Positions 1 to 64,000 of a DNA stretch of 64,000 nucleotides are shown one piece after another. This stretch comes from Psychroserpens sp. Hel_I_66. Its GTDB lineage: Bacteria > Bacteroidota > Bacteroidia > Flavobacteriales > Flavobacteriaceae. A model generated the notes under the pieces. The model had not been told where the DNA came from and ran no database searches. It saw only the letters and a list, made by a program, of their open reading frames with translations. How positions within the stretch are numbered: position 1 is the stretch's first letter; every line of letters begins with the position of its first letter. Position numbers and translations under genes: made by a program. Where the stretch lies: the NCBI RefSeq assembly GCF_000799465.1, contig NZ_JUGU01000001.1, positions 2,562,501 to 2,626,500 on the forward strand. The letters are read 5' to 3'.

Positions 1-77
1 CCCGTTTCAGGATGTTTGATCATCCCAATAGTTCCGCCTGTATAGATCAATAATATGTTAGGTTGATGTGTTGCCAT
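1..77 (-). CDS. ansA: Type I L-asparaginase, N-terminal fragment
   Basis: The complement of positions 77 to 1 starts with ATG and reads MATHQPNILLIYTGGTIGMI. This is the beta-strand followed by the TGGTIG motif that carries the first nucleophilic threonine of bacterial L-asparaginases, which hydrolyse asparagine to aspartate and ammonia. Only about 25 residues lie in the window and the gene continues past the left edge. The start codon is placed 3 bp after the stop codon of the upstream tatD gene on the same strand, so the two probably form an operon. The family call rests on the N-terminal motif alone. Confidence 0.75.
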   Translation of the reverse strand, partial: MATHQPNILLIYTGGTIGMIKHPET

Positions 78-80
78 ACG

Positions 81-848
81 CTATATTCCGAAGATATCTT
101 TAGAATTTTGAGTAGTAATTTCCGCAATTTTTTCTTCGGAAATATTATAAATTTCAGCTAATTTCTCAACTACCTTAACAATGTAACTACTTTCGTTGCG
201 TTTGCCTCGATATGGTTTTGGTGCTAGGTAAGGCGCATCTGTTTCTAGAACAACGTGCTTTAGATCTATTTGATTGAGAAACTGATCAATTTTTCCGTTT
301 TTAAACGTTGCTACGCCTCCTATGCCTAATTTCATGTTGTAAGAAATGGCTTGTTTTGCTTGTTCTAAATTTCCGGTGAAGCAATGGAAAATTCCGAAGA
401 GATCATCATCGCTCTTTTCTTCAAGGATTTCAAAAATCTCATCAAAAGCTTCTCTACAATGAATAACGATTGGCAATTCGTGCTGCTTTGCTAAATTAAT
501 TTGATGTCTAAAAGCACCTTTTTGAATATTGAGAGTGGATTTGTCCCAATATAGATCAATACCTATTTCACCTATGGCGTAAAAAGATCGTTTGGCAAGC
601 ATATCTTCTACATGCTGCAATTCTTCTCTATAATTATCTTTAACGTGTGTTGGGTGCAAACCCGTCATTAAAAAAACCGACTCTGGAAAATCTGCTTCGA
701 GTTTTAACATTGCATCTGTATAAGTGGAGTCTATTGCAGGAATAAAAAAGCGCGAAACATTTTGCGAGATTGCCCTTTCTATCATTTTCTTTCGGTCTTC
801 ATCAAAAGCTTCACTGTAAAGATGTGTATGTGTATCTGTAATTATCAT
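81..848 (-). CDS. tatD: TatD family metal-dependent DNase
   Basis: A 255-residue protein, the normal length for TatD-type deoxyribonucleases, which are TIM-barrel enzymes binding two divalent metals. The metal ligands are visible: the HxH motif at H7 and H9, E94 in GEIG, H130 in VIHCRE, H155 in IFHCFTG and D204 in LETDAPYLAP. The gene stops 3 bp before ansA and is probably cotranscribed with it. Its upstream region is shared with the divergent protease gene at 900; a TATTTTTG box lies about 5 bp before its start, so the leader must be very short. Family assignment is secure. The physiological substrate in Bacteroidota is not known from sequence. Confidence 0.93.
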   Translation of the reverse strand: MIITDTHTHLYSEAFDEDRKKMIERAISQNVSRFFIPAIDSTYTDAMLKLEADFPESVFLMTGLHPTHVKDNYREELQHVEDMLAKRSFYAIGEIGIDLYWDKSTLNIQKGAFRHQINLAKQHELPIVIHCREAFDEIFEILEEKSDDDLFGIFHCFTGNLEQAKQAISYNMKLGIGGVATFKNGKIDQFLNQIDLKHVVLETDAPYLAPKPYRGKRNESSYIVKVVEKLAEIYNISEEKIAEITTQNSKDIFGI

Positions 849-852
849 ATTG

Positions 853-883
853 CAAAAATAATCGATTTATAAAACTATCTTTG
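853..883. promoter_or_regulatory. Divergent promoter region between tatD and the protease gene
   Basis: Two Bacteroidota-type -7 boxes lie back to back. TATCTTTG at 876-883 (+) serves the gene at 900. TATTTTTG, read on the minus strand at 860-853, serves tatD. No good TTTG element sits 19 bp upstream of either, so both look like weak promoters judged on the -7 box alone. Confidence 0.5.
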
Positions 884-899
884 TTTTAAAATAAAAGTT

Positions 900-1340
900 A
901 TGGAAACTTTACAAGAATTTATGCTAGGTAAAGGCTATGCTAAAATTAAACTTAGATTTACCAAGACCAATCATTTTGAGCTAAAAGCAACCATAAATGG
1001 TGTTAAGGGAAATTTTATATTAGATACTGGTGCCTCAAGTTCTTGTATTGGTTTTGAAGGGATTGATAACTTTAAACTCATTGCCAAAGATTCTGAAATT
1101 AAAGCTGCTGGTGCTGGAGCGACAGATATGCTTACCCAAGTTTCTAAAAAGAACACCATAAAAATTGGTAAATGGAAAAAAGACAAAGTGGTACTCATAC
1201 TCTTTAATTTAGCTCATGTAAATACTGCGCTCATAGCTCATGAAGCTAATCCTGTAGATGGTATTATTGGTGCAGATATCCTTAAAAAGTCAAAAGCTGT
1301 GATTGACTATCAAAAAAAATACCTGTATCTAAAATTGTAA
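900..1340 (+). CDS. Retropepsin-like aspartic protease
   Basis: A 146-residue single-domain protein of the clan AA (retropepsin-like) aspartic protease fold. The catalytic loop is LDTGASSS with D42 as the active-site aspartate, and the downstream GIIGADIL segment matches the second conserved psi-loop of the fold. Such proteases act as homodimers, each chain giving one aspartate. There is no signal peptide, so a cytoplasmic location is likely. The start is placed 16 bp after a TATCTTTG promoter box. Substrate unknown; related proteins in Bacteroidota are annotated only by fold. Confidence 0.8.
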   Translation: METLQEFMLGKGYAKIKLRFTKTNHFELKATINGVKGNFILDTGASSSCIGFEGIDNFKLIAKDSEIKAAGAGATDMLTQVSKKNTIKIGKWKKDKVVLILFNLAHVNTALIAHEANPVDGIIGADILKKSKAVIDYQKKYLYLKL

Positions 1341-1406
1341 GAAAAATTTTAAATACCTTCTAAAATCTCTTATCTTTAAGTTCAAACCCCTCACATTAAT
1401 AGCAAA

Positions 1407-2042
1407 ATGTCAACCTCAATCATCATAGCAGACGATCATCCTTTAATATTAAAAGGGTTAAATGATTTTCTAATAGAAAAAAAGTTCAATGTTATTGCAA
1501 GTGCAAAAAATGGTAAAGAGGCTTTTACCCTTATCAGCGCTCACCAACCAGATCTAGCAATATTAGATATTCAAATGCCTATTCTTACAGGTTTACAAGT
1601 TGCAGAAAAATGCAAAGAAGCCAATCTCAATACTAAAATAATAATCATCACTTTTGAAAAGAGTGAGGAAATCTACATTAAGGCTAAATCTTTAGGGATT
1701 TATGGGTATATACTCAAGGAGTTTGCCATTGCTGAAATAGAGCACTGTATTGCCAATGTGCTTGAGGAACGATCTTATTTTAGCCCAGAACTTATTGAAT
1801 ATCTTGAAATAAAGGAAACGCCAGAAGATTTAAAAACTTTGACAGATACTGAAATGAAAGTGCTCAAGTTCATCGTAAAAAGCAAAACTGCAAAAGAAAT
1901 TGCCAACGTACTTTGCATATCTGACCGAACGGTTGAAAAACATAAAAGCAACATTCGTCACAAACTCAAATTAGAATCCAACCCAAGTAGTATTGCTTTA
2001 TTTGCAAAAGAGCATCAAGAGTTCTTATTAGAGTATACATAA
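1407..2042 (+). CDS. NarL/LuxR-type two-component response regulator
   Basis: A 211-residue response regulator. An N-terminal receiver domain (about residues 4-120) has the acidic pocket at D9-D10, the phosphoacceptor D54 in LAILDIQMP and a conserved lysine in the YILKE motif. A C-terminal LuxR-type helix-turn-helix (about 144-190) contains LTDTEMKVL and the recognition segment ISDRTVEKHKSNI. No histidine kinase is adjacent, so the partner is unknown. Immediately downstream are two copies of a 7-2-7 inverted repeat, the geometry bound by NarL-family dimers. It is therefore the obvious candidate to control the two small transcripts that follow; that link is inferred from position and site geometry. 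Confidence 0.92.
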   Translation: MSTSIIIADDHPLILKGLNDFLIEKKFNVIASAKNGKEAFTLISAHQPDLAILDIQMPILTGLQVAEKCKEANLNTKIIIITFEKSEEIYIKAKSLGIYGYILKEFAIAEIEHCIANVLEERSYFSPELIEYLEIKETPEDLKTLTDTEMKVLKFIVKSKTAKEIANVLCISDRTVEKHKSNIRHKLKLESNPSSIALFAKEHQEFLLEYT

Positions 2043-2069
2043 ATTTCATAATTTAATATTTTCAAAATA

Positions 2070-2116
2070 TACGTAGAACTACGTATTGTTTGGTATGTAT
2101 TTAATAGCGAAATTTG
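2070..2116 (+). promoter_or_regulatory. Palindromic operator and promoter, copy A
   Basis: TACGTAG-AA-CTACGTA at 2070-2085 is a perfect inverted repeat with two 7-bp half-sites separated by 2 bp. TTTG follows at 2089-2092. After the palindrome comes a 23-bp gap and then GAAATTTG at 2109-2116, a near match to the TAnnTTTG -7 box. The same arrangement recurs at 2261-2307 and, with one change, at 51760-51806. The 7-2-7 geometry is that of NarL-type response regulators. Confidence 0.7.
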
Positions 2117-2121
2117 TATTG

Positions 2122-2188
2122 CTATTAATCAATTTCCTTTTTTTAAAAGGATTAAAGCTCTAGTCCTTTTTTGGTCTAGAGCTTTTTT
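2122..2188 (+). ncRNA. Probable small RNA A with two alternative hairpins
   Basis: No credible ORF lies here. A transcript starting about 6 bp after the -7 box would be about 67 nt and end at an intrinsic terminator (AAAGCTCTAG at 2154-2163 paired with CTAGAGCTTT at 2176-2185, then T's). A second hairpin, AAAAGGA (2145-2151) with TCCTTTT (2164-2170), overlaps the first stem, so the two structures exclude each other, as in attenuators. The boundaries are inferred from the promoter and terminator. Confidence 0.5.
2154..2188 (+). terminator. Intrinsic terminator of small RNA A
   Basis: A 10-bp perfect stem, AAAGCTCTAG with CTAGAGCTTT, is followed by a run of six T's. Confidence 0.75.
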
Positions 2189-2260
2189 GTTTTAAAAATG
2201 TCTTTTTTTTTAGCTCGAAAAGATTAATAACCCGAATTTTTACTGAAAAAAACCAAAATA

Positions 2261-2307
2261 TACGTAGAACTACGTATTGTTTGACACGGAAATAATGGCG
2301 AATTTTG
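2261..2307 (+). promoter_or_regulatory. Palindromic operator and promoter, copy B
   Basis: The 16-bp palindrome TACGTAGAACTACGTA at 2261-2276 is identical to copy A, as are the flanking AAAATA and TTGTTTG. It is again followed by 23 bp and then GAATTTTG at 2300-2307. The intervening bases differ between the copies, so the conserved parts stand out as operator and promoter elements. Confidence 0.7.
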
Positions 2308-2312
2308 ATAAC

Positions 2313-2399
2313 GAGTTATTAAGATTAGAGGGATTTATCTATTAACTCTATTAATTTAAAGGGGATAGGGCTCTGAGTGGTCAAAAGCTCAGAGCTTTA
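2313..2399 (+). ncRNA. Probable small RNA B or leader of the 37-residue peptide
   Basis: The transcript expected from promoter copy B runs through 87 bp without an ORF to a hairpin, GCTCTGAG (2370-2377) with CTCAGAGC (2388-2395), ending in TTTATT. The T-run is weak, so the RNA could end here or partly read through into the small membrane-peptide gene at 2433. The transcript body shares little with copy A apart from the hairpin position. Confidence 0.45.
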
Positions 2400-2432
2400 T
2401 TAAAAAAAAACAAAATTCAAAACATATAAAAA

Positions 2433-2546
2433 ATGGAAACAATGAAAAACAAAGAAAGCCTAACCAATAAAATCTTTATTGCTGGCTTAATTATTAGTGC
2501 CATTTTAATAATATCAATTAATATTATTGTAAACTTTTTTAGTTAG
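2433..2546 (+). CDS. Small single-span membrane peptide, 37 residues
   Basis: ATG at 2433 begins a 37-residue peptide with a charged N-terminal segment (METMKNKESLTNK) followed by a continuous hydrophobic stretch of about 20 Ile/Leu-rich residues, ending NFFS. It looks like a one-pass inner-membrane peptide with N-in topology. It lies after the second palindromic promoter and before a strong terminator, so it is probably part of the response-regulator-linked locus. No family recognised; the function is unknown. Confidence 0.55.
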   Translation: METMKNKESLTNKIFIAGLIISAILIISINIIVNFFS

Positions 2547-2569
2547 TTAGTTATTTTTATTAGGGAGAA

Positions 2570-2606
2570 AAAGCGCAACTCTATTTATAGGTTGCGCTTT
2601 TTTATT
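2570..2606 (+). terminator. Terminator after the small peptide gene
   Basis: AAAGCGCAAC (2570-2579) pairs with GTTGCGCTTT (2591-2600), followed by a T-run. A second hairpin at about 2624-2660 (ACGCAAT with ATTGCG) faces the odhB gene on the minus strand and may terminate it. Confidence 0.8.
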
Positions 2607-2682
2607 TGACTTTTTTATATAAAAAAACGCAATCCAAAAGATGAATTGCGCTAGTTTTTTAATTTCCGAAGAAAAGCAATTA

Positions 2683-3963
2683 TTACATTTCCAATGCTCT
2701 CTTCACATCGTTATCCATTAACAACTCTACCGGATTTTCCAGTGCTTCTTTAATCGCAACAAGGAAACCAACAGATTCTTTACCATCAATAATTCTATGG
2801 TCATAAGATAAGGCGACGTACATGATTGGTCTAATTTCTACGTGACCATCAATTGCCACTGGGCGCTCAACAATGTTGTGCATTCCTAAAATTCCGCTTT
2901 GCGGAGGATTGATAATTGGAGTTGATAGCATACTACCAAACACACCACCATTCGAGATGGTAAACGTACCACCCGTCATTTCATCAACGGTTATTTGTCC
3001 GTCACGAGCGCGAATAGCCAAACGCTTAACTTCAGATTCTACGCCTCTAAAACTTAAATGTTCTACATTTCTCATCACTGGCACCATTAATCCTTTTGGA
3101 CCAGATACTGCGATTGAAATATCAACAAAATCATAGGTGATCATTTCTTTTCCGTCAATCATTGAGTTTACAGCAGGATACATTTTTAATGCTCTTACTA
3201 CCGCAAGTGTAAAGAAACTCATAAACCCAAGACTCACGCCATGTTTTGCTTTAAAGTCTTCTTTATATTGCTTACGTAGTTCAAAAATTGGTGACATGTC
3301 AACCTCATTGAAAGTGGTTAACATAGCAGTTGTATTTTTAGCCTCTACCAAACGCTCTGCTACTTTACGACGTAACATTGACATTTTACTTCTAGACGTA
3401 CTACGATTTCCGCCAGTTGGCGTACCCATTGAAGGTGTTGCATTTACTGCATCATCTTTAGTGATACGACCATCTTTTCCTGTTCCAGATACAGATGATG
3501 CATCCATACCTTTTTCTGCTAAAACTTTCTTTGCAGCTGGACTTGCTGTACCAGAAGCGTAAGTTTTTTGTGCAGGATTTGGCGCTTTTTCGCTATCTTT
3601 TTTATTCTTTTCAGAATCAAGATCTTCCATAAGCTCTTTGGTTTCTTGCTTATTTGCTCCACCTTCGCTTCCTCCTCCTTGGTATGTCGTAGGCACATCT
3701 TTACCAGATTCTGTGCTTGGTTTTTCTGCAGATGTATCAATTAAGCATACTACAGCTCCAACCTCAACAGCATCGCCTTCTTCGGCTTTGAGTGTTATGG
3801 CTCCGCTTGCTTCAGCAGGTAATTCTAATGTAGCTTTATCACTGTCAACTTCTGCAATGGCTTGGTCTTTTTCAACATAATCTCCATCTTCTACTAACCA
3901 TTGTGCAATTTCAACTTCTGTGATTGATTCTCCTGGTGAAGGAACTTTCATTTCTAAAATCAT
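2683..3963 (-). CDS. odhB: 2-oxoglutarate dehydrogenase E2, dihydrolipoyl succinyltransferase
   Basis: A 426-residue E2 component of the 2-oxoglutarate dehydrogenase complex, which transfers succinyl groups from lipoamide to CoA in the TCA cycle. Domains in order: one lipoyl domain (residues 1-77) with the lipoylated lysine K43 in DSDKATLEL; a flexible Ser/Gly/Lys-rich linker; a peripheral-subunit binding domain (about 132-170, [13 protein letters not shown] to GRITKDD); and the acyltransferase core with catalytic H389 and D393 in SYDHRIIDG. It follows sucA by 50 bp on the same strand, so E1 and E2 are cotranscribed. The E3 subunit is not in this window. Confidence 0.95.
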
Positions 3964-4013
3964 CGTTCTGTAATTTTATTTTAAGCGTTTGTGTTTCTTG
4001 TTTTTTTGTTGTT

Positions 4014-6770
4014 CTAACGTTGATTGTTTTTTGATTTATCAAAAACATAATCAATAACTTCTTGGTGACGTTTCTTTGAGCGCACACTACTACCTGCAGC
4101 TGGTGCTCCATATGGTCTTCTCGATGCTGCTCTAAAATTTCTGGCCTCATCTAAATGCATTAATATGTGGCTGTAAGCTCCCATATTTCTTGGTTCTTCT
4201 TGTGCCCAAACAATATCATCTGCATTTTTATATTTTTCAATTGCCTCTTTGATCTGCTTTTCTGGTAAAGGGAATAATTGTTCCACTCTTACTAGGGCAA
4301 CATCGTCTCGTTCTAATTGTTTGCGTTCTTCTAATAAATCGTAGTAAAATTTACCTGTAACAAATACCAGTGATTTAACATTGTCTGTTTTTACACTATC
4401 GTCATCAATGACCATTTTGAAACTTCCGTTTGCAAATTCATCTACCGTAGAGACGACTAATGGATGACGTAATAAACTTTTAGGTGTAAATATGATTAAT
4501 GGCTTTCTAAACTCTGCCTTCATTTGTTTTCTAAGTAAATGATACATATTTGCAGGCGTTGTACAATCCATTACGAACATATTATCTTTTGCACATAGCT
4601 GTAAATAACGTTCCATGCGACCTGATGAATGCTCTGCGCCTTGACCCTCATAACCGTGAGGCAATAACATAACCAGTCCGTTTTGAAGTTTCCATTTATC
4701 TTCTGCTGCGGAAATGTACTGATCTAACATTATTTGAGCGCCATTACTAAAATCGCCAAATTGGGCTTCCCAAATTACCAAAGTTTGTGGGCTTGCCATG
4801 GCATAACCGTAATCAAAACCTACAACACCATATTCTGAAAGTAATGAGTTGTATATAAAGAATTTTCCTTGTTTATCACTAATTTGGTTTAATAATAAGA
4901 TTTCTTCTTCGCTATCTTCTACTTTAACAACTGCATGCCTGTGTGAAAACGTCCCACGCTCTACATCCTGACCAGAAATACGAACATCGTAACCTTCTTC
5001 TAGCAATGTACCGTAAGCTAAATGCTCTGCCATTGCCCAATCTAGTTTATCGTCATCAAACATTGTTTGACGTGATTCTACTAAACGTTCAATTTTGCGA
5101 ATGAACTTCTTATCTTTTGGCAAGTTTGAAATGACCTTTGTAATTTTTGCTAAACCCTCTTTTGAAAAAGTAGTATCAATTGGTTTTAGCATTTTATCTT
5201 CTGTAACGGTATTGTAGTTTTCCCACTCATCTGCCATAAAAGGAGTGATTACTGTTTTGTCTATTTTTCTAGAATCTTCAAGATTCTCTTCTAATTTATC
5301 CTTGTATAGTTTTTCTAATTCTGAAACATAACTGTCATCGATTATACCTTCTGCCATCAACTTTTCAGCATAAATATCTCTCGGATTTTTATGCTTGGCA
5401 ATTGCCTTATAAAGTTTAGGTTGTGTAAAACGAGGTTCATCACCTTCGTTATGACCATACTTTCTGTAACCCAATAAATCTATAAAAACGTCACGCTTAA
5501 ATTTCATTCTAAAATGCAAAGCAAACAACATCGCATGTACTACTGCTTCTGCATCATCTGCGTTAATATGAAGTACTGGTGATAATGTGACTTTACCAAC
5601 ATCTGTACAATAGGTACTTGTTCTTGCATCTAAATAATTAGTCGTAAAACCAATTTGATTATTGACTACAATATGGATGGTACCATTGGTTTTATAGCCA
5701 TCTAAATTTGCCATTTGAATGACTTCGTAAACCAAACCTTGACCTGCAATCGCTGCATCGCCATGAACTACGATTGGTAAAACCTGAGATGGATTATCTG
5801 AATATTTATCGTCTTGTTTTGCTCTTACAATACCTTCAACTACTGCGCCAACCGTTTCTAAATGTGATGGGTTTGGTGCAATGTTAAGGTTGATTTCGTG
5901 ACCACCTTCAGTTTTGCGATTACTGGTCCATCCTAAGTGATATTTTACATCGCCATCAAAAATTTCTTGCTCGTAATCCTTTCCATCAAATTCACTAAAT
6001 ATGTCTTTGGCACTTTTTCCGAAGATATTGGTAAGTGTACTCAATCGTCCACGATGTGCCATACCCATTACAAACTCCTTCACACCATGTTGCGCTGCGT
6101 TTTCGATTAATGAGTCTAATGCTGGTATCAAAGATTCGTTCCCTTCTAGAGAAAATCGTTTTTGTCCAACATATTTGGTGTGTAAAAAGCTCTCAAATGA
6201 GACTGCTTCATTTAACTTTTTGAGGATATGCTTTTTTTCTTCCGAAGAAAAATTTGGTTGATTGTCATTGATATTGAGTTTATTTTGAATCCACTCAATT
6301 TCTTCTGGCTTTCTAATATACATATATTCAACACCAATAGAGTCGCAATAAATACTCTCTAGATGTCTAATGATCTCTCTTAACGGTTGCTTGCCAATAC
6401 CTAAAATCTCACCTGCGTTAAAAACGGTGTCTAAATCTGATTGTGATAACCCAAAGTTTTCAATTGCTAGCGTTGGCTCATATTTTCTGCGATCTCTAAC
6501 TGGATTTGTTTTTGTAAACAAATGGCCACGGTTTCTATAACCGTCAATTAATTTTACAACTTGAAATTCCTTTTGTACATGCTCTGGTATTTGGGTAGAA
6601 ACACCTTCGGTAAGGGCTTCTTCCATACCGTAGCTTTCGCTGCCAAAGTCGTAACCTTGAAAAAAGGCTCTCCAGCTTGGCTCAACAGAATCAGGATGTT
6701 TTTGGTATTGTTCGTATAAATCAGCAAAATATGCTGTATGTGCTGCGTTTAAAAAAGAATATTTATCCAT
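4014..6770 (-). CDS. sucA: 2-oxoglutarate dehydrogenase E1
   Basis: A 918-residue thiamine-diphosphate-dependent decarboxylase, E1 of the 2-oxoglutarate dehydrogenase complex. The N-terminal segment FLNAAHTAYFADLYEQY resembles the E2-binding arm of OdhA/SucA proteins. H239-R240 in GMAHRGRL sit at the active site, and GDAA (337-340) to NNQ (370-372) form the ThDP/metal-binding motif. The transketolase pyrimidine domain and C-terminal domain follow. First gene of a sucA-odhB operon. The start ATG at 6770 gives the usual SucA N-terminus. Confidence 0.96.
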   Translation of the reverse strand: MDKYSFLNAAHTAYFADLYEQYQKHPDSVEPSWRAFFQGYDFGSESYGMEEALTEGVSTQIPEHVQKEFQVVKLIDGYRNRGHLFTKTNPVRDRRKYEPTLAIENFGLSQSDLDTVFNAGEILGIGKQPLREIIRHLESIYCDSIGVEYMYIRKPEEIEWIQNKLNINDNQPNFSSEEKKHILKKLNEAVSFESFLHTKYVGQKRFSLEGNESLIPALDSLIENAAQHGVKEFVMGMAHRGRLSTLTNIFGKSAKDIFSEFDGKDYEQEIFDGDVKYHLGWTSNRKTEGGHEINLNIAPNPSHLETVGAVVEGIVRAKQDDKYSDNPSQVLPIVVHGDAAIAGQGLVYEVIQMANLDGYKTNGTIHIVVNNQIGFTTNYLDARTSTYCTDVGKVTLSPVLHINADDAEAVVHAMLFALHFRMKFKRDVFIDLLGYRKYGHNEGDEPRFTQPKLYKAIAKHKNPRDIYAEKLMAEGIIDDSYVSELEKLYKDKLEENLEDSRKIDKTVITPFMADEWENYNTVTEDKMLKPIDTTFSKEGLAKITKVISNLPKDKKFIRKIERLVESRQTMFDDDKLDWAMAEHLAYGTLLEEGYDVRISGQDVERGTFSHRHAVVKVEDSEEEILLLNQISDKQGKFFIYNSLLSEYGVVGFDYGYAMASPQTLVIWEAQFGDFSNGAQIMLDQYISAAEDKWKLQNGLVMLLPHGYEGQGAEHSSGRMERYLQLCAKDNMFVMDCTTPANMYHLLRKQMKAEFRKPLIIFTPKSLLRHPLVVSTVDEFANGSFKMVIDDDSVKTDNVKSLVFVTGKFYYDLLEERKQLERDDVALVRVEQLFPLPEKQIKEAIEKYKNADDIVWAQEEPRNMGAYSHILMHLDEARNFRAASRRPYGAPAAGSSVRSKKRHQEVIDYVFDKSKNNQR

Positions 6771-6885
6771 AAAATGGTTGATGTCGTTTTGGCTTCAACA
6801 AAGTTTATTCAAAAATACAACTTTTACTAAAATTAGATACGTTTTTGGTATATTTATAGGCCTTATTTAACTCAAATTTAGATTT

Positions 6886-7422
6886 ATGAAAATTTTTAAT
6901 CGTCCAAAGCTAAAATACTTCTATTTATTTGTCCTTTTTCTAGCGATTCCATATCAATCTCTTGCCCAAGATAACGTGCAAGAAAGCAAATTTTGGCAAA
7001 ATGTGAGATTTGGAGGTGGTATTGGTTTAAGTTTTGGTGGAGATGGTTTTTTTAGTGGGACGCTAGCACCAAGTGCTATTTATGATTTTAATAACCAATT
7101 TTCAATGGGATTAGGTCTAAATGGCACTTATAATAGTTTGAAAAACTCTTACAATTCTACCATTTTAGGAGCAAGCGTTATTAGTTTATTTAATCCTATT
7201 GACCAACTTCAGGTTTCTGGAGAATTTGAATACCTCAATGTCAATCAAAAATTTGACAACAACCTTTTTGAAGATCGTAATTATTGGGTACCAGCCCTAT
7301 TTGTTGGTTTGGGGTATCGTGTAAATAATGTAACTTTAGGGATTAGATACGATGTGCTTTACGACAGGGATAAAAGTGTTTATGTAGACCCTTTAACTCC
7401 TTTTTTTAGGGTATTTTTTTAA
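6886..7422 (+). CDS. Outer-membrane beta-barrel protein
   Basis: A 178-residue protein with a Sec signal peptide (a charged start, then the hydrophobic YLFVLFLAIPYQ segment, with cleavage expected after SLAQ, residue about 28). The mature part is made of alternating amphipathic strands with glycine and aromatic girdle residues (FGGGIGLSFGGD, SMGLGLNG, LFVGLGYRVN) and ends in FRVFF; a C-terminal phenylalanine is typical of outer-membrane barrels. About eight strands fit its length. It is a single gene facing the small gene at 7464. Function unknown. Confidence 0.75.
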   Translation: MKIFNRPKLKYFYLFVLFLAIPYQSLAQDNVQESKFWQNVRFGGGIGLSFGGDGFFSGTLAPSAIYDFNNQFSMGLGLNGTYNSLKNSYNSTILGASVISLFNPIDQLQVSGEFEYLNVNQKFDNNLFEDRNYWVPALFVGLGYRVNNVTLGIRYDVLYDRDKSVYVDPLTPFFRVFF

Positions 7423-7463
7423 TTTACACAACATCAGCTGACAGATTAATTTCATCGCAAATT

Positions 7464-7814
7464 TTAAGAATACGCATTACGATACCACACCTTTTGCCAC
7501 TCACGTTGTAAAATTAAAAAAGTGACCTGATCAGAGAGTTTTAAAGAATCACTTCCATCAAGTTGCTTTATTTTTTCTTCGGAAACATCTATAATGTACA
7601 GTAAGTTAAGATACTCAGCAAATTTTTCATTGATCAACTTAAAGACTACTTCATGCAATAAATATTTTAGGCTCGTTGGAAGAATATTTTCCTCAAAATC
7701 AAGATCGATATTGGCCAGTAAAAAGTCTTTATTGATCTGTTTGATCAACTTATGATAGAGATTTTGTTCTTCCGAAGTTGCTATCAAATCCTCAAAAGTT
7801 GTGGGTAATTGCAT
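7464..7814 (-). CDS. Conserved hypothetical protein coupled to polyprenyl synthase
   Basis: A 116-residue soluble, mostly helical acidic protein with no signal peptide and no motif I recognise. Its ATG overlaps the stop of the upstream polyprenyl synthase gene by one base (TAATG on the minus strand), so its translation is coupled to that gene. This suggests, but does not prove, a role linked to isoprenoid synthesis. Confidence 0.6.
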   Translation of the reverse strand: MQLPTTFEDLIATSEEQNLYHKLIKQINKDFLLANIDLDFEENILPTSLKYLLHEVVFKLINEKFAEYLNLLYIIDVSEEKIKQLDGSDSLKLSDQVTFLILQREWQKVWYRNAYS

Positions 7815-8788
7815 TATACGTTTCGGTTCATTAGATTGTTACCAAAAGCTTTGAGAGCGTTTTTATTTTCTTCGGAAATTTTGAGCGCATCTAAAACCGA
7901 GAATGCTTTAATTGTATAATTTTCAATTTCCTTTTTTGTTGCTTCTGCAGAACCACTTGACACAAACAATTGTTTTACAGTGTCTATTTTATCTGTTGGA
8001 TCAGTTGGGTTTACACTATACAAACGCTCCAATTGTAACTTATCGGCAGCATCAGAAAAATCAAGTGCTTTTAAATATAAATAGGTTTTTTTATTTTCAA
8101 TGATATCGCCTCCAACCTGCTTGCCAAATGTGTTGGGATCTCCAAAAGCATCTAAATAATCATCCTGTAATTGAAAGGCAATACCCAAATTTTTTCCGAA
8201 GTTATAAATAGCATCTTGACAATCTTGCGATGCATTGGCTACAATAGCTCCCATTCTCATGGCAGCACCAACCAAAACCGCAGTTTTATACTCGATCATC
8301 TTTAAATATTCGGGTATGGTGACATCGTCTCGAGTTTCAAAATCAACATCATATTGTTGTCCTTCACAAACCTCCAACGCAGTTTTACTAAACAATTTTG
8401 CCAAATCCTGAAACTGCTTAGATTCATAATTCTCGAACAACTGGTAGGCCATAATGAGCATCGCATCTCCAGAAAGAATTCCCGTATTGACATCCCATTT
8501 TTCGTGAACAGTGGTTTTACCGCGTCTTAACGGTGCGTCGTCCATGATATCATCATGCACAAGAGAAAAATTATGAAATACCTCAACGCTTAGTGCAGCA
8601 TCCATAGCTTTATTAAGATCACCATTAAAAATTTCGGCAGTTATGAGCGTTAAAATTGGTCGTAAACGTTTACCTCCAAGTTTTAAAATATAATTAATTG
8701 GCTCGTAAAGATTGCTTGGCTCTTTGGGCGTTATATATGCGTTTAAATAATTTACAAACGCATCGTGATAGGTTGAGATTTTTTGCAT
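7814..8788 (-). CDS. Polyprenyl diphosphate synthase
   Basis: A 324-residue trans-isoprenyl diphosphate synthase that condenses isopentenyl diphosphate onto allylic diphosphates. The first aspartate-rich motif is DDIMDD at 79-84, followed by LRRG; the second is QLQDDYLD with D209, D210 and D213. The first motif lacks the two-residue insertion of E. coli IspA, and F74 lies five residues before it, a position that limits chain length in short-chain enzymes. A C15-C20 product is therefore plausible, but product length cannot be fixed from sequence. The start at 8788 leaves a short leader before the divergent TetR promoter. Confidence 0.9.
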   Translation of the reverse strand: MQKISTYHDAFVNYLNAYITPKEPSNLYEPINYILKLGGKRLRPILTLITAEIFNGDLNKAMDAALSVEVFHNFSLVHDDIMDDAPLRRGKTTVHEKWDVNTGILSGDAMLIMAYQLFENYESKQFQDLAKLFSKTALEVCEGQQYDVDFETRDDVTIPEYLKMIEYKTAVLVGAAMRMGAIVANASQDCQDAIYNFGKNLGIAFQLQDDYLDAFGDPNTFGKQVGGDIIENKKTYLYLKALDFSDAADKLQLERLYSVNPTDPTDKIDTVKQLFVSSGSAEATKKEIENYTIKAFSVLDALKISEENKNALKAFGNNLMNRNV

Positions 8789-8866
8789 TGTGCAAAAATA
8801 ATGTAAATCAATTTATTCTCAACCACTCTTCAAGTTTAAGCTAATGTTAAATAACCGTAAAACTTT

Positions 8867-8907
8867 GGAAACTTTTTTTGTTTTTAAAGTTTCCTGTTGT
8901 ACTTTTG
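8867..8907 (+). promoter_or_regulatory. TetR-gene promoter with overlapping palindromic operator
   Basis: TTTG at 8877-8880, a 19-bp spacer and TACTTTTG at 8900-8907 form a full-consensus Bacteroidota promoter. A perfect 9-bp inverted repeat, GGAAACTTT (8867-8875) and AAAGTTTCC (8886-8894) with a 10-bp spacer, straddles the TTTG element. A dimeric repressor bound there would block the promoter. The expected transcript start is only a few bases before the ATG at 8917. Confidence 0.75.
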
Positions 8908-8916
8908 CCCAATAAT

Positions 8917-9519
8917 ATGAAAGACAAAATTATACACAAATCGGCAGATATGTTCTTAAACTTAGGGTTTAAGAGCGTTACTATGGATGATATTGCCAGT
9001 GAAATGGGTATATCAAAAAAAACGATTTATCAACATTTTACGAATAAAACGAAATTGGTAGAGGCTACAACGCTTCAGGTATTCGAATTTATTTCTCACG
9101 GTATTGACTGCATTTGTGAACTTGAAAAAAATCCTATTGAAGAAATCTATGAGATCAAACAGTTTGTAATGCTACATCTCAAAAACGAGAAATCATCGCC
9201 TCAATACCAATTACAGAAATACTATCCTAAGATTTGTGCGACCATAAAGAAAAAACAATTTGAAAAAATGCATGGCTGCGTTTCTCAAAATCTCGATCGA
9301 GGTGTATCACAAGGACTTTATAGAAAAAACATAAACGTAGAATTCACTGCAAGACTCTATATAAATGGCATGATGTCGTTGAAAGATCAGGATATATTTC
9401 CGCTTGAAAACTTTTCAATGCACGTGCTTATGGATAATTATTTAGAATACCACTTAAGAGGGATTTGTACTATAAAAGGACTAGAAAAATTAACACAATT
9501 ACTAACAACCAATCATTAA
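8917..9519 (+). CDS. TetR/AcrR family transcriptional regulator
   Basis: A 200-residue TetR-type repressor with an N-terminal helix-turn-helix (residues about 5-50) containing GFKSVTMDDIASEMGISKKT and the typical YQHF recognition helix. The rest is the helical ligand-binding and dimer domain. An upstream in-frame ATG at 8878 is rejected because it lies within the promoter and operator; ATG 8917 gives the standard N-terminus (MKDKIIHKSADMF). It leads an operon with TolC, adaptor and RND pump genes (4-bp gap to the next gene), so it most likely controls efflux and itself through the palindrome at 8867-8894. Confidence 0.9.
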   Translation: MKDKIIHKSADMFLNLGFKSVTMDDIASEMGISKKTIYQHFTNKTKLVEATTLQVFEFISHGIDCICELEKNPIEEIYEIKQFVMLHLKNEKSSPQYQLQKYYPKICATIKKKQFEKMHGCVSQNLDRGVSQGLYRKNINVEFTARLYINGMMSLKDQDIFPLENFSMHVLMDNYLEYHLRGICTIKGLEKLTQLLTTNH

Positions 9520-9523
9520 ACTT

Positions 9524-10870
9524 ATGAGAAAACTGCTCATATTAATCACATGTCTATTAATGGTTTCCATTGGTTTTTCGCAAGAAATACCAACAAACCT
9601 CAGCTTACAGGAAGCTATAGATTATGCTCTAGAAAATAACAGACAATCCAAAAATGCTGCATTAGACATTGAAGCTGCAAAACAGCAAAAATGGGAAACG
9701 ACAGCCTCTGGTTTACCTCAAATTAGTGCTAGCGTAGATTATCAAAACTTTTTAAAACAACAGGTACAGGTAATTCCAGCAGAGTTTTTTGGAGGCAGTC
9801 CTGGCGAGTTCCAAGAAGTTGTATTTGGCACCAAACAAAGTGTAAACGCGTTTGCCACCTTAAATCAAAAAATCTTTGATGGCTCTTATATAGTGGGTTT
9901 ACAATCTGCAAAAGTGTTTTTGGAAATCTCTAAAAACGCAAAGACCAAAACCGACCTTGAGGTAAGAAAAGCAGTTATTGATGCCTACGGAAATGTGCTA
10001 CTCACAGAAGAAAGCGTCTTTATTTTAGAAAGAAACATCGCTGTGCTGGAAAAAAACCTCTTTGAAACCACTAAAATCTATGAAAACGGTTTAGGTGAAG
10101 AAGAAAGTGTTGAGCAACTACAAATCACCTTATCAAGTGTTAAAAGTATGCTTAATAATACTGAAAGGTTAAAAACCTTAGCCTACCAAATGCTCAATAT
10201 CACTTTAGGCTTGGATGTATATAACACACTAATATTAACCGATAATTTAGAAACCCTAGCAGAAAATAATATGTCTTTGAGTCTTTTGGAAACAGAAGGA
10301 AATCCTCAAAACACCATTGATTATCAAATTGCAGAAAATGATACCGAAGCCAAAAGCTTAATGGTTAAACTTGAAAAAAGTAAAGCATTGCCAACTTTAA
10401 ATGCTTTTGTAAATGGAGGATATTCATCATTTAGCGACAAATTTAATTTTACGAATAGTAGCCAACCATGGTTTGGATCGTCATTGGTTGGTGTCAATTT
10501 AAGCATTCCAATCTTTAGTTCTGGTATGCGAAGCGCTGCTACACAACGTGCTGAAATTAATTTAGAAAAATCTAAAATAGACCTTACCGAAACCGAACAA
10601 AAAATAAAATTAGAAATTGCGTCTGCAAAAAGTAATTATCAATTTGCCATAGAAGATTATGAGAACAAAAAGAAAAATCTCGAATTAGCCGAGCGCATTG
10701 AAAACAAGAACCAAACTAAATTTTTTGAAGGTATCGGGTCTAGTTTTGAACTTAGACAAGCACAAACCCAATTATATACTGCACAGCAAGAATTATTACA
10801 AGCCATGCTGGATGTGATTAATTCTAAAGCTGCATTAGAAACCGCATTAAACTCACCAATCAACAACTAA
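9524..10870 (+). CDS. TolC family outer-membrane efflux protein
   Basis: A 448-residue TolC-type channel with a signal peptide (MRKLLILITCLLMVSIGFSQ, cleavage near residue 20) and two long coiled-coil repeats typical of the family (about residues 30-230 and 260-440, including LSLQEAIDYALENN at the start of the mature protein). Together with the following adaptor and RND genes it would build a tripartite pump spanning both membranes. It lies 4 bp after the TetR gene. Confidence 0.92.
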   Translation: MRKLLILITCLLMVSIGFSQEIPTNLSLQEAIDYALENNRQSKNAALDIEAAKQQKWETTASGLPQISASVDYQNFLKQQVQVIPAEFFGGSPGEFQEVVFGTKQSVNAFATLNQKIFDGSYIVGLQSAKVFLEISKNAKTKTDLEVRKAVIDAYGNVLLTEESVFILERNIAVLEKNLFETTKIYENGLGEEESVEQLQITLSSVKSMLNNTERLKTLAYQMLNITLGLDVYNTLILTDNLETLAENNMSLSLLETEGNPQNTIDYQIAENDTEAKSLMVKLEKSKALPTLNAFVNGGYSSFSDKFNFTNSSQPWFGSSLVGVNLSIPIFSSGMRSAATQRAEINLEKSKIDLTETEQKIKLEIASAKSNYQFAIEDYENKKKNLELAERIENKNQTKFFEGIGSSFELRQAQTQLYTAQQELLQAMLDVINSKAALETALNSPINN

Positions 10871-10882
10871 ACACAATTATCA

Positions 10883-12070
10883 ATGAAACATATATATTCA
10901 ATACTAATCGCGACCTTAATTATAGTCTCTTGTTCTGGAGACAAAAAGAATTCCGTAGAAAATGTAATAGAAAAAGGAAATCTTGAAAGCATAAGAGCAA
11001 AGCGTGGAGAACTTGTTAATGAACAACAAGCTTTAAACCATAAAATCAAATTGCTTGATGAAAAAATCAAATCTCTTGACACTACAAAACATGTCCCTTT
11101 AATCACAACGTTTAATGCAAAAAATGAAGTGTTTAATCACGTGATCGAATTACAAGGTAATGTCACTACAAAAGATTTATTAACGATAACTCCAGAGTAT
11201 AGTGGGATTTTGACAAACGTTTACGTTAAAGAAGGACAAAAAGTAAACAAAGGACAACTACTTGCAAAAGTAGATGATGGTGGGTTGAGCCAGCAAATTG
11301 CTCAAATAAAAATTCAAGCTGATTTAGCCAAAACTACTTACGAGCGTCAAAAAAGACTTTGGGAACAAAATATTGGTAGCGAAATTCAATACTTGCAGGC
11401 CAAATCCACTTACGAGTCCCAACAAGAAGCGGTAAATCAATTAAATCAGCAAATTAGCAAAACTATGATAAAAGCGCCTTTTGCTGGAACCATTGACGAT
11501 GTTATTACTGAACAAGGTAGCGTTGTCGGAGCTGGACAAACACCAATATTGCGTATTGTCAATTTAGACAACATGTATATAGAAACAGAAGTTCCCGAAC
11601 GCTACGTAGGCAATATCACAAAAGGTAAAAATGTCACGGTAGACCTTCCTGTTTTGGGGAAAACGATAGAAACTAAAATTCGTCAGGCTGGAGATGTTAT
11701 CAATCCAGCAAACCGAACGTTTAAGGCTGAAATTGAAATCCCAAATAACGATAAAAGCATCAAACCAAATCTTACAGCACGACTAAAAATCAATGATTAT
11801 ACCAGTGAAAACGCCTTATTGATTCCGCAGAGTGTTATTTCTGAAAATGCTGAAGGCGAGCAATACGTATACGTAGTCAACAATAAAGACAGTAAAAATA
11901 TAGGCGTTGCAAAACGTGTGATTATAGAAACCGGAAAAACCCAGGGCGATAATATTGAGGTCTTAAAAGGCATAGAAGATGGTGCTGAAATCATAAAAGA
12001 AGGCGCAAGAAGTGTACGAGACGGACAGTCTGTAGAAGTTATTAATTATGAAGAAGACGATAGTATCTAG
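10883..12070 (+). CDS. RND efflux periplasmic adaptor (membrane fusion protein), lipoprotein
   Basis: A 395-residue adaptor with a lipoprotein signal peptide; the lipobox cysteine is C17 (IVSC-SGDKK). After a short coiled coil (about 35-65) come a barrel-sandwich hybrid domain (ITPEYSGILTNVYVKEGQKVNKGQLLAKVD), an alpha-helical hairpin (about 140-190) and the beta-barrel and membrane-proximal domains. It bridges the pump and TolC. Same operon as its neighbours: 12 bp from TolC, 50 bp before the four-helix gene. Confidence 0.92.
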   Translation: MKHIYSILIATLIIVSCSGDKKNSVENVIEKGNLESIRAKRGELVNEQQALNHKIKLLDEKIKSLDTTKHVPLITTFNAKNEVFNHVIELQGNVTTKDLLTITPEYSGILTNVYVKEGQKVNKGQLLAKVDDGGLSQQIAQIKIQADLAKTTYERQKRLWEQNIGSEIQYLQAKSTYESQQEAVNQLNQQISKTMIKAPFAGTIDDVITEQGSVVGAGQTPILRIVNLDNMYIETEVPERYVGNITKGKNVTVDLPVLGKTIETKIRQAGDVINPANRTFKAEIEIPNNDKSIKPNLTARLKINDYTSENALLIPQSVISENAEGEQYVYVVNNKDSKNIGVAKRVIIETGKTQGDNIEVLKGIEDGAEIIKEGARSVRDGQSVEVINYEEDDSI

Positions 12071-12120
12071 TCAATAGCCTATAGAAATCACTCATATGTA
12101 TATTAGAATTTACAATAATT

Positions 12121-12516
12121 ATGAAAGACATAAAATTTAGTTTTGAAGATTTAAACGTGTATCAAAAAGCATTAGATTTTATTGATAACACATATAAGAC
12201 CACTGAGAACTTTCCAAAAAAAGAATTGTTTGGCTTGAGTTCTCAGTTTCAAAGAGCTTCAGTTTCAATTGCTCTAAATATTGCTGAAGGCTCTGGAGAT
12301 ACTAATGCTCAATTCAATAGATTTTTAAACATTTCAAAAGGTTCCATAAAAGAATGTGTCGTTTGCTCTACTATCGCAAGAAGACTCAAGTATATAAGTG
12401 ATGAAGAAAACAAAAGTATTAGACAAAATTTAGAAGAATTATCTAAAATGACTTCTGGCCTTCAAAGCTATTTAACAAATCACTCTAACGTCTCAAAACC
12501 AAAGACTAATGACTAA
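12121..12516 (+). CDS. Four-helix bundle protein (23S rRNA intervening-sequence type)
   Basis: A 131-residue four-helix bundle protein of the family first found in 23S rRNA intervening sequences; hallmarks are FEDLNVYQKALDF near the start and the SIALNIAEGSG motif around residue 55-65. It is inserted between adaptor and pump genes of an RND operon and overlaps the pump ORF by 8 bp, so it is probably translated with it. No link of this family to efflux is established. The role is unknown; the fold assignment is good. Confidence 0.85.
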   Translation: MKDIKFSFEDLNVYQKALDFIDNTYKTTENFPKKELFGLSSQFQRASVSIALNIAEGSGDTNAQFNRFLNISKGSIKECVVCSTIARRLKYISDEENKSIRQNLEELSKMTSGLQSYLTNHSNVSKPKTND

Positions 12517-15500
12517 GAAAAACAAAAAAAACGTAGATAAGGAATTTGGCTTATCATCGATGGCGATTAACAACAAAACCACGATGTTTGTTCTTATTGC
12601 TTTATTTTTCTACTTAGGTATTTCTGCTTTTTTCAGTATGCCTAGAGAGAACTTCCCTGAGGTTAACGAAACAAAGATTTATGTAAGCACCATATATCCT
12701 GGAAATACTGCGGAAGACATTGAAAAACTGGTTACAGATCCTCTTGAGGATAAACTTAACATTGTAAGTAATAAGGTTGAGATTACCTCAACGTCACAAG
12801 AAGATTACTCTATGATTATTGTTGAGTTTGACGAAAACATTACTGTTGAGCAAGCCAAACAAAAGGTCAAGGATGAAATTGATAGTGAAACTTCTAGCGA
12901 AGACTGGCCAACATTTAATGGTGCAAAAGTAGAACCAGATGTTTTTGAGTTGAGCCTTTCCGAAGAAATGCCAATCTTAAACATTAATATTTCAGGAGAT
13001 TACCCTATTGAAAGATTAAAGGAATATGCAGAATATCTTCAAGATGAGATAGAAGATCTACAAGAGATAAAGAAAGCAGATATACGTGGCGCACAAGAAA
13101 AAGAGGTTGAAGTTGCGGTAGACATTTATAAAATGATGGCTGCAAAAGTGACGTTTTCAGATATCATAAATGCCATAAACGGTGGGAATATGACCATGTC
13201 TGCAGGAAATTTAAAAGCCAGCGGTCAACGTCGTACCATTAGAATTTTAGGCGAAATTGAAACACCGGAAGAGCTTGAAAATTTTGTTGTTAAAGCAGAA
13301 AACGGAAACCCTATCTATCTTAAAGATTTAGCTGAAGTATTTTTTACTGAAAAAGACAAAACCACGTTTGCTAGAAAATCTGGTAAGCCAGTAGTCATGC
13401 TCGATGTTAAAAAACGTGCTGGTAAAAATATGGTGGCTGCAGCAGAACAAATACAAGTGATTGTACAGGATGCAATTGCTGATGAATTTCCTGCAGACTT
13501 AGAGGTTTCTATCACAAATGACCAATCGGAAAAAACAATTGGTCAAGTTGACGATTTAGTTAATAACATCATTTTTGGTGTCATCTTAGTAGTTACCGTA
13601 TTGATGTTCTTTTTAGGATTTAAAAACGCACTTTTTGTTGGTTTTGCTATTCCAATGTCAATGTTTATGTCGCTCATGATTTTAAATATGATTGGATATA
13701 GTTTAAACACGATGGTCCTTTTCGGACTCATCATGGGTCTGGGAATGCTCGTCGATAACGGGATTGTTGTTGTGGAGAACGTTTACCGACTCATGGAAGA
13801 TGAAGGCCTGAGCAGGATTGAAGCAGCAAAAAAAGGGATTGGAGAAATTGCCTTCCCAATTATAATCTCGACTGCTACTACGGTTGCTGCCTTTGTTCCG
13901 TTAGGTTTATGGCCCGGAATTATGGGTGAGTTCATGAAAATTTTGCCTATTACACTTTCTATAGTTTTAGGATCATCATTGTTTGTAGCTATCTTTTTTA
14001 ACTCGGTTTTAGTGTCACGCTATATGACAATTGAAGATAAGGATATGCCATTACAGCAAATCATCAAAATAACCAGTATTGTTGCAGTGATTGGTGTTCT
14101 TATTTTAATTTTTGGTGGCGCCTACAGAGGTTTGGGAACCGTTATGATTTTTACAGCTATCATGCTTTGGGCATATCGCTTTTTTATTAGAAACTGGGCG
14201 AACAAATTCCAAAATAGTACGTTGGTAAAATTAGAGAACTGGTACGAGCGCCAATTACGTGGAGCACTGTCTAAGAAACGACCTTACATTTTAAGTATTG
14301 GTACGTTTTTATTGCTGATTGCTGCTTTTATTGCCTTCGGAATTTCTCTAAGTACGCAACGTACCAAAGTTGAGTTTTTTCCAGATAATAAACCTAACCA
14401 GATTATTGTTTATATCGAATATCCTCAGGGAACCGCTATCGAAAAAACCAACGCCATTACATCTCAAATAGAACAACGTGTTTACGATGTTATCAACCAA
14501 GATGAATATATGGATGATGGTAGAAATTTCTTAGTAGAAAGTGCTGTGTCCCAAGTTGGTGAGGGCGCTGGAAATCCTCAGACCGATGGAGGTTCTGCTG
14601 CGGAAATGCCACACAAAGCAAAAATAACAGCCTCAATGCGTGAATACAAGTACCGACGTGGAGAGGATAGTGAACTATTACGCCAAAAAGTACAGGAAGC
14701 CTTGGTTGGGATCTATCCTGGCGTATTGATTTCCGTAGAAAAAGATGCTAATGGGCCACCTGCTGGTGCACCAATTAATATTGAAATTGAAGGTAAGGAT
14801 TACAACGAGCTTATTGCCACCGCAGAGCAAATGCGTGAGTTTATAAACTCAAAAAACATTGCTGGTATTGATGAACTTAAAATTGATGTCAATAAAGACA
14901 AACCAACAATGCAGGTTGAAGTAGATCGAGAAAAAGCTGGTGAACTGGGTGTAAGCGCATCACAAGTTGGACAACAGTTACGTAACTCAATTTTTGGCTC
15001 TAAAGCTGGTATTTACAAAGAAGATGGTGACGATTTTGATATTTACGTTCGTTTCAATGAAGAGAACAGATATAATACGAGTGCGCTGTTTAACCAAAAT
15101 ATTACGTTTAGAGACAACACAGGCCAAATTAAGGAAATCCCTTTATCTACAGTTGCAAAACAGAAAAACAACTCTGGGTTTAGTGCCATAAAACATAGAG
15201 AGACCAAGCGTGTGGTGACGGTATATTCTGCGTTGGCTCCAGGTTATACAGATGCTGGTGCAATTGTAACTCAAATTCAAAATGAGATGAAGAGTTATGA
15301 TGGCCTTCCGGACGATATAAAAGTCGATTACACAGGGCAAATTGAAGAACAGAACAAGCAAATGGCCTTTTTAATGGGAGCGTTTTTTACTGGACTTGGC
15401 TTGATTTTCTTCATATTGATATTTCAGTTTAATTCGGTTTCAAAACCAACAATTATAATGATTGCAATATTCTTAAGTTTTATTGGTGTGTTTGGTGGTA

Positions 15501-16045
15501 TCGTTATTTCTGGGAGTGCCTTCGTGATTATGATGACCATGGTTGGTATCATTTCATTAGCAGGAATTGTTGTTAACAACGGTGTGGTTTTACTCGATTA
15601 TGCACAACTTTTAATTGACAGAAAGAAAAATGACCTAGACCTCGACGACGATGAATTTTTAACTTCGGAAGATCTTTTTGAAAGTATCGTAACCGCAGGA
15701 AAAGCACGTTTAAGACCTGTATTGTTAACTGCAATCACGACCATTTTAGGATTGATCCCTTTAGCTATCGGTTTAAATATTAACTTCTTTACACTATTCG
15801 CAGATTTTAACCCTAATATTTATATGGGAGGAGACAATGTTGTGTTTTGGGGACCTTTAGCCTGGACGGTTATTTACGGATTGTTAATTGCAACCTTCTT
15901 AACCTTAATTGTTGTCCCAATCTTATTCTTTTTGAGCATTAAATTAAAAATGTGGTTTAAGACCAAGTTTGGATCTGAAACCAAAACTGCTGAAGAAAAA
16001 GAAATTGAAGAAATTGGGCAAGGTTATGCAGTAGTTGATAAATAG
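12509..16045 (+). CDS. RND family efflux pump, inner-membrane permease
   Basis: An 1178-residue resistance-nodulation-division transporter, longer than the usual 1020-1050 residues. The first transmembrane helix (MFVLIALFFYLGISAFF) is followed by the porter domain (PRENFPEVNETKI to DEID), TM2-6, extra sequence around TM6-7 with additional hydrophobic segments, the second porter domain and TM8-12. In TM4 the family DD pair reads LVDNGIVVVEN, so the second aspartate is asparagine; this variant occurs in other RND branches and still leaves one proton-relay carboxylate. Substrate cannot be deduced. An acidic cytoplasmic tail ends the protein, and a terminator lies at 16076-16108. Confidence 0.93.
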   Translation: MTKKNKKNVDKEFGLSSMAINNKTTMFVLIALFFYLGISAFFSMPRENFPEVNETKIYVSTIYPGNTAEDIEKLVTDPLEDKLNIVSNKVEITSTSQEDYSMIIVEFDENITVEQAKQKVKDEIDSETSSEDWPTFNGAKVEPDVFELSLSEEMPILNINISGDYPIERLKEYAEYLQDEIEDLQEIKKADIRGAQEKEVEVAVDIYKMMAAKVTFSDIINAINGGNMTMSAGNLKASGQRRTIRILGEIETPEELENFVVKAENGNPIYLKDLAEVFFTEKDKTTFARKSGKPVVMLDVKKRAGKNMVAAAEQIQVIVQDAIADEFPADLEVSITNDQSEKTIGQVDDLVNNIIFGVILVVTVLMFFLGFKNALFVGFAIPMSMFMSLMILNMIGYSLNTMVLFGLIMGLGMLVDNGIVVVENVYRLMEDEGLSRIEAAKKGIGEIAFPIIISTATTVAAFVPLGLWPGIMGEFMKILPITLSIVLGSSLFVAIFFNSVLVSRYMTIEDKDMPLQQIIKITSIVAVIGVLILIFGGAYRGLGTVMIFTAIMLWAYRFFIRNWANKFQNSTLVKLENWYERQLRGALSKKRPYILSIGTFLLLIAAFIAFGISLSTQRTKVEFFPDNKPNQIIVYIEYPQGTAIEKTNAITSQIEQRVYDVINQDEYMDDGRNFLVESAVSQVGEGAGNPQTDGGSAAEMPHKAKITASMREYKYRRGEDSELLRQKVQEALVGIYPGVLISVEKDANGPPAGAPINIEIEGKDYNELIATAEQMREFINSKNIAGIDELKIDVNKDKPTMQVEVDREKAGELGVSASQVGQQLRNSIFGSKAGIYKEDGDDFDIYVRFNEENRYNTSALFNQNITFRDNTGQIKEIPLSTVAKQKNNSGFSAIKHRETKRVVTVYSALAPGYTDAGAIVTQIQNEMKSYDGLPDDIKVDYTGQIEEQNKQMAFLMGAFFTGLGLIFFILIFQFNSVSKPTIIMIAIFLSFIGVFGGIVISGSAFVIMMTMVGIISLAGIVVNNGVVLLDYAQLLIDRKKNDLDLDDDEFLTSEDLFESIVTAGKARLRPVLLTAITTILGLIPLAIGLNINFFTLFADFNPNIYMGGDNVVFWGPLAWTVIYGLLIATFLTLIVVPILFFLSIKLKMWFKTKFGSETKTAEEKEIEEIGQGYAVVDK

Positions 16046-16075
16046 AGAGTGATTTTAAATACTAGATCATAACTA

Positions 16076-16108
16076 AAAACCCTTGATAATCAAATCAAGG
16101 GTTTTTTA
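16076..16108 (+). terminator. Terminator of the RND efflux operon
   Basis: AAAAACCCTTGAT pairs with ATCAAGGGTTTTT around a short loop, followed by T's. It can also act for the convergent gene at 16151. Confidence 0.8.
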
Positions 16109-16150
16109 TTTTTCTTCGGAAATTTACCGACTCGCTAAAACTTTTTAGCG

Positions 16151-17464
16151 TTATTTTAAAAACTCCTTTAAATTCTCTACATCATAAGGTTTTGCAATAA
16201 TCGTTTTGTCTTTGTCCAATAAGAAAAATGATGGTGTTGCTTCTATGGCGTAAGTACTAGCTAATGGATTATCCCATTTTTCTAATCCTAAAACGTGAAT
16301 AAAATCTGGATACGCTTCAATTGCCTTTTGCCAGTTTTCTGCGTCGTCTTCTAAGCCAATAGCGATAACTGTGAGATCTTTTTTCGCTGCAAGTAATTGC
16401 TTTACTTTAGGCAATTCTTCTAAACAGTGTGAGCAGGTGCTGCTCCAAAAAATTACTAAATATTGATTTGTGAGCTCTAAATCATGTAAGGAAGACGCTA
16501 TTTTGGTTTCGTCTTTTATGTAGGATAGGTCAAAATTTGCAGCTTTGTTACCAATGGCATTATTTCTATAATTCATCAATTGCTTTTGCAACTCATCATT
16601 ATTGGTAAGCTCGGTAAGTTTTAACAAATAGGTATCTGTGACATAATTCGCTAGTTCTGCATTATCCATACTTTTAAAACGTCTCCAAATCATTTCAAAC
16701 AATGTGGTTTTAAGTTCTGAATTACCATCACCAATTTTTACCATCAAATCATCAACATCCTTTTTATAGAGATCATTGCTTGTGTTGGCAGTCATTCCGA
16801 AGAGATATGCAAGCACACGATCTACCAAAAAGTCTGAGCTTTGCAGCAGCGGATTATTAAAATCTACATGGTCTAAATACGTGCGTTTTAAATTCTTTGA
16901 ATACTTGGTTAAATTCTCAAAACCTTCAGGGATGTATGGTGTATTTGCTTTTATAAATACTGAAGCCATCATACCTTTTGATGATTCTTCATAGGCTTTT
17001 TGAGTATCGCTCAATGTTTTAAATATCTCTTTAAACGCTTTTTTATCGGTACTTTCTTGAGCGTAAAAATTACTAATGGTCCTATTAACCATTTCCATAC
17101 TTTTAATGTAAGATGCCCAAAGTTTGTTCTCGTTACTGCTCGTAAATTCCAAACCATCGTTCATGCTTAGGGTAAACGCGACAGATTCTTTCCCGTTATA
17201 AATAAAATCAAAATTATTTTCCTCTGGCGGAATGGCATACACAATCTTGTAGATTCCAGGTGTTGCTGTTGAGTCTAAGGGCATGCTAAAACTTCCGTCC
17301 TCAGCCAATTTTGCATTGTTCAAAAAATTCAAACCTTTAGGTGTAGCGTTGTATAAAAATGCGTATGAGTAATCTTCCGAAGGAGAAAAAACTCCGCTTA
17401 TACTATGTTGCGCTATCAAAAACGACGGAATTAAAGCAATGAGAAATAGTAATCTTTTCATCAA
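16151..17464 (-). CDS. TlpA-like thioredoxin-fold protein with large N-terminal domain
   Basis: A 437-residue exported protein (signal peptide MMKRLLFLIALIPSFLIAQ, cleavage near residue 19). Residues about 20-320 are a beta-rich then helical region of the kind found before TlpA domains in Bacteroidota. Residues 325-437 form a thioredoxin fold with the redox motif C344-S-H-C347 and the cis-proline P411 in ATPSF. It probably exchanges disulfides in the periplasm. A single gene; partner proteins are not evident here. Confidence 0.85.
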   Translation of the reverse strand: MMKRLLFLIALIPSFLIAQHSISGVFSPSEDYSYAFLYNATPKGLNFLNNAKLAEDGSFSMPLDSTATPGIYKIVYAIPPEENNFDFIYNGKESVAFTLSMNDGLEFTSSNENKLWASYIKSMEMVNRTISNFYAQESTDKKAFKEIFKTLSDTQKAYEESSKGMMASVFIKANTPYIPEGFENLTKYSKNLKRTYLDHVDFNNPLLQSSDFLVDRVLAYLFGMTANTSNDLYKKDVDDLMVKIGDGNSELKTTLFEMIWRRFKSMDNAELANYVTDTYLLKLTELTNNDELQKQLMNYRNNAIGNKAANFDLSYIKDETKIASSLHDLELTNQYLVIFWSSTCSHCLEELPKVKQLLAAKKDLTVIAIGLEDDAENWQKAIEAYPDFIHVLGLEKWDNPLASTYAIEATPSFFLLDKDKTIIAKPYDVENLKEFLK

Positions 17465-17534
17465 ATTATAGTTTAAATGTCACCAGAGTGATGCATTATT
17501 TTAAGTTTCAAATATCAAGCCAAATATCATGATT

Positions 17535-18404
17535 TTATGCTTTCAATTTACGTTTTGAACGCACACTTTCTATAACGACAGTAGAAATGATCAAGGTACC
17601 ACCTATAAATGTGTTCCATTCTGGGATTTCGTTCAAGAATAAAAATGCGATAATAATCCCAAATATAGGTTGCGTGCTCCCAATAATACTTGCTGTACTT
17701 ACCTTAAAGTATTTGAAACTGTTTATAAACATTGTATGGCCAATAGCAGTGGTGAGCAGTGCTAAGATTATAACATACGGAAACTGGGATACGATAGCAG
17801 ATGTATCCATAAAAAACAATACTGGCGCTAAAACAACAGTAAGTATGGCAACTTGATAAAACATGAGCATGCTCCCATTGTAATTAGCAGATTTTTTTTT
17901 GAGCATGAGATTACGGATAGCATATAAAACTGCAGAAAGCACTCCAAAAAGAGCACCTTTTAAATGGTCATTTTCTAGATCAAATTCTGGTGCTAGGAAG
18001 TAAATTCCGAAGAGGACTAAAGCTCCTAAAACCAAATGCACAGGATCAAATTTTATTTTAAAAAAGAAAGGTTCTAAAAATGCTGTTATCACCGGAAAGG
18101 TAAAAATAGATAGCATACCAATGGCTACATTTGATAATTTGAGAGCGTAAAAATAAGTTATCCAATGCCCACCCATAAATAGGGCAGCTAAAATAAATGT
18201 AACTAGATCTTGATTGGATTTTATACGTAATTTAATCTTTTTAAACCTGCAAAATGCGAATAGGCATATTGCAGCCAATGCACATCTCCACCATATAATG
18301 ACTGGAGTTGGCATTTCTATAAACTTACCTAACGCACCAGAGGTGCTAATAAATATGGTTGCAATTGTTAGCCAAAAAACATGTTTAAAGTGTGCTTCTT
18401 TCAT
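17535..18404 (-). CDS. EamA/DMT family transporter
   Basis: A 289-residue integral membrane protein with about ten transmembrane helices arranged as two EamA repeats (first about 8-135, second about 148-280; both include the conserved helix ending, ALFMGGHWITYFYAL and GSTQPIFGIIIAFLFLNE). Drug/metabolite superfamily exporters of this type carry small metabolites; the substrate is unknown. Its ATG overlaps the mfd stop codon by 4 bp (ATGA), so it is translated together with mfd. Confidence 0.88.
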   Translation of the reverse strand: MKEAHFKHVFWLTIATIFISTSGALGKFIEMPTPVIIWWRCALAAICLFAFCRFKKIKLRIKSNQDLVTFILAALFMGGHWITYFYALKLSNVAIGMLSIFTFPVITAFLEPFFFKIKFDPVHLVLGALVLFGIYFLAPEFDLENDHLKGALFGVLSAVLYAIRNLMLKKKSANYNGSMLMFYQVAILTVVLAPVLFFMDTSAIVSQFPYVIILALLTTAIGHTMFINSFKYFKVSTASIIGSTQPIFGIIIAFLFLNEIPEWNTFIGGTLIISTVVIESVRSKRKLKA

Positions 18405-21400
18405 ATATTTTGAAGCTTACTCAACGCTTGTTTCACAGATTTTATGTTTTCAAAAGTCAATAGCAAACGTAACCCATTTCTTGTTTGTTTTTCTTTCATC
18501 TTACATTCGTTAGGATGTGTTTGCACATATTGTAAGACTTTTGTGAAGTTGTTACTTTGATAAAAAGCACTCTTTTGATCGTTAATGAAATAACCAACAA
18601 ACCGCCCTTTTTTCATGATGATTTTCTCCAAACCTATTTGTGTTGCAATCCATTTTACACGAACACTATTTAACAAATCCACAACCTGCACTGGGAGTTC
18701 TCCAAAGCGATCAATAATTTCAGACTCAAATTTTTCTAATTCCTCTTCTGTTTTTAAGGTGTTAAGCTTGGTGTATAAATTGAGACGCTCTGTGATATTA
18801 TTTACGTAATCATCTGGGAAGAGCAGTTCAAAGTCGGTATCAATGGTGATATCCTTAACGTAGTTCCTTTCTTTTCCGTCGTCTTCATAAAGATCTTTAA
18901 ACTCATTGTCCTTAAGTTCTTCAATAGCTTCATTGAGAATTTTTTGATAGGTATCAAATCCAATATCATTTATAAATCCGCTTTGTTCACCTCCCAATAA
19001 ATCTCCAGCGCCACGTATTTCTAAATCTTTCATCGCAATATTAAAACCACTTCCCAACTCAGTAAATTGCTCTAATGCAGTGATTCTTTTACGAGCATCG
19101 TTGGTCATTGCAGAATATTCCGGAGTTATAAAATAACAAAATGCTTTTTTATTACTACGACCTACGCGACCACGCATTTGGTGTAAATCACTCAATCCAA
19201 AATTATTCGCATTATTTATAAAAATAGTGTTGGCATTCGGGACGTCCAATCCACTTTCTACGATGGTTGTACTTACGAGCACATCAAACTCACCATTCAT
19301 AAACGCCAGCATAAGGTTTTCCAGTTTTTTTCCATCCAGTTGCCCATGTCCAATCCCTATTTTCGCATCTGGCACTAAACGTTGGATCATACCTGCAACT
19401 TCCTTTATATTCTCAATACGATTGTGAATGAAGAATATTTGTCCGCCACGTTCTATCTCATAACTTATGGCATCTCTAATAGATTCCTCATTAAATCGTA
19501 TCACATGACTCTCAATAGGATAACGGTTGGGAGGTGCAGTTGTAATAACCGATAAATCCCGTGCAGCCATTAAACTAAATTGCAATGTTCTTGGTATTGG
19601 AGTTGCAGTTAGCGTGAGCACATCCACATTATCCTTGAGCGTTTTTAGTTTTTCTTTTACAGCAACTCCAAACTTTTGTTCCTCATCAACGATGAGCAAA
19701 CCAAGATCTTTAAACTTGACGTTTTTATTGACAAGTTGATGGGTTCCAATAATGATATCTACATGACCTTTTTCAAGTTTTTCTAAGGTTTCCCGTTTTT
19801 CTTTTGCAGTTCTGAATCTATTGAGATAATCAACAGTTACAGGAAAATCTTTTAATCGCTCTGTAAATGTTTTATGGTGCTGGTACGCTAAAATGGTTGT
19901 TGGCACTAAAACCGCAACCTGCTTTCCATTATCGACCGCTTTAAAAGCTGCACGAATTGCCACTTCTGTTTTACCAAAACCAACATCACCACAAACGAGA
20001 CGATCCATTGGTCGTTCGCTTTCCATATCTGCTTTTATATCTGCAGTTGATGTGATTTGATCTGGTGTATCTTCATAGATAAAAGAGGCTTCCAATTCGT
20101 GTTGTAGGTAGCTGTCTGGCTTGTATTGGTAGCCTTTTTCAAGTTTTCGTTTCGCATACACTTTTATTAAATTGAATGCAATTTCCTTAACTCTCGATTT
20201 TGTTTTTTGCTTGAGCGTTTTCCAGGCTTTGCTACCCAATTTGTAGACTTTGGGAGGTTTGCCATCCTTACCGTTAAACTTCGTGATCTTATGAAGCGAG
20301 TGGATACTCAAATACAGGACATCACGTTCGCCATACACCAATTTAATGGCTTCTTGCTTTTTACCCTCGACATCAATTTTTTGGAGTCCGCCAAATTTTC
20401 CTATTCCATGGTCAATATGCGTGACGTAATCGCCAATATCCAAATTGGTTAATTCCTTTAGCGTAATGGCTTGCTTTTTAGCATAACCATTTTTGAGATG
20501 GAACTTATGGTAACGCTCAAATATTTGATGGTCTGTATAACAGGTTATTTTTTGATCGTGATCTATAAACCCTTGATATAAAGACAGCACAATAGTTTGA
20601 TAGTGCACATTCTCATCAACATCGTCAAAAATATCATGAAACCGCTTGGCTTGTTGCTCGCTCACGCAAACAATATAATTCGTGTAGCCTTTATCGTGGT
20701 GAAGGTTTAAATCTTCAATTAAAAGATTAAACTGCTTATTGAATGAGGGTTGCGGAGTTGTATTATATTCTATTTTTTCTGCGGAAAAAACGCTGGACGT
20801 CCCAAACTCAACCAAACTAAACTCCAGTAAATCTCGTTTTAATGCTTCGGAATTGCAAAACAGTTCCTCTGGTGAGGCATGTTTCATTTCCGAAGAAAGA
20901 TTTTTAAACGCGTCTTCTGCTTTTCCGAAGAAATCGTCGATTCTAGAAAACAAGAGGTCTGTGTTTTTTGCAAATACCACTGTTTTTTGAGCGATATATT
21001 TTAGGAAACTCTGCCTACTTTCTTCTAAAAATTTATTGGCAACATTTGGGATGATGCCTATTTTTTTAATCTGCTCTGTTGAGAGTTGCGTTTCTACATC
21101 AAAGGTTCTAATGCTATCCACATCATCACCAAAAAACTCAATACGATAAGGCTCATCGTGAGAAAACGAAAACACATCTACAATACCACCACGTACCGAA
21201 AACTCCCCTGGCTCGGTCACAAAATCAACACGTTTAAACTTGTACTCAAAGAGGACTTCGTTCACAAAATCTAGCGACAGCTCATCACCAACCGCGATTT
21301 TTAAGGTGTTCTTTTCCAGTTCTCTTCTCGTGACCACTTTTTCAAAAAGCGCATCAGGATAAGTGACAACAACTGCGGGTTTTTTACGTGAATTGATTCG

Positions 21401-21730
21401 GTTCAAAACCTCTGCCCTTAAAAGCACATTGGCATTATCGGTTTGCTCGATTTGATAGGGACGCCTGTAACTTCCTGGATAGAAGAGCACGTCTTTATCA
21501 TTGAGCAACACCTCTAAATCGTTGAGATAAAAAGCTGCTTCTTCTTTGTCGTTGAAAATGAGAAGAAAAGGCTTGTCGGCAGTTTTAAATGCTTCACTTA
21601 CAACGAGAGAAAATGATGACCCGATAAGACCTTTGAGGTGTGTTTTTGTTTCAGTTTTGGCAATAGCAGTTTGCAGATTTTGCATTTGCAAAGTCTGTGC
21701 ATATGTTTGCGAGAGAATAGATGTACTCAA
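18401..21730 (-). CDS. mfd: Transcription-repair coupling factor
   Basis: An 1109-residue Mfd, the ATPase that removes RNA polymerase stalled at lesions and recruits UvrA. In order: UvrB-homology region with RGGIVDVFSF (about 175); the RNA-polymerase interaction domain (GDYVTHIDHGIGKFGG, about 435); RecG-like helicase domains with Walker A GDVGFGKTE near residue 580, DEEQ Walker B and LTATPIPRTLQ; and the C-terminal TRCF domain. A TATATTTG box lies at 21755-21748 on the minus strand upstream of the start. EamA gene translationally coupled downstream. Confidence 0.96.
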   Translation of the reverse strand: MSTSILSQTYAQTLQMQNLQTAIAKTETKTHLKGLIGSSFSLVVSEAFKTADKPFLLIFNDKEEAAFYLNDLEVLLNDKDVLFYPGSYRRPYQIEQTDNANVLLRAEVLNRINSRKKPAVVVTYPDALFEKVVTRRELEKNTLKIAVGDELSLDFVNEVLFEYKFKRVDFVTEPGEFSVRGGIVDVFSFSHDEPYRIEFFGDDVDSIRTFDVETQLSTEQIKKIGIIPNVANKFLEESRQSFLKYIAQKTVVFAKNTDLLFSRIDDFFGKAEDAFKNLSSEMKHASPEELFCNSEALKRDLLEFSLVEFGTSSVFSAEKIEYNTTPQPSFNKQFNLLIEDLNLHHDKGYTNYIVCVSEQQAKRFHDIFDDVDENVHYQTIVLSLYQGFIDHDQKITCYTDHQIFERYHKFHLKNGYAKKQAITLKELTNLDIGDYVTHIDHGIGKFGGLQKIDVEGKKQEAIKLVYGERDVLYLSIHSLHKITKFNGKDGKPPKVYKLGSKAWKTLKQKTKSRVKEIAFNLIKVYAKRKLEKGYQYKPDSYLQHELEASFIYEDTPDQITSTADIKADMESERPMDRLVCGDVGFGKTEVAIRAAFKAVDNGKQVAVLVPTTILAYQHHKTFTERLKDFPVTVDYLNRFRTAKEKRETLEKLEKGHVDIIIGTHQLVNKNVKFKDLGLLIVDEEQKFGVAVKEKLKTLKDNVDVLTLTATPIPRTLQFSLMAARDLSVITTAPPNRYPIESHVIRFNEESIRDAISYEIERGGQIFFIHNRIENIKEVAGMIQRLVPDAKIGIGHGQLDGKKLENLMLAFMNGEFDVLVSTTIVESGLDVPNANTIFINNANNFGLSDLHQMRGRVGRSNKKAFCYFITPEYSAMTNDARKRITALEQFTELGSGFNIAMKDLEIRGAGDLLGGEQSGFINDIGFDTYQKILNEAIEELKDNEFKDLYEDDGKERNYVKDITIDTDFELLFPDDYVNNITERLNLYTKLNTLKTEEELEKFESEIIDRFGELPVQVVDLLNSVRVKWIATQIGLEKIIMKKGRFVGYFINDQKSAFYQSNNFTKVLQYVQTHPNECKMKEKQTRNGLRLLLTFENIKSVKQALSKLQNI

Positions 21731-21798
21731 GGCATTTTATTTTGTGCAAATATAAAATTTTTGTAGCATCTACTGTTGTAATACTCTTTTAATACAAC

Positions 21799-21806
21799 TA
21801 TCTTTG
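21799..21806 (+). promoter_or_regulatory. -7 promoter box of the TerB-like gene
   Basis: TATCTTTG matches TAnnTTTG, with a TTG at 21776-21778 about 20 bp upstream. It precedes the ATG at 21827 by 20 bp. Confidence 0.55.
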
Positions 21807-21826
21807 TCGCTCTAAAAAAAGAATTT

Positions 21827-22258
21827 ATGTCATTTTCAGATTTATTTGATAGCGGATTTAAAAGAAGAAACGAAGATCACTTTGCAGCCATCGTAAGAGT
21901 TGCAATGGACGACGGAATTATAACAGAAGAAGAAAAAGCATTTTTAGACCGTTTGGCGAGACGTTTGGATATTGGTGAAAATGATTATGCAAGCATTTTA
22001 AAAGATTACAAATCACACCCTATAAACCCTCCTACATCTTACGATAACCGCTTAGAGCGTTTATATGATTTGTCACGTATGGTTTATGTAGATCATATTA
22101 AAGGCGATCATGAAGAAATTGTATTGCGTAAAATTGCAATTGGTTTAGGTTTTTCTTCGGAAAACGTAAAATATGTGGTCGATAAGGCGTTGACATTAGT
22201 GAGTAATGGTGTAGATCTTGATACATTTATTGAAGAGATTAAGACCATGAATCGATAA
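21827..22258 (+). CDS. TerB-like (tellurite-resistance-type) protein
   Basis: A 143-residue helical, acidic protein with the pattern of TerB-fold proteins: two repeats with negatively charged metal-binding loops (VAMDDGIITEEEKAFLDRLARRL at the N-terminal side and VDHIKGDHEEIVLRKIAIGLGF in the centre). TerB-like proteins bind divalent metals; their function outside ter operons is unclear. A single gene with its own promoter and terminator. Confidence 0.75.
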   Translation: MSFSDLFDSGFKRRNEDHFAAIVRVAMDDGIITEEEKAFLDRLARRLDIGENDYASILKDYKSHPINPPTSYDNRLERLYDLSRMVYVDHIKGDHEEIVLRKIAIGLGFSSENVKYVVDKALTLVSNGVDLDTFIEEIKTMNR

Positions 22259-22301
22259 GAATCACTTTACATTCTGAACGTTTTCGGAATGATTATAATA
22301 T

Positions 22302-22333
22302 AAAAAGAGCCACTTTGATAGTGGCTTTTTTAT
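22302..22333. terminator. Bidirectional terminator
   Basis: AAAAGAGCCACT and AGTGGCTTTTTT form a hairpin between two converging genes, with T-runs on both strands. Confidence 0.8.
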
Positions 22334-22354
22334 GTTTTAGGTTTTTGTTAGCTG

Positions 22355-23419
22355 TTATCTCTTTACAAAATTGAGGGGGAATGAATCCCCTATCCTTATA
22401 AAGTACCTTCCAGTAGCCAATGATGAGACATCTATACTGTTGTTAGGCTCAATCTTGCCAAGCATTAATGTCCTACCAATGGCATCGTAGATTGTATAAT
22501 TTTCTTGTGAGCTAAGGTTTTTAAGGTAAAGGAGATCCTCTGTAGGATTTGGGTACAAAACTATGCGTTCATCTTGTGATACATCAGCAACACTAAGTGT
22601 TGATACATCCACTTTTGAGATTATATTGCTGTTGATGCCATTGATCACGTACAGTTCATTACCGTCAAATACCATGTCCCTTGGCTCTAGGGCAACGACA
22701 ACATCCTCCATTACCAGAGGTAGCTGTGTCACATCTGTCTTGACTATTTTGTCACCAGTGTTCAATGAAATGTACAGCTCGTCACCAAGGAACTCCATGT
22801 CATAAGGGGTCTCAAGACCAGACGCCAGTTCTATGGGAGTGGCAGAAGGATCGGTGATGTCGAGTTTATAGAGCTTGCCAGGGTTCTTGTACTCTGCGAT
22901 GTACATGTCGTTACCGTATAGTGCGATCGCATTGTTGAGGTCTATACCTGAGTAGACCACCTCTGCTGAGGGAGTTGCCTGCGATAGGTCCATTCTAAAA
23001 AGGGTGTCAATATTGGGACCTGTATAATAGAGGTCATCTCCCACCAATAGCATGACCCGTACTGCTCCAAGGTACCCATCTTGAAAGGTGACGTTTACGG
23101 GTGGGTCATTGGGGTTGGCAAAATCCAGTTTCACTATCCTGTAGTCTGATGGTCCGCCAGCGGAGACATAAAAATCGTTGACATAGAGGACCATATAAAA
23201 GGACTGGTTAATACTCGTAGAGAAAATTTCTAAGGTTGGACTCTCCTCTGTTATATCAATCCTCCTAATATCATTAAGTTTACCTATATACAAGATGTCA
23301 CCATTTAAAAATAGACCTTGTGCGGAAAAACCTACATTAGGCACTACCTCAACTAACTGGGCAGATAACGTGCTAGCGCATAATAAGAATGCTATAATTA
23401 ATGGGTAAAGCTTTTTCAT
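22355..23419 (-). CDS. Secreted beta-propeller protein with T9SS sorting domain
   Basis: A 354-residue exported protein with a signal peptide (MKKLYPLIIAFLLCASTLSAQ, cleavage near residue 21). The middle consists of repeated units of about 43 residues (for instance LNGDILYIGKLNDIRRIDI, LYGNDMYIAEYKNPGKLYKLDI, LGDELYISLNTGDKIVKTDV) that would form a six- or seven-bladed propeller. The C-terminus (YPNPTEDLLYLKNL to YFIRI) is a type A T9SS sorting domain, so the protein is moved across the outer membrane. The coding sequence is visibly richer in G and C than its neighbours, suggesting acquisition. A paralogue of the same design is a cassette gene at 55526. Confidence 0.85.
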   Translation of the reverse strand: MKKLYPLIIAFLLCASTLSAQLVEVVPNVGFSAQGLFLNGDILYIGKLNDIRRIDITEESPTLEIFSTSINQSFYMVLYVNDFYVSAGGPSDYRIVKLDFANPNDPPVNVTFQDGYLGAVRVMLLVGDDLYYTGPNIDTLFRMDLSQATPSAEVVYSGIDLNNAIALYGNDMYIAEYKNPGKLYKLDITDPSATPIELASGLETPYDMEFLGDELYISLNTGDKIVKTDVTQLPLVMEDVVVALEPRDMVFDGNELYVINGINSNIISKVDVSTLSVADVSQDERIVLYPNPTEDLLYLKNLSSQENYTIYDAIGRTLMLGKIEPNNSIDVSSLATGRYFIRIGDSFPLNFVKR

Positions 23420-23506
23420 AGGGCTAAAAGGTTTCGATTTGCTTGTTCTGGATACTAAATTAGGAATTTTTATCCAGACCTTAAACGTTCGGGTTCTATG
23501 AAAAAA

Positions 23507-24517
23507 TTAAGAATGAGCATCACGCATAAACTCTTCAGCTTTTTCTACCATGTTTTTGCTTCCGCAGATAAAAGGCACACGTTGGTGGAGTTCGGTTGGT
23601 TCAATGTCCATAATTCTTGTAAATCCGTCACTGGCTTTGCCATGAGCCTGCTCTGCCAAAAATGCCATAGGATTGCATTCATATAACAGACGTAGTTTTC
23701 CTGCAGAGTCTTGAGAACATTTTGGATATAAATAGATACCTCCTTTGATCATATTTCTATGAAAATCTGATACCAGTGATCCAATATAACGACTTGTATA
23801 TGGACGATTACCCTCTTCTTGTTGGCAATATTTAATGTAATTTTTTATGCCTTGCGGGAAATGGATGTAGTTACCTTCATTTACCGAGTAAATTTTTCCG
23901 TCTTTAGGAAAACGCATATCTGGATGTGACAGATAAAATGTTCCTATTGCTGGGTTCAACGTAAACCCGTTTACGCCATGACCTGTAGTATAGACAAGCA
24001 TTGTAGATGTACCATAAACAATATAACCAGCAGCAACTTGGTGGTCTCCCTTTTGGAGAAAATCCTCTAGCGTGACCGGAGTCCCAACAGGTGTTACTCT
24101 CCTATAAATTGAAAAAATCGTACCTACAGATACATTGACATCTATATTTGACGAACCATCCAAAGGATCTATTAAAACCACATACTTATTTTGGTTGTTC
24201 TCATCTTGACTGTTAATGGCAATAAAATCATCTTCCTCTTCACTCGCAATACCGCAAACTATGTTACGCTTGGTCAAGGTTTGTATAAACTTATCGTTGG
24301 CATAGACGTCCAATTTTTGTTGATCTTCCCCTTGAATATTTGTGTCACCAGCTGCGCCAATGATATCAACAAGACCTGCTTTGTTAACTTCGTGATTAAC
24401 AACCTTTGCTGCTAAACGAATGGAATTTATAAGACGGGATAATTCGCCAGATGTGTATTTAAATGAAGATTGATTTTCAATAATAAATTCACCTAGCGTT
24501 TGTTTTGTTCTAGACAT
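23507..24517 (-). CDS. fbp: Fructose-1,6-bisphosphatase class I
   Basis: A 336-residue class I fructose-1,6-bisphosphatase, a gluconeogenic enzyme converting fructose-1,6-bisphosphate to fructose-6-phosphate. The metal-binding signature [17 protein letters not shown] is near residue 117, [11 protein letters not shown] near 55, and the substrate-binding segment [22 protein letters not shown] near 245. It is a single gene; no regulatory site seen. Confidence 0.95.
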
Positions 24518-24797
24518 GTAGTTAGATTGTTTTTACAAATATCTTATTTTTTTGGTCAACTACAACGTTTTCGGGTGAATTATAAAAAACTACAATCGAG
24601 TTTTACCATTTCTTTAAAAAAGAACTAAAATCCTTCTTTTAAATTACGTATTACCATAATATGCCTTTAAAAGGTTGGTATTTTAATAAATTTTAAGTCG
24701 CTCTAAATATATTGATATTCTGTTTTTCTGAAAAAAGTCGAGTTATCCAAGACTTAAAATTATTTAGTTTAAGTTATATTTGAACTAAAGAAAAACA

Positions 24798-25277
24798 ATG
24801 TCATTTCAAATTAGAAAAGCAACCCAAAAAGATATGCCCAGAGTTCTAGAATTAATCAATGAACTCGCTATTTTTGAAAAAGAACCCGATGCTGTAGAAA
24901 TTACTGTTGATGACCTTATCACAGGTGCTTTTCAAGATCCTAAACAGTTTGATTGTTTTGTTGCAGAGTGTGAATCTAACGTAGAAGGCATAGCCCTAGT
25001 TTACCATAGATTTTCAACTTGGAAAGGCAACATACTTCATCTGGAGGATTTAATCGTAAGCCAAAATAAAAGAGGTTCAGGCCTAGGCACAGCACTTTTA
25101 GATGCTGTGGTCACTTATGGTGATAGTTTAAAGGTCAAACGTATAAGCTGGGAAGTGATTGACTGGAACGAACCAGCCATTGCATTCTATGAGAAAAAAG
25201 GCGCTCATGTAATGAGAGATTGGGACGTTGTACAATTAGATGAAAAAGGAATTAAAAATTATTTAGCAAATATTTAA
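24798..25277 (+). CDS. GNAT family N-acetyltransferase
   Basis: A 159-residue acetyltransferase with the GNAT fold. The acetyl-CoA loop is SQNKRGSGLGTALL (about residues 91-104) and the C-terminal motif is WNEPAIAFYEKKGA. It resembles diamine-acetyltransferase-like members, but the substrate is uncertain. Its stop is separated by one base from the start of the aspartokinase gene, so the two are an operon. A TATATTTG box at 24775-24782 precedes it. Confidence 0.88.
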   Translation: MSFQIRKATQKDMPRVLELINELAIFEKEPDAVEITVDDLITGAFQDPKQFDCFVAECESNVEGIALVYHRFSTWKGNILHLEDLIVSQNKRGSGLGTALLDAVVTYGDSLKVKRISWEVIDWNEPAIAFYEKKGAHVMRDWDVVQLDEKGIKNYLANI

Positions 25278-25278
25278 A

Positions 25279-26529
25279 ATGCGTGTATTTAAATTTGGTG
25301 GAGCATCGGTCAAAAATGCTGAAGGCGTTAAAAATCTAGCTTCTGTACTACAGCAAGTAGGTTATGAAAACACTTTGATCGTTGTTTCTGCAATGGGAAA
25401 AATGACCAACGCTTTAGAACTGGTCATTAAAAATTATTTCGAAAACAAAGCCGAACTAAATAGCTCTATTCAAGACGTTAAAAAATTTCACAACGAGATT
25501 TTACTGGATCTTTTTGAGAACACACAACATCCCATATTTAAAAAAGTATCATCCATTTTTGAAGATTTGGAAGGTTTTTTTCTTCGGAATAAATCACCAG
25601 ATTACAATTTTGTATACGACCAGGTTATTGGGTATGGTGAATTAACTTCTACAACTATTGTAAGTGCATATCTCAACGAAATTGGCTTAAAAAACAATTG
25701 GTTGGATGTACGAGAATTTATAAAAACAGACGATTATTACCGCAGAGCCAACGTAGATTGGGAACAGACCCAAACCAATATCAAATCCAATTTTGATCCT
25801 AAAATCTTGAATGTTACCCAAGGTTTTTTAGGAAGTAACGCCAATAACTTCACAACCACCTTGGGAAGAGAAGGAAGTGATTACACTGCTGCCATTTTTG
25901 CGTATTGCTTAAATGCGGAAAGCGTTACCATCTGGAAAGATGTGCCAGGTGTTTTAAATGCAGATCCACGGTATTTTGAAAATGCACAATTGCTCAATAA
26001 TATTTCATACAGAGAAGCGATTGAGTTGGCTTTTTATGGTGCCTCTGTTATTCACCCAAAAACATTGCAACCTTTACAACAAAAGGAAATCCCGTTGTTT
26101 GTAAAGTCGTTTTTAAACCCTAACAATCCCGGAACTCGAGTTGGAAAAGGTGTTGGTATTGAGCCAAAAGTACCGTGTTTTATCGTGAAAAAGAATCAGG
26201 TATTGATTTCACTCTCATCTTTGGATTTTAGTTATATCGTTGAAGAAAATATTAGTGAGATTTTCAAATTACTTCATTTATACAAAATGAAGGTGGATGT
26301 GATTCAGAATTCTGCCATTAGTTTTTCGGTCTGTTTTGAGAACACTTACCATAATTTAGAACGTTTGCTTCAGCATTTAAAAGCAAAATTTAAAGTAACA
26401 GTTAATGAAAATGTTAGTCTTTATACAGTAAGACATTATAATGAACAGGCAATTGCTTCCATAGAAAAAGACAAAGAACTGTTATTGAAGCAATTAACTC
26501 ACGAAACAATTCAAATAGTAACTCAATAA
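25279..26529 (+). CDS. Aspartate kinase
   Basis: A 416-residue aspartokinase, first step of the lysine/threonine/methionine pathway (aspartate to aspartyl phosphate). The N-terminal amino-acid-kinase motif KFGGASV (residues 4-10) and TLGREGSDYTAA (about residue 195), which holds the substrate-binding residues, are present. A regulatory ACT-type region follows residue 300. It is a monofunctional enzyme with no fused homoserine dehydrogenase. Cotranscribed with the GNAT gene and probably the olsF-like gene 36 bp downstream. Confidence 0.92.
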   Translation: MRVFKFGGASVKNAEGVKNLASVLQQVGYENTLIVVSAMGKMTNALELVIKNYFENKAELNSSIQDVKKFHNEILLDLFENTQHPIFKKVSSIFEDLEGFFLRNKSPDYNFVYDQVIGYGELTSTTIVSAYLNEIGLKNNWLDVREFIKTDDYYRRANVDWEQTQTNIKSNFDPKILNVTQGFLGSNANNFTTTLGREGSDYTAAIFAYCLNAESVTIWKDVPGVLNADPRYFENAQLLNNISYREAIELAFYGASVIHPKTLQPLQQKEIPLFVKSFLNPNNPGTRVGKGVGIEPKVPCFIVKKNQVLISLSSLDFSYIVEENISEIFKLLHLYKMKVDVIQNSAISFSVCFENTYHNLERLLQHLKAKFKVTVNENVSLYTVRHYNEQAIASIEKDKELLLKQLTHETIQIVTQ

Positions 26530-26565
26530 AGAATTTACTATTTTTACCCTTACTACCAATCACAT

Positions 26566-28401
26566 ATGACCAAAGAACAAGATACAGGATTAGTTACCGC
26601 AAAGGAGGTTGCAAAAGCCATTCATGCAGACAAATATGGGTTTTTGGGCACTTTTTTTGGTTGGGGATTAATGAAACTCTTAAAAATATCTACGCTTAAT
26701 AAAATTTATAACCGCAACAAACACCTAAGTGATGGTGAGTTTTTGGATGCTATTTTGGACGATTTTCAAATCAAGTTTGAAATTCCTGAAGAAGATCTAA
26801 AACGTCTCCCAAAAGATGGTGCTTATATTACTGTTTCCAATCATCCGCTTGGTGGTATTGATGGGATTTTGTTGCTTAAATTGATGCTGGAGCAACGTGA
26901 CGATTTTAAGATTATCGCCAATTTCCTGCTACATCGTATTGAGCCTATGAAACCTTACATTATGCCAGTAAATCCTTTTGAAGATAGAAAGGATGCAAAA
27001 TCAAGCATTGCAGGTTTTAAAAATGCGATAATGCACATTCGTAACGGTCACCCACTGGGTATTTTTCCTGCTGGTGAAGTATCTACTTACAGAGATGGAA
27101 AATTAGTGGTTGATAGACCGTGGGAAGAGGCTGCAATGAAATTAATACAAAAGGCAGAAGTGCCTGTTGTACCCATCTACTTTCACGCAAAAAACAGTAA
27201 GTTGTTCTATAAGCTTTCAAAAATTAGCGATACGTTTAGAACTGCCAAGTTACCTTCGGAATTGCTAACGCAAAAAAACCGGGTCATTAAGGTAAGGATT
27301 GGAAGGCCAATTTCGGTAAATGATCAAAAAGAACATGAAAGTCTATCTGATTTTTCAGAATTTATAAGACGTAAGACCTATATATTATCTAATTCTTTTG
27401 CAGATAAACCTAAAATTTTAGATAACATCTCCAATACGTTGAAGCCTCCTGCGAAACCACCAAAACGAATCGTAGGTTCTGTTAGTGCTGAAAAAATGGC
27501 TGCTGAGGTTGAAGCGCTTAGGGACGGTAATTTTAGATTACTAGAAAGTAAAAACTACGAGGTGTTTTTAACCGAAGCCAAACTCATCCCAAATATTTTG
27601 CACGAGATTGGTCGTTTACGTGAAATCACCTTTAGAGAAATTGGCGAAGGTACCAATGAAGCTATAGATTTAGACAGCTTTGACACTTACTACCACCATA
27701 TGTTTTTATGGGACACAGATACTCAAAAAATTGCTGGTGCTTATAGAATGGGATTGGGTTCTAGAATCTATGCACGTTACGGTATTGATGGTTTTTATCT
27801 GCAAGATCTTTTTAGATTTGAACCAGAACTTTATAAAATGATGAGCGAGTCTATAGAAATGGGACGTGCTTTCATCATTAAAGAATATCAACAAAAACCA
27901 ATGCCTCTTTTTTTACTTTGGAAAGGAATCGTGCACACGACATTACGTTATCCAGAACATAAATTCTTGATTGGTGGTGTGAGTATTAGTGACCAGTTTT
28001 CTAATTTCTCAAAATCGTTGATGATTGAGTTTATGAAATCCCACTATTACGATCCTTACGTTGCACAATATGTGCATCCTAAAAAGGAATTTAAGGTAAA
28101 ATTAAAAGATGCCGATAAAGATTTTGTGTTTGATGAAACCGAAGCAGATTTAAATAAGTTTGATAAGATCATTGATGAGATTGAGCCAGGTGCTTTACGC
28201 TTGCCAGTACTTCTTAAAAAATACATCAAACAAAATGCGAGGCTTGTAGCTTTTAATGTAGACCCAATGTTTAATAACTCTGTTGACGGATTGATGTATA
28301 TCAAAATCGCTGACTTGCCAGAAAGTACTGTAAAACCTGTCATGGAAGAATTTCAAGCAGAGTTGGAACGTAAATTTTCTAATGGAGACTCTGAAGACTA
28401 A
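26566..28401 (+). CDS. olsF: Bifunctional acyltransferase, OlsF-like (PlsC + GNAT)
   Basis: A 611-residue fusion. Residues about 75-290 are a PlsC-type O-acyltransferase with a variant active-site motif NHPLGGIDG and the FPAGEVS block. Residues about 315-510 are a hemolysin/OlsB-type GNAT N-acyltransferase (REITFREIGEGTNEAID, YRMGLG, EMGRAFI). This domain order is that of OlsF, shown in Serratia and Flavobacterium johnsoniae to make ornithine lipids by N- and then O-acylation; a glycine or other amino acid head group is also possible. It would act at the inner membrane. Its end overlaps the next gene by 20 bp. Confidence 0.82.
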   Translation: MTKEQDTGLVTAKEVAKAIHADKYGFLGTFFGWGLMKLLKISTLNKIYNRNKHLSDGEFLDAILDDFQIKFEIPEEDLKRLPKDGAYITVSNHPLGGIDGILLLKLMLEQRDDFKIIANFLLHRIEPMKPYIMPVNPFEDRKDAKSSIAGFKNAIMHIRNGHPLGIFPAGEVSTYRDGKLVVDRPWEEAAMKLIQKAEVPVVPIYFHAKNSKLFYKLSKISDTFRTAKLPSELLTQKNRVIKVRIGRPISVNDQKEHESLSDFSEFIRRKTYILSNSFADKPKILDNISNTLKPPAKPPKRIVGSVSAEKMAAEVEALRDGNFRLLESKNYEVFLTEAKLIPNILHEIGRLREITFREIGEGTNEAIDLDSFDTYYHHMFLWDTDTQKIAGAYRMGLGSRIYARYGIDGFYLQDLFRFEPELYKMMSESIEMGRAFIIKEYQQKPMPLFLLWKGIVHTTLRYPEHKFLIGGVSISDQFSNFSKSLMIEFMKSHYYDPYVAQYVHPKKEFKVKLKDADKDFVFDETEADLNKFDKIIDEIEPGALRLPVLLKKYIKQNARLVAFNVDPMFNNSVDGLMYIKIADLPESTVKPVMEEFQAELERKFSNGDSED

Positions 28402-29524
28402 CATATTAAAATTTCTTCTCTTTTTATGTGCTATCAATGTAAATGCACAATCTATCTCTGGAATTGTACTTGATGCCAAAAGTAATGAGCCTATTGAGAG
28501 TGCTTCAGTATTTTTTGACAATACAACTATTGGTACTTCGACAGATAATAAAGGTTCTTTTGAAATTTCTGTTGAGCCTGGAATAAACTCTCCCTTAATT
28601 ATTTCTTTTTTAGGTTATGAAAAAATTGCCATTGACAATTACAGCGCAAATAAATTTTATAAAATATTATTAGTAGAAGAGCAGAATTCTCTAGACGAAG
28701 TTTATCTAACTTATTTTGATGGAATGTCAAAAGAAACAAAGATGAACCATTTTCGTGACCATTTTTTAGGGATATCTGCAAACGGTAAATCGTGTACTAT
28801 TTCAAATGAAAAAGATCTCATATTACGTTTTAATAAAAAAACAAAACAGCTTATTGCGTCTTCAAAACGCCCTGTTCGTATTAAAAACGAAAATTTACAG
28901 TATGAAATTGAGTTTGATATTAAGGATTTTATAATTGATTATAGCTATGTAGATTTAGAAAAAGAAACATTTAGAGTTAGGTCTGTAGTTTACACTGGGA
29001 CATCATTTTTTAAACCCCTTGAGGATAAAAATCATGATGCTGAAAAAAAAAGAGATTCAACTTATAAAGGTTCTATATTACATTTTATGAGAGCTTTATC
29101 TAAAGAAAACTTAGAAGCAGAAGGCTATCAAGTTTTTAGCCAAGGTTTTGTTGTTGATCCTACTAAATATATTAACGTAAGAGCGATTAAAACATCAGAC
29201 TCAGTTAAAGTAAAACTAAGGTTGCCATTAAGTATTTTGTACAATACTGATTATCAATCTACATTGGTATCCCGCTCAGAAAACCAAGCAAAGAAACCTG
29301 TCTTGAAAAAAGAGAATTTAAAGCCTAAAATTGGAGATACCATTCATATATCTTCTTTGAATAATTCACCTAAAAAAACTTCGAACTTACCGTATTTTAA
29401 TACTGAGATTATTATTGATGGTTTTGGTAATTACAGTCCGGTTGGTGCATTTTACTTTATGGGTTTTATGTCTAAACAACGCGTTGGTGATACACTTCCT
29501 TTAGATTACAATTTAGAGAATTAA
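28382..29524 (+). CDS. Exported carboxypeptidase-regulatory-like domain protein
   Basis: A 380-residue exported protein whose signal peptide (LKTNILKFLLFLCAINVNAQ) begins three residues after the ATG. A carboxypeptidase-D regulatory-like domain follows (SISGIVLDAKSNEPIESASV to LIISFLGYEK, residues about 24-95), the domain found at the N-terminus of many Bacteroidota outer-membrane proteins. There is no TonB plug or barrel after it, so it is a periplasmic or surface protein of unknown role. The start lies 20 bp inside the upstream olsF-like gene. Confidence 0.75.
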   Translation: METLKTNILKFLLFLCAINVNAQSISGIVLDAKSNEPIESASVFFDNTTIGTSTDNKGSFEISVEPGINSPLIISFLGYEKIAIDNYSANKFYKILLVEEQNSLDEVYLTYFDGMSKETKMNHFRDHFLGISANGKSCTISNEKDLILRFNKKTKQLIASSKRPVRIKNENLQYEIEFDIKDFIIDYSYVDLEKETFRVRSVVYTGTSFFKPLEDKNHDAEKKRDSTYKGSILHFMRALSKENLEAEGYQVFSQGFVVDPTKYINVRAIKTSDSVKVKLRLPLSILYNTDYQSTLVSRSENQAKKPVLKKENLKPKIGDTIHISSLNNSPKKTSNLPYFNTEIIIDGFGNYSPVGAFYFMGFMSKQRVGDTLPLDYNLEN

Positions 29525-29937
29525 AGCATTTCATCTGCAAAATTCTTAACATACTCTTTAATCTCATTCCTGGCTTTCAAAAAAGCAGCATGCTTTTCTT
29601 CCGAAGTACCTAAAACTTTTGAAGGATCAAAAAAGTTGTGGTGCAATCTAACCGCATTCTTACTTGGAATGAACGGACAATTCTCTTTTGCATGATCGCA
29701 AACGGTTATGATAAAATTAAAATCTATTTGGGCATATTCATCAATGTGATTAGAAGTATGACCAGAAATATCAATGCCATCTTCTTTCATAATTGAAACT
29801 GCACCAGGATTTAAACCATGGGTCTCAATGCCTGCGCTGTAAATTTGAGCTTTTCTTTCTAAAAACTTCTCAAGATAACCATGAGCCATTTGACTTCTAC
29901 AGGAGTTTCCCGTACACAAAACAAGTATATTTTTCAT
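29521..29937 (-). CDS. arsC: Arsenate reductase, low-molecular-weight phosphatase type
   Basis: A 138-residue ArsC of the low-molecular-weight tyrosine-phosphatase fold. The P-loop is CTGNSCRS (C8 to S15) and further cysteines include the catalytic-type position C82 in ITVCDHAKENCPF; such enzymes reduce arsenate to arsenite using thioredoxin or glutaredoxin. It is the last gene of arsR-DUF6428-arsC; its stop codon overlaps that of the convergent gene by 4 bp. No arsenite exporter follows. Confidence 0.88.
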   Translation of the reverse strand: MKNILVLCTGNSCRSQMAHGYLEKFLERKAQIYSAGIETHGLNPGAVSIMKEDGIDISGHTSNHIDEYAQIDFNFIITVCDHAKENCPFIPSKNAVRLHHNFFDPSKVLGTSEEKHAAFLKARNEIKEYVKNFADEML

Positions 29938-29946
29938 ATTGAAAAT

Positions 29947-30456
29947 TTAAAAACAACCACTATTTGGGGTGCAACATGATTCTACACTTTCCTCAGCTTT
30001 TTCAAATGTTCCCACCACAGGTTCTGGAACTCCGCAAAGTTCTTTGGCTTTACAATCTGTTTTTTTAACTCCCAAACTGAAAATGAGTTTTTGGTTTTCG
30101 ATTTGATAATCGTTTACAAACAATTGAGCAGTATGGAATGAGTTGTTGCTGTATTCAAATTTAACTTCCGATTCTAAATCATAAGACCTCATCTTGCCAA
30201 CCTTTTTAAGAATTCCCAAAGCTTTTAAAACGGACATGTAATCTGTTTTGTTTTCCTCTAACGGACTTTCCCATAGTTGAATAATTGTTTCACTCCAAGA
30301 GTCCTTTTGAGCGCCACAATCTACAGATTCTACCTTAATGTGCTTGACTTCGGTGATGTGGTAATTTGCACTTACAAATTTGTTCGCTTCATATTCAAAA
30401 TGTAGTGCTTTCTCACTGTACTGTTCTAATATTGAAAATAATTCTTGTGTTTTCAT
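29947..30456 (-). CDS. DUF6428 family protein of the arsenic cluster
   Basis: A 169-residue cytoplasmic protein, starting MKTQELFSILEQ, ending with a cysteine-rich tail (SVESCCTPNSGCF) and having VDCGAQKDSW near residue 50. I recognise it as the DUF6428-type protein commonly placed between arsR and arsC in Flavobacteriia. The CC and C..C pairs could bind arsenite or another soft metal; this is inference. An earlier in-frame ATG at 30480 is possible but less likely. Confidence 0.72.
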   Translation of the reverse strand: MKTQELFSILEQYSEKALHFEYEANKFVSANYHITEVKHIKVESVDCGAQKDSWSETIIQLWESPLEENKTDYMSVLKALGILKKVGKMRSYDLESEVKFEYSNNSFHTAQLFVNDYQIENQKLIFSLGVKKTDCKAKELCGVPEPVVGTFEKAEESVESCCTPNSGCF

Positions 30457-30508
30457 AGCTTCTGTTTTTTTTAATCTCATGAGTGAATAATTGAAATTGG
30501 ATTACGAA

Positions 30509-30832
30509 CTAACAACAACTTTTTTTAGTGGTTGTAAAAAAAGAGTTGAGCAAAAGTTGAAATTCTTCAAAACGCTCAACATTGAGACAATAACATTTTT
30601 TCTTACCTTCAAACCTGCCTTTTAATAAACCAGCATCTGCAATAACGCTTAAATGTTGGGATATTGTTGCTTGTGACAAACCAATTTCATCAACCAAATC
30701 ATTATTGATACATCCTTCTTGTTCACTAATAAATTTTAGAATAGCAACACGAGCAGGATGGGCAAACACCTTTGCAATGTTTGCAATATCATTGATACCA
30801 TCTGTATACATAAAACGTTTTGTAACTCCCAT
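30509..30832 (-). CDS. arsR: ArsR-family metalloregulator
   Basis: A 107-residue winged-helix repressor (ANIAKVFAHPARVAILKFI, then the recognition helix LVDEIGLSQATISQHLSVI, then the wing GLLKGRFEGKKKCYCLN), with a terminal CC pair (KKSCC) and CYC as possible thiol ligands for As(III). ATG 30832 is chosen because the longer reading frame would begin with TTG inside the palindromic operator. It heads the ars cluster and is probably autoregulated through the 36-bp palindrome just upstream. Confidence 0.88.
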   Translation of the reverse strand: MGVTKRFMYTDGINDIANIAKVFAHPARVAILKFISEQEGCINNDLVDEIGLSQATISQHLSVIADAGLLKGRFEGKKKCYCLNVERFEEFQLLLNSFFTTTKKSCC

Positions 30833-30848
30833 AACAACTAATTGTTTG

Positions 30849-30895
30849 TAAATGTAATCTTTATTATCGTAATATTGCAATATTACGATAATAAA
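30849..30895 (-). promoter_or_regulatory. arsR promoter with a 36-bp perfect palindrome
   Basis: Positions 30860-30895 form a perfect 36-bp palindrome centred between 30877 and 30878 (core CGTAATATTGCAATATTACG). On the minus strand it is followed directly by TACATTTA (30856-30849), a near-consensus -7 box, and then by the arsR start. The palindrome therefore covers the -33 region, as expected for an ArsR operator. Confidence 0.85.
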
Positions 30896-30902
30896 TTCCT
30901 AT

Positions 30903-30932
30903 AAAAAGCCAGAATATGAATCTGGCTTTTTA
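30903..30932 (-). terminator. Terminator of the gene at 30934
   Basis: AAAAAGCCAGA and TCTGGCTTTTT form a hairpin just after the stop of the downstream-reading minus-strand gene, with T's on both strands. Confidence 0.78.
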
Positions 30933-30933
30933 A

Positions 30934-31410
30934 CTATATCCCTTTAAACCACTCTTGAAATTGTTTTCCTAATAGAAACGAAGGTGCCATTTTACCACCA
31001 AGTGCACTCACCAAACTCATAACCCAAGCTACTAAAAGTACAATGGCTACGAGAAGACCTACAAAAGGAATAACACAAAGTAAACTCAATAGCATAAAAC
31101 CGAGATATTGTCTAATGTAAAATGAACCAAACTCCGTTTTGTTGCTACTGTTCATTACAAGCGCAATGATCCATCCAATAAGCGTAAAATGTGCAATGAT
31201 CGCTACATTTTTTCCATCACTAAATACTTTTTTGGCATCTTCAGAAAATTCATTTGCTCTTTCTTTCGCATCGCGACCAAACTCTTTGGCATCTTCGCTA
31301 AATTCTTTTGCTGAGCTACTAATCTTATCTCCTGCTCTCCTTGCGCCTTCTTTAGCATCTCCTATCATATCATCTAGGTCATCGCTCAAATTTTTATTAT
31401 CGTCAGACAT
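30934..31410 (-). CDS. Membrane protein with LEA-like N-terminus and DUF4870-type domain
   Basis: A 158-residue protein in two parts. The first 65 residues form a charged amphipathic helix with repeated A-K-E-F/R patterns (SSAKEFSEDAKEFGRDAKER), resembling late-embryogenesis-abundant helices. The rest contains three hydrophobic segments (about 70-85, 100-118, 122-140) like the DUF4870 (TIC20-like) fold. It could be a small envelope or stress protein; function unknown. Confidence 0.65.
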   Translation of the reverse strand: MSDDNKNLSDDLDDMIGDAKEGARRAGDKISSSAKEFSEDAKEFGRDAKERANEFSEDAKKVFSDGKNVAIIAHFTLIGWIIALVMNSSNKTEFGSFYIRQYLGFMLLSLLCVIPFVGLLVAIVLLVAWVMSLVSALGGKMAPSFLLGKQFQEWFKGI

Positions 31411-31508
31411 ATCTTTTAATTTAATTGGTTAGACTATAAATTTAATAAAATTACCCTAATAGAATACTTTTATTTATTGGTAGTTTATTTTCTTATTTTG
31501 TTACAATT

Positions 31509-31898
31509 TTATTTAAAGGCTTGATCTACAGGTTCCCAAAGTTCAATTTTATTGCCTTCATTATCAAGGATCCAACCAAATTTTCCGTAGTCATACTCTT
31601 GCATCTCACCAACAATCGTTACACCTTCTTCTTTTAACGTTGCCAATAACTCTTTAAGATTTTCAACACGGTAATTAAACATGAACTCTTTTTTTGAAGG
31701 CTCAAAATAACTGGTTTTTTTCTCAAAGGGACTCCATTGTGTTGAGCAATCGTTACCTTTTTTATCTTTCCACCAAAAGGTACAGCCATAATCGTCGGTA
31801 TTAAAACCTAAATGTTTTCTATACCAATCTTTTGATGCTTTTGGGTCTTCAGATTTAAAAAACAATCCGCCAATTCCTGTTACGCGTTTCTTCGCCAT
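31509..31898 (-). CDS. VOC family (glyoxalase/bleomycin-resistance fold) protein
   Basis: A 129-residue protein made of two beta-alpha-beta-beta-beta units of the vicinal-oxygen-chelate fold (GIGGLFFKSEDPKASKDWYRKHLGF and the C-terminal YGKFGWILDNEGNKIELWEP). The metal ligand E122 in IELWEP is typical. The reaction and substrate are unknown. A monocistronic-looking gene on the minus strand. Confidence 0.82.
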   Translation of the reverse strand: MAKKRVTGIGGLFFKSEDPKASKDWYRKHLGFNTDDYGCTFWWKDKKGNDCSTQWSPFEKKTSYFEPSKKEFMFNYRVENLKELLATLKEEGVTIVGEMQEYDYGKFGWILDNEGNKIELWEPVDQAFK

Positions 31899-31949
31899 TC
31901 TATTTATATTTTTTTCTTGGGAAATGTAAACATCCCAAAACTTGTTAAT

Positions 31950-32405
31950 TTATCTCTTAATCGCAGTTTCATAAATGGCAATCCACTCTTCTACTGTCAT
32001 TTTACTTAAAAGTTGCTCAATTAAATCATAAGGAATATCCTCCATCTTTTTAAACCGAACACAACTTTTGCCCATATCTAGTTTGTATTTACAATGCTTC
32101 GGGTACTCTGCTACAAACCAATCATATAGCTCCTTTTTAGCATACATGCCAGAGTGGTACAACGCAATGAAATTTTTTTGGGAAGCCAAATTTATAAACG
32201 GTAATGGCGGAAACGGTTTGCAATGATATCCATCTGGATATATTGATTTTGGTACATAATAGGCCAACATCCCGTAACCCATACCAGACTCTAAGCCTTT
32301 TGGCATATGTTCTTTAATGAGCTGATGTAGTTTGGTAATTGGTTCTTTTCTATCTTCGGGTAACTGTTTGATGTACTCCTCTGGAGTAGTTGCGGTAGAT
32401 TGCAT
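31950..32405 (-). CDS. DUF1801 family protein
   Basis: A 151-residue soluble protein matching DUF1801/YdhG-like proteins: EYIKQLPEDRKEPITKLHQLI at the start, ESGMGYGMLAYYVP in the middle, and CVRFKKMEDIPYDLIEQLL near the end. It has the alpha/beta fold of that family; biochemical role unknown. Confidence 0.75.
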   Translation of the reverse strand: MQSTATTPEEYIKQLPEDRKEPITKLHQLIKEHMPKGLESGMGYGMLAYYVPKSIYPDGYHCKPFPPLPFINLASQKNFIALYHSGMYAKKELYDWFVAEYPKHCKYKLDMGKSCVRFKKMEDIPYDLIEQLLSKMTVEEWIAIYETAIKR

Positions 32406-32431
32406 AATAATTTAAATTAGATGCATTAAAA

Positions 32432-33367
32432 TTAACAAAATTCTGCTTTAATTTTATCAACTATAGTTTGCGCTAGTTTTTCTTTACTCTCAATGGTCCA
32501 ACCAGCAACATGCGGACTTAAAATCACATTTTCTGCGGAAATGAGATATTCAAAAGCTTTGGGCATATCTGAAGTAAACAAGTTTTCAAATGACGCTTTT
32601 TCATATTCTAAAACATCTAAACCTGCACCCAAAATCTTCCCAGATTGCAATGCAGCAACCAAATCTTTCGTCACCACACTTTTGCCACGAGCAGTATTGA
32701 CCAACCAAAACGATTTTTTAAATTTCTTGATAAAACCCTCGTCTACCATATTTATCGTTTGTGGTGTTTCTGGAGTATGCAAACTCAACACATCTGCTTT
32801 TTCCTGTAATTCTATGAGCGATACTTGAGTTGCATTCTCGTCTCCAACATTCTCTTTAAGATCGCAACACAACACCTCAACATCAAAACCTCTAAGTTTT
32901 TTTGCAAAAGCTTTTCCCATATTGCCATAACCAATGAGACCAACGGTCTTTCCATCGAGTTCTAGTCCGCGATTTTCTTCACGAAGCCATTTGCCTTCCC
33001 TAACTTCTCGATCTGCTTTATTCAATTTATTGAACAGAGACAATAGCATCGCCAAGCTATGCTCGCCAACTGCATTGCGGTTACCTTCTGGAGCTGCAAT
33101 TAATTTAATTCCCTTCTGTTTAGCATATTCACAATCTATATTTTCTAATCCTGCTCCAACGCGACCAATAAATTTTAGATTTTCTGCGGAATCCAAAAAA
33201 GACGCATCAATACTAAAACGACTGCGAATAATAATACCATCGTAAGTAGAGATTTTTGCTTTTATTTCAGATTTTGAAGACGTATAATCTTCATGATTTG
33301 TATAGCCTAAATCATTGAGTTGGTTTATGAGTAATTCGTGGTTGCTGTCTAGGTGTAGTATTTTCAT
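32432..33367 (-). CDS. D-isomer 2-hydroxyacid dehydrogenase
   Basis: A 311-residue NAD-dependent dehydrogenase of the D-2-hydroxyacid family. The Rossmann motif is GLIGYGNMGKAFAKKLRGF (about residues 143-161), with the catalytic R in NTARGKSV (about 230), E in DVLEYEKAS and H in LSPHVAGW (about 291). It resembles the phosphoglycerate dehydrogenase branch but lacks the C-terminal ACT domain. It oxidises or reduces 2-hydroxy/2-oxo acids; the exact substrate is unknown. Confidence 0.85.
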   Translation of the reverse strand: MKILHLDSNHELLINQLNDLGYTNHEDYTSSKSEIKAKISTYDGIIIRSRFSIDASFLDSAENLKFIGRVGAGLENIDCEYAKQKGIKLIAAPEGNRNAVGEHSLAMLLSLFNKLNKADREVREGKWLREENRGLELDGKTVGLIGYGNMGKAFAKKLRGFDVEVLCCDLKENVGDENATQVSLIELQEKADVLSLHTPETPQTINMVDEGFIKKFKKSFWLVNTARGKSVVTKDLVAALQSGKILGAGLDVLEYEKASFENLFTSDMPKAFEYLISAENVILSPHVAGWTIESKEKLAQTIVDKIKAEFC

Positions 33368-33427
33368 GTTTACAAATTTAATAATGGGATGCTGAAACGA
33401 GTTGAACTTGACGTGTATTGTAAATTT

Positions 33428-33793
33428 TTAAATCTCAGGATATTCTGTTTGTGTCATGTCGTCTTTTACATTACCTGTGTGCGCTGTGCTTAATTTTTCA
33501 AACAACAATACATGTACTTCTTCATCGTTTTTTGTACAGGGATTATGCTCTACCCCTTTTGGTACGACAATGAGTTCTCCTTGTTTTACAACCTCTGTTC
33601 GGTCTCTAAATTGCATGTAGAGAGTGCCTTTTATGACTTGAAATAATTCGTCTTCGTTTTCGTGACTGTGCCAAACAAATTCGCCCTTTAGTTTTGCAAG
33701 TAAGACCTGCATGTTGTCTACCGTCGCAATACGGTGTGGATGCCATTGTTTAGAAAACAGTTTGTGTTTATTTTTAATGTGGATTGGTTTCAT
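33428..33793 (-). CDS. Cupin domain protein
   Basis: A 121-residue single-domain cupin with the metal-binding motifs FVWHSHENEDELFQVIKG (H56, H58, E62) and PKGVEHNPC (H97). Proteins like this bind one metal and act as small dioxygenases, isomerases or regulators; no more specific call is possible. It lies 60 bp after the hydroxyacid dehydrogenase on the same strand as its other neighbours. Confidence 0.78.
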   Translation of the reverse strand: MKPIHIKNKHKLFSKQWHPHRIATVDNMQVLLAKLKGEFVWHSHENEDELFQVIKGTLYMQFRDRTEVVKQGELIVVPKGVEHNPCTKNDEEVHVLLFEKLSTAHTGNVKDDMTQTEYPEI

Positions 33794-33795
33794 AT

Positions 33796-33905
33796 TAAAT
33801 CACTTTATGCAGTTAAAGTTACGGATTTCGCGTTAGTGATGGAGCAATTGTTGGAGCTCGTCGAAGAGAGCGACTTGCGAGAGCACGACCTGAAAGGTAA
33901 CGCCC
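33796..33905. repeat. GC-rich REP-like intergenic element
   Basis: This 110-bp gap between the cupin and mgtE genes is clearly richer in G and C than its surroundings and holds no gene. GCGTTA at about 33831 and TAACGC at about 33898 form the ends of an imperfect inverted repeat; inside, GAGCTCGTC and GACTTGCGAGAGC add secondary structure. It resembles dispersed intergenic palindromes of flavobacterial genomes. Only one copy is seen in this window. Confidence 0.5.
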
Positions 33906-33914
33906 AAAATACAT

Positions 33915-35285
33915 TTAGAAACCTATAATTAATCCTGAAAGCATAAAAAACAGGTAAATCCCCAAAATATCATTGCTGGTTGTAATAAAGGGACCTGTTG
34001 CGATTGCTGGATCAATACCTCGTTTATCTAGAATGATTGGTACAAAGGTGCCAACAAGTGCTGCAACCACAATAACAGACATCATTGATATGGCTATAGC
34101 AAAACTTTCGGTAGTATTTTGACCTATTATAAAACCAAAGAGTACTACTAATAATGCGAGTGCAAAACCGTTGATTAAACTAAGACCGATTTCTTTTAGC
34201 AATCTGCTGCCAATACTTCCTCTCACATTATCGTTTGCAATACCTTGTACGATAATTGCGCTGGATTGTACACCAACGTTCCCAGCCATTGCAGCTATTA
34301 ATGGTGTATAGAAAAATAGGGATGGTACGGTTTCCATCACATCCTCAAAACCTTTCATGATAAATACACTTCCCAATCCTCCAAAAAGCCCTAAAACGAG
34401 CCATGGCAATCGTGCTTTTGTAAGTTCTAAAATACTATCATCTGCCTCAACATCTCCAGTAATACCTGCTGCCATTTGGTAATCTTTTTCGGCTTCTTCC
34501 TTTAACACATCAACGATATCATCAATGGTAATTCGACCTAATAATGTATAATTATCGTCAACAACTGGTATGGCTTCCAAATCATATTTTGACATCACTC
34601 TTGCTACATCTTCTACATCATCGTCAACGTGTACAGCATCTACAGTTTCTTTTAGGATGTCTGAAATTTTCTGTTCACTTTTCGCAACGATTAAATCTTT
34701 AAGTGATAGCCTGCCAATAAGTTTTTCTTCTTTATTAACAACGTAGATGGAGTGAACTCTTGTGACGTCTTTGGCTTGCCCTCTTATACGACGCAAACAT
34801 CCTGCAACCGTCCAGGTTTCATAAACTTTTACAAGCTCTTTTGCCATAAGACTTCCTGCTGTATCTTCGTCGTAAGTAAGAAGTTCGGTAATTTCGTCTC
34901 TATGCTCTTGATCTTCAATTTGAGAGATGACTTCTGCTTGACGTTCTTGTGGCAGTTCAGCAATCATATCTGCTGCATCATCTGTATCCAGTTCCTCGAT
35001 TTCTTCTGCAATTTCTTTGGCAGAGAGATTTTTAAGTATCTTTTCCCGATTATCCTCATCAAGTTCCATGAGGATGTCTGAGGTGGTTTCAGAATCTAGC
35101 AATTTTATGACATAGACAGAATCATCAAGATCCAGTTCGTCCAAAATTTCAGCGACATCAGCAAAATGGAATTCATTGAGCAAGCGCTTAAGTTCTTTAT
35201 CATTGTTTTGGGCAACGCAAAGCTCTACTTGCTCGATGAGCTCACTCGTGAGTTCAAACTGACTATTTTCTCTTTCTTCTACCAT
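33915..35285 (-). CDS. mgtE: MgtE magnesium transporter
   Basis: A 456-residue Mg2+ channel. N-terminal MgtE N domain (residues about 25-130, helical, acidic), two CBS domains (about 135-255, including DVEDVARVMSKYDLEAIPVVDD) that sense intracellular Mg2+, a connecting helix, and five transmembrane helices from about residue 285. The TM2-TM5 pore motifs NVGVQSSAIIVQG and ATGPFITTSNDILGI carry the conserved asparagine and aspartate of the selectivity filter. It follows rsmA by 40 bp on the same strand. Confidence 0.95.
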   Translation of the reverse strand: MVEERENSQFELTSELIEQVELCVAQNNDKELKRLLNEFHFADVAEILDELDLDDSVYVIKLLDSETTSDILMELDEDNREKILKNLSAKEIAEEIEELDTDDAADMIAELPQERQAEVISQIEDQEHRDEITELLTYDEDTAGSLMAKELVKVYETWTVAGCLRRIRGQAKDVTRVHSIYVVNKEEKLIGRLSLKDLIVAKSEQKISDILKETVDAVHVDDDVEDVARVMSKYDLEAIPVVDDNYTLLGRITIDDIVDVLKEEAEKDYQMAAGITGDVEADDSILELTKARLPWLVLGLFGGLGSVFIMKGFEDVMETVPSLFFYTPLIAAMAGNVGVQSSAIIVQGIANDNVRGSIGSRLLKEIGLSLINGFALALLVVLFGFIIGQNTTESFAIAISMMSVIVVAALVGTFVPIILDKRGIDPAIATGPFITTSNDILGIYLFFMLSGLIIGF

Positions 35286-35324
35286 GATAAATCGCTGTTT
35301 TTCTCTTCGGAAAATAACAAATTC

Positions 35325-36107
35325 TTAATCTTGATTCTCGTCGTTCTCAATGAGTTTCGTAAGTTCTAAAAAAGATTCTACGCTAAGCTGTTCTGGACGT
35401 TTGCCAAATATAACATTTGCTTTTAAATTATCTGATAGATTGAAGCTTTTTAAACTGTTTCGCAATGTTTTTCTGCGTTGTTGAAATGCAGTTTTTACAA
35501 CTCTAAAAAACAACTTTTCATCTACCTGCAAAGTGAAGTTTTCTTTTCGCTTTAATCGTAGAACTCCTGAATCTACTTTTGGTGGCGGATTAAAAACCGA
35601 TGGTGGCACAGTAAATAAATATTCTGCATCGTAGAAAGCTTGGGTGAGCACAGATAAAATTCCGTAGACTTTTGAGCCTTCTTTTGAGCAAATGCGTGCT
35701 GCAACTTCTTTTTGGAACATACCGGAAAATTCCGGGATTTGCTCACGCATTTCTAAAGTCTTAAAAACAATTTGTGTAGAAATATTATATGGAAAGTTTC
35801 CTATAATAGCGAACGGTTCTTCACCAAATATTTCAGTTATATCATATTTGAGAAAATCCTTCTCATGAACGCGATCTGCCAAATTGAGATAATTGGCTTT
35901 GAGATATTCTACCGATTCTGGGTCGATTTCAATAACATGCGTTTTAACCTTTTTTTTAAGCAAGTATTTTGTTAAGACACCCATTCCTGGGCCAATCTCC
36001 AAAACGTGGCGGTATCCCTCTAACGATAGCGTATCTGCGATGTCTTGAGCAATCGACTCATCATTTAAAAAGTGTTGCCCTAAGTATTTTTTTGCTTTTA
36101 CTGACAT
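35325..36107 (-). CDS. rsmA: 16S rRNA dimethyladenosine transferase
   Basis: A 260-residue RsmA/KsgA, which dimethylates the adjacent adenosines A1518 and A1519 of 16S rRNA. The start at [16 protein letters not shown] matches the normal N-terminus; a longer reading frame from 36140 adds eleven residues, mostly lysine, and is unlikely. The SAM-binding [11 protein letters not shown] (about 38-48) and the catalytic NFPYNIST motif (about 103-110) are present. It heads the rsmA-mgtE pair. Confidence 0.94.
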
Positions 36108-36220
36108 GTTTTTCTTTTTCTTGTTTTCCCGCAATCCCAAAAGCTTTCGGGTGTAGAAGCTAAAATTAAAGGTGTATTATCACTTTTATTCTTGCTGTTA
36201 CATACAAATATGTAAGTCTT

Positions 36221-36547
36221 TTAAGTAAATTTTACGTTGTACTCATCAACGATTTGCAGTTCTGTTCTAAAAGCTAACATTTTATCTGCAAATTTCTTTA
36301 GTCCCTCTTGACGAAGTCGGTCTGCATCTTCTCTATAATATGTGTCTAATGCTTCTCTTGAGTACGAACGATATTGTATTGAATAAGTTTTGCCTCCCAA
36401 TTCTTCTTCTACCAAAACTTGTGATAGTGTTGCTTTTTCAAATTTCCCAGTGCCTAATACCTGCGGAATATGTTCTGTCTTAATCCACTCTAACCACTGC
36501 TCATGGACAGAATCTTCTATATTTACTGTGACGTTGTATATGATCAT
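36221..36547 (-). CDS. DUF4286 family protein
   Basis: A 108-residue soluble protein with a ferredoxin-like alpha/beta pattern: NVTVNIEDSVHEQWLEWIKTEHIP at the start and SIQYRSYSREALDTYYREDADRLR in the middle. I recognise it as DUF4286, commonly located beside rsmA in Flavobacteriia. It resembles small Dabb/monooxygenase-fold proteins; function unknown. Confidence 0.72.
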   Translation of the reverse strand: MIIYNVTVNIEDSVHEQWLEWIKTEHIPQVLGTGKFEKATLSQVLVEEELGGKTYSIQYRSYSREALDTYYREDADRLRQEGLKKFADKMLAFRTELQIVDEYNVKFT

Positions 36548-36758
36548 TTTTTTTGTATTGTATATTCCGCATTAAGAACGAAATGTCTGCTTTTATAAAT
36601 CTTTTGCAAATAACAGAAGTTCTTCGTCGTCTTCAAAGGGTTTTACTGTTTTTTGGTAAGATAAGCCTAATTTTTACCAAAGGTAATAAAGGTGAATTTC
36701 AAAAAGAAATGAGTAATTAATAAGTTCAAATTTTATTGTAGGTTTTGAACATTAAAAA

Positions 36759-38534
36759 TTAATTTATAGCATCACCACGTAACATCCTAAAACGCTTTCT
36801 GGCTTCAATGAAGTAAATGCTATCTTCGTGATTAAAGATGATTTTCTCGTAGAGTTCTTTGGCTTTTTCTGGTTGTTCCAGTTGATTTTGATAAAGTTCT
36901 GCCAAATAAAAATGTGCATCGTCTGCTAAAATTTCGTCCCTATAATTATCAATGATATATTGGTAATTAGCGACAGCTTTATCAATTTGCTTTGTTTTTT
37001 CATACAATTTAGCTTGCATATATAAGGCCTGGTCCTCAATGGTTTCTCCTTTGTGCTCATTCAAAATTTTATCTATGAGCGTTATGGCCTCTTTGTTTTT
37101 ATTCTGAAAAGACATCAAGTCGGCTTTTGAATATAATTTTAAAGCAGTTTGAAGTGAATCTTCATCCTTATTATCGCTAATGAGTAATTTCAACTCCAAA
37201 GCATCATTAGCAATTAATTGAGATGTTGACGATTTTAAGATTTTTAACTGTGATTCTGCCCATGCAAAATCACCTTTATAATAGCTCGTCTTTGCTACTT
37301 TAAATCTTGCCTCTTGTGAAATTGTGCTATTTTTTAAATTGGCTTGGATTTGTGTGTAATAAATCAATGCTTCATTAAACCGCTCTTGAAAAACCAAAAT
37401 ATCTCCTAATTTTAGTTTTACAGTTGCTTCCTGAAATGTTGATAATTGTAAATCCAGACTTTTTTTCAAGAAATCACTTGCTTGTTTTGGCTCTTGTTTA
37501 TTGAAGGCTAGAAAATTTCCGTAGGCAATCTGAAGCGCAATTGTTTGCTCATATTTTCCATATTGATCAAATAAATCATTAAATTTTTTATCTATCTCTT
37601 CAAGTTGTTTCCCATCTGCATTTTCAATATCCATTTCCAACATGTATTGGTTTGCAGTTAATCTGGTATCTATATCTTGGGAATTCTCCAAAACAAATTC
37701 AAATATTTCATTGGCAACCTTATACTCTTTTTGCTTTACGGTTGTAAGCGCAAGGTCTAAAATCCTGCTCAAGCTTTCTTGATTTCTTCGGTAAATTGCT
37801 TTTTCTTGAATAAATGCTTTGTTGTATTCTTTCTGCTGAATGTATAACCAGCTCAACATATCATTCCAATGTGGCTCTGGGTTAGACTGTGACTTTTTAA
37901 GAAGCAAAGTTCTTAAGATCATATTGTTTTCGTTGTCTTTATTTTCTGAAACGAAATCACTAAAAGCTCTTTTGGCTGTATTGAGAAAGCTTGGTTTGGA
38001 CTCGACGTAATCAATATAATTAGAAAACAACAGTTCAATATTGCCTTGCTCACCATAAATTCGAGCCATTTGCATGTTGAAATTTAGGTCTGGGTTTAGT
38101 TCCATTCCTTTTTTATAGGTTGTCAAAGCTTGTTCTAAAAGGGAGTAATCTTCGAATTTTTTTGCAATTCCGTAGGTATAAGCAGGTTTTTCTATGACTT
38201 TTTGGATTGCTTCATCATAGTATTTATTTGCTAAGCCCAAACTATCCTTTAACTGATAGTTATATCCCAAATCTACAAGTAAAGGCGGATAATTAATCTC
38301 TCCCATACGTTGCATAATCTGCTGTTGAGACTCTTCGTAACGCTCTAATTGCTGGAGCGTCTCAATGATTCTATAGATGTATTTTGAATTTTTTTTATTT
38401 TCGTTTAACTTTTGATAAGATAGTAGTGCTTTGTCAAATTCGCCACGCTTAAAATAGTCGTCTGCCAGTTGTTCGCTTTGCGAAAACATAAGACCACAGT
38501 ACAAAAGGGTTAAACTGATAATTATTTGGCGCAT
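36759..38534 (-). CDS. Tetratricopeptide-repeat protein, exported
   Basis: A 591-residue protein with a signal peptide (MRQIIISLTLLYCGLMFSQ); the upstream in-frame ATG at 38612 is rejected because it would put 26 residues before the signal sequence. The rest is built from TPR-type helix pairs (such as LADDYFKRGEFDKALLSYQK, FEDYSLLEQALTTYKKGMEL and YMQAKLYEKTKQIDKAVANY) from N- to C-terminus. Such proteins assemble protein complexes in the periplasm; this one may support envelope biogenesis, but its partner is unknown. Confidence 0.82.
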   Translation of the reverse strand: MRQIIISLTLLYCGLMFSQSEQLADDYFKRGEFDKALLSYQKLNENKKNSKYIYRIIETLQQLERYEESQQQIMQRMGEINYPPLLVDLGYNYQLKDSLGLANKYYDEAIQKVIEKPAYTYGIAKKFEDYSLLEQALTTYKKGMELNPDLNFNMQMARIYGEQGNIELLFSNYIDYVESKPSFLNTAKRAFSDFVSENKDNENNMILRTLLLKKSQSNPEPHWNDMLSWLYIQQKEYNKAFIQEKAIYRRNQESLSRILDLALTTVKQKEYKVANEIFEFVLENSQDIDTRLTANQYMLEMDIENADGKQLEEIDKKFNDLFDQYGKYEQTIALQIAYGNFLAFNKQEPKQASDFLKKSLDLQLSTFQEATVKLKLGDILVFQERFNEALIYYTQIQANLKNSTISQEARFKVAKTSYYKGDFAWAESQLKILKSSTSQLIANDALELKLLISDNKDEDSLQTALKLYSKADLMSFQNKNKEAITLIDKILNEHKGETIEDQALYMQAKLYEKTKQIDKAVANYQYIIDNYRDEILADDAHFYLAELYQNQLEQPEKAKELYEKIIFNHEDSIYFIEARKRFRMLRGDAIN

Positions 38535-38654
38535 TTCATTTTTATTTATGTAAATATAACAAATGTAATATCGAGATATTGTGAATGTTTTTATAATTAA
38601 TTCGGTAGACACCGTTTTATCTACGTTGTCTCGTAATTTTCACAACCGTATATC

Positions 38655-38690
38655 AAAAAAAATGCCTAAACTCACGTTTAGGCATTACCG
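38655..38690 (-). terminator. Terminator, minus strand
   Basis: On the minus strand, ATGCCTAAA and TTTAGGCAT form a hairpin followed by eight T's. It would end the transcript of the 22-residue peptide gene at 38792-38860. Confidence 0.72.
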
Positions 38691-38791
38691 ACAAAATAAA
38701 TGTGCTATTAATCTATTTTTTACAAAATGATTCAGTTATTCTGTTTGGCTTTTTTTTAAAAATTTACTTTTAATTACTTTAAACTTAAATC

Positions 38792-38860
38792 TTATAAAAA
38801 GACTTTACTTGCCAAAGCTACTAGTGCAACTAGCAGTACAATTCTCTTGATGTTTTTCAT
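38792..38860 (-). CDS. Very small hydrophobic peptide, 22 residues
   Basis: In the 500-bp gap between the TPR and serS genes, the minus strand encodes MKNIKRIVLLVALVALASKV followed by FL and a stop. It has a basic start and a hydrophobic stretch, like a one-span peptide or the shortest signal-like peptide, and is followed by a terminator. The rest of the gap holds AT-rich sequence with no other ORF I can support. Reality as a gene is uncertain. Confidence 0.4.
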   Translation of the reverse strand: MKNIKRIVLLVALVALASKVFL

Positions 38861-38926
38861 AATTAAGCAGGTTGGTTACTATTTGGTGGTACTAACTTCT
38901 GTAATTAATATGTAAACACAAAGAAA

Positions 38927-38970
38927 AATGCTAAAAAATCGTTAAACAACGTTATTTTTTAGCATTTAAG
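38927..38970 (-). terminator. Terminator of serS
   Basis: Inverted repeat with arms of about 17-19 bases (AATGCTAAAAAAT...CGTT and AACGTTATTTTTTAGCATT), lying about 75 bp after the serS stop in its reading direction and followed by T's. Confidence 0.65.
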
Positions 38971-39041
38971 CGGTAATTTGTTTTATTTTCTTACAATGAA
39001 TAAGAGTTTTCCTATGTTTTAGTCAAGATATTAGTATCGTA

Positions 39042-40310
39042 CTAAATTTTGGAAAATCCTGTGTAAGGAATCAATACTTCTGGAATATGAATACCATCTT
39101 CTGCCTGATAATTTTCTAAAATACCAGCCAGTACTCTAGGCAATGCGAGTGAGCTACCATTAAGCGTATGGCATAACTCTATTTTACCTTCTTTATTTTT
39201 AAAACGTAGTTTCAATCTATTTGCCTGAAAAGTTTCAAAATTAGACACACTTGAAATTTCTAACCAACGGTCTTGCGCTGTAGAAAACACTTCAAAATCA
39301 TAGGTTAAAACTGATGTGAATCCTAAATCTCCACCACAAAGACGTAAAATTCTATATGGCAATTTTAGTTCCTGTAAAATTTCTTTAACGTGATTGACCA
39401 TTTCATCTAAAGCTTGATATGAACGATCTGGATGTTCAACCCTTAGAATTTCGACTTTATCAAATTGATGTAGACGGTTTAAACCTCTCACATGTGCGCC
39501 ATAACTACCAGCTTCTCTTCTAAAGCAAGGTGTGTAACCGGTAATTGCTTTAGGTAAATCGCTCTCAATCAATAAATCGTCACGAAATAAGTTTGTTGCA
39601 GGAACTTCGGCAGTTGGAATTAAATATAAATTATCTTCAGTAACGTGATACATTTGACCTTCTTTGTCTGGCAATTGTCCTGTCCCAAATCCAGAAGCTT
39701 CATTGACTAAATGAGGTAGTTGGTATTCGGTATAACCAGCAGCTGTGTTTTTATCTAAAAAATAAGCAATTAATGCACGTTGTAACCTAGCGCCTTTTCC
39801 TTTATAAACTGGAAAACCAGCTCCGGTGATTTTGTTGCCAAGTTCAAAATCAATAATGTCGTATTTTTTTGCCAATTCCCAATGTGGCATTGCACCGTCA
39901 TATAATTTTGGGATTTCGCCTTCTCTAAATACTTCTTCGTTATCCTCATCTGTATTTCCTTTAGGCACACTTTTATGTGGCACATTAGGAATTTTATATA
40001 ACAAATCGTTTAAAGCATTAGAAGTGGTGTTTAATTGGTCGCCTAATGTTTTTGAATCTTCTTTGAGCTGTGTTGTTTTTTCCTTTAATGTGTTTGCTTC
40101 AGCAGCTTTACCTGTTTTATAAAGTTGTCCAATTTCCTTAGAAATACTATTAGATTCCGCAAGAGTATTGTCAAGTTTTGTTTGCAATTTTCTACGTTCT
40201 TCATCAAGGGTGATGACCTCTTCTATCATTTTTGAAGCATCCAAATTACGTTTTGCTAAACGTTTGATGACCTCTTCCTTGTGTTCTCTAATATAGGCAA
40301 CTTGTAGCAT
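39042..40310 (-). CDS. serS: Seryl-tRNA synthetase
   Basis: A 422-residue class II synthetase charging tRNA-Ser. The N-terminal long coiled coil (residues about 30-100) binds the tRNA variable arm. The class II motifs are visible: TGYTPCFRREAGSYG (motif 2, about 255-270) and LNGSSLALPRVLAGILENYQ (motif 3, about 390). Last gene of the ribF-HTTM-serS operon, 41 bp after the HTTM gene. Confidence 0.96.
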   Translation of the reverse strand: MLQVAYIREHKEEVIKRLAKRNLDASKMIEEVITLDEERRKLQTKLDNTLAESNSISKEIGQLYKTGKAAEANTLKEKTTQLKEDSKTLGDQLNTTSNALNDLLYKIPNVPHKSVPKGNTDEDNEEVFREGEIPKLYDGAMPHWELAKKYDIIDFELGNKITGAGFPVYKGKGARLQRALIAYFLDKNTAAGYTEYQLPHLVNEASGFGTGQLPDKEGQMYHVTEDNLYLIPTAEVPATNLFRDDLLIESDLPKAITGYTPCFRREAGSYGAHVRGLNRLHQFDKVEILRVEHPDRSYQALDEMVNHVKEILQELKLPYRILRLCGGDLGFTSVLTYDFEVFSTAQDRWLEISSVSNFETFQANRLKLRFKNKEGKIELCHTLNGSSLALPRVLAGILENYQAEDGIHIPEVLIPYTGFSKI

Positions 40311-40351
40311 GGTTGTATTGTGTTTTTTGAAACGCCAAATTTAAGTAATTG

Positions 40352-41674
40352 TCAGTTATTCTCATCTTGATTTGACGGTAAAATCCAATCATGGTGTTTA
40401 AAATGATGCCATTGCTCGTTTGCAAGGTCAACATTTGGGTCTATTAGTTGTTTACTCGCTTTGCCATTAACACTTACATAGGCTCTCACGTATACCTCAA
40501 CATCCAATCCTTTTTCAGCATATATTTTTTTGAGACGCTGTGCGAATTGCCACATCACGTCTGGTTTTGTGCTTACGGTTCGCATTTGTTTTTTTGATAG
40601 ATATGTCTCTAACTTAAATGGTATTTCAGCTTTTGAGGCTTTATCAACCACTCTAAAACTGGTATTGCCACTTTTTGAGCGCAGCATCATTCTCCAGGAA
40701 AGCCTGTGTCCTTCTTCCGTCCATAAAACATCATCCTTTATAAAATGGTGCCTCAATGGCAATGCAATTTGAATGATAAAATAAAGAACAAAAACAATTT
40801 TAAATGTAGAAGCGTAGGTTGGTGTTTCTATTTTTTCTTCGGAATATAATGGCTTTCGTTTTAAGAATAGTTTCTGTATAACCCTTGGTTCAAAAAAGAA
40901 AACTGCAAAAGCCAACGATAAATACGGAAATATCCCAACTTGAAAAATGAACGAATTAAAAAGATGAAAGAATATTGATGCAAAGAAGGCTACTTTTCGG
41001 GTTCGCTTCCAAAGGAGCAAGGGAATGATGAGTCCATCAAATAGAATGCCTCCATAGGCTATTAAATAATGGATGAATTTTTGTTGCAGCAAATTTCCGA
41101 CGAGAAAATAATGCTTTTTGCTCTTCATAAGCAATTCTGGAACCGATAAATCTATCCATTCGGGATACATTTTAGCAATAGACGCGTAGGAATACAAAAT
41201 AAACAATTGAATTATAAAAACCCATCTGCACCAATTAGGCATTGAGATTCTTTTAATGCTTGGGTTTTGTAATGCATCAACAGAAGCATAACGTTGTGCA
41301 GGTAAAAAACACATTACCGCACTTAAAATCATTAAGAAATAATAATGATTATTATATGATGATTTTTGCATAAAATACGTTGCAGACCATAATAGAGTAA
41401 ACGAAATCATGCTTAACCTGTATTTATAACCTACCATAACGAAAAGTCCACAAATCCCCATAATGACGTAATGCGCGTACATCCACTCGCCTTGGATGGT
41501 CTGTAAAAAATCAAAACCTATGAAATTAAAAGTAAATTCTGGCTCGACCAATGTGCGTTTTAGCCATCCAGTAAAAATGGCTCCTATGCTTTCTAAAAAG
41601 ATCAATCCGCCAAAAAATATTCTGAAAACGATTAGCGCGCTGTTATCTATATATTTGAAAAGAAACTTATTCAT
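40352..41674 (-). CDS. HTTM domain membrane protein (gamma-carboxylase-related)
   Basis: A 440-residue integral membrane protein with about eight hydrophobic segments in its first 310 residues, related to the HTTM (horizontally transferred transmembrane) domain of vitamin K-dependent gamma-carboxylases; QRYASVDAL and NSFIFQVGIFPYLSLAF are in line with the family. The C-terminal 120 residues are soluble. Whether it carboxylates anything is unknown. Its start overlaps the end of ribF by 8 bp, so it is translated with it. Confidence 0.78.
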   Translation of the reverse strand: MNKFLFKYIDNSALIVFRIFFGGLIFLESIGAIFTGWLKRTLVEPEFTFNFIGFDFLQTIQGEWMYAHYVIMGICGLFVMVGYKYRLSMISFTLLWSATYFMQKSSYNNHYYFLMILSAVMCFLPAQRYASVDALQNPSIKRISMPNWCRWVFIIQLFILYSYASIAKMYPEWIDLSVPELLMKSKKHYFLVGNLLQQKFIHYLIAYGGILFDGLIIPLLLWKRTRKVAFFASIFFHLFNSFIFQVGIFPYLSLAFAVFFFEPRVIQKLFLKRKPLYSEEKIETPTYASTFKIVFVLYFIIQIALPLRHHFIKDDVLWTEEGHRLSWRMMLRSKSGNTSFRVVDKASKAEIPFKLETYLSKKQMRTVSTKPDVMWQFAQRLKKIYAEKGLDVEVYVRAYVSVNGKASKQLIDPNVDLANEQWHHFKHHDWILPSNQDENN

Positions 41675-42656
41675 AGCGACTTTGAATCCAATTTATAGCA
41701 TTAGACTTATCGTTTTGAAGTTGGTTTTTAAGTAATTCTACCGACTCAAATTTGCTTTCATCCCTTAACCGCTCTAAAATTTCAATCTTTAAAATTTTAT
41801 TATACAAATCTTGGTCAAGGTTGAAAAAGTGAACTTCAGTCGATTGTTTTTCGCCTTCAAAGGTTGGATTGGTACCAATGTTCATCATTCCAAAAAAATC
41901 AATCCCGTCAATATTGGATTTTACAATATAGACACCATTTTTGGGAATTAATTTATAACCTTCTTCAATATGTATATTGGCTGTTGGGAAATTTAGCGTC
42001 TTGCCGATCCCTTTTCCTTTTATAACCTTTCCTGTAATAAAATAAGCATATCCCAAATAAGAATTGGCAGTTTCTATATCTCCTTCAATTAGCGATTGTC
42101 TTATTTTTGTAGAACTTACCGCAACATCTTCTATATCTTGGGCAGAAATTTCTTCTACGATAAAACCAAACTCTTTTCCGAAGGCCTTTAAATCATTGAT
42201 GTTTGCAGTTCTGTTTTTTCCGAAGTGATGATCGTAGCCAATAATTATATGTTTTGCATTTAACTCATCTACAAGAAATTCTTTAACGTAATTGCGAGCC
42301 GATTTATTTGCGAATTCTGAGGTGAATTTTTTAATCACCACTTCATCTAACCCAAATTGAGACAACACATTTTTACGCTCAGTTATGGTATGTAGTAATT
42401 TAATTTCAAAATCTGGCTGGAGTACCATTCTAGGATGAGGAAAAAACGTAAACACAATAGATCTTAAATCTTTTGAATGACCAGTTTTTACAAGTCGTGT
42501 GATGATTTTTTGATGACCTATGTGCACACCATCAAACGTCCCTATAGTAATTATGGAAGATGGAACCTTTTTGATATTTGTTGGGTTTGAATTCAATATC
42601 AATTTTTTTGTAAAAGTAGGTATAATGATATGTAATAAAAAAAAAGAGGATTGCAT
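41667..42656 (-). CDS. ribF: Bifunctional riboflavin kinase / FAD synthetase
   Basis: Up to 329 residues. The N-terminal FMN adenylyltransferase domain has GTFDGVHIGHQKII (about residues 37-50) and the C-terminal riboflavin kinase domain has GKGIGKTLNFPTANI (about 215-229). It converts riboflavin to FMN and then FAD. The start is uncertain: ATG 42656 lies inside the terminator of the upstream gene, and the 18 residues it adds are not conserved-looking. A TTG at 42602 or 42596 after the TACTTTTA box (42617-42610) is a better guess. Confidence 0.88.
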   Translation of the reverse strand: MQSSFFLLHIIIPTFTKKLILNSNPTNIKKVPSSIITIGTFDGVHIGHQKIITRLVKTGHSKDLRSIVFTFFPHPRMVLQPDFEIKLLHTITERKNVLSQFGLDEVVIKKFTSEFANKSARNYVKEFLVDELNAKHIIIGYDHHFGKNRTANINDLKAFGKEFGFIVEEISAQDIEDVAVSSTKIRQSLIEGDIETANSYLGYAYFITGKVIKGKGIGKTLNFPTANIHIEEGYKLIPKNGVYIVKSNIDGIDFFGMMNIGTNPTFEGEKQSTEVHFFNLDQDLYNKILKIEILERLRDESKFESVELLKNQLQNDKSNAINWIQSRYE

Positions 42657-42672
42657 AAATCAACCCTCTTTT
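42640..42672 (-). terminator. Terminator of the M43 protease gene
   Basis: On the minus strand, AAAAGAGGG and CCTCTTTTT form a hairpin followed by T's, 22 bp past the protease stop. Confidence 0.68.
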
Positions 42673-42693
42673 GATATCTAAATTAAATAAATA

Positions 42694-44628
42694 TTATTTT
42701 TTTATAAATGGCTTTGTTACCGAAATATCATATTTATTTATTTTAATAAAATACATACCATTGCTAAGTGCATTAGTGTTTATTGCTAGATCTTCTTCAC
42801 TAGAAATAATTTTTTTAGTAATTGTCTGACCTAACATATTAACAATCTCATAACTATCTGGTAAATCACTTCTATTACTCAATTTGATATTTAGAATAGC
42901 AGCTGCTGGGTTAGGGTAAATATATAAATTACTATTTAAGAAATAATCATTTACTCCTAAAGAATTCGCTAAAATATTAGCTTGTTGAGAACCTCCAAAA
43001 TCCCCGCCTGACACTAACAAAGTTCCTGTTGCGTCGTTCTCACGTATTTCAAAAGATCCTGTTCCATAATCACAGCAAATACCATCTCCATAAGAATCAC
43101 TAATTAAAAAAGAATAACATTCATTAGTCCCTAGAGGAATTAATTCCGTAAATGTTGTATTATCTTCAGTACTACCATTATAAGGTCCTCCAGACGCTAC
43201 AACATTGTCACTCCCATCTCGAAACTCCCATGTCGTTTCATTAGAGAAACTATCAGTTGTTAAGCTAAAAAACAATTGGGTTGCCTCTGCTGTCGTTGGA
43301 GAAGCTATCACATAATCTGCACTATCCGTATCATTACAAACTCTTTGGTCTGTTGAAGGAAGAGAAACACTAACATTTAATGTTCCTGAGCCATCAATAA
43401 CTGTTATAGTTGGAAGTGTAAACGTGTCAAATTCATTTTGTACTATATTACCATTATATGTAAATGTTTCAGGAGCTCCTGCATTTATACTATAACTAAT
43501 TGTTGCAGTAGTTATGGTACTAGATCCATAATTAGTTAGTCTTATATTTGGAATTTGTTCACCACATACTTGATCAAAACCTTCAATTTTAATGCTAGCA
43601 TCGACAGCTAATTCTGGCAATGGCATTTCTGGGATTGTGTTAGATATTAAATTAACTCTAGATGTGTTTATAACATTTAACATCCGTGCTTTTTGACCGT
43701 TTGTAAATATATTCATACATGCATCATCAGTATAATCCATATAATTTTCAAACATATCATCACCTCCACCGGTACAAGTATCTGCAGCAGTTGTTGGACA
43801 ACCACCAGTTGGACCGGAGATTGCGGGAGTATCTGTAACACTATCATTCGGAGATGAACATCCACCTTGAAACGTATGAAAAAGACCAAAATAATGACCT
43901 AGTTCATGAGTTGTAGTTCTTCCTAAATTAAATTGTCCGCCGATTGTTACTCCTGGAGCATCATTGGTCCCAAAAAACTCATATCCCATTACAACACCGT
44001 CAGAAGACGGAGTTCCTCCAGGAAATTGAGCATATCCAAGAAGCGTAGGATCGGAAAAATCGACTGTCCACATATTTACATAAAATTCAGGATCCCAAAT
44101 AGTCAATGGCTTTAAAATATCATCCGTAGCACCTTGGAAAGGCCATGAATTTGCGATATCAGACAGGTCAACTCTATCAATTCCTGTAGAAGGATTACAG
44201 TCTGGATCTTGTCTTGCAAGATAAAATTCTATTTCAGTATCTGCACTTGCAGGGTCAGAACTAAAACCTCTAGAGCCAACAAGTCTTCTAAAATCTTCAT
44301 TTAATACTTGTATTTGTGATTCTATTTGAGCGTCTGAGATGTTTCTTCCAACACCTATAGCCTCTCCACTATGAATAACGTGAACTACAACAGGAATTCT
44401 CAGTACAGAACCTCTTTGATAATCACTTCCTAATGCTTGAACTCTTGAATTCATAACACGCTCAAAAGCTTCACTACCCATCATATTAGGGTTTTTCTCT
44501 AATAATTGAGCATTATATTCATCTGTTGCGCAATTACGAATCTGGTCAACATTTATTTCTTGCGCATTCAATCCTAAACAAGTGATTAAAAGGACAACAC
44601 ATATTATTTTAAAAGTAAAATTTTTCAT
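42694..44628 (-). CDS. Secreted M43-type zinc metalloprotease with T9SS sorting domain
   Basis: A 644-residue exported protease with a signal peptide (cleavage after LNAQ, about residue 23). The zinc motif TTHELGHYFGLFHTF (HExxHxxGxxH, about residues 236-248) and the Met-turn region NYMDYTDDACMNIF are those of M43/pappalysin-like metalloproteases. A beta-sandwich region follows and the last 80 residues (YIYPNPAAAILNIKLSN to FIKK) form a T9SS type A sorting domain. It is probably an exported or surface peptidase. Divergent from another T9SS protease at 44770. Confidence 0.88.
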   Translation of the reverse strand: MKNFTFKIICVVLLITCLGLNAQEINVDQIRNCATDEYNAQLLEKNPNMMGSEAFERVMNSRVQALGSDYQRGSVLRIPVVVHVIHSGEAIGVGRNISDAQIESQIQVLNEDFRRLVGSRGFSSDPASADTEIEFYLARQDPDCNPSTGIDRVDLSDIANSWPFQGATDDILKPLTIWDPEFYVNMWTVDFSDPTLLGYAQFPGGTPSSDGVVMGYEFFGTNDAPGVTIGGQFNLGRTTTHELGHYFGLFHTFQGGCSSPNDSVTDTPAISGPTGGCPTTAADTCTGGGDDMFENYMDYTDDACMNIFTNGQKARMLNVINTSRVNLISNTIPEMPLPELAVDASIKIEGFDQVCGEQIPNIRLTNYGSSTITTATISYSINAGAPETFTYNGNIVQNEFDTFTLPTITVIDGSGTLNVSVSLPSTDQRVCNDTDSADYVIASPTTAEATQLFFSLTTDSFSNETTWEFRDGSDNVVASGGPYNGSTEDNTTFTELIPLGTNECYSFLISDSYGDGICCDYGTGSFEIRENDATGTLLVSGGDFGGSQQANILANSLGVNDYFLNSNLYIYPNPAAAILNIKLSNRSDLPDSYEIVNMLGQTITKKIISSEEDLAINTNALSNGMYFIKINKYDISVTKPFIKK

Positions 44629-44769
44629 ATTCTAATTTTTTAAAATTTAAAGCAACTAATTTACTGAAAATTTCTCAAAAAAACGGAAAGTTAAAAATGT
44701 AATTTTTATAGTCAATTATTTAGTATTTCTATATCGAATAATTTATTTTTATAAAAAAATAACTATATC

Positions 44770-47505
44770 ATGAAATTAACATTACGCAAAATACTTTGCC
44801 TTTCGCTAGTTTTAACTGCTAGTTTAGGGTATTCACAAAACAAAATTTGGACAAAAAACAATACGGTTACAGACAGTAACGCTCTATCAAAATATCATTT
44901 AGAGCCTTCAAAAGTTGAAAGTTTCACTTTTAACGCTAATACTCTTAACCAGAGAGTCCAATTAGCACCTGTAAGAGGAGAAAGCAGATCAGTATCAAAT
45001 ACTATTATTGAAGTACCTGTTGTAGGTGGTGAATTTGAACAATTTAGAATCTATGAATCTCAAATTTTTTCTTCGGAATTAGCAGCACAATATCCAAACA
45101 TAAAATCTTATGTTGGTTATAGTCTCGAAAATCCAACAACTCGTTTAAGTATGAGTTCATCTCCACAAGGTGTGCAAACAATGATTTCTTATGTAAACAA
45201 AGAAACCGTTTTCATGATGCCAACATCTCCTGGCTCAACAGATTACATATTATATACAAAAGCTTCTAGAGGAGTCTATGATAGTGAATTTGTTTGTAGT
45301 ACAATCGATGAGTTAGTTGAAACTTCTCAAAATAGATCAGATAACGAATTTCAAAGAGATGCAAATGACCAAACTCTAAGAAGTTATAGATTAGCTATTT
45401 CTGTAAATGGGGAATATACAGCTTACCATGGAGGAACAGTTGCTGGCGCATTAGCAGCTATTAACACTACAATGACTCGTGTAAACTCAGTATTTGAAAC
45501 AGACATGGCAATAACTTTTACTATAGTAAATGCGCCACAATTGATTTACACTAATGCTGCTTCAGACCCTTACTCTGGTAATCTAGGAAACTGGAATTTA
45601 GAATTGGCAAATACCTTAGATGCAAATCTAGCTGATGGTGACTATGATATCGGTCATATGTTTGGTGCTTCCGGTGGTGGAGGTAATGCTGGATGTATTG
45701 GTTGTGTCTGTGTAAACGGTAATGTTAATACAGGTAATCATAAAGGATCTGGAATCACATCTCCTGCAGATAATATCCCAGAGACAGATACTTTTGACAT
45801 TGACTATGTAGCCCATGAAATTGGACATCAAATGGGAGCTAACCATACATTCTCAATGAATACTGAAACCGCAAATGTAAATGTTGAGCCAGGAAGTGGA
45901 ACTACTATTATGGGTTATGCAGGAATTACAGGAGTAAATAATGTAGCATTAAATAGTGATCCATATTTCCATTACGCTAGTATAAATCAGATATTGAACA
46001 ATGTGAACTCTGGACCTAACCAATGCGCTACGACTACTGCTATAGCCAATAATCCACCAATTGCGGATGCTGGACCAAACTATATAATTCCAAAAGGCAC
46101 TGCTTATGTTTTAAAAGGTACTGCTACAGATGCAGACGGTGACGACATGTTAACATATTGCTGGGAACAAAATAATTCTGGTCAAGTGACAAACACTAGT
46201 TTTGGTCCAACGAGCACAATTGGAGCGCAAGCGAGATCTTTACCTCCATCTATGTCTCCAGATCGTTATATACCAAATTTTGATCGGGTTCTAAATAATC
46301 TATTAACTGAAACAAATCCTGGATTAACTTCAGATTGGGAAACGGTATCAAATGTTGCTAGAAATTTAACATGGGCTTTAACAGTAAGAGATCGTGAACC
46401 TTCTGCTACAGGTCTAAATGGACAGTCTAGTTTTGATTTAACTACAATTACTGTTAATGGTACTGCTGGACCTTTTACATTTACCTCTCAAAATGATGGT
46501 AGTACTTGGTTAAGTGGAACAGACGAAATTATTACATGGGATGTTGCGGGTACTACCGCTAATGGTATAAATACATCAAATGTAAATATTCTTTTATCAA
46601 CAGATGGTGGTTTAAATTTTGATACTATATTAGCTTCAAATACACCAAATGATGGTTCTGAAACGATTACAGTACCAGATGCGCCATCAATAGCTTGTCG
46701 TATAATGATAGAGCCTGTTGGCAATATTTATTATGCATTAAACAGCTCGGAGTTTGCTCTAGATTTTGATGTTACTACAGATTGTCTTGAATATACCTCA
46801 GCAGAAAACTTAAATCTTGCAATTCCTGATGGGCCAGGAGGTAATGGAAATCCAGGCGCTCCAGTAACCAGTATTATAAATATTCCAGATTCTCAAACTA
46901 TTGACTTTATAACAGTAAATGCTGATATTAGTCATGAATATATAAATGACATCATCATTGAAGTTATACATCCAGATGGGGCAACTGCTGCTATAATTTA
47001 TAATAGAGAATGTGGATCTCAAGATGATTTAGACGTAACTTTTGCTGATGGTTCACCAGGAATTGTTTGTGCTACTCCAACAGTTGGTGAATATGGCCCA
47101 AGTTTTCCATTATCAGTTTTTAATGGATTGGATAGTAGTGGAGATTGGACGATTTCTGTTACAGATAATTGGGATGCTATTACAGGAACACTTAATGATT
47201 GGAGTATAGAAATTTGTACAACAACTGTTACTCCACTTAGTGTAGATGAATTTGCAGTTGGGGATTTTTCAATATTCCCTAACCCTAACAATGGAGAATT
47301 TACAATCAAATTAAACTCTTCTTCAAATCAAGATATCACTGTAGATGTATTTGATATTAGAGGTAGAAAAATATTTGACAACACTTATGTTAATAATTCT
47401 GATTTTAATCAATCAATTTCATTAAACAATGTTCAATCTGGAATGTACCTTGTCAAGGTAAGTGATGGAAAAAAACAAACTACTAAGAAGATTGTAATTG
47501 AATAA
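44770..47505 (+). CDS. Secreted reprolysin-like zinc metalloprotease with P-domain and T9SS sorting domain
   Basis: A 911-residue exported protease (signal peptide ending LGYSQ, about residue 23). A propeptide precedes the catalytic domain with the zinc motif HEIGHQMGANH (about residues 346-356) and the Met-turn TIMGYAGI. The zinc motif and context fit the M12B reprolysin-like families of Bacteroidota. After it come an Ig-like region, a proprotein convertase P-domain (GPGGNGNPG to WSIEICT, about 690-810) and a T9SS sorting domain (FSIFPNPNNGEFTIKL to KKIVIE). A secreted protein-degrading enzyme is the likely role. Confidence 0.88.
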   Translation: MKLTLRKILCLSLVLTASLGYSQNKIWTKNNTVTDSNALSKYHLEPSKVESFTFNANTLNQRVQLAPVRGESRSVSNTIIEVPVVGGEFEQFRIYESQIFSSELAAQYPNIKSYVGYSLENPTTRLSMSSSPQGVQTMISYVNKETVFMMPTSPGSTDYILYTKASRGVYDSEFVCSTIDELVETSQNRSDNEFQRDANDQTLRSYRLAISVNGEYTAYHGGTVAGALAAINTTMTRVNSVFETDMAITFTIVNAPQLIYTNAASDPYSGNLGNWNLELANTLDANLADGDYDIGHMFGASGGGGNAGCIGCVCVNGNVNTGNHKGSGITSPADNIPETDTFDIDYVAHEIGHQMGANHTFSMNTETANVNVEPGSGTTIMGYAGITGVNNVALNSDPYFHYASINQILNNVNSGPNQCATTTAIANNPPIADAGPNYIIPKGTAYVLKGTATDADGDDMLTYCWEQNNSGQVTNTSFGPTSTIGAQARSLPPSMSPDRYIPNFDRVLNNLLTETNPGLTSDWETVSNVARNLTWALTVRDREPSATGLNGQSSFDLTTITVNGTAGPFTFTSQNDGSTWLSGTDEIITWDVAGTTANGINTSNVNILLSTDGGLNFDTILASNTPNDGSETITVPDAPSIACRIMIEPVGNIYYALNSSEFALDFDVTTDCLEYTSAENLNLAIPDGPGGNGNPGAPVTSIINIPDSQTIDFITVNADISHEYINDIIIEVIHPDGATAAIIYNRECGSQDDLDVTFADGSPGIVCATPTVGEYGPSFPLSVFNGLDSSGDWTISVTDNWDAITGTLNDWSIEICTTTVTPLSVDEFAVGDFSIFPNPNNGEFTIKLNSSSNQDITVDVFDIRGRKIFDNTYVNNSDFNQSISLNNVQSGMYLVKVSDGKKQTTKKIVIE

Positions 47506-47532
47506 TTTTCTTCGGAAAAATAAAATATAACG

Positions 47533-47562
47533 AAAAGAGAGACATTACGTCTCTCTTTTTTA
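47533..47562. terminator. Bidirectional terminator
   Basis: AAAAGAGAGAC and GTCTCTCTTTT with a 5-bp loop, flanked by T's on both strands, between the converging protease and pth genes. Confidence 0.82.
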
Positions 47563-48126
47563 TTTACCGTTAAAGCTATTCATTGTATTATTTATACCTG
47601 CTGTACCAAATGATTTTATAAGTTCGACAGATTTTTCTAATCGTTCTTTAAGCTTATTATCTTCTTCATCTGTCCATTCTCCTAGCACATAATCTACTTG
47701 TCTGCCTTTGCTGAACTCATCGCTTATACCAAATCTAAACCTGTTGTAATTTGTGGTTTGCAAAGTAGACTGAATGTCTTTTAGCCCATTGTGTCCTCCA
47801 TCGCTACCTTTAGTTTTCAACCTGATATTTCCGAAGGGAAGATTTAAATCATCTGTAATTACCAACAAATTTTCTAATGGGATTTTTTCTTTTGTTAACC
47901 AATATTGTACTGCTTTTCCACTCAAATTCATAAAGGTACTAGGCTTTAACAAAATAAAGGTTCGACCTTTAAACTTGTAAGTTGTCAAATCCCCAAGCTT
48001 TTGAGTTTCAAACGTGAGATCTTCTTTTTGTGCCAAAGCATCCAATACTTTAAAACCAATGTTATGCCTGGTATTGGCGTATTTTTCACCAATATTTCCC
48101 AGTCCAACGATGAGATATTTTTTCAT
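47560..48126 (-). CDS. pth: Peptidyl-tRNA hydrolase
   Basis: A 188-residue bacterial-type Pth, which releases peptides from peptidyl-tRNA. N11 and H21 in [18 protein letters not shown] are the catalytic pair, and the substrate-binding segments [10 protein letters not shown] (about 61-70) and DDLNLPFG (about 91-98) are conserved. It ends the prs-rplY-pth gene order (155 bp after rplY). Confidence 0.96.
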
Positions 48127-48221
48127 AGGATTTGTTTCTTCTATATCTAATGATTTAGAGTTCCAATTAAAGATATTGCGGATAGATTTCCAGATATTTA
48201 TTTTATTTAGATATGGTCAAA

Positions 48222-48262
48222 AATAAAAAAAGCATTCTATAATATTATAGAATGCTTTTTAA
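48222..48262 (-). terminator. Terminator of rplY
   Basis: A perfect 26-bp palindrome at 48231-48256 (AGCATTCTATAAT and its complement) with T's on both sides. It follows the rplY stop in its reading direction. Confidence 0.82.
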
Positions 48263-48281
48263 AATATAGTTAGAATATGTT

Positions 48282-48947
48282 CTATTCTTCTTTTACTGCA
48301 GCCACGTCATCAGTTTCTGTTGAAGGTACTCCTCCATCTTCTCCTGTAGTTGCTTCTTCACCATCTTCAAGTTCTTCTTCATCTTCAACATCAATAATAG
48401 CAGTTCTAGCAGTTTTAATCTGTACAACTACCGTATTGTCTTTGTGAAGTAATGTATAACCTTCTCCTTCTAAAGCAGTCACATATAGTTTTCCTCCAAT
48501 TTTAAGTGGAGTAATGTCTGCTTCAAGAAAATCTGGTAAATTCTTTGGTAAGGCTTTTACTCTTAATTTACGTCTGTTCTTACGTAATATTCCACCGTTT
48601 AAAACTCCTCTAGACGTCCCTATAATATGTACAGGTATGTCCATTGCAATTTCTTTGTCTTCAAATAGACGGTAGAAATCTATGTGTAAGATTCTATCTG
48701 TTACTGGGTGAAACTGGATGTCCTGCAAAACAGCATCATAAGTTTCTCCGTTTTCTAAGGCAATCACAACTGTATGCGCATTAGGCGTGTATACAAGTTT
48801 TGAGAAAGCCAATTCTGGTGCAGAGAAATGCACGTTTTGGTCTCCTCCGTATAATACGCAAGGAACCTGACCAGCATTACGTAAGGCCTTAGTTGCCTTT
48901 TTGCCTACGCTTTCTCTTTTAGATCCATCGATTGTAATTGATTTCAT
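48282..48947 (-). CDS. rplY: 50S ribosomal protein L25, Ctc form
   Basis: A 221-residue L25 of the long Ctc/TL5 type: an N-terminal 5S-rRNA binding domain ([26 protein letters not shown], residues about 9-34, to about 90), a beta-rich C-terminal domain and an acidic tail of about 35 residues ([12 protein letters not shown] onwards) common in Bacteroidota. Binds 5S rRNA in the large subunit. Between prs (105 bp) and pth. Confidence 0.94.
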
Positions 48948-49052
48948 TTTAAAAATTTATAGTTATTATTAATATTCTATTTTTAGATCCAAAGCAAATA
49001 ATCTACTTCGGTAATTAAGCTCATTTCTTTTTGGCAGCTGAGCTTATTGTAG

Positions 49053-49994
49053 CTACATTAAAAATTTAGAGCTAATTGATTTATTGTAATGTACATTATG
49101 CATCACTTCAGCAAATAAATCTGCACAACTCAACACTCTAATTTTATCACTTTTTTGTTTTAAAGGAATTGAATCTGTAACAATCAATTCTTCTAATTGG
49201 GATTTTTCTAGTTTTTCATAAGCATTTCCAGATAGAATTGGATGGGTACAAATAGCTCTTACGCTAAGGGCTCCTTTTTCCATCATTAAATCTGCAGCTT
49301 TTGTCAAAGTTCCTGCTGTATCCACCATATCATCAACCAAAACTACATTTTTTCCAGTGACATCACCAATCAATTCCATATGAGAAATGACATTAGCTTT
49401 AGCTCTTTGTTTATAACAAATCACGACATCACTTTTTAAAGCTTTAGAATAAGCATAAGCTCGCTTTGACCCACCCATATCTGGTGACGCAATAGTAAGA
49501 TTATCTAATTCAAGAGATTTTAAATATGGTAAAAATATTGTGGATGCAAACAAATGATCTACAGGTTTTTCAAAAAATCCTTGAATCTGGTCTGCATGCA
49601 AATCCATAGTTATAATACGCGTAGCACCTGCCACTTCAAGCATTTTTGCTACAAGTTTTGCTGCTATTGGTACTCTTGGTTTGTCTTTACGGTCTTGCCT
49701 TGCCCATCCAAAATATGGCAAAACTGCTGTTATATGTCTTGCTGATGCTCTTTTAGCTGCATCAATCATCAATAACATTTCCATTAAGTTTTCTGGTCCA
49801 GGATGCGTAGACCCAATAATAAAAATTCTTGTTCCTCTAATAGACTCTTCATACGATGGCTGGAATTCTCCATCGCTATAGGTCGATGTAATTACGTTAC
49901 CCAAAGGCGCACCAAATGTTACTGCTATTTTTTCAGCAAGTTCCTTACTTTGTCCGCATGCAAAAATTTTTGCTTCTGTTGCTCCGTTTGGCAT
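49053..49994 (-). CDS. prs: Ribose-phosphate pyrophosphokinase
   Basis: A 313-residue PRPP synthase, which makes PRPP from ribose-5-phosphate and ATP for nucleotide, His and Trp synthesis. The ATP-binding flexible-loop region GWARQDRKDKPRVPI (about 95-109) and the PRPP-binding motif VVLVDDMVDTAGTL (about 218-231) are present. First gene of prs-rplY-pth. The start MPNGATEAKIFACGQS is the family form. Confidence 0.96.
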   Translation of the reverse strand: MPNGATEAKIFACGQSKELAEKIAVTFGAPLGNVITSTYSDGEFQPSYEESIRGTRIFIIGSTHPGPENLMEMLLMIDAAKRASARHITAVLPYFGWARQDRKDKPRVPIAAKLVAKMLEVAGATRIITMDLHADQIQGFFEKPVDHLFASTIFLPYLKSLELDNLTIASPDMGGSKRAYAYSKALKSDVVICYKQRAKANVISHMELIGDVTGKNVVLVDDMVDTAGTLTKAADLMMEKGALSVRAICTHPILSGNAYEKLEKSQLEELIVTDSIPLKQKSDKIRVLSCADLFAEVMHNVHYNKSISSKFLM

Positions 49995-50116
49995 TGGTAA
50001 TTAATTATTTGAGTGTTATTGGCACTTTGTTTTAACGAGGTGCAAATTTATGAATTTATTTCAACTGAAAAAGCATAAAACCCACTATTTTTCATTGATG
50101 GTAATAAAATATTTTA

Positions 50117-50124
50117 TAATTTTG
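50117..50124 (+). promoter_or_regulatory. -7 promoter box of the tRNA-Leu gene
   Basis: TAATTTTG matches the Bacteroidota -7 consensus, with ATTG at 50094-50097 at the usual 19-bp spacing, 12 bp before the mature tRNA start. Confidence 0.6.
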
Positions 50125-50136
50125 CAGTCCTAATTT

Positions 50137-50216
50137 GCTCAAGTGGCGGAATTGGTAGACGCGCTGGATTCAAAATCCAGTTCTTCGGAGTGCGGGTTCG
50201 ATTCCCGCCTTGAGTA
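50137..50216 (+). tRNA. tRNA-Leu (anticodon CAA)
   Basis: A class II tRNA of about 80 nt without encoded CCA. Acceptor GCTCAAG pairs with CTTGAGT (one G-T pair). The anticodon stem CTGGA/TCCAG encloses loop TTCAAAA with anticodon CAA, reading UUG. The T arm is GCGGG-TTCGATT-CCCGC. The variable arm, GTTCTTCGGAGT, folds on a UUCG loop and is almost the octamer found throughout the core region. tRNA genes are common integration points; the accessory region begins just downstream. Confidence 0.95.
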
Positions 50217-50221
50217 CTTGT

Positions 50222-50266
50222 AAAATCCGTATGAATTTGATTTTCAAATTTTTACGGATTTTTTTT
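50222..50266 (+). terminator. Terminator of the tRNA-Leu gene
   Basis: AAATCCGTA and TACGGATTT form a hairpin with an AT-rich loop, followed by eight T's. Confidence 0.75.
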
Positions 50267-50285
50267 GTTTTATTTTGCCGAAAAT

Positions 50286-50487
50286 ATGCCGAAAATATCT
50301 GTCTTAAACTATTTTTTTTATGACAAAACGAAAAAAACTAAAAGTTAATTTAAATGAGTACAATGATTATTTAAACGAACTTAAAGTAGAAGTTTTTAGC
50401 CAAAAGGCTTTATTTCTATCTAGTATCCACAAATTAAAATGCCAGAACTTAAGTAAATTTGAACATCACCTAAAGACAATGATTTAA
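50286..50487 (+). pseudogene. Possible remnant of an integrase N-terminus
   Basis: Two short overlapping frames follow the tRNA. ATG 50286 gives MPKISVLNYFFYDKTKKTKS and stops. ATG 50320 gives 55 residues (MTKRKKLKVNLNEYNDYLNE onwards). Joined by a frameshift, they resemble the arm-type DNA-binding start of Bacteroidota tyrosine recombinases, which often sit beside tRNA genes. The resemblance is weak and made by eye; no catalytic domain is left. The remaining bases to 50735 are AT-rich with nothing I can support. Confidence 0.3.
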
Positions 50488-50735
50488 ATTGAAAAAAATA
50501 CTGCATCAGTATTATTGCTGCAGTATTTTAGTTAATCATTAATATACCTCCCTTTTCTGATCTTGTTATTTTTACAATATTCATCAATATCTGAACTTGA
50601 AATGATTTGATATACATCTCAAAACCAAATTTGAATAACAGAAGAAAATTTTCATTTCTAAATATCCTTCAAAATTTTATTTTAGTAATTAGCAAATAAA
50701 AGGGCTCATTGGCATTTAAAAAATCAAATTAAAAA

Positions 50736-51473
50736 TCATGAAATTTTTGGCAATTCAGGATATTCAACTCTGTCAACTATAGTTTCGACATCACTATTAA
50801 CTTTTGGACTAAATAAATCTTTGCTCACAGGATAGGTAATTAGATCGTCCTCTAGATACTCGAGATTTATCAACTCCATAATCCCATTTTCGTTTAAATC
50901 ATCTTTTAACCAATCTTGTTCAAAGTCTCTTTGCAGTATAACAGGTTGTCTATTTTTCTTATTATGAACCTTTGCAAATAAGGGTGATGCATCTTTTGTA
51001 AGAATAGTGAATGTAACCACGCTATCAATAATGGTATATAAGCCTGCTAAGGATAATAAATCATCATTCTTATGCTTGAAATGGAATGGGTATTTTTTGC
51101 TTTTATGTTCATGTGGCTCAAAAAAGCCTGAAACTGGAATTATACAACGTCTTGTGAAAACTGAGTTTTTATATATGAAATGATCGAAAAGCTTTTCAGA
51201 TCGTGCATTTAGTCCTCCCCCGTAACGTACCGCTTCTTTATAGTAATCTCTTATCTGATCCTGCTTTTTATTATTTGGCACGATTCCCCATAATGCTGGA
51301 GCTAAAGCTGTTGGTCCCTCTTGAGGGATGATCAACATGTCAGGATGAGCAAATCCGTTTAAATGATAACGAGGTATATCATAAGCATCTCTAGCGTCTT
51401 TCTTTGTAAGTTCTGCATCATATCTTTTTTCAAGAATTGTAACTTTTTTTGTTTGTGACGTATGGAAGCACAT
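50736..51473 (-). CDS. SOS response-associated peptidase (SRAP, YedK/HMCES family)
   Basis: A 245-residue SRAP protein. The catalytic cysteine is C2, exposed when Met1 is removed, and the other active-site residues are N89 in LNARSE, E119 in SGFFEPHEH and H170. Family members (YedK in E. coli, HMCES in humans) form thiazolidine crosslinks with abasic sites in single-stranded DNA to protect it. It lies between a tRNA and the cassette array, transcribed away from the array. Such genes are often found in mobile regions. The stretch 51474-51870 upstream of it is described under separate entries. Confidence 0.92.
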   Translation of the reverse strand: MCFHTSQTKKVTILEKRYDAELTKKDARDAYDIPRYHLNGFAHPDMLIIPQEGPTALAPALWGIVPNNKKQDQIRDYYKEAVRYGGGLNARSEKLFDHFIYKNSVFTRRCIIPVSGFFEPHEHKSKKYPFHFKHKNDDLLSLAGLYTIIDSVVTFTILTKDASPLFAKVHNKKNRQPVILQRDFEQDWLKDDLNENGIMELINLEYLEDDLITYPVSKDLFSPKVNSDVETIVDRVEYPELPKIS

Positions 51474-51585
51474 ATTTGTTTTTTATTAAAATTAATAAAA
51501 AAGGATCAATTATATCTCGGATCTAAATGAATCGATAACTTTTGCTATAAAAAAAACATACTGTACAAATCTTTTATATCCTTAA

Positions 51586-51708
51586 ATGGCCCGCAGCAAG
51601 CAACAACATCCAAAAATACATTTAAGAATACCGACAGATTATATGTGTTCAAAAGTGTTTGAAAATTTGGGAATCGAACTTAAAGCGTTGGGAAAACATT
51701 TAAAATAA
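51586..51708 (+). CDS. Small ORF of 40 residues, unknown
   Basis: ATG 51586 gives MARSKQQHPKIHLRIPTDYM followed by 20 more residues ending GKHLK. It is basic and has no recognised domain. It may be a remnant of a larger gene, like other fragments between the tRNA and the array. No strong ribosome-binding site seen. Confidence 0.3.
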   Translation: MARSKQQHPKIHLRIPTDYMCSKVFENLGIELKALGKHLK

Positions 51709-51759
51709 CATACTTAATTTTACGTTTTTGTATAGGCAATAAAGTTTATTTCTTAAATA

Positions 51760-51806
51760 TACGTAGAAGTACGTACGAAAGTGATTCAATTAATTTCATA
51801 GTTTTA
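51760..51806 (+). promoter_or_regulatory. Putative cassette promoter with palindromic operator
   Basis: TACGTAG-AA-GTACGTA at 51760-51775 differs by one base from the operators at 2070 and 2261 and shares the preceding AAATA. Exactly 23 bp later comes TAGTTTTA (51799-51806), a one-base variant of TAnnTTTG. The spacing is the same as in both other copies. It points into the first cassette, in the position of an integron Pc promoter. Control by the response regulator at 1407 is inferred. Confidence 0.6.
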
Positions 51807-51837
51807 CTATTATAAGTATTTTGTACTCATATAATAG

Positions 51838-51863
51838 ATATATAGTTACCAGTAACTATATAT
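51838..51863. repeat. Inverted repeat before the first cassette, attI-like candidate
   Basis: ATATATAGTTAC and GTAACTATATAT, spaced by CA, form a perfect inverted repeat ending 4 bp before the first cassette boundary at 51868. The region is where an attI-type primary site would be. It does not resemble the attC palindromes of the array. Function inferred from position alone. Confidence 0.4.
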
Positions 51864-51891
51864 ATTTGTTGTGGTTAATTTGAGAAACAGA

Positions 51892-52257
51892 ATGGGATTA
51901 GACATTAATTTGATTGAAATAATTGAAAAACCGAAATTAAAAATGTGTTGGCTTTCGGAAGATGAAAATCCTGAATTACAAAATTATTTTTCGGATTTAA
52001 TAACTACACGGAAAACGGAATCGGAAAATGGAACACTCGTTTCGGAAAAAGGATATTATTACGAAGAAATCTCATATCAGAGAAAAGGAGTAAAAGCAGT
52101 TTTCTTTAAAAAATTCGGAACAGACGATTTTGTTTTGACCAAGGACAAGCTATTTAAATTACAAAAGTGCCTAAAAAAAGAATATTTGGACACATTTGAA
52201 TCTGACTTTATGCAAAAATTTAGAGAAAAGAAAAACCTAATTATGATTAGCTATTAA
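51892..52257 (+). CDS. Cassette 1 protein, unknown
   Basis: A 121-residue soluble protein starting MGLDINLIEIIEKPKLK. A longer frame from GTG 51871 exists, but it would begin inside the cassette boundary sequence. Mixed alpha/beta, with no motif recognised. It is the first cassette (51868-52418), and its ATG is 24 bp after the boundary, so it must rely on an outside promoter such as the one at 51760. Confidence 0.6.
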   Translation: MGLDINLIEIIEKPKLKMCWLSEDENPELQNYFSDLITTRKTESENGTLVSEKGYYYEEISYQRKGVKAVFFKKFGTDDFVLTKDKLFKLQKCLKKEYLDTFESDFMQKFREKKNLIMISY

Positions 52258-52296
52258 CCACAGAACTGAACATAATAAGTGGAATAAAAACTAACC

Positions 52297-52423
52297 ACAA
52301 CACCGTATATAAGCTATGGCTCGGTCAGTCCACACTTGGAAAATCCTGCGGATTTTCCAAAGCCGGTTTTAATCAGGAAAAGTCTGTGCCGAGACACGCC
52401 ACAGCTCATATACCAAACGTTGT
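52297..52423 (+). repeat. attC-like site 1 (127 bp)
   Basis: Outer arms ACAACACCGTATATAAGC and GCTCATATACCAAACGTTGT, an inner arm pair CTCGGTCAG/CTGTGCCGAG, and a central perfect hairpin TTGGAAAATCC-TGC-GGATTTTCCAA. Very similar to site 2. Confidence 0.85.
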
Positions 52424-52444
52424 GCGCAAGCTGAAAAAAACATT

Positions 52445-52981
52445 ATGCTAGAAAGTTTACTATTTATATTTTTAATTTGTGTTGGCGGATTGTTTCTATT
52501 AATATCTCTGATTATTTTAACAATCGGATTAATCAAAAAATCCTCTAAACTGAAAAAAGTCGCTTTCGGAATTGGAGTTGTACCAATACTCTGTTTTGGA
52601 CTTATAATATTTTGGTATGCAATAGCAGTTCCGTCATTTAATAATAATCTAATGGAAGATTTTGCTGGAGTTTATATTCCCCATAAATCTGCAACGGAAT
52701 TTTTAAATGAAAACGGAGTTACGGAAAACGAACTGAAATTAACTTTATACTCTGACGGAACTTACAAATTTGACGGAATTGAAGGATTTGGACTAGAAAA
52801 AATAGGAACTTGGAAAACTGGCGGAATAGATGGACAATTTGAGTTTCACGATGAAAATGGTAGCTTATCCGAATGGGCAAGTCCTTCAGGTAGCGGAGAC
52901 GAATCTTCACTATCATTTGAATATCAATTGGACGAAGATGATTGGCAAAACAGGAAAAGCATATTATTTATAAAACAATAA
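52445..52981 (+). CDS. Cassette 2 membrane protein, unknown
   Basis: A 178-residue protein with two transmembrane helices at the N-terminus (about 4-28 and 40-64) and a soluble domain of about 110 residues outside the membrane (EDFAGVYIPHKSATEFL to FIKQ), with several beta-strands like the small lipocalin-like domains of Bacteroidota. ATG 26 bp after the boundary. No function assigned. Confidence 0.68.
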   Translation: MLESLLFIFLICVGGLFLLISLIILTIGLIKKSSKLKKVAFGIGVVPILCFGLIIFWYAIAVPSFNNNLMEDFAGVYIPHKSATEFLNENGVTENELKLTLYSDGTYKFDGIEGFGLEKIGTWKTGGIDGQFEFHDENGSLSEWASPSGSGDESSLSFEYQLDEDDWQNRKSILFIKQ

Positions 52982-53000
52982 AACGAAGAAAAGCCAGCGC

Positions 53001-53127
53001 ACAACACAGTATATAAGCTATGGCTTGGTCAGTCCTAACTTGGAAAATCCTACGGATTTTCCAAAGCCAGTCTTTATCTAGAGAGATTCGTGCCGAGATA
53101 AGCCACAGCTCATATACCAAACGTTGT
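53001..53127 (+). repeat. attC-like site 2 (127 bp)
   Basis: Same architecture and length as site 1, with central hairpin TTGGAAAATCC-TAC-GGATTTTCCAA. The outer ends belong to different cassettes: GCGCACAAC closes cassette 2 (which began GTTGTGCGC), while GTTGTAAGTA opens cassette 3. Confidence 0.85.
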
Positions 53128-53140
53128 AAGTAATTTGCCA

Positions 53141-53545
53141 ATGAAACTCAATAAAATTTATAAACTGACTTTTTTTTTGATAATCACATTGACTTCTTGC
53201 TCAAATAATAGTTTGAAAAATGAAATTGAAGGACAATGGGCAATTAAAGAAATAACATATAGCGGAAAAAGTTACAAAGACCAAATGTATACTAACGCTC
53301 TGATTTTTAGAGAGAATAATGAAGTTTCTATTCCCGAAACTTTTCACTTTAAAAAAGACAAAAATGCTACTTGGAAAGTTTTAGAAAATAAAAACAGTAT
53401 TACGATTAATACTTCGACAACTGTATTTGATGACACTTTTGACGTGGAATTTACAAATCGAACGGAAAATGACCCACTCGGAATTATTTTAAAGTCTGAC
53501 ACTATTTATATAAAAGCATATAAACTATTAGATTTTCATCATTAA
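53141..53545 (+). CDS. Cassette 3 lipoprotein, unknown
   Basis: A 134-residue lipoprotein with signal peptide MKLNKIYKLTFFLIITLTSC; the lipid-modified cysteine is residue 20. The mature part (EIEGQWAIKEITYSGKSY to KAYKLLDFHH) is beta-rich, lipocalin-like in pattern. ATG 18 bp after the boundary; a TTG six bases earlier is a less likely start. Location at the envelope is likely; function unknown. Confidence 0.68.
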   Translation: MKLNKIYKLTFFLIITLTSCSNNSLKNEIEGQWAIKEITYSGKSYKDQMYTNALIFRENNEVSIPETFHFKKDKNATWKVLENKNSITINTSTTVFDDTFDVEFTNRTENDPLGIILKSDTIYIKAYKLLDFHH

Positions 53546-53583
53546 CGAGGATTATTAAACTGATTGAAAATAAAAAACTACTT

Positions 53584-53712
53584 ACAACACCGTATAAAAA
53601 AAATTGCTAGTTTTAGCTAAACCAAAGTTAGTTGCTCGTTTGCTAGCTTCTGATTTTCCTTCGGAAAATCCTCGCACACAAACACGCAACTTTCCTTATA
53701 CATAAACGTTGT
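53584..53712 (+). repeat. attC-like site 3 (129 bp)
   Basis: Arms ACAACACCGTATAAAA and CTTATACATAAACGTTGT; central hairpin GATTTTCC-TTC-GGAAAATC, which contains the CTTCGGAA octamer. Cassette 3 closes with TACTTACAAC against its opening GTTGTAAGTA. Confidence 0.85.
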
Positions 53713-53855
53713 AAGCAATTCCACTCATTACGGAAAAAGATTAATCACTTTAAGCTAAAGTTTAAGGAGGATATTAGAGAAAAAAAGCTGAAAATAAAAA
53801 TCACTGACATTTGATTTTCAACATATTATAAAAACGTTAGTCAGAATTAAAGTGA

Positions 53856-54305
53856 ATGCAAATGAAAGATTGGGAATTAGATAGAATTTACATCTGGATT
53901 AGAGCTGCTAGCATTTATGGAAAAAATAACGGTGTAAAGTTTCTGATTGACCTGAATGACAAATCGCTCTTTAATCTTATTTTAAAAGATAACGAATGGA
54001 AATGTGTTCTGAATCGAGAGATTGGAGTTAGATACTCAAAAGAGCAGATTGAAGTACTCGAGAGTAAAATAGAATCTCTAAAAGATAATCGGAATAAAAT
54101 TCTAGAATTTCCTAAACTCATCAAAAGTGAAATAGAGTATATAGAAAAAACTAAATTAGAACTCGAACGAAAGAAAAAGTATAAAGTCAAATTTGATTGG
54201 ATGAAGTATGATAAAATTATTTATGGAAATCCAGCAGAATTTGGAATTGAATGGTTAAAAGAAATTGGAATTGAAATTGAGGAACTTTCTAGAATCGGAT
54301 TCTAA
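53856..54305 (+). CDS. Cassette 4 protein, unknown
   Basis: A 149-residue charged, helical protein with a probable coiled coil in the centre (SKEQIEVLESKIESLKDNRN, about 66-110). There is a 148-bp leader between the cassette boundary (53708) and the gene, longer than in the other cassettes, so this cassette could have its own promoter; no TAnnTTTG box is evident in it. Alternative ATG six bases downstream. No family recognised. Confidence 0.55.
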   Translation: MQMKDWELDRIYIWIRAASIYGKNNGVKFLIDLNDKSLFNLILKDNEWKCVLNREIGVRYSKEQIEVLESKIESLKDNRNKILEFPKLIKSEIEYIEKTKLELERKKKYKVKFDWMKYDKIIYGNPAEFGIEWLKEIGIEIEELSRIGF

Positions 54306-54327
54306 AATCAAAAAATAAAAACTGCTT

Positions 54328-54455
54328 ACAACACCGTATAAAATTAATTGCTGGTTTTAGCCAATTTACGAAAGTCCTCGCGGACTTTCTATCTGTGATT
54401 TATTTGCTAAATTTAGTGCTTAAAACACGCAACTAATCTTATACATCAACGTTAC
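54328..54455 (+). repeat. attC-like site 4 (128 bp)
   Basis: Arms ACAACACCGTATAAAATT and CTTATACATCAACGTTAC; central hairpin GAAAGTCC-TCGC-GGACTTTC. Cassette 4 closes with TGCTTACAAC against its opening GTTGTAAGCA. The right end opens cassette 5 with the divergent core GTTACCACAC. Confidence 0.83.
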
Positions 54456-54462
54456 CACACAT

Positions 54463-54711
54463 TTGAGAAAAACGACAGTAATATCATCAAAATATACTAC
54501 TTCAAAAAAAATAAGTGCTTATTTAATTATTTTTGGATACGTAATATTTATTATTCCTTTTTTTCAAATATTTGGTGGAATTTTAATGTTACTTGGTTGG
54601 ATAATTAATATAAGAACGGATAGAAGTAATAAGAAAAAACTACTTTGGTCTATACCGCTTATTGCACATTTGATTTTAGTTTCAATAATCATCATACTAA
54701 ATCACATTTGA
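54463..54711 (+). CDS. Cassette 5 small membrane protein, unknown
   Basis: An 82-residue protein starting at TTG 54463, only 12 bp after the cassette boundary, with two transmembrane helices (about 16-45 and 60-82). It is the first of two genes in this cassette. Its stop codon overlaps the next gene's TTG by 4 bp (TTGA), so the second gene depends on translation of this one. No family recognised. Confidence 0.5.
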   Translation: MRKTTVISSKYTTSKKISAYLIIFGYVIFIIPFFQIFGGILMLLGWIINIRTDRSNKKKLLWSIPLIAHLILVSIIIILNHI

Positions 54712-55292
54712 AAAAGACATTCAAATTCATATCAAAAGTAATTTTCGGAATACTAATTTGGTTAATATTAGTCGATATACAATGGACTTTTTTCGACAGT
54801 CACTCAATCGAAAATTTGATTTTTATTGTGTTCGGAATTTTTCTTTTGTTGCTAATTATAAGCGGAATCTATTGGGTTTTTAAAAAGAAGAGAATATTGA
54901 AATTTGCTGGTTTCGGAACTTTGTACTTTTTAGCTTTTTCAATAACAATGATTTTAACAAATGTAGTTTACGGGAAAATTGCAGAAAGTCAATTTATAGT
55001 ATTACTAAAAGACATTGAGAAATATAAAATTGAGAAAGGTCAAATTCCAAAAGTATTATCGGATTTACCAACCGAACATTATAACGTTTATGGAATAGTT
55101 CCTCACGAATTTATTTACGAAGGATATAAACCGTTTATCTGGAATGGAATTGGATTTGACGAAAGCGAAATTGACAGCGAAACGGAGAAAATAGTCGGAT
55201 ATAAAACGCCGATGGGTTATACGAAATATCGAATCGCAGATGATGAAAATATTGATGATGTAATTGAAAACGTGATAAAAAACGTGTGGTAA
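54708..55292 (+). CDS. Cassette 5 second membrane protein, unknown
   Basis: A 194-residue protein starting at TTG 54708 (MKKTFKFISKVIFGILIWLI), with three hydrophobic helices in its first 95 residues and a soluble C-terminal part of about 95 residues (KDIEKYKIEKGQIPKVLSDL). The segment around KYKIEKGQIPKVLSDL resembles the pseudopilin-like region found in small flavobacterial membrane proteins, but the resemblance is weak. The translational overlap with the preceding ORF makes a functional pair likely. Confidence 0.58.
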   Translation: MKKTFKFISKVIFGILIWLILVDIQWTFFDSHSIENLIFIVFGIFLLLLIISGIYWVFKKKRILKFAGFGTLYFLAFSITMILTNVVYGKIAESQFIVLLKDIEKYKIEKGQIPKVLSDLPTEHYNVYGIVPHEFIYEGYKPFIWNGIGFDESEIDSETEKIVGYKTPMGYTKYRIADDENIDDVIENVIKNVW

Positions 55293-55482
55293 CAATGTAT
55301 ATAAAAAATAGCGCAAGATGTTACAAACACAAAGGTTCGGGCACTTTTTAGAGGTCGCCAAATTTTTAAATTTGGCTATATGAGAAAAGAAAGATAAATA
55401 GAAAAACTTAAAAATTCGGCTTGAGTTTAACCGAATGGATAGTGTGCAAATCAGCGCTACTTTTCATATACTCGACCGTTAG
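55289..55482 (+). repeat. attC-like site 5 (194 bp, long class)
   Basis: Outer arms GTAACAATGTATATAAAAAA and TTTTCATATACTCGACCGTT, a central hairpin GCCAAATTT-TT-AAATTTGGC and inner repeats such as AACCGAA. The 5' end pairs with GTTACCACAC, the opening of cassette 5. Confidence 0.83.
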
Positions 55483-55525
55483 CAAACATTAAAAACACAA
55501 ATAGTAAAGTAAAAAAATCAAATAA

Positions 55526-56587
55526 ATGAAAACATTTTTCTCTATTATATTCATTTTTTCGGCAATCATATCTGACCTCTATGCACAAACTACCGATGTC
55601 GTAACGGGCTTAAATGGTCCTGTTAGAATAGAACTTAAGGATACAGAACTATTTATTTCAGAGTTTGATGGAGAAATAATTTCTAAAATAAATATAAACT
55701 CAACTTTACCAACAACAGCAGAAGTTGTAACTGTTTTAAATAATCCTAATGGATCATCTAGCCCAGATGGATTAGCTTTCAATGGCAATACTCTTTACAT
55801 TGCAGAAACTAATACTTCCAAAATTTCTTCATTAGATTTAAGTTCAGGTTCACCAACACCAACAGACGTTGTAACGGGTTTAAATAATCCACGTGGTATA
55901 GTACTTTATGGAAGCAACCTATATATAACTAACGGAAATAAAATTTCAAAAATAGATATAAACTCAACTACACCAACAGCAACGGATGTAGTTACTGATT
56001 TAAATGGTGCGTTTGATATAATTATAAATGGAACTGAACTTTATATAGCAATAAGAAACGATGGAAAAGTTTCTAAAATAGATCTTGCAGAAACTAACCC
56101 AATTTTAATAGATGTTATTACTGGTTTAGATTTACCTCTTGGTATAGCTATCAATGGAACAGACCTATATATCTCTGAAACAATTGCAAATAAAATTTGT
56201 ATGGTAGATTTAAGTGCTGTCACGCCAATAGCAGTAGATGTTTTGACTGGATTAAATTCGCCTGTAGGAATAGAAATTATTGGAACAGAAATGTATATAG
56301 TAGAAACAGGTGCTAATAAAATCTCTAAAATATCGATAAATTCTTTATCTACAGAAGATTTTTTAACAAAAGATGACATTAAACTTTATCCAAATCCAAC
56401 ATCTCATTTTATCCAAATATCTGGATTGAATAAAACAGAAAATTATAAAATATATAACTCTTTAGGGCAAGAAGTGCTTGTTGGTGCAATTAACAGCAAT
56501 TATAGAATTGAGACTTTGCAATTAATTAATGGGTTATACTTCTTAGAATTTGACAATGGAAGAACTTTTAAATTTATAAAAGAATAA
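55526..56587 (+). CDS. Cassette 6: secreted beta-propeller with T9SS sorting domain
   Basis: A 353-residue exported protein with a signal peptide (MKTFFSIIFIFSAIISDLYA, cleavage near residue 20). It then has six or seven repeats of about 43 residues (such as NGTELYIAIRNDGKVSKIDL and NGTDLYISETIANKICMVDL) and a T9SS sorting domain (LYPNPTSHFIQISGL to FIKE). It has the same design and length as the chromosomal protein at 22355 but different codons and base composition. A T9SS substrate inside a cassette means the cargo assumes a host with T9SS. Confidence 0.83.
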   Translation: MKTFFSIIFIFSAIISDLYAQTTDVVTGLNGPVRIELKDTELFISEFDGEIISKININSTLPTTAEVVTVLNNPNGSSSPDGLAFNGNTLYIAETNTSKISSLDLSSGSPTPTDVVTGLNNPRGIVLYGSNLYITNGNKISKIDINSTTPTATDVVTDLNGAFDIIINGTELYIAIRNDGKVSKIDLAETNPILIDVITGLDLPLGIAINGTDLYISETIANKICMVDLSAVTPIAVDVLTGLNSPVGIEIIGTEMYIVETGANKISKISINSLSTEDFLTKDDIKLYPNPTSHFIQISGLNKTENYKIYNSLGQEVLVGAINSNYRIETLQLINGLYFLEFDNGRTFKFIKE

Positions 56588-56603
56588 ACAACCATAACGT
56601 TTG

Positions 56604-56794
56604 CTAACAACGTATATAGCTCATAGCTGGGCAGTTGCTTAATCGAAGTTAAGGCATATTTGGAAAGTCGCCAAATTTTTAAATTTGACCATTTCCAATA
56701 AAAAGATAAATAATAAAATTTAAAAATCTGGCTTGTGCTTAACCGAATAATTATCGCTAATTTGCACGCTACGAGCCATATACAAGACCGTTAG
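56604..56794 (+). repeat. attC-like site 6 (191 bp, long class)
   Basis: Arms CTAACAACGTATATAGCTC and GAGCCATATACAAGACCGTT; central hairpin CAAATTT-TT-AAATTTG. Cassette 6 closes with CGTTTGCTAAC against opening GTTAGCAAAC. Closely similar to site 11. Confidence 0.83.
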
Positions 56795-56814
56795 CTTTCA
56801 TTAAATAAAACTCA

Positions 56815-57141
56815 ATGGCATTACCAAAAAACAAAAATATTAGAAAAATTATGGTTAATGATATTGAATATTATTGGACAATCAGTTATGACGAAGATTA
56901 TGGATTGATTACTTGTAACGTAGGATTAGTTGACAAACCTAATTATAGATTTAGTTTCTCAAGAGGTGGAGATAAAACTCACATCCAATATATCCATAAT
57001 TCAATAGAAGAAAAAGATACTCTAAAAGCTATAACTCCTAATTTAGTCAGAAAAGCAATAGAATATGCAAATGAAAATCTGGATTGGAAAAACACAAAAA
57101 ATAGTAGTTTATCTTCTAACTCAGATGGATTTAATTGTTAA
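56815..57141 (+). CDS. Cassette 7 first protein, unknown
   Basis: A 108-residue soluble protein: a beta-rich first half (DIEYYWTISYDEDYGLITCNV) then a helix (TPNLVRKAIEYANENLDW). ATG 25 bp after the boundary. It is followed after 13 bp by the second gene of the cassette, so the two probably function together. No family recognised with confidence. Confidence 0.55.
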   Translation: MALPKNKNIRKIMVNDIEYYWTISYDEDYGLITCNVGLVDKPNYRFSFSRGGDKTHIQYIHNSIEEKDTLKAITPNLVRKAIEYANENLDWKNTKNSSLSSNSDGFNC

Positions 57142-57154
57142 TATCTAGAACATT

Positions 57155-57622
57155 ATGGCAAGTGGATTTATAATATTAAAAGACGGAAGATGTTTCGCAA
57201 GAAGATGGACAGGATATGATGAAATTATTCGAATAGCCATAATGGAACTGAAACTAATTCAAAATGGAGAGGAATTAGCAGACTGGCTAAAATTGCAAAT
57301 TCCAGACGCTCAAGATGACGAAAGTGCTGATGCAGGATGGGGATTTCACAACGCAAGAATTGACGATTGGATAAATAGAAAATTAGATTTAAGAAGTCTG
57401 ACAAAGGAAAATCAAAAATTATTATGGGCAGCAATACAAAACGGTAAAATTAATTTGATTGAGAAAGGGCAAGATTATTCTCCACTATCACTTGATTACT
57501 TCAACATATTTTATGAAATGTGTGAACTAGCCGAGAAAGGAGAACCGCCAATGGAATTAACTCATTGGAATAAGCTCGCGGATCCTTGCACTGAACAAAA
57601 CGGACCTGGGTGGGAAAAATAA
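57155..57622 (+). CDS. Cassette 7 second protein, unknown
   Basis: A 155-residue soluble acidic protein. It begins MASGFIILKDGRCFARRWTG, has a helical middle (DEIIRIAIMELKLIQNGEEL) and ends PPMELTHWNKLADPCTEQNG. The tryptophan-rich, acidic pattern suggests an immunity- or Smi1-like small protein, but I cannot confirm that. It shares its cassette with the ORF just upstream. Confidence 0.52.
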   Translation: MASGFIILKDGRCFARRWTGYDEIIRIAIMELKLIQNGEELADWLKLQIPDAQDDESADAGWGFHNARIDDWINRKLDLRSLTKENQKLLWAAIQNGKINLIEKGQDYSPLSLDYFNIFYEMCELAEKGEPPMELTHWNKLADPCTEQNGPGWEK

Positions 57623-57632
57623 AAACGAAAAG

Positions 57633-57824
57633 CTAACAATGGCTATAATTAATACGGGTTTTGGTGCTTAACCCAAAGTTTAGTGCTTTTAAACTAAGTC
57701 CGCCAAATCTTTTGATTTGGCTTTAAGTACAAAAAAGATAAAACAAAATAAAAAGTTTTGGCTAAGTGCTTAATCGAAAGTTCACTACTTTTAATTCCCG
57801 TACTAATCATAGCCGAAACGTTGT
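57633..57824 (+). repeat. attC-like site 7 (192 bp, long class)
   Basis: Arms CTAACAATGGCTATAATTA and TAATCATAGCCGAAACGTT; central hairpin CCGCCAAATC-TTTT-GATTTGGC. Cassette 7 closes with AAAGCTAAC against opening GTTAGCTTT. The arms vary from the other sites in a complementary way (GGCTAT and ATAGCC). Confidence 0.82.
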
Positions 57825-57843
57825 GAGCAAGCTGAACGAACCT

Positions 57844-58362
57844 ATGAAAATACTACTATTGATATTTGGAATTGTACTTTTTGGATGTTCTTGGTCTTCA
57901 AAAACAGAAAAGGAATCTTCAATATCTGAAAATTATTCATTCCAAAATATTGAGAAAGAAAACCCTAAAAAAATAGAACAAACAATCGACAGTATTTTGA
58001 GGTTTGACCAAATAGAAATTGGAAAAAGAACTCTATATACTGGTGGTGGAAAAACTGACAATGGAAAGACTAAAACTAACGGAATTTATATCAAAAAGGT
58101 TGCTGATAATAAGATTGAATATTCTTACTCTCAATTAATAAATTGGAAAAAAGAATTTGATTTAAATGGAATAGCCGAATTAATAAGTATTTCAGATTCT
58201 ATTGTAACAATTAAGGAACTGAAAGAACCAACTTATAAGTTTATTGATTCTGAAAATGACATCATTATTTACGTCACCAAAAACGAAAGAATTAATATCA
58301 CAAAAGCCAAAGTATTTAATAAAGCAGGAAAACAGCTTTCGGAATTAATGTATAATAAATAG
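57844..58362 (+). CDS. Cassette 8 lipoprotein, unknown
   Basis: A 172-residue lipoprotein with signal peptide MKILLLIFGIVLFGC, lipidated at C15. The remainder is mixed alpha/beta and charged, with no recognised domain. The ATG at 57844 lies 24 bp after the boundary; a longer frame from 57766 would start inside the attC-like site and is rejected. Confidence 0.65.
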   Translation: MKILLLIFGIVLFGCSWSSKTEKESSISENYSFQNIEKENPKKIEQTIDSILRFDQIEIGKRTLYTGGGKTDNGKTKTNGIYIKKVADNKIEYSYSQLINWKKEFDLNGIAELISISDSIVTIKELKEPTYKFIDSENDIIIYVTKNERINITKAKVFNKAGKQLSELMYNK

Positions 58363-58381
58363 AAAAGTGAAAAGCCAGCTC

Positions 58382-58509
58382 ACAACAAAGTATAAAAATA
58401 ATTGCTATTTTAGGCTTAACCAAAGGTCGTTGCACTTTTGTTACGTCTGATTTTCCTTCGGAAAATCCTCGCACACAAAACCGCAACTATTCTTATACCA
58501 AAACGTTGT
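58382..58509 (+). repeat. attC-like site 8 (128 bp)
   Basis: Arms ACAACAAAGTATAAAAATA and TTCTTATACCAAAACGTTGT; central hairpin GATTTTCC-TTC-GGAAAATC as in site 3. Cassette 8 closes with AGCTCACAAC against opening GTTGTGAGCA (nine of ten). Confidence 0.84.
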
Positions 58510-58531
58510 ATACAATAATCAAAAAATCAAA

Positions 58532-60550
58532 ATGGCAAAAAATGATAAAATACTAATTGATGGAATAATTGATGAAAGAATTGAACTGAACTTACCTTCA
58601 AATAAAAGAGATGAAGCGTTCGAGTATTTTTCATTTGAACAGATTTTAAAAGATTATGATTTATCTTCTGACGAAATTAAAAACGGTAGTGTTGATGGTA
58701 GAAATGATGGAGGAATTGATGGCTTTTTCATTCTTGTTAATGGACATTGTTTACAAGATCCTCTTTCATTCAATTGGCCAAAATCTGGTTCTATTTTAGA
58801 ATTATGGATAATAACTTGTAAACATCATGATACTTTTCGTCAAGCTCCTCTGGACAATTTAGTTGCAAGTATGACGGAATTACTTGATTTTTCAATAGAA
58901 AATAAAGACCTTAAAGTTGAGTATATTGATTTAGTATTAAAACTAAGAGAAAATTTAAAATTTGCCTATCGAAAGGTTTCACCTAGACTAAGTGAATTTT
59001 CAATTAATTTTTGTTACGCTTCTAGAGGCAACTCATCCGATTTAGGTGATTCAATTGTTTCAAGGTCTGAACAACTAATTCAAGTTGCCCAAGATTCATT
59101 TGGTAATTGTGTTTCAAAATTTCACTTTTTTGGTGCCACAGAACTAATCGATTTGAATAGAAAAATTCCAAACTTTACTTTAGAACTTCCTTTTAAAGAA
59201 GCTCTTTCAAGTGGTGAAAGATACGTGCTTCTTGTAAACCTAAATGACTATTTCAATTTTGTTTCTGATAATAATAAATTAAGACGTTATTTATTCGATT
59301 CCAATGTTAGAGATTTCATGGGCTTAAATAGAGTAAATGAAGATATTAAAGAAACTCTTAAAAATTTGGACTCTCCTGATTTTTGGTGGCTAAACAATGG
59401 AGTTACAATACTAGCGACTGGTGCTAGTGTAATTGGAAAATCAATTCAGATTCAAGATATCCAAATCGTAAATGGTTTGCAAACTACAGAATCTATTTTT
59501 AGGCATTTTCAAGCCAGTGGAACAGACCCAAAAAATAGATCAGTAATGGTTAAAATAATTGTTTCGAACGAAGATGAAGTTAGAGATACAATTATTCGTG
59601 CTACAAACAATCAAACTAATGTTGAACTAGCTTCCTTACATGCAACTGATAAAATTCAAAGAGATATTGAAGACGTGCTAAAGCTTAACGAAATTTACTA
59701 TGAAAGAAGAACAAATTATTATAAAAATCAAGGGATTCCAGTCAATCAAATTGTTACTCCATTATATCTAGCATCTGGTTTCATAAATTTCATTTTAAAA
59801 TCTCCTCATCAAGCAACTATGCTAAAATCTAGATTTATGAGATCAGAATCTTCATATAACGAAGTCTTTTCTCTCGAAACTGATTTAAAAGTTTGGCCAA
59901 AAATTGCTGAAGTCTTAAAAAAAACAGATACTTTTTTAGAAACAGTAAGACCAGGTCGAGGAAGTTCTCAAAGATTCTTAAAAACTAAAAGGCAATTTTT
60001 AAGTTTCCTTGTATTATCAAAGTCATTTGGAACTTTTAATTTTAGTGTAGGAGATTTGATTAGTTTAGATATATTAACTTTAGATAACACGATTTTTGAG
60101 GAAGCATGGGAATTGCTTGAATCCGTAAATTCTTCACCAAAAACATCAGAGATAAAAAGAAAAACCTATTTGATAAGAATCTGTGAAGCAGCCAAAAGAA
60201 AATGGTCGTTAAAAGGTTATGAGAGAATGAAAAAAGGTATGCCTCCAAAAGTTATAAAACAAATTGAAAAAAATCATTTCCCACCTAAGAAGAATCGAAT
60301 AACGTTGGAATTTGCAATGAAAGTGAATGATCTTCTTCCACCCCAACCTTGGAAACCGAATGTTGAATTAGAAATAATTAAAACCCTCAAATGCCATAGG
60401 AGAGAATACTTTGATGCTGTTGCAATTCTTATAGAAGAGGGAATAAGAAATTATCAAAAGGATGGAGTGGTTTATGACCAAGAAGGTAATGTTCTATCAT
60501 TTGACAAGGAAAGAGTGGATTCAGAAACTTTAGAATTATTTAGAATATAA
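58532..60550 (+). CDS. Cassette 9: AIPR family abortive infection protein
   Basis: A 672-residue protein of the AIPR family (abortive phage resistance). The hallmark regions are present: FWWLNNGVTIL (about residues 285-295) and DIQIVNGLQTTESIF (about 309-323). A nuclease-like region precedes it and a helical C-terminal part with WSLKGYERMKKGMPPK follows. AIPR proteins are linked to phage defence systems and often stand alone or beside restriction genes; their biochemistry is incompletely known. It is the largest cassette here (2181 bp). ATG 27 bp after the boundary. Confidence 0.85.
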   Translation: MAKNDKILIDGIIDERIELNLPSNKRDEAFEYFSFEQILKDYDLSSDEIKNGSVDGRNDGGIDGFFILVNGHCLQDPLSFNWPKSGSILELWIITCKHHDTFRQAPLDNLVASMTELLDFSIENKDLKVEYIDLVLKLRENLKFAYRKVSPRLSEFSINFCYASRGNSSDLGDSIVSRSEQLIQVAQDSFGNCVSKFHFFGATELIDLNRKIPNFTLELPFKEALSSGERYVLLVNLNDYFNFVSDNNKLRRYLFDSNVRDFMGLNRVNEDIKETLKNLDSPDFWWLNNGVTILATGASVIGKSIQIQDIQIVNGLQTTESIFRHFQASGTDPKNRSVMVKIIVSNEDEVRDTIIRATNNQTNVELASLHATDKIQRDIEDVLKLNEIYYERRTNYYKNQGIPVNQIVTPLYLASGFINFILKSPHQATMLKSRFMRSESSYNEVFSLETDLKVWPKIAEVLKKTDTFLETVRPGRGSSQRFLKTKRQFLSFLVLSKSFGTFNFSVGDLISLDILTLDNTIFEEAWELLESVNSSPKTSEIKRKTYLIRICEAAKRKWSLKGYERMKKGMPPKVIKQIEKNHFPPKKNRITLEFAMKVNDLLPPQPWKPNVELEIIKTLKCHRREYFDAVAILIEEGIRNYQKDGVVYDQEGNVLSFDKERVDSETLELFRI

Positions 60551-60563
60551 AAAATTACTGTAT

Positions 60564-60690
60564 ACAACAATGTATATAAAAAATAGGCGAAATAGTAATA
60601 AATTCAAGCCTTTTGGCTCGTATCAATCTTTGTGCTTAACTGAAAGTTTCGTGCTTCGTAACCGCCTACTTTTCATATACTAACCGTTGT
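60564..60690 (+). repeat. attC-like site 9 (127 bp)
   Basis: Arms ACAACAATGTATATAAAAAA and TTTTCATATACTAACCGTTGT; central hairpin AGCC-TTTT-GGCT. Cassette 9 closes with TGTATACAAC against opening GTTGTATACA. Confidence 0.84.
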
Positions 60691-60728
60691 AATACATTAA
60701 AAAACACGATTCGAGGAGAAAGTAAATT

Positions 60729-61244
60729 ATGAAAAAAAAACTGCTCAAAATAATAGATTCTGGCTATTTCATCTTCAAAAAAATCATTCCTCTCAAAACA
60801 TATAGATATGCAGTTTGTGGCGGAAGTAATTTAGTTTTAGATACTACTTTATATTTTATCTGTTTTCATTTCATTTTTGCTAAAGAAAACTTAGATTTAT
60901 TTATTCTCGTTTTGAGTCCACACATTGCTTCTTTGTTTTTTGTATTTCCTATAACTTTTTTTATCGGATTCTTATTAAACAGATTTATAGTATTCCCTGA
61001 ATCAAAATTATCTATGAAGACGCAGTTTTTAAGATATTTAACTGTTGGAATAATAGCTTTATTGATTAGTTACCTTTCAATGAAATTACTTGTCGATGTA
61101 TTCCTTTTTTATCCAACACCTTCTCGACTTTTGACAATTGTCATAACTGTCTTATTTAGTTATATAATGCAAAACAAATTTAGCTTTAAGATTGAATCAC
61201 AAACTAATAAAAGAATTGAAATCAAAAACATTATCGAATTATAG
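60729..61244 (+). CDS. Cassette 10: GtrA-like membrane protein
   Basis: A 171-residue protein with four transmembrane helices of the GtrA fold (about 30-52, 60-88, 104-124, 132-152; conserved YAVCGGSNLVLDTTLYF at the start of TM1 and NKFSFK at the end of TM4). GtrA-family proteins take part in moving lipid-linked sugars, for example during O-antigen glucosylation or teichoic and arabinogalactan synthesis. As cassette cargo it could modify surface sugars, a known phage escape route; that is inference. Confidence 0.78.
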   Translation: MKKKLLKIIDSGYFIFKKIIPLKTYRYAVCGGSNLVLDTTLYFICFHFIFAKENLDLFILVLSPHIASLFFVFPITFFIGFLLNRFIVFPESKLSMKTQFLRYLTVGIIALLISYLSMKLLVDVFLFYPTPSRLLTIVITVLFSYIMQNKFSFKIESQTNKRIEIKNIIEL

Positions 61245-61255
61245 GAAAACGTATT

Positions 61256-61448
61256 ACGACAAGGTATAAAAAACATAGGGCATTTGTGCTAAACCGAAAG
61301 GTCTGTGCATTTTAACAAAGTCCGCTAAATATAAAATTTGGCGTTTATAGTAGAAAAGATAAAAGCAAAATATTTATATTTAGCTAAGTAATAAACCGAA
61401 ACGAAAGTGCTTATCAACTGCCCTACGATTTCTTATACTGAACGTTGT
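61256..61448 (+). repeat. attC-like site 10 (193 bp, long class)
   Basis: Arms ACGACAAGGTATAAAAAACA and TTTCTTATACTGAACGTTGT; central hairpin CCGCTAAAT-ATAAA-ATTTGGCG (imperfect). Cassette 10 closes with TATTACGAC against opening GTTGTAATA, with one G-T wobble. Confidence 0.8.
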
Positions 61449-61466
61449 AAATAATGCGAAAAAAAA

Positions 61467-62078
61467 ATGACGCTCGAAGAAAAAATTAAGTTTTTAAAAG
61501 AGAATATTGAGCCAATTGATGACCAGATTTATGGAAATGGCTATCGAGCTTCTGCATATTTGACTGACGGAACTTATATTCCTTGTGTGCGTTTTAGAAA
61601 TCCAAAACCGCTAACGGAACTTGCAATCAGAAGATTTGACGAAGAGCGAAAAGGAAAAGGAATTTTTAGCAACAGTTCGGGATTTGGATATGAAGATATA
61701 GTTGAGAATTTTGTGGCGAAAAAAAACTCAATAAATGAATACGATATTGACCGAATAGAAAAAAGTCCGTTTGCTTTTCCAAAAGGTTTTCTTGGAAAAA
61801 TTCGTGGAGAAACCACAATGTCGTGGACTGGATTTTGTGTGAAAATGAATGACGGAAAAATATTCGGATTTGGGTCAAGTTTTTTATTTGATTTTTTTCA
61901 AATGCCCAAAAATTATGTTGCAGATGATATTACGGAAATTATAAATCATAGCTATATTTCCAAAGAAGGAACAATTAAAGAGCATAAAATCGGATTTTCA
62001 AGCCAACGAGAAGATTATGATTTAAGCGTAATTCACAGAGAAAGACCGTTTTTTGATTGTTATATTAAAGGATTATGA
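61467..62078 (+). CDS. Cassette 11 protein, unknown
   Basis: A 203-residue soluble protein (MTLEEKIKFLKENIEPIDDQ; a glycine-rich loop IFSNSSGFGYEDI in the middle; IRGETTMSWTGFCVKMNDGK before the last third). Mixed alpha/beta. No family recognised. ATG 23 bp after the boundary. Confidence 0.55.
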   Translation: MTLEEKIKFLKENIEPIDDQIYGNGYRASAYLTDGTYIPCVRFRNPKPLTELAIRRFDEERKGKGIFSNSSGFGYEDIVENFVAKKNSINEYDIDRIEKSPFAFPKGFLGKIRGETTMSWTGFCVKMNDGKIFGFGSSFLFDFFQMPKNYVADDITEIINHSYISKEGTIKEHKIGFSSQREDYDLSVIHRERPFFDCYIKGL

Positions 62079-62097
62079 TTGTGCGAAAGCACTATTT

Positions 62098-62290
62098 ACA
62101 ACAACGTATATAGCTCATAGCTAATTAATTGCTCAATCGAAGTTAAGGCATATTTGGAAAGTCGCCAAATTTTTAAATTTGACGATTTCCAATAAAAAAG
62201 ATAAATAGTAAAATTTAAAAATCTGGCTTGTAGCTCAACCGAAAATAATTTTCTAATTTGCACGCTACGAGCCATATACAGAGACATTGC
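62098..62290 (+). repeat. attC-like site 11 (193 bp, long class, degenerate right end)
   Basis: Similar to site 6: left arm ACAACAACGTATATAGCTC and right arm GAGCCATATACAGAGACATT. The right core reads ATTGCC where GTTGCC would be expected; the remaining bases still match the closing GGCAAC of cassette 12. The G of the core, contributed by the upstream side, appears mutated. Confidence 0.8.
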
Positions 62291-62313
62291 CAATAATTTG
62301 AAAAAATAACTTA

Positions 62314-63528
62314 ATGCAATCATTTTCAACTACATCTTGGTTAAATTTTCCCCGACTTTATACGCAGTCAATAATTAAGGAAATAAATTCAAAAGGAAAG
62401 GAGCACATTCTCAAAGTAGATGAAAATGAATATGTAAACTATCTAATCGAAAAATACCGACTTGAACCCTTAAAAATTCTTCATGAAACTGAAGAGATTT
62501 CTAATCCAGTTAAATCACAAGAAATGCAAAGAGATAGGTTTGGACGAGAATTTATGTCTAACTCTTGGACTTTTAAAATAACGTATCGATTCGAAGGTAG
62601 CGCGGTTTTATTTAGTGTTATACCCAATCCAAACGTTCACTCAAATTATGATATACAAATTGACAAACAAAATAACCTTGTTTCATTTTATATAAAAATT
62701 TTCAGACAAGATGCTTCAGAGTTCCAAAAAGTAAAGTCTTCATGCTATACAAATGCTTTTGATAATATTAAATACGTGAATGATAATGTGACTCAATCAA
62801 ATGTCACCTTTGAAGATAATATTAGAACATTGTTCTCTCGTGAAAAAAATAAATATAAAGAGGAAAATGATTTTTTTGCTGCTATAAATGTAAAAGTTAA
62901 TGAAAATACTCAATCTATTTTTTCCGCACCAACAATAAAGAAGAAAATAATTAAGCAACCTTCAGTTTCTAAAAATAAAGAATTCAATTCTGTTCCTTCG
63001 ATGAGTCAAGAAATGTATGATGATGTATTAAAAGTCATATACGACTCTGGGAAAAGCATGGAAAAGAAACCAGCTTTATATATCGGAAAAGATGAAGAAG
63101 GTTTAAGAGACCAATTTTTGTTTGTTTTAGAAACCAGATATGAGGGAACAACGGCCACTGGAGAAACATTTAATCGTGGCGGACGGGCTGATATCATATT
63201 AAAATATGCTGATGATGGCACAAATTTGTTTATAGCGGAATGTAAATTTTGGTACGGAAGTTCGGAGTTTTTAAAAGCGATATCGCAACTATTTGATAGA
63301 TATTTAACTTGGAGAGATTCGAAAGTAGCTATTATGATTTTTGTTCAAAATAAGGATTTTTCAAACGTACTAAAAACAATAAAATCTGACATTTCAAATC
63401 ATGATTATCATTTGAAATATATTGGAGAAAAAGGAGAATCTTCTTTTTCCTATGAATTTCATCTGCCACAGGATAATGATAAAAAAGTTGAAGTAGAAAT
63501 AATGATTTTTCATTTCGACAAAAAATAA
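62314..63528 (+). CDS. Cassette 12: PD-(D/E)XK-like nuclease protein
   Basis: A 404-residue protein. The C-terminal half (about 235-400) carries a PD-(D/E)XK pattern: E264 and D268 in DEEGLRDQFLFVLETRY, D293 in GGRADIIL, and E309-x-K311 in IAECKFWYG, followed by a helix with DRYLTWRDSK. This is the restriction-endonuclease-like fold. The N-terminal 220 residues are mixed alpha/beta and not recognised. A role in restricting foreign DNA is plausible next to the AIPR gene cassette; target unknown. ATG 28 bp after the boundary. Confidence 0.72.
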   Translation: MQSFSTTSWLNFPRLYTQSIIKEINSKGKEHILKVDENEYVNYLIEKYRLEPLKILHETEEISNPVKSQEMQRDRFGREFMSNSWTFKITYRFEGSAVLFSVIPNPNVHSNYDIQIDKQNNLVSFYIKIFRQDASEFQKVKSSCYTNAFDNIKYVNDNVTQSNVTFEDNIRTLFSREKNKYKEENDFFAAINVKVNENTQSIFSAPTIKKKIIKQPSVSKNKEFNSVPSMSQEMYDDVLKVIYDSGKSMEKKPALYIGKDEEGLRDQFLFVLETRYEGTTATGETFNRGGRADIILKYADDGTNLFIAECKFWYGSSEFLKAISQLFDRYLTWRDSKVAIMIFVQNKDFSNVLKTIKSDISNHDYHLKYIGEKGESSFSYEFHLPQDNDKKVEVEIMIFHFDKK

Positions 63529-63537
63529 AAACTATTG

Positions 63538-63664
63538 GCAACACCGTGTATAATTAATGGCTAGTTTTAGCTTACTTACGAAAACCCTCGCGGATTTTCT
63601 ATTCGGTTTATATTTGCCAAATTAGGTGCTTAAACACGCCACTAATCATACACATCAACGTTGT
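63538..63664 (+). repeat. attC-like site 12 (127 bp)
   Basis: Arms GCAACACCGTGTATAATT and CATACACATCAACGTTGT; central hairpin GAAAACCC-TCGC-GGATTTTC (one mismatch). Compensating change: CCGTGTA on the left faces TACAC on the right where other sites have GTATA and TATAC. Confidence 0.83.
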
Positions 63665-63693
63665 AAGCAATTAACCGAAAAACCAACAAACAG

Positions 63694-64000
63694 ATGGATT
63701 CACCAAAACATTTAAGCCATAAACCAATAATATCTGTAAATGACTATGATAAAATTGACGCACAATACAGAAAAAACACTGATGTAAGAGCTCTATCGAT
63801 TGGAAATGCACAATATGACGAAGATGAAATTTCTTTAAAAGTTTGGAGACATACAGGAGAAAAGTGGACTAGACAAAGTGAGGAATTACCATTACATAGA
63901 AGTTTAGATTTGAATATTCTCTTATTAGGAGCATTAATGACCGATATTACTTCTGGTTACCCAAAAACTAATTTACGAGAAGAAATAGACAGAATAGATG
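63694..64000 (+). CDS. Cassette 13 protein, incomplete (DUF6530-like)
   Basis: ATG 63694 starts MDSPKHLSHKPIISVNDYDK and runs off the right edge (about 102 codons in view). The segment VWRHTGEKWTRQSEELPLHR is one I associate with small proteins named DUF6530; the assignment is from memory of the family and should be treated as tentative. Soluble; function unknown. ATG 34 bp after the boundary. The end of this cassette and any following cassettes lie outside the window. Confidence 0.6.
   Translation, partial: MDSPKHLSHKPIISVNDYDKIDAQYRKNTDVRALSIGNAQYDEDEISLKVWRHTGEKWTRQSEELPLHRSLDLNILLLGALMTDITSGYPKTNLREEIDRID

Follow-up and report, generated by a model that had tools for sequence, protein, structure and literature searches.

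The window, a stretch of 64,000 nucleotides from the chromosome of Psychroserpens sp. Hel_I_66, contains near its end an array of small gene units that is headed by an attI-like site on the + strand (51828..51870), with a palindrome at 51838-51863 and a GTT triplet at 51868-51870. Behind it, 12 sites (running from AAC to GTT, 120-187 bp) divide positions 51868-63659 into 12 units, and the genes read in these units all lie on the + strand, so that both the 12 palindromes with 12 complete units and the single gene orientation of the original prediction are borne out. R1 matches all 12 of them; it derives from 35 of the 46 sites collected, after exclusion of the 11 long-type ones. Rfam gave six matches up to E 10 over 51500-64000, every one far under its gathering score.

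The first four cassettes, like all the following on the + strand, lie at 51868..52418, 52419..53122, 53123..53707 and 53708..54450, carry ORFs of 128 aa (51871-52257), 178 aa, 136 aa and 149 aa (53856-54305) without a Pfam match, and have attC-like sites at 52292..52421, 52996..53125, 53579..53710 and 54323..54453, respectively. Cassette 5 (54451..55477) has two ORFs (54463-54711 and 54645-55292), cassette 6 (55478..56789) encodes a 353-aa protein with a secretion-system C-terminal sorting domain (PF18962), and cassette 7 (56790..57819) has ORFs of 108 and 155 aa; their sites (55284..55480, 56599..56792 and 57628..57822) are of a long type. Cassette 8 (57820..58504; site 58377..58507) has one ORF, ending at 58362, with no Pfam match, and cassette 9 (58505..60685; site 60559..60688) an AbiU-type anti-phage gene (58532-60550; PADLOC AbiU, 510 bits; PF10592 AIPR). 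A GtrA-like membrane protein (PF04138) is found in cassette 10 (60686..61443; long-type site 61251..61446), a 203-aa ORF without a Pfam match in cassette 11 (61444..62285; long-type site 62093..62288), and the candidate anti-phage protein PDC-S54 (62314-63528; PADLOC, 327 bits) in cassette 12 (62286..63659). Anti-phage cargo thus makes up two of the six window cassette proteins scanned with PADLOC. The last intact site, site 12 (63533..63662), is the best R1 match of the whole genome (149.7 bits). Two triplets deviate, i.e. site 10 has GAC instead of AAC, and unit 12, behind site 11, opens with ATT instead of GTT. Gene starts, expected mostly 12-48 bp past the GTT, do not keep to that range throughout, some lying far beyond 48 bp (148 bp in cassette 4). 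The stretch from 63660 to 64000 (+ strand), which holds the start of a DUF6530 gene (PF20140), had been taken for a partial 13th unit; because an exact own end is absent within 9 kb, it looks like a degraded tail and not like a cassette truncated at the end of the window.

Such sites are abundant beyond the window. The same chromosome has at least 112 of them, and the complete genome of a genus-mate (G002) about 280 (79 + 202), spread over about 260 kb, on one strand, behind one recombinase. Sites were found in 255 of 299 genomes of the family. A chain test is a weak one: it gives the large array head of G002 (L059) a score of 2, and the arrays detected by R1 in L106 and L122 escape it. At one locus (L065) another attC family is present.

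Both halves of a cassette's R box are located on that same cassette, and the site is therefore complete only in the closed, circular form. Read as reverse complement, the 7 nt before the terminal AAC agree with the 7 nt past the start triplet at 7/7 positions in nine window units and at 6/7 in the remaining three (cassettes 2, 7 and 8), by which the reciprocal complementarity of cassette ends originally described is confirmed in all 12. For 42 consecutive cassettes in four arrays of the same genome this own-end match is 6.62/7, compared to 2.81 with shuffled partners (5000 rounds, maximum 3.71; 36 distinct 7-mers among the cassettes). For the 186 cassettes detected in own and genus-mate arrays, among them units with a site that escaped the simple detector, the value is 5.77 versus 2.58 when shuffled (2000 rounds, maximum 2.97), and the match to the adjacent downstream R' box is just 2.73. 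Of the 231 cassettes detected over the whole G002 array, 137 reach 6 or 7 of 7, a lower rate that is partly due to sites missed by the detector.

The sites themselves are imperfect inverted repeats as in attC, in which the R and L boxes pair while the spacers (3 nt on the left, 5-6 nt on the right) stay unpaired. The L arms covary, 96.9% of cells being paired compared to 79.2% in shuffles, and 8 of 14 L-arm pairs have changed on both sides (5.5 in shuffles). Extrahelical bases are absent, the L arms being equally long in 32 of the 35 short-type sites of the alignment, and all 35 have an A.C mismatch at columns 23/131 and 28/125. Alignment of the sites and folding of the bottom strand, the check put forward with the original prediction, came out in favour of that strand, which is the more stable one in 129 of 131 reconstituted sites versus 84 of 200 random windows. 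The bottom strand can form the fuller hairpin because G.T pairs stand there in place of the A.C mismatches fixed on the top strand.

Several comparative observations suggest that the units are exchanged. Duplicated cassettes recur at distant places with their identity running from GTT to GTT, and since this identity stops at the GTT or 1-5 bases past it, the crossover, which in integrons falls between G and TT, is placed at the triplet though not at one base of it. One cassette is common to two species, with left flanks that differ from the GTT outwards, and the window locus is empty in five of 16 genus-mate loci examined (anchored by the S41-peptidase neighbourhood). An SRAP-type gene beside the array was dropped as an anchor, being found in four of 20 genomes; this and the other genes that we take to be prs, hupE, rplY, pth and the S41 peptidase were named by reading their protein sequences. 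The exchangeability proposed at the outset is supported by these copies, flanks and empty loci, and the genus-mates compared did not present the same order without gain, loss or permutation of units, the result that would have spoken against it. It could be objected that the sites are intergenic palindromes of accessory islands, either terminators or REP-like repeats, that are moved by homologous recombination alone, since they are alike enough for this and hairpins can terminate transcription. Such repeats would be expected to break anywhere in the ~120-bp site, yet identity breaks at the GTT, and neither the own-end complementarity, nor ~280 sites on one strand, nor an attI is predicted by this explanation, which we consider hardly credible.

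The enzyme predicted to move the cassettes is a third kind of tyrosine recombinase, besides XerC and XerD. Sites are present at 17 of 20 loci of this kind from genus-mates (20 of the 25 listed were fetched), with the array downstream and on the same strand as the recombinase at 15 of the 17 and upstream of a divergent recombinase at two; in the L074 array, one weak site lies to the wrong side of its recombinase. The three loci without sites are contigs ending 152-372 bp past the stop codon, which suggests that short-read assemblies break at cassette arrays, and with contigs ending just past the recombinase the array content of such assemblies is therefore likely under-counted. That the host's XerC and XerD move the cassettes, as in Xer-exploiting elements, is quite improbable: the sites do resemble the CTX phage substrate, in that XerCD act there on folded single-stranded DNA that lacks extrahelical bases (according to PMC4792948), but none of the 11 XerC/XerD loci fetched has a site, and it is the third kind that heads the arrays, with attI behind it. 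The nearest known tyrosine recombinase, 17 kb past the window end (L007, in L018; 425 aa; PF00589, 52.8 bits), was rejected as being of another kind; there are no sites near it in R1's reach within L018.

Judging from domain matches and trees, the array-linked enzyme is a Xer-type tyrosine recombinase and not IntI. In all 23 array-linked recombinases compared, the span from patch II to patch III is 69-70 aa, against 111-112 aa in 10 of 10 IntI proteins, which were scanned out of 11 candidates themselves chosen by span; the stretch of ~42 residues that holds the I2 domain of integrons is missing. With TIGR02249 (cut-off 265), three array-linked recombinases score 197-200 bits in two stretches and all ten IntI proteins 372-506 bits in one. 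Three proteins of the own genome also stay below the cut-offs of the XerC/XerD models TIGR02224 and TIGR02225 (161-195 bits versus 330-335), while around the 220-bit cut-off of NF040815 the scores are 223 and 226 (L022 and L023) and 201 (L021), those of genus-mate recombinases likewise falling on both sides. The array-linked recombinases form a clade of their own, apart from XerC/XerD (L103, L123 and L130 were left out because their open frames ran on); in a quick tree this clade joins archaeal XerA (support 79), and a tree placing it with IntI is 7.8 log units better (AU p 0.70). Recombinase types A-C have an extra N-terminal domain of ~75 residues (shorter in type D), with a weak likeness to the HARP/XPB damage-recognition fold.

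The window has 12 attC-like sites without a nearby integrase and would, as two or more such sites suffice, be counted as a CALIN. An ordinary integron, with its sites worked by a true IntI that is encoded elsewhere in the genome, could be read into the attC-like geometry, the GTT, the bottom-strand bias and an attI lying next to a tyrosine recombinase. Some of the recombinases also pass NF040815, to which NCBI gives the title 'site-specific tyrosine recombinase/integron integrase', some relatives' database entries are so named, and according to PMC8618304, PMC2426708 and PMC9024848 integrons with intI occur in Bacteroidota or the Bacteroidetes/Chlorobi group. Besides the short span between patches II and III, this reading is contradicted by the lack of any protein over the TIGR02249 cut-off in the own genome (0/1) and in the 299 family genomes (0/299, a search in which no control genome gave a hit either), and we regard it as highly improbable.

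The attI-like site links the window array to the recombinases of the third kind. Its 43 bp are identical to a copy that directly follows the recombinase genes L022 and L023 on the same chromosome, and the site is common to 12 of 12 type-B loci. In the two common recombinase types, A and B, the stop codon has a conserved attI-like sequence behind it, with similarity ending at the GTT, while two type-D loci have a palindromic sequence before the GTT, upstream of the divergent recombinase gene. The own end of the first cassette was found at 18 of 24 attI junctions; the other six comprise three contig ends (L058, L067 and L073), two unmatched junctions (L062 and L077) and one that the script did not locate (L061). 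At -22 from the GTT, 7 of 12 type-B attI have TATATTTG, which fits the box TAnnTTTG, given as the flavobacterial -7 box in PMC9723704. Such a box is absent from that place in type A, and 4.9% of random 75-nt windows contain one. Cassettes behind a type-B attI would likely be transcribed from a predicted promoter inside attI.

Both own-genome recombinases sharing the attI of the window have an in-frame stop in their N-terminal part, and the 3.8 kb before the window attI hold no recombinase remnant. The window array, having an attI without a recombinase, would therefore either be served by an enzyme elsewhere or be frozen. From these stops, the missing recombinase and the 13th unit without an exact end it might be concluded that the system is real but dead in this strain and that the arrays are relics, which would be compatible with an integron-like system. 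We think this rather unlikely, as an array at 1.767-1.790 Mb of the same genome has identical duplicated cassettes behind an open type-C recombinase, suggestive of recent movement, and 24 of 25 third-kind cores of genus-mates are without a stop.

Taken together, the window array very probably belongs to an integron-like system of Bacteroidota that is run by a Xer-type recombinase without I2. The original suggestion of an integron-type system with its own attC family is hereby supported and extended by a linked recombinase and an attI-like site, and because the recombinase is not IntI, 'integron' fits the apparent working and not family membership. In this system the linked recombinase would excise cassettes as circles at the hairpin attC-like sites and insert them at the attI-like site beside its gene, with the folded bottom strand as the presumed substrate, as in integrons. 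By analogy, the lack of I2 would count against such a model, given the role of I2 in IntI, where it accommodates the extrahelical bases and both block the second strand exchange (PMC4792948). Possibly, the weakly HARP/XPB-like N-terminal domain stands in for I2 in handling the folded strand. On balance, we lean towards a second, I2-less integron lineage in Bacteroidota, present in most Flavobacteriaceae and with arrays larger than the V. cholerae superintegron, in which this domain and G.T wobble would replace I2 and extrahelical bases, either as a pre-I2 survivor or as an independent invention.

In the account of integron evolution given in PMC4792948, I2 and the extrahelical bases are linked to the use of attC as a folded single strand. 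A working cassette system having neither, if true, would uncouple both from folded-attC use and make the origin of integrons testable, and a large bacterial family would then hold a gene-capture reservoir that is hardly present in integron surveys. According to IntegronFinder 2.0 (PMC9024848), In0 elements were all that had previously been known from Bacteroidetes, and one complete integron is named, from Salinibacter ruber; some of the present sites may already be among its CALINs. No description of this system was found in the titles and abstract starts of the integron literature (outside bioRxiv and most subscription papers), and it would apparently be a second integron-type gene-collecting system, overlooked so far.

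The closest parallel is the Vibrio superintegron, which likewise combines a recombinase gene, an attI and a long one-strand array of small cassettes, with an R box completed in the circle, a GTT triplet and a favoured bottom-strand hairpin. Anti-phage cargo is also found in the sedentary chromosomal integrons of Vibrio. Unlike in the Vibrio type, the recombinase is not IntI, is without I2 and in most cases precedes the array on the same strand, the attI types are peculiar to the system, and the sites have an A.C/G.T asymmetry instead of an extrahelical base, an R pairing of ~10 variable bp and an L box (GTRTATAA...) that differs from the canonical one. A single array here spans ~263 kb, compared to ~120 kb for that of V. 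cholerae as given in PMC4032106. With CALINs the window array shares the lack of an integrase gene, but it opens with an attI-like site and its site family is different. The XerA-type recombinases (NF040815), of which the archaeal XerA acts on dif, differ from the present ones, which are linked to cassette arrays and in types A-C have the extra N-terminal domain. Finally, CTX phage integration through XerCD, as described in PMC4792948, likewise involves a folded stem that lacks extrahelical bases and recombinases devoid of I2; the present system is set apart by its dedicated linked recombinase and its hundreds of cassettes.

Twelve hairpin sites, 120-187 bp from AAC to GTT, divide the array into 12 units at 51868-63659 of the window, which bears out the original observation of 12 palindromes and 12 complete units. 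Each attC-like site reads, in order, R'' (ending in AAC), 3 nt, L'' (GTRTATAA and similar), a variable inner stem, L' (CATAYAC and similar), 5 or 6 nt, and GTT with R'. The reciprocal complementarity of cassette ends seen at first was confirmed as well: when the 7 bases following the first triplet were compared with the reverse complement of the 7 bases before the same cassette's terminal AAC (own-end match), nine of the 12 units matched at 7/7 and three at 6/7. For 42 cassettes from four arrays of the same chromosome, the own-end match was 6.62 of 7 (2.81 when shuffled), and the R box is hypervariable, with 36 distinct 7-mers. Across 186 cassettes detected in own and genus-mate arrays it was 5.77 of 7 versus 2.58 when shuffled, and the adjacent R' matched the cassette end at just 2.73 of 7. 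R-box pairing becomes whole solely when a cassette closes on itself. The array lies on an island of 33 kb bounded by prs and hupE (names assigned by reading the protein sequences; window 49994-64000 and L018:1-11250). Also on this island are a gene for type IIG restriction-modification (1162 bits by PADLOC) and one for a tyrosine recombinase of 425 aa.

In the L arms 96.9% of cells are paired (79.2% in shuffles), with changes on both sides in 8 of 14 pairs versus 5.5 in shuffles. All 35 aligned sites have A.C at two inner positions. Of the 186 cassettes, 131 had own ends matching at 6 or more and gave reconstituted sites, and R arm position 8 is A.C in 112 of these; A.C is a mismatch on the top strand and reads G.T on the bottom one. 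The proposed folding check, run with DNA parameters, favoured the bottom strand, which was more stable in 129 of these 131 sites (mean difference 4.4 kcal/mol) versus 84 of 200 random windows; in the integrated form it was lower in all three sites folded both ways.

R1, a covariance model built from 35 short-type sites, detected at least 112 sites (E up to 0.01) when the best 150 of 2670 candidates were scored; they form several clusters on the 3.84-Mb chromosome. Three Xer-like recombinases head site clusters on the same strand as their sites, with no site ahead of them within the fetched stretches, and no R1 site lies near the genome's own two XerC/XerD-type genes (L024, L025). Two of the three (L022:14100-16300 and L023:9300-11500, - strand) are 98% identical over 1.55 kb; each has one in-frame stop in its N-terminal extension, at different places, with the catalytic part open in both, and each heads its own cassette array. 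Behind the attI-like site of the third (L021, type C) lies a first cassette of more than 5 kb (L021:1650-6218), a defence-like operon carried as one cassette. Its three gene products are a cytosine methyltransferase (DrmMII by PADLOC, 570 bits), an ATPase-like protein that weakly matches a restriction enzyme (42 bits) and one for which PADLOC gave no match. Two arrays face each other at G000:C1:1766000-1811000 on contig 1 (L021, L082, L083), with + sites at 1.766-1.797 Mb and - sites at 1.800-1.811 Mb. Small site groups at 1266000-1280000 (L086), 1888000-1892000 and 2139000-2184000 of the same contig, with no Xer-like recombinase nearby among those found with NF040815, are perhaps more integrase-less arrays.

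Each of the 22 genomes of the genus, the own one included, has R1 matches (E up to 1e-4), from 3 to at least 86 per genome. The NF040815 search recovered XerC and XerD in them and, in 21 of the 22, a third kind, whose open frames mostly measure about 380-390 aa; the exception is G012 (88% complete). When 20 of the 25 third-kind loci of genus-mates were compared with 11 XerC/XerD loci, sites (R1, E up to 0.01) were present at 17/20 versus 0/11, and the three without sites lie on contigs ending 152-372 bp past the stop codon. The array is downstream of the recombinase on the same strand in 15 of the 17 (one, L074, has one weak site also on the opposite side), while in the other two, the type-D loci L066 and L072, it faces away from the array, like intI in classical integrons. 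Type-D recombinases (L066, L072, L132) have 355-366 aa and are divergent from their arrays; for the first two, an attI-like site is upstream of the gene.

A conserved, attI-like site stands directly past the recombinase stop codon, followed by GTT and then unrelated sequence. In type B it is TATATT...TATAAC-N2-GTT in 12/12 loci, most reading GTTATATTTG-N4-ATATAAC-TA-GTT or nearly so; type A has GGATATA-N10-TATATCC-AATT-GTT and variants. A box TATATTTG is found at -22 from GTT in 7/12 type-B sites, and TATCTTTG at -32 or -33 in both type-D loci; an excerpt of PMC9723704 gives TAnnTTTG as the flavobacterial sigma-A -7 consensus, and 4.9% of random 75-nt windows contain it. The own end of the first cassette was recovered at 18 of 24 attI junctions, including that of the window, where the 43 bp at 51828-51870 are identical to those behind the L022 and L023 recombinases and no recombinase remnant lies in the 3.8 kb ahead. 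In type-A array L065, the first site has other arms (GGTCACGGTCT/AGACCGTGACC; L065:10380-10870) and was missed by R1, so it seems that the system uses more than one attC family.

Several observations bear on cassette movement. Cassettes of 815, 616 and 723 bp are repeated at 100% identity in the 1.767-1.790 Mb array, in the order A-B-C at its head and C...B...A further in. In the complete genus-mate G002, an 838-bp cassette has a 100% identical copy 20 kb off, a 598-bp cassette occurs in nine copies (92-99%) among the stretches fetched for that comparison, and the whole array holds eight sets of identical cassettes. In the seven pairs with both ends checked, the identical stretch spans GTT to GTT, extending 1-5 bases further left, where the sites share a consensus, and 0-5 right. 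One G002 cassette recurs in G008 at 94% with a different left flank and its right end not in register, and an own-genome cassette recurs in G002 at 87%. As for the empty loci sought in relatives, prs and hupE, 33 kb apart in the window genome, are separated by an empty gap of some 310-460 bp in 5 of the 16 loci of genus-mates (G001, G004, G007, G011, G017) and by 4-8 kb in three; in eight they do not both fall within the fetched stretch.

The G002 array (1.83-2.11 Mb) has all its R1 matches on the + strand (202/202 in L197-L206; 79/79 in L059 and L078-L081) and one third-kind recombinase, with no site before it in the fetched stretches. An independent detector found 233 sites on +, 1 on - and 3 in reversed sequence. 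The own-end match is 6 or 7 of 7 in 137 of 231 cassettes; 169 have their longest ORF on + and 7 on -, while in 55 it is below 50 aa.

R1 sites occur in 255/299 genomes and 208/236 genera of the family (E up to 1e-6; best ten candidates per genome), and in 47/247 genomes and 33/122 genera of the phylum (E up to 1e-8), 32 of the 47 lying outside Flavobacteriaceae. Of 80 named loci holding relatives of the recombinase, 13 have R1 matches (E up to 0.01, some weak), all titled Bacteroidota and including Lutibacter, Winogradskyella ursingii, Algibacter onchidii, Seonamhaeicola aphaedonensis, Algoriphagus ornithinivorans and Arundinibacter roseus. A test blind to the L-box consensus found chains of at least three self-complementary units in 6/80, including IntI locus L154; the maximum was 1 for reversed sequences and 2 for XerC/D loci. 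In Flammeovirgaceae MAG UBA6059, a distant recombinase relative has three self-complementary units of a different site family upstream of it (L125:2400-4800).

The three own-genome recombinases score 201-226 bits with NF040815 (XerA-type, cut-off 220) and far under cut-off with the NCBIfam XerC/D models. In a 76-row tree, array-linked recombinases and their named relatives form a third clade (SH-aLRT 96) beside IntI (99) and XerC/D (99). An AlphaFold model has a Xer/IntI core and an N-terminal domain (pLDDT 81.6, pTM 0.52); modelled alone (pLDDT 91.3), this domain shows a weak likeness to the damage-recognition domain of XPB and the HARP domain of SMARCAL1. Domains of these types bind single/double-strand junctions, and by analogy one might guess at a junction-binding role here.

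Excerpts describe the I2 of IntI as about 20 residues (PMC4792948) and an additional domain around patch III (PMC9668308), and it is from this literature that the patch II-III stretch is taken as the seat of I2. That distance is 69-70 aa in 23/23 array-linked recombinases, 69-77 in XerC/D and 111-112 in 10/10 IntI; the IntI model TIGR02249 (cut-off 265) matches the three own-genome proteins in two pieces at 197-200 bits and ten IntI in one at 372-506 bits. On these grounds the system is by membership no integron in the strict sense; the integron-type reading originally proposed holds for the mechanism. The most fitting name is integron-like cassette system with a Xer-type recombinase, its recombination being predicted.
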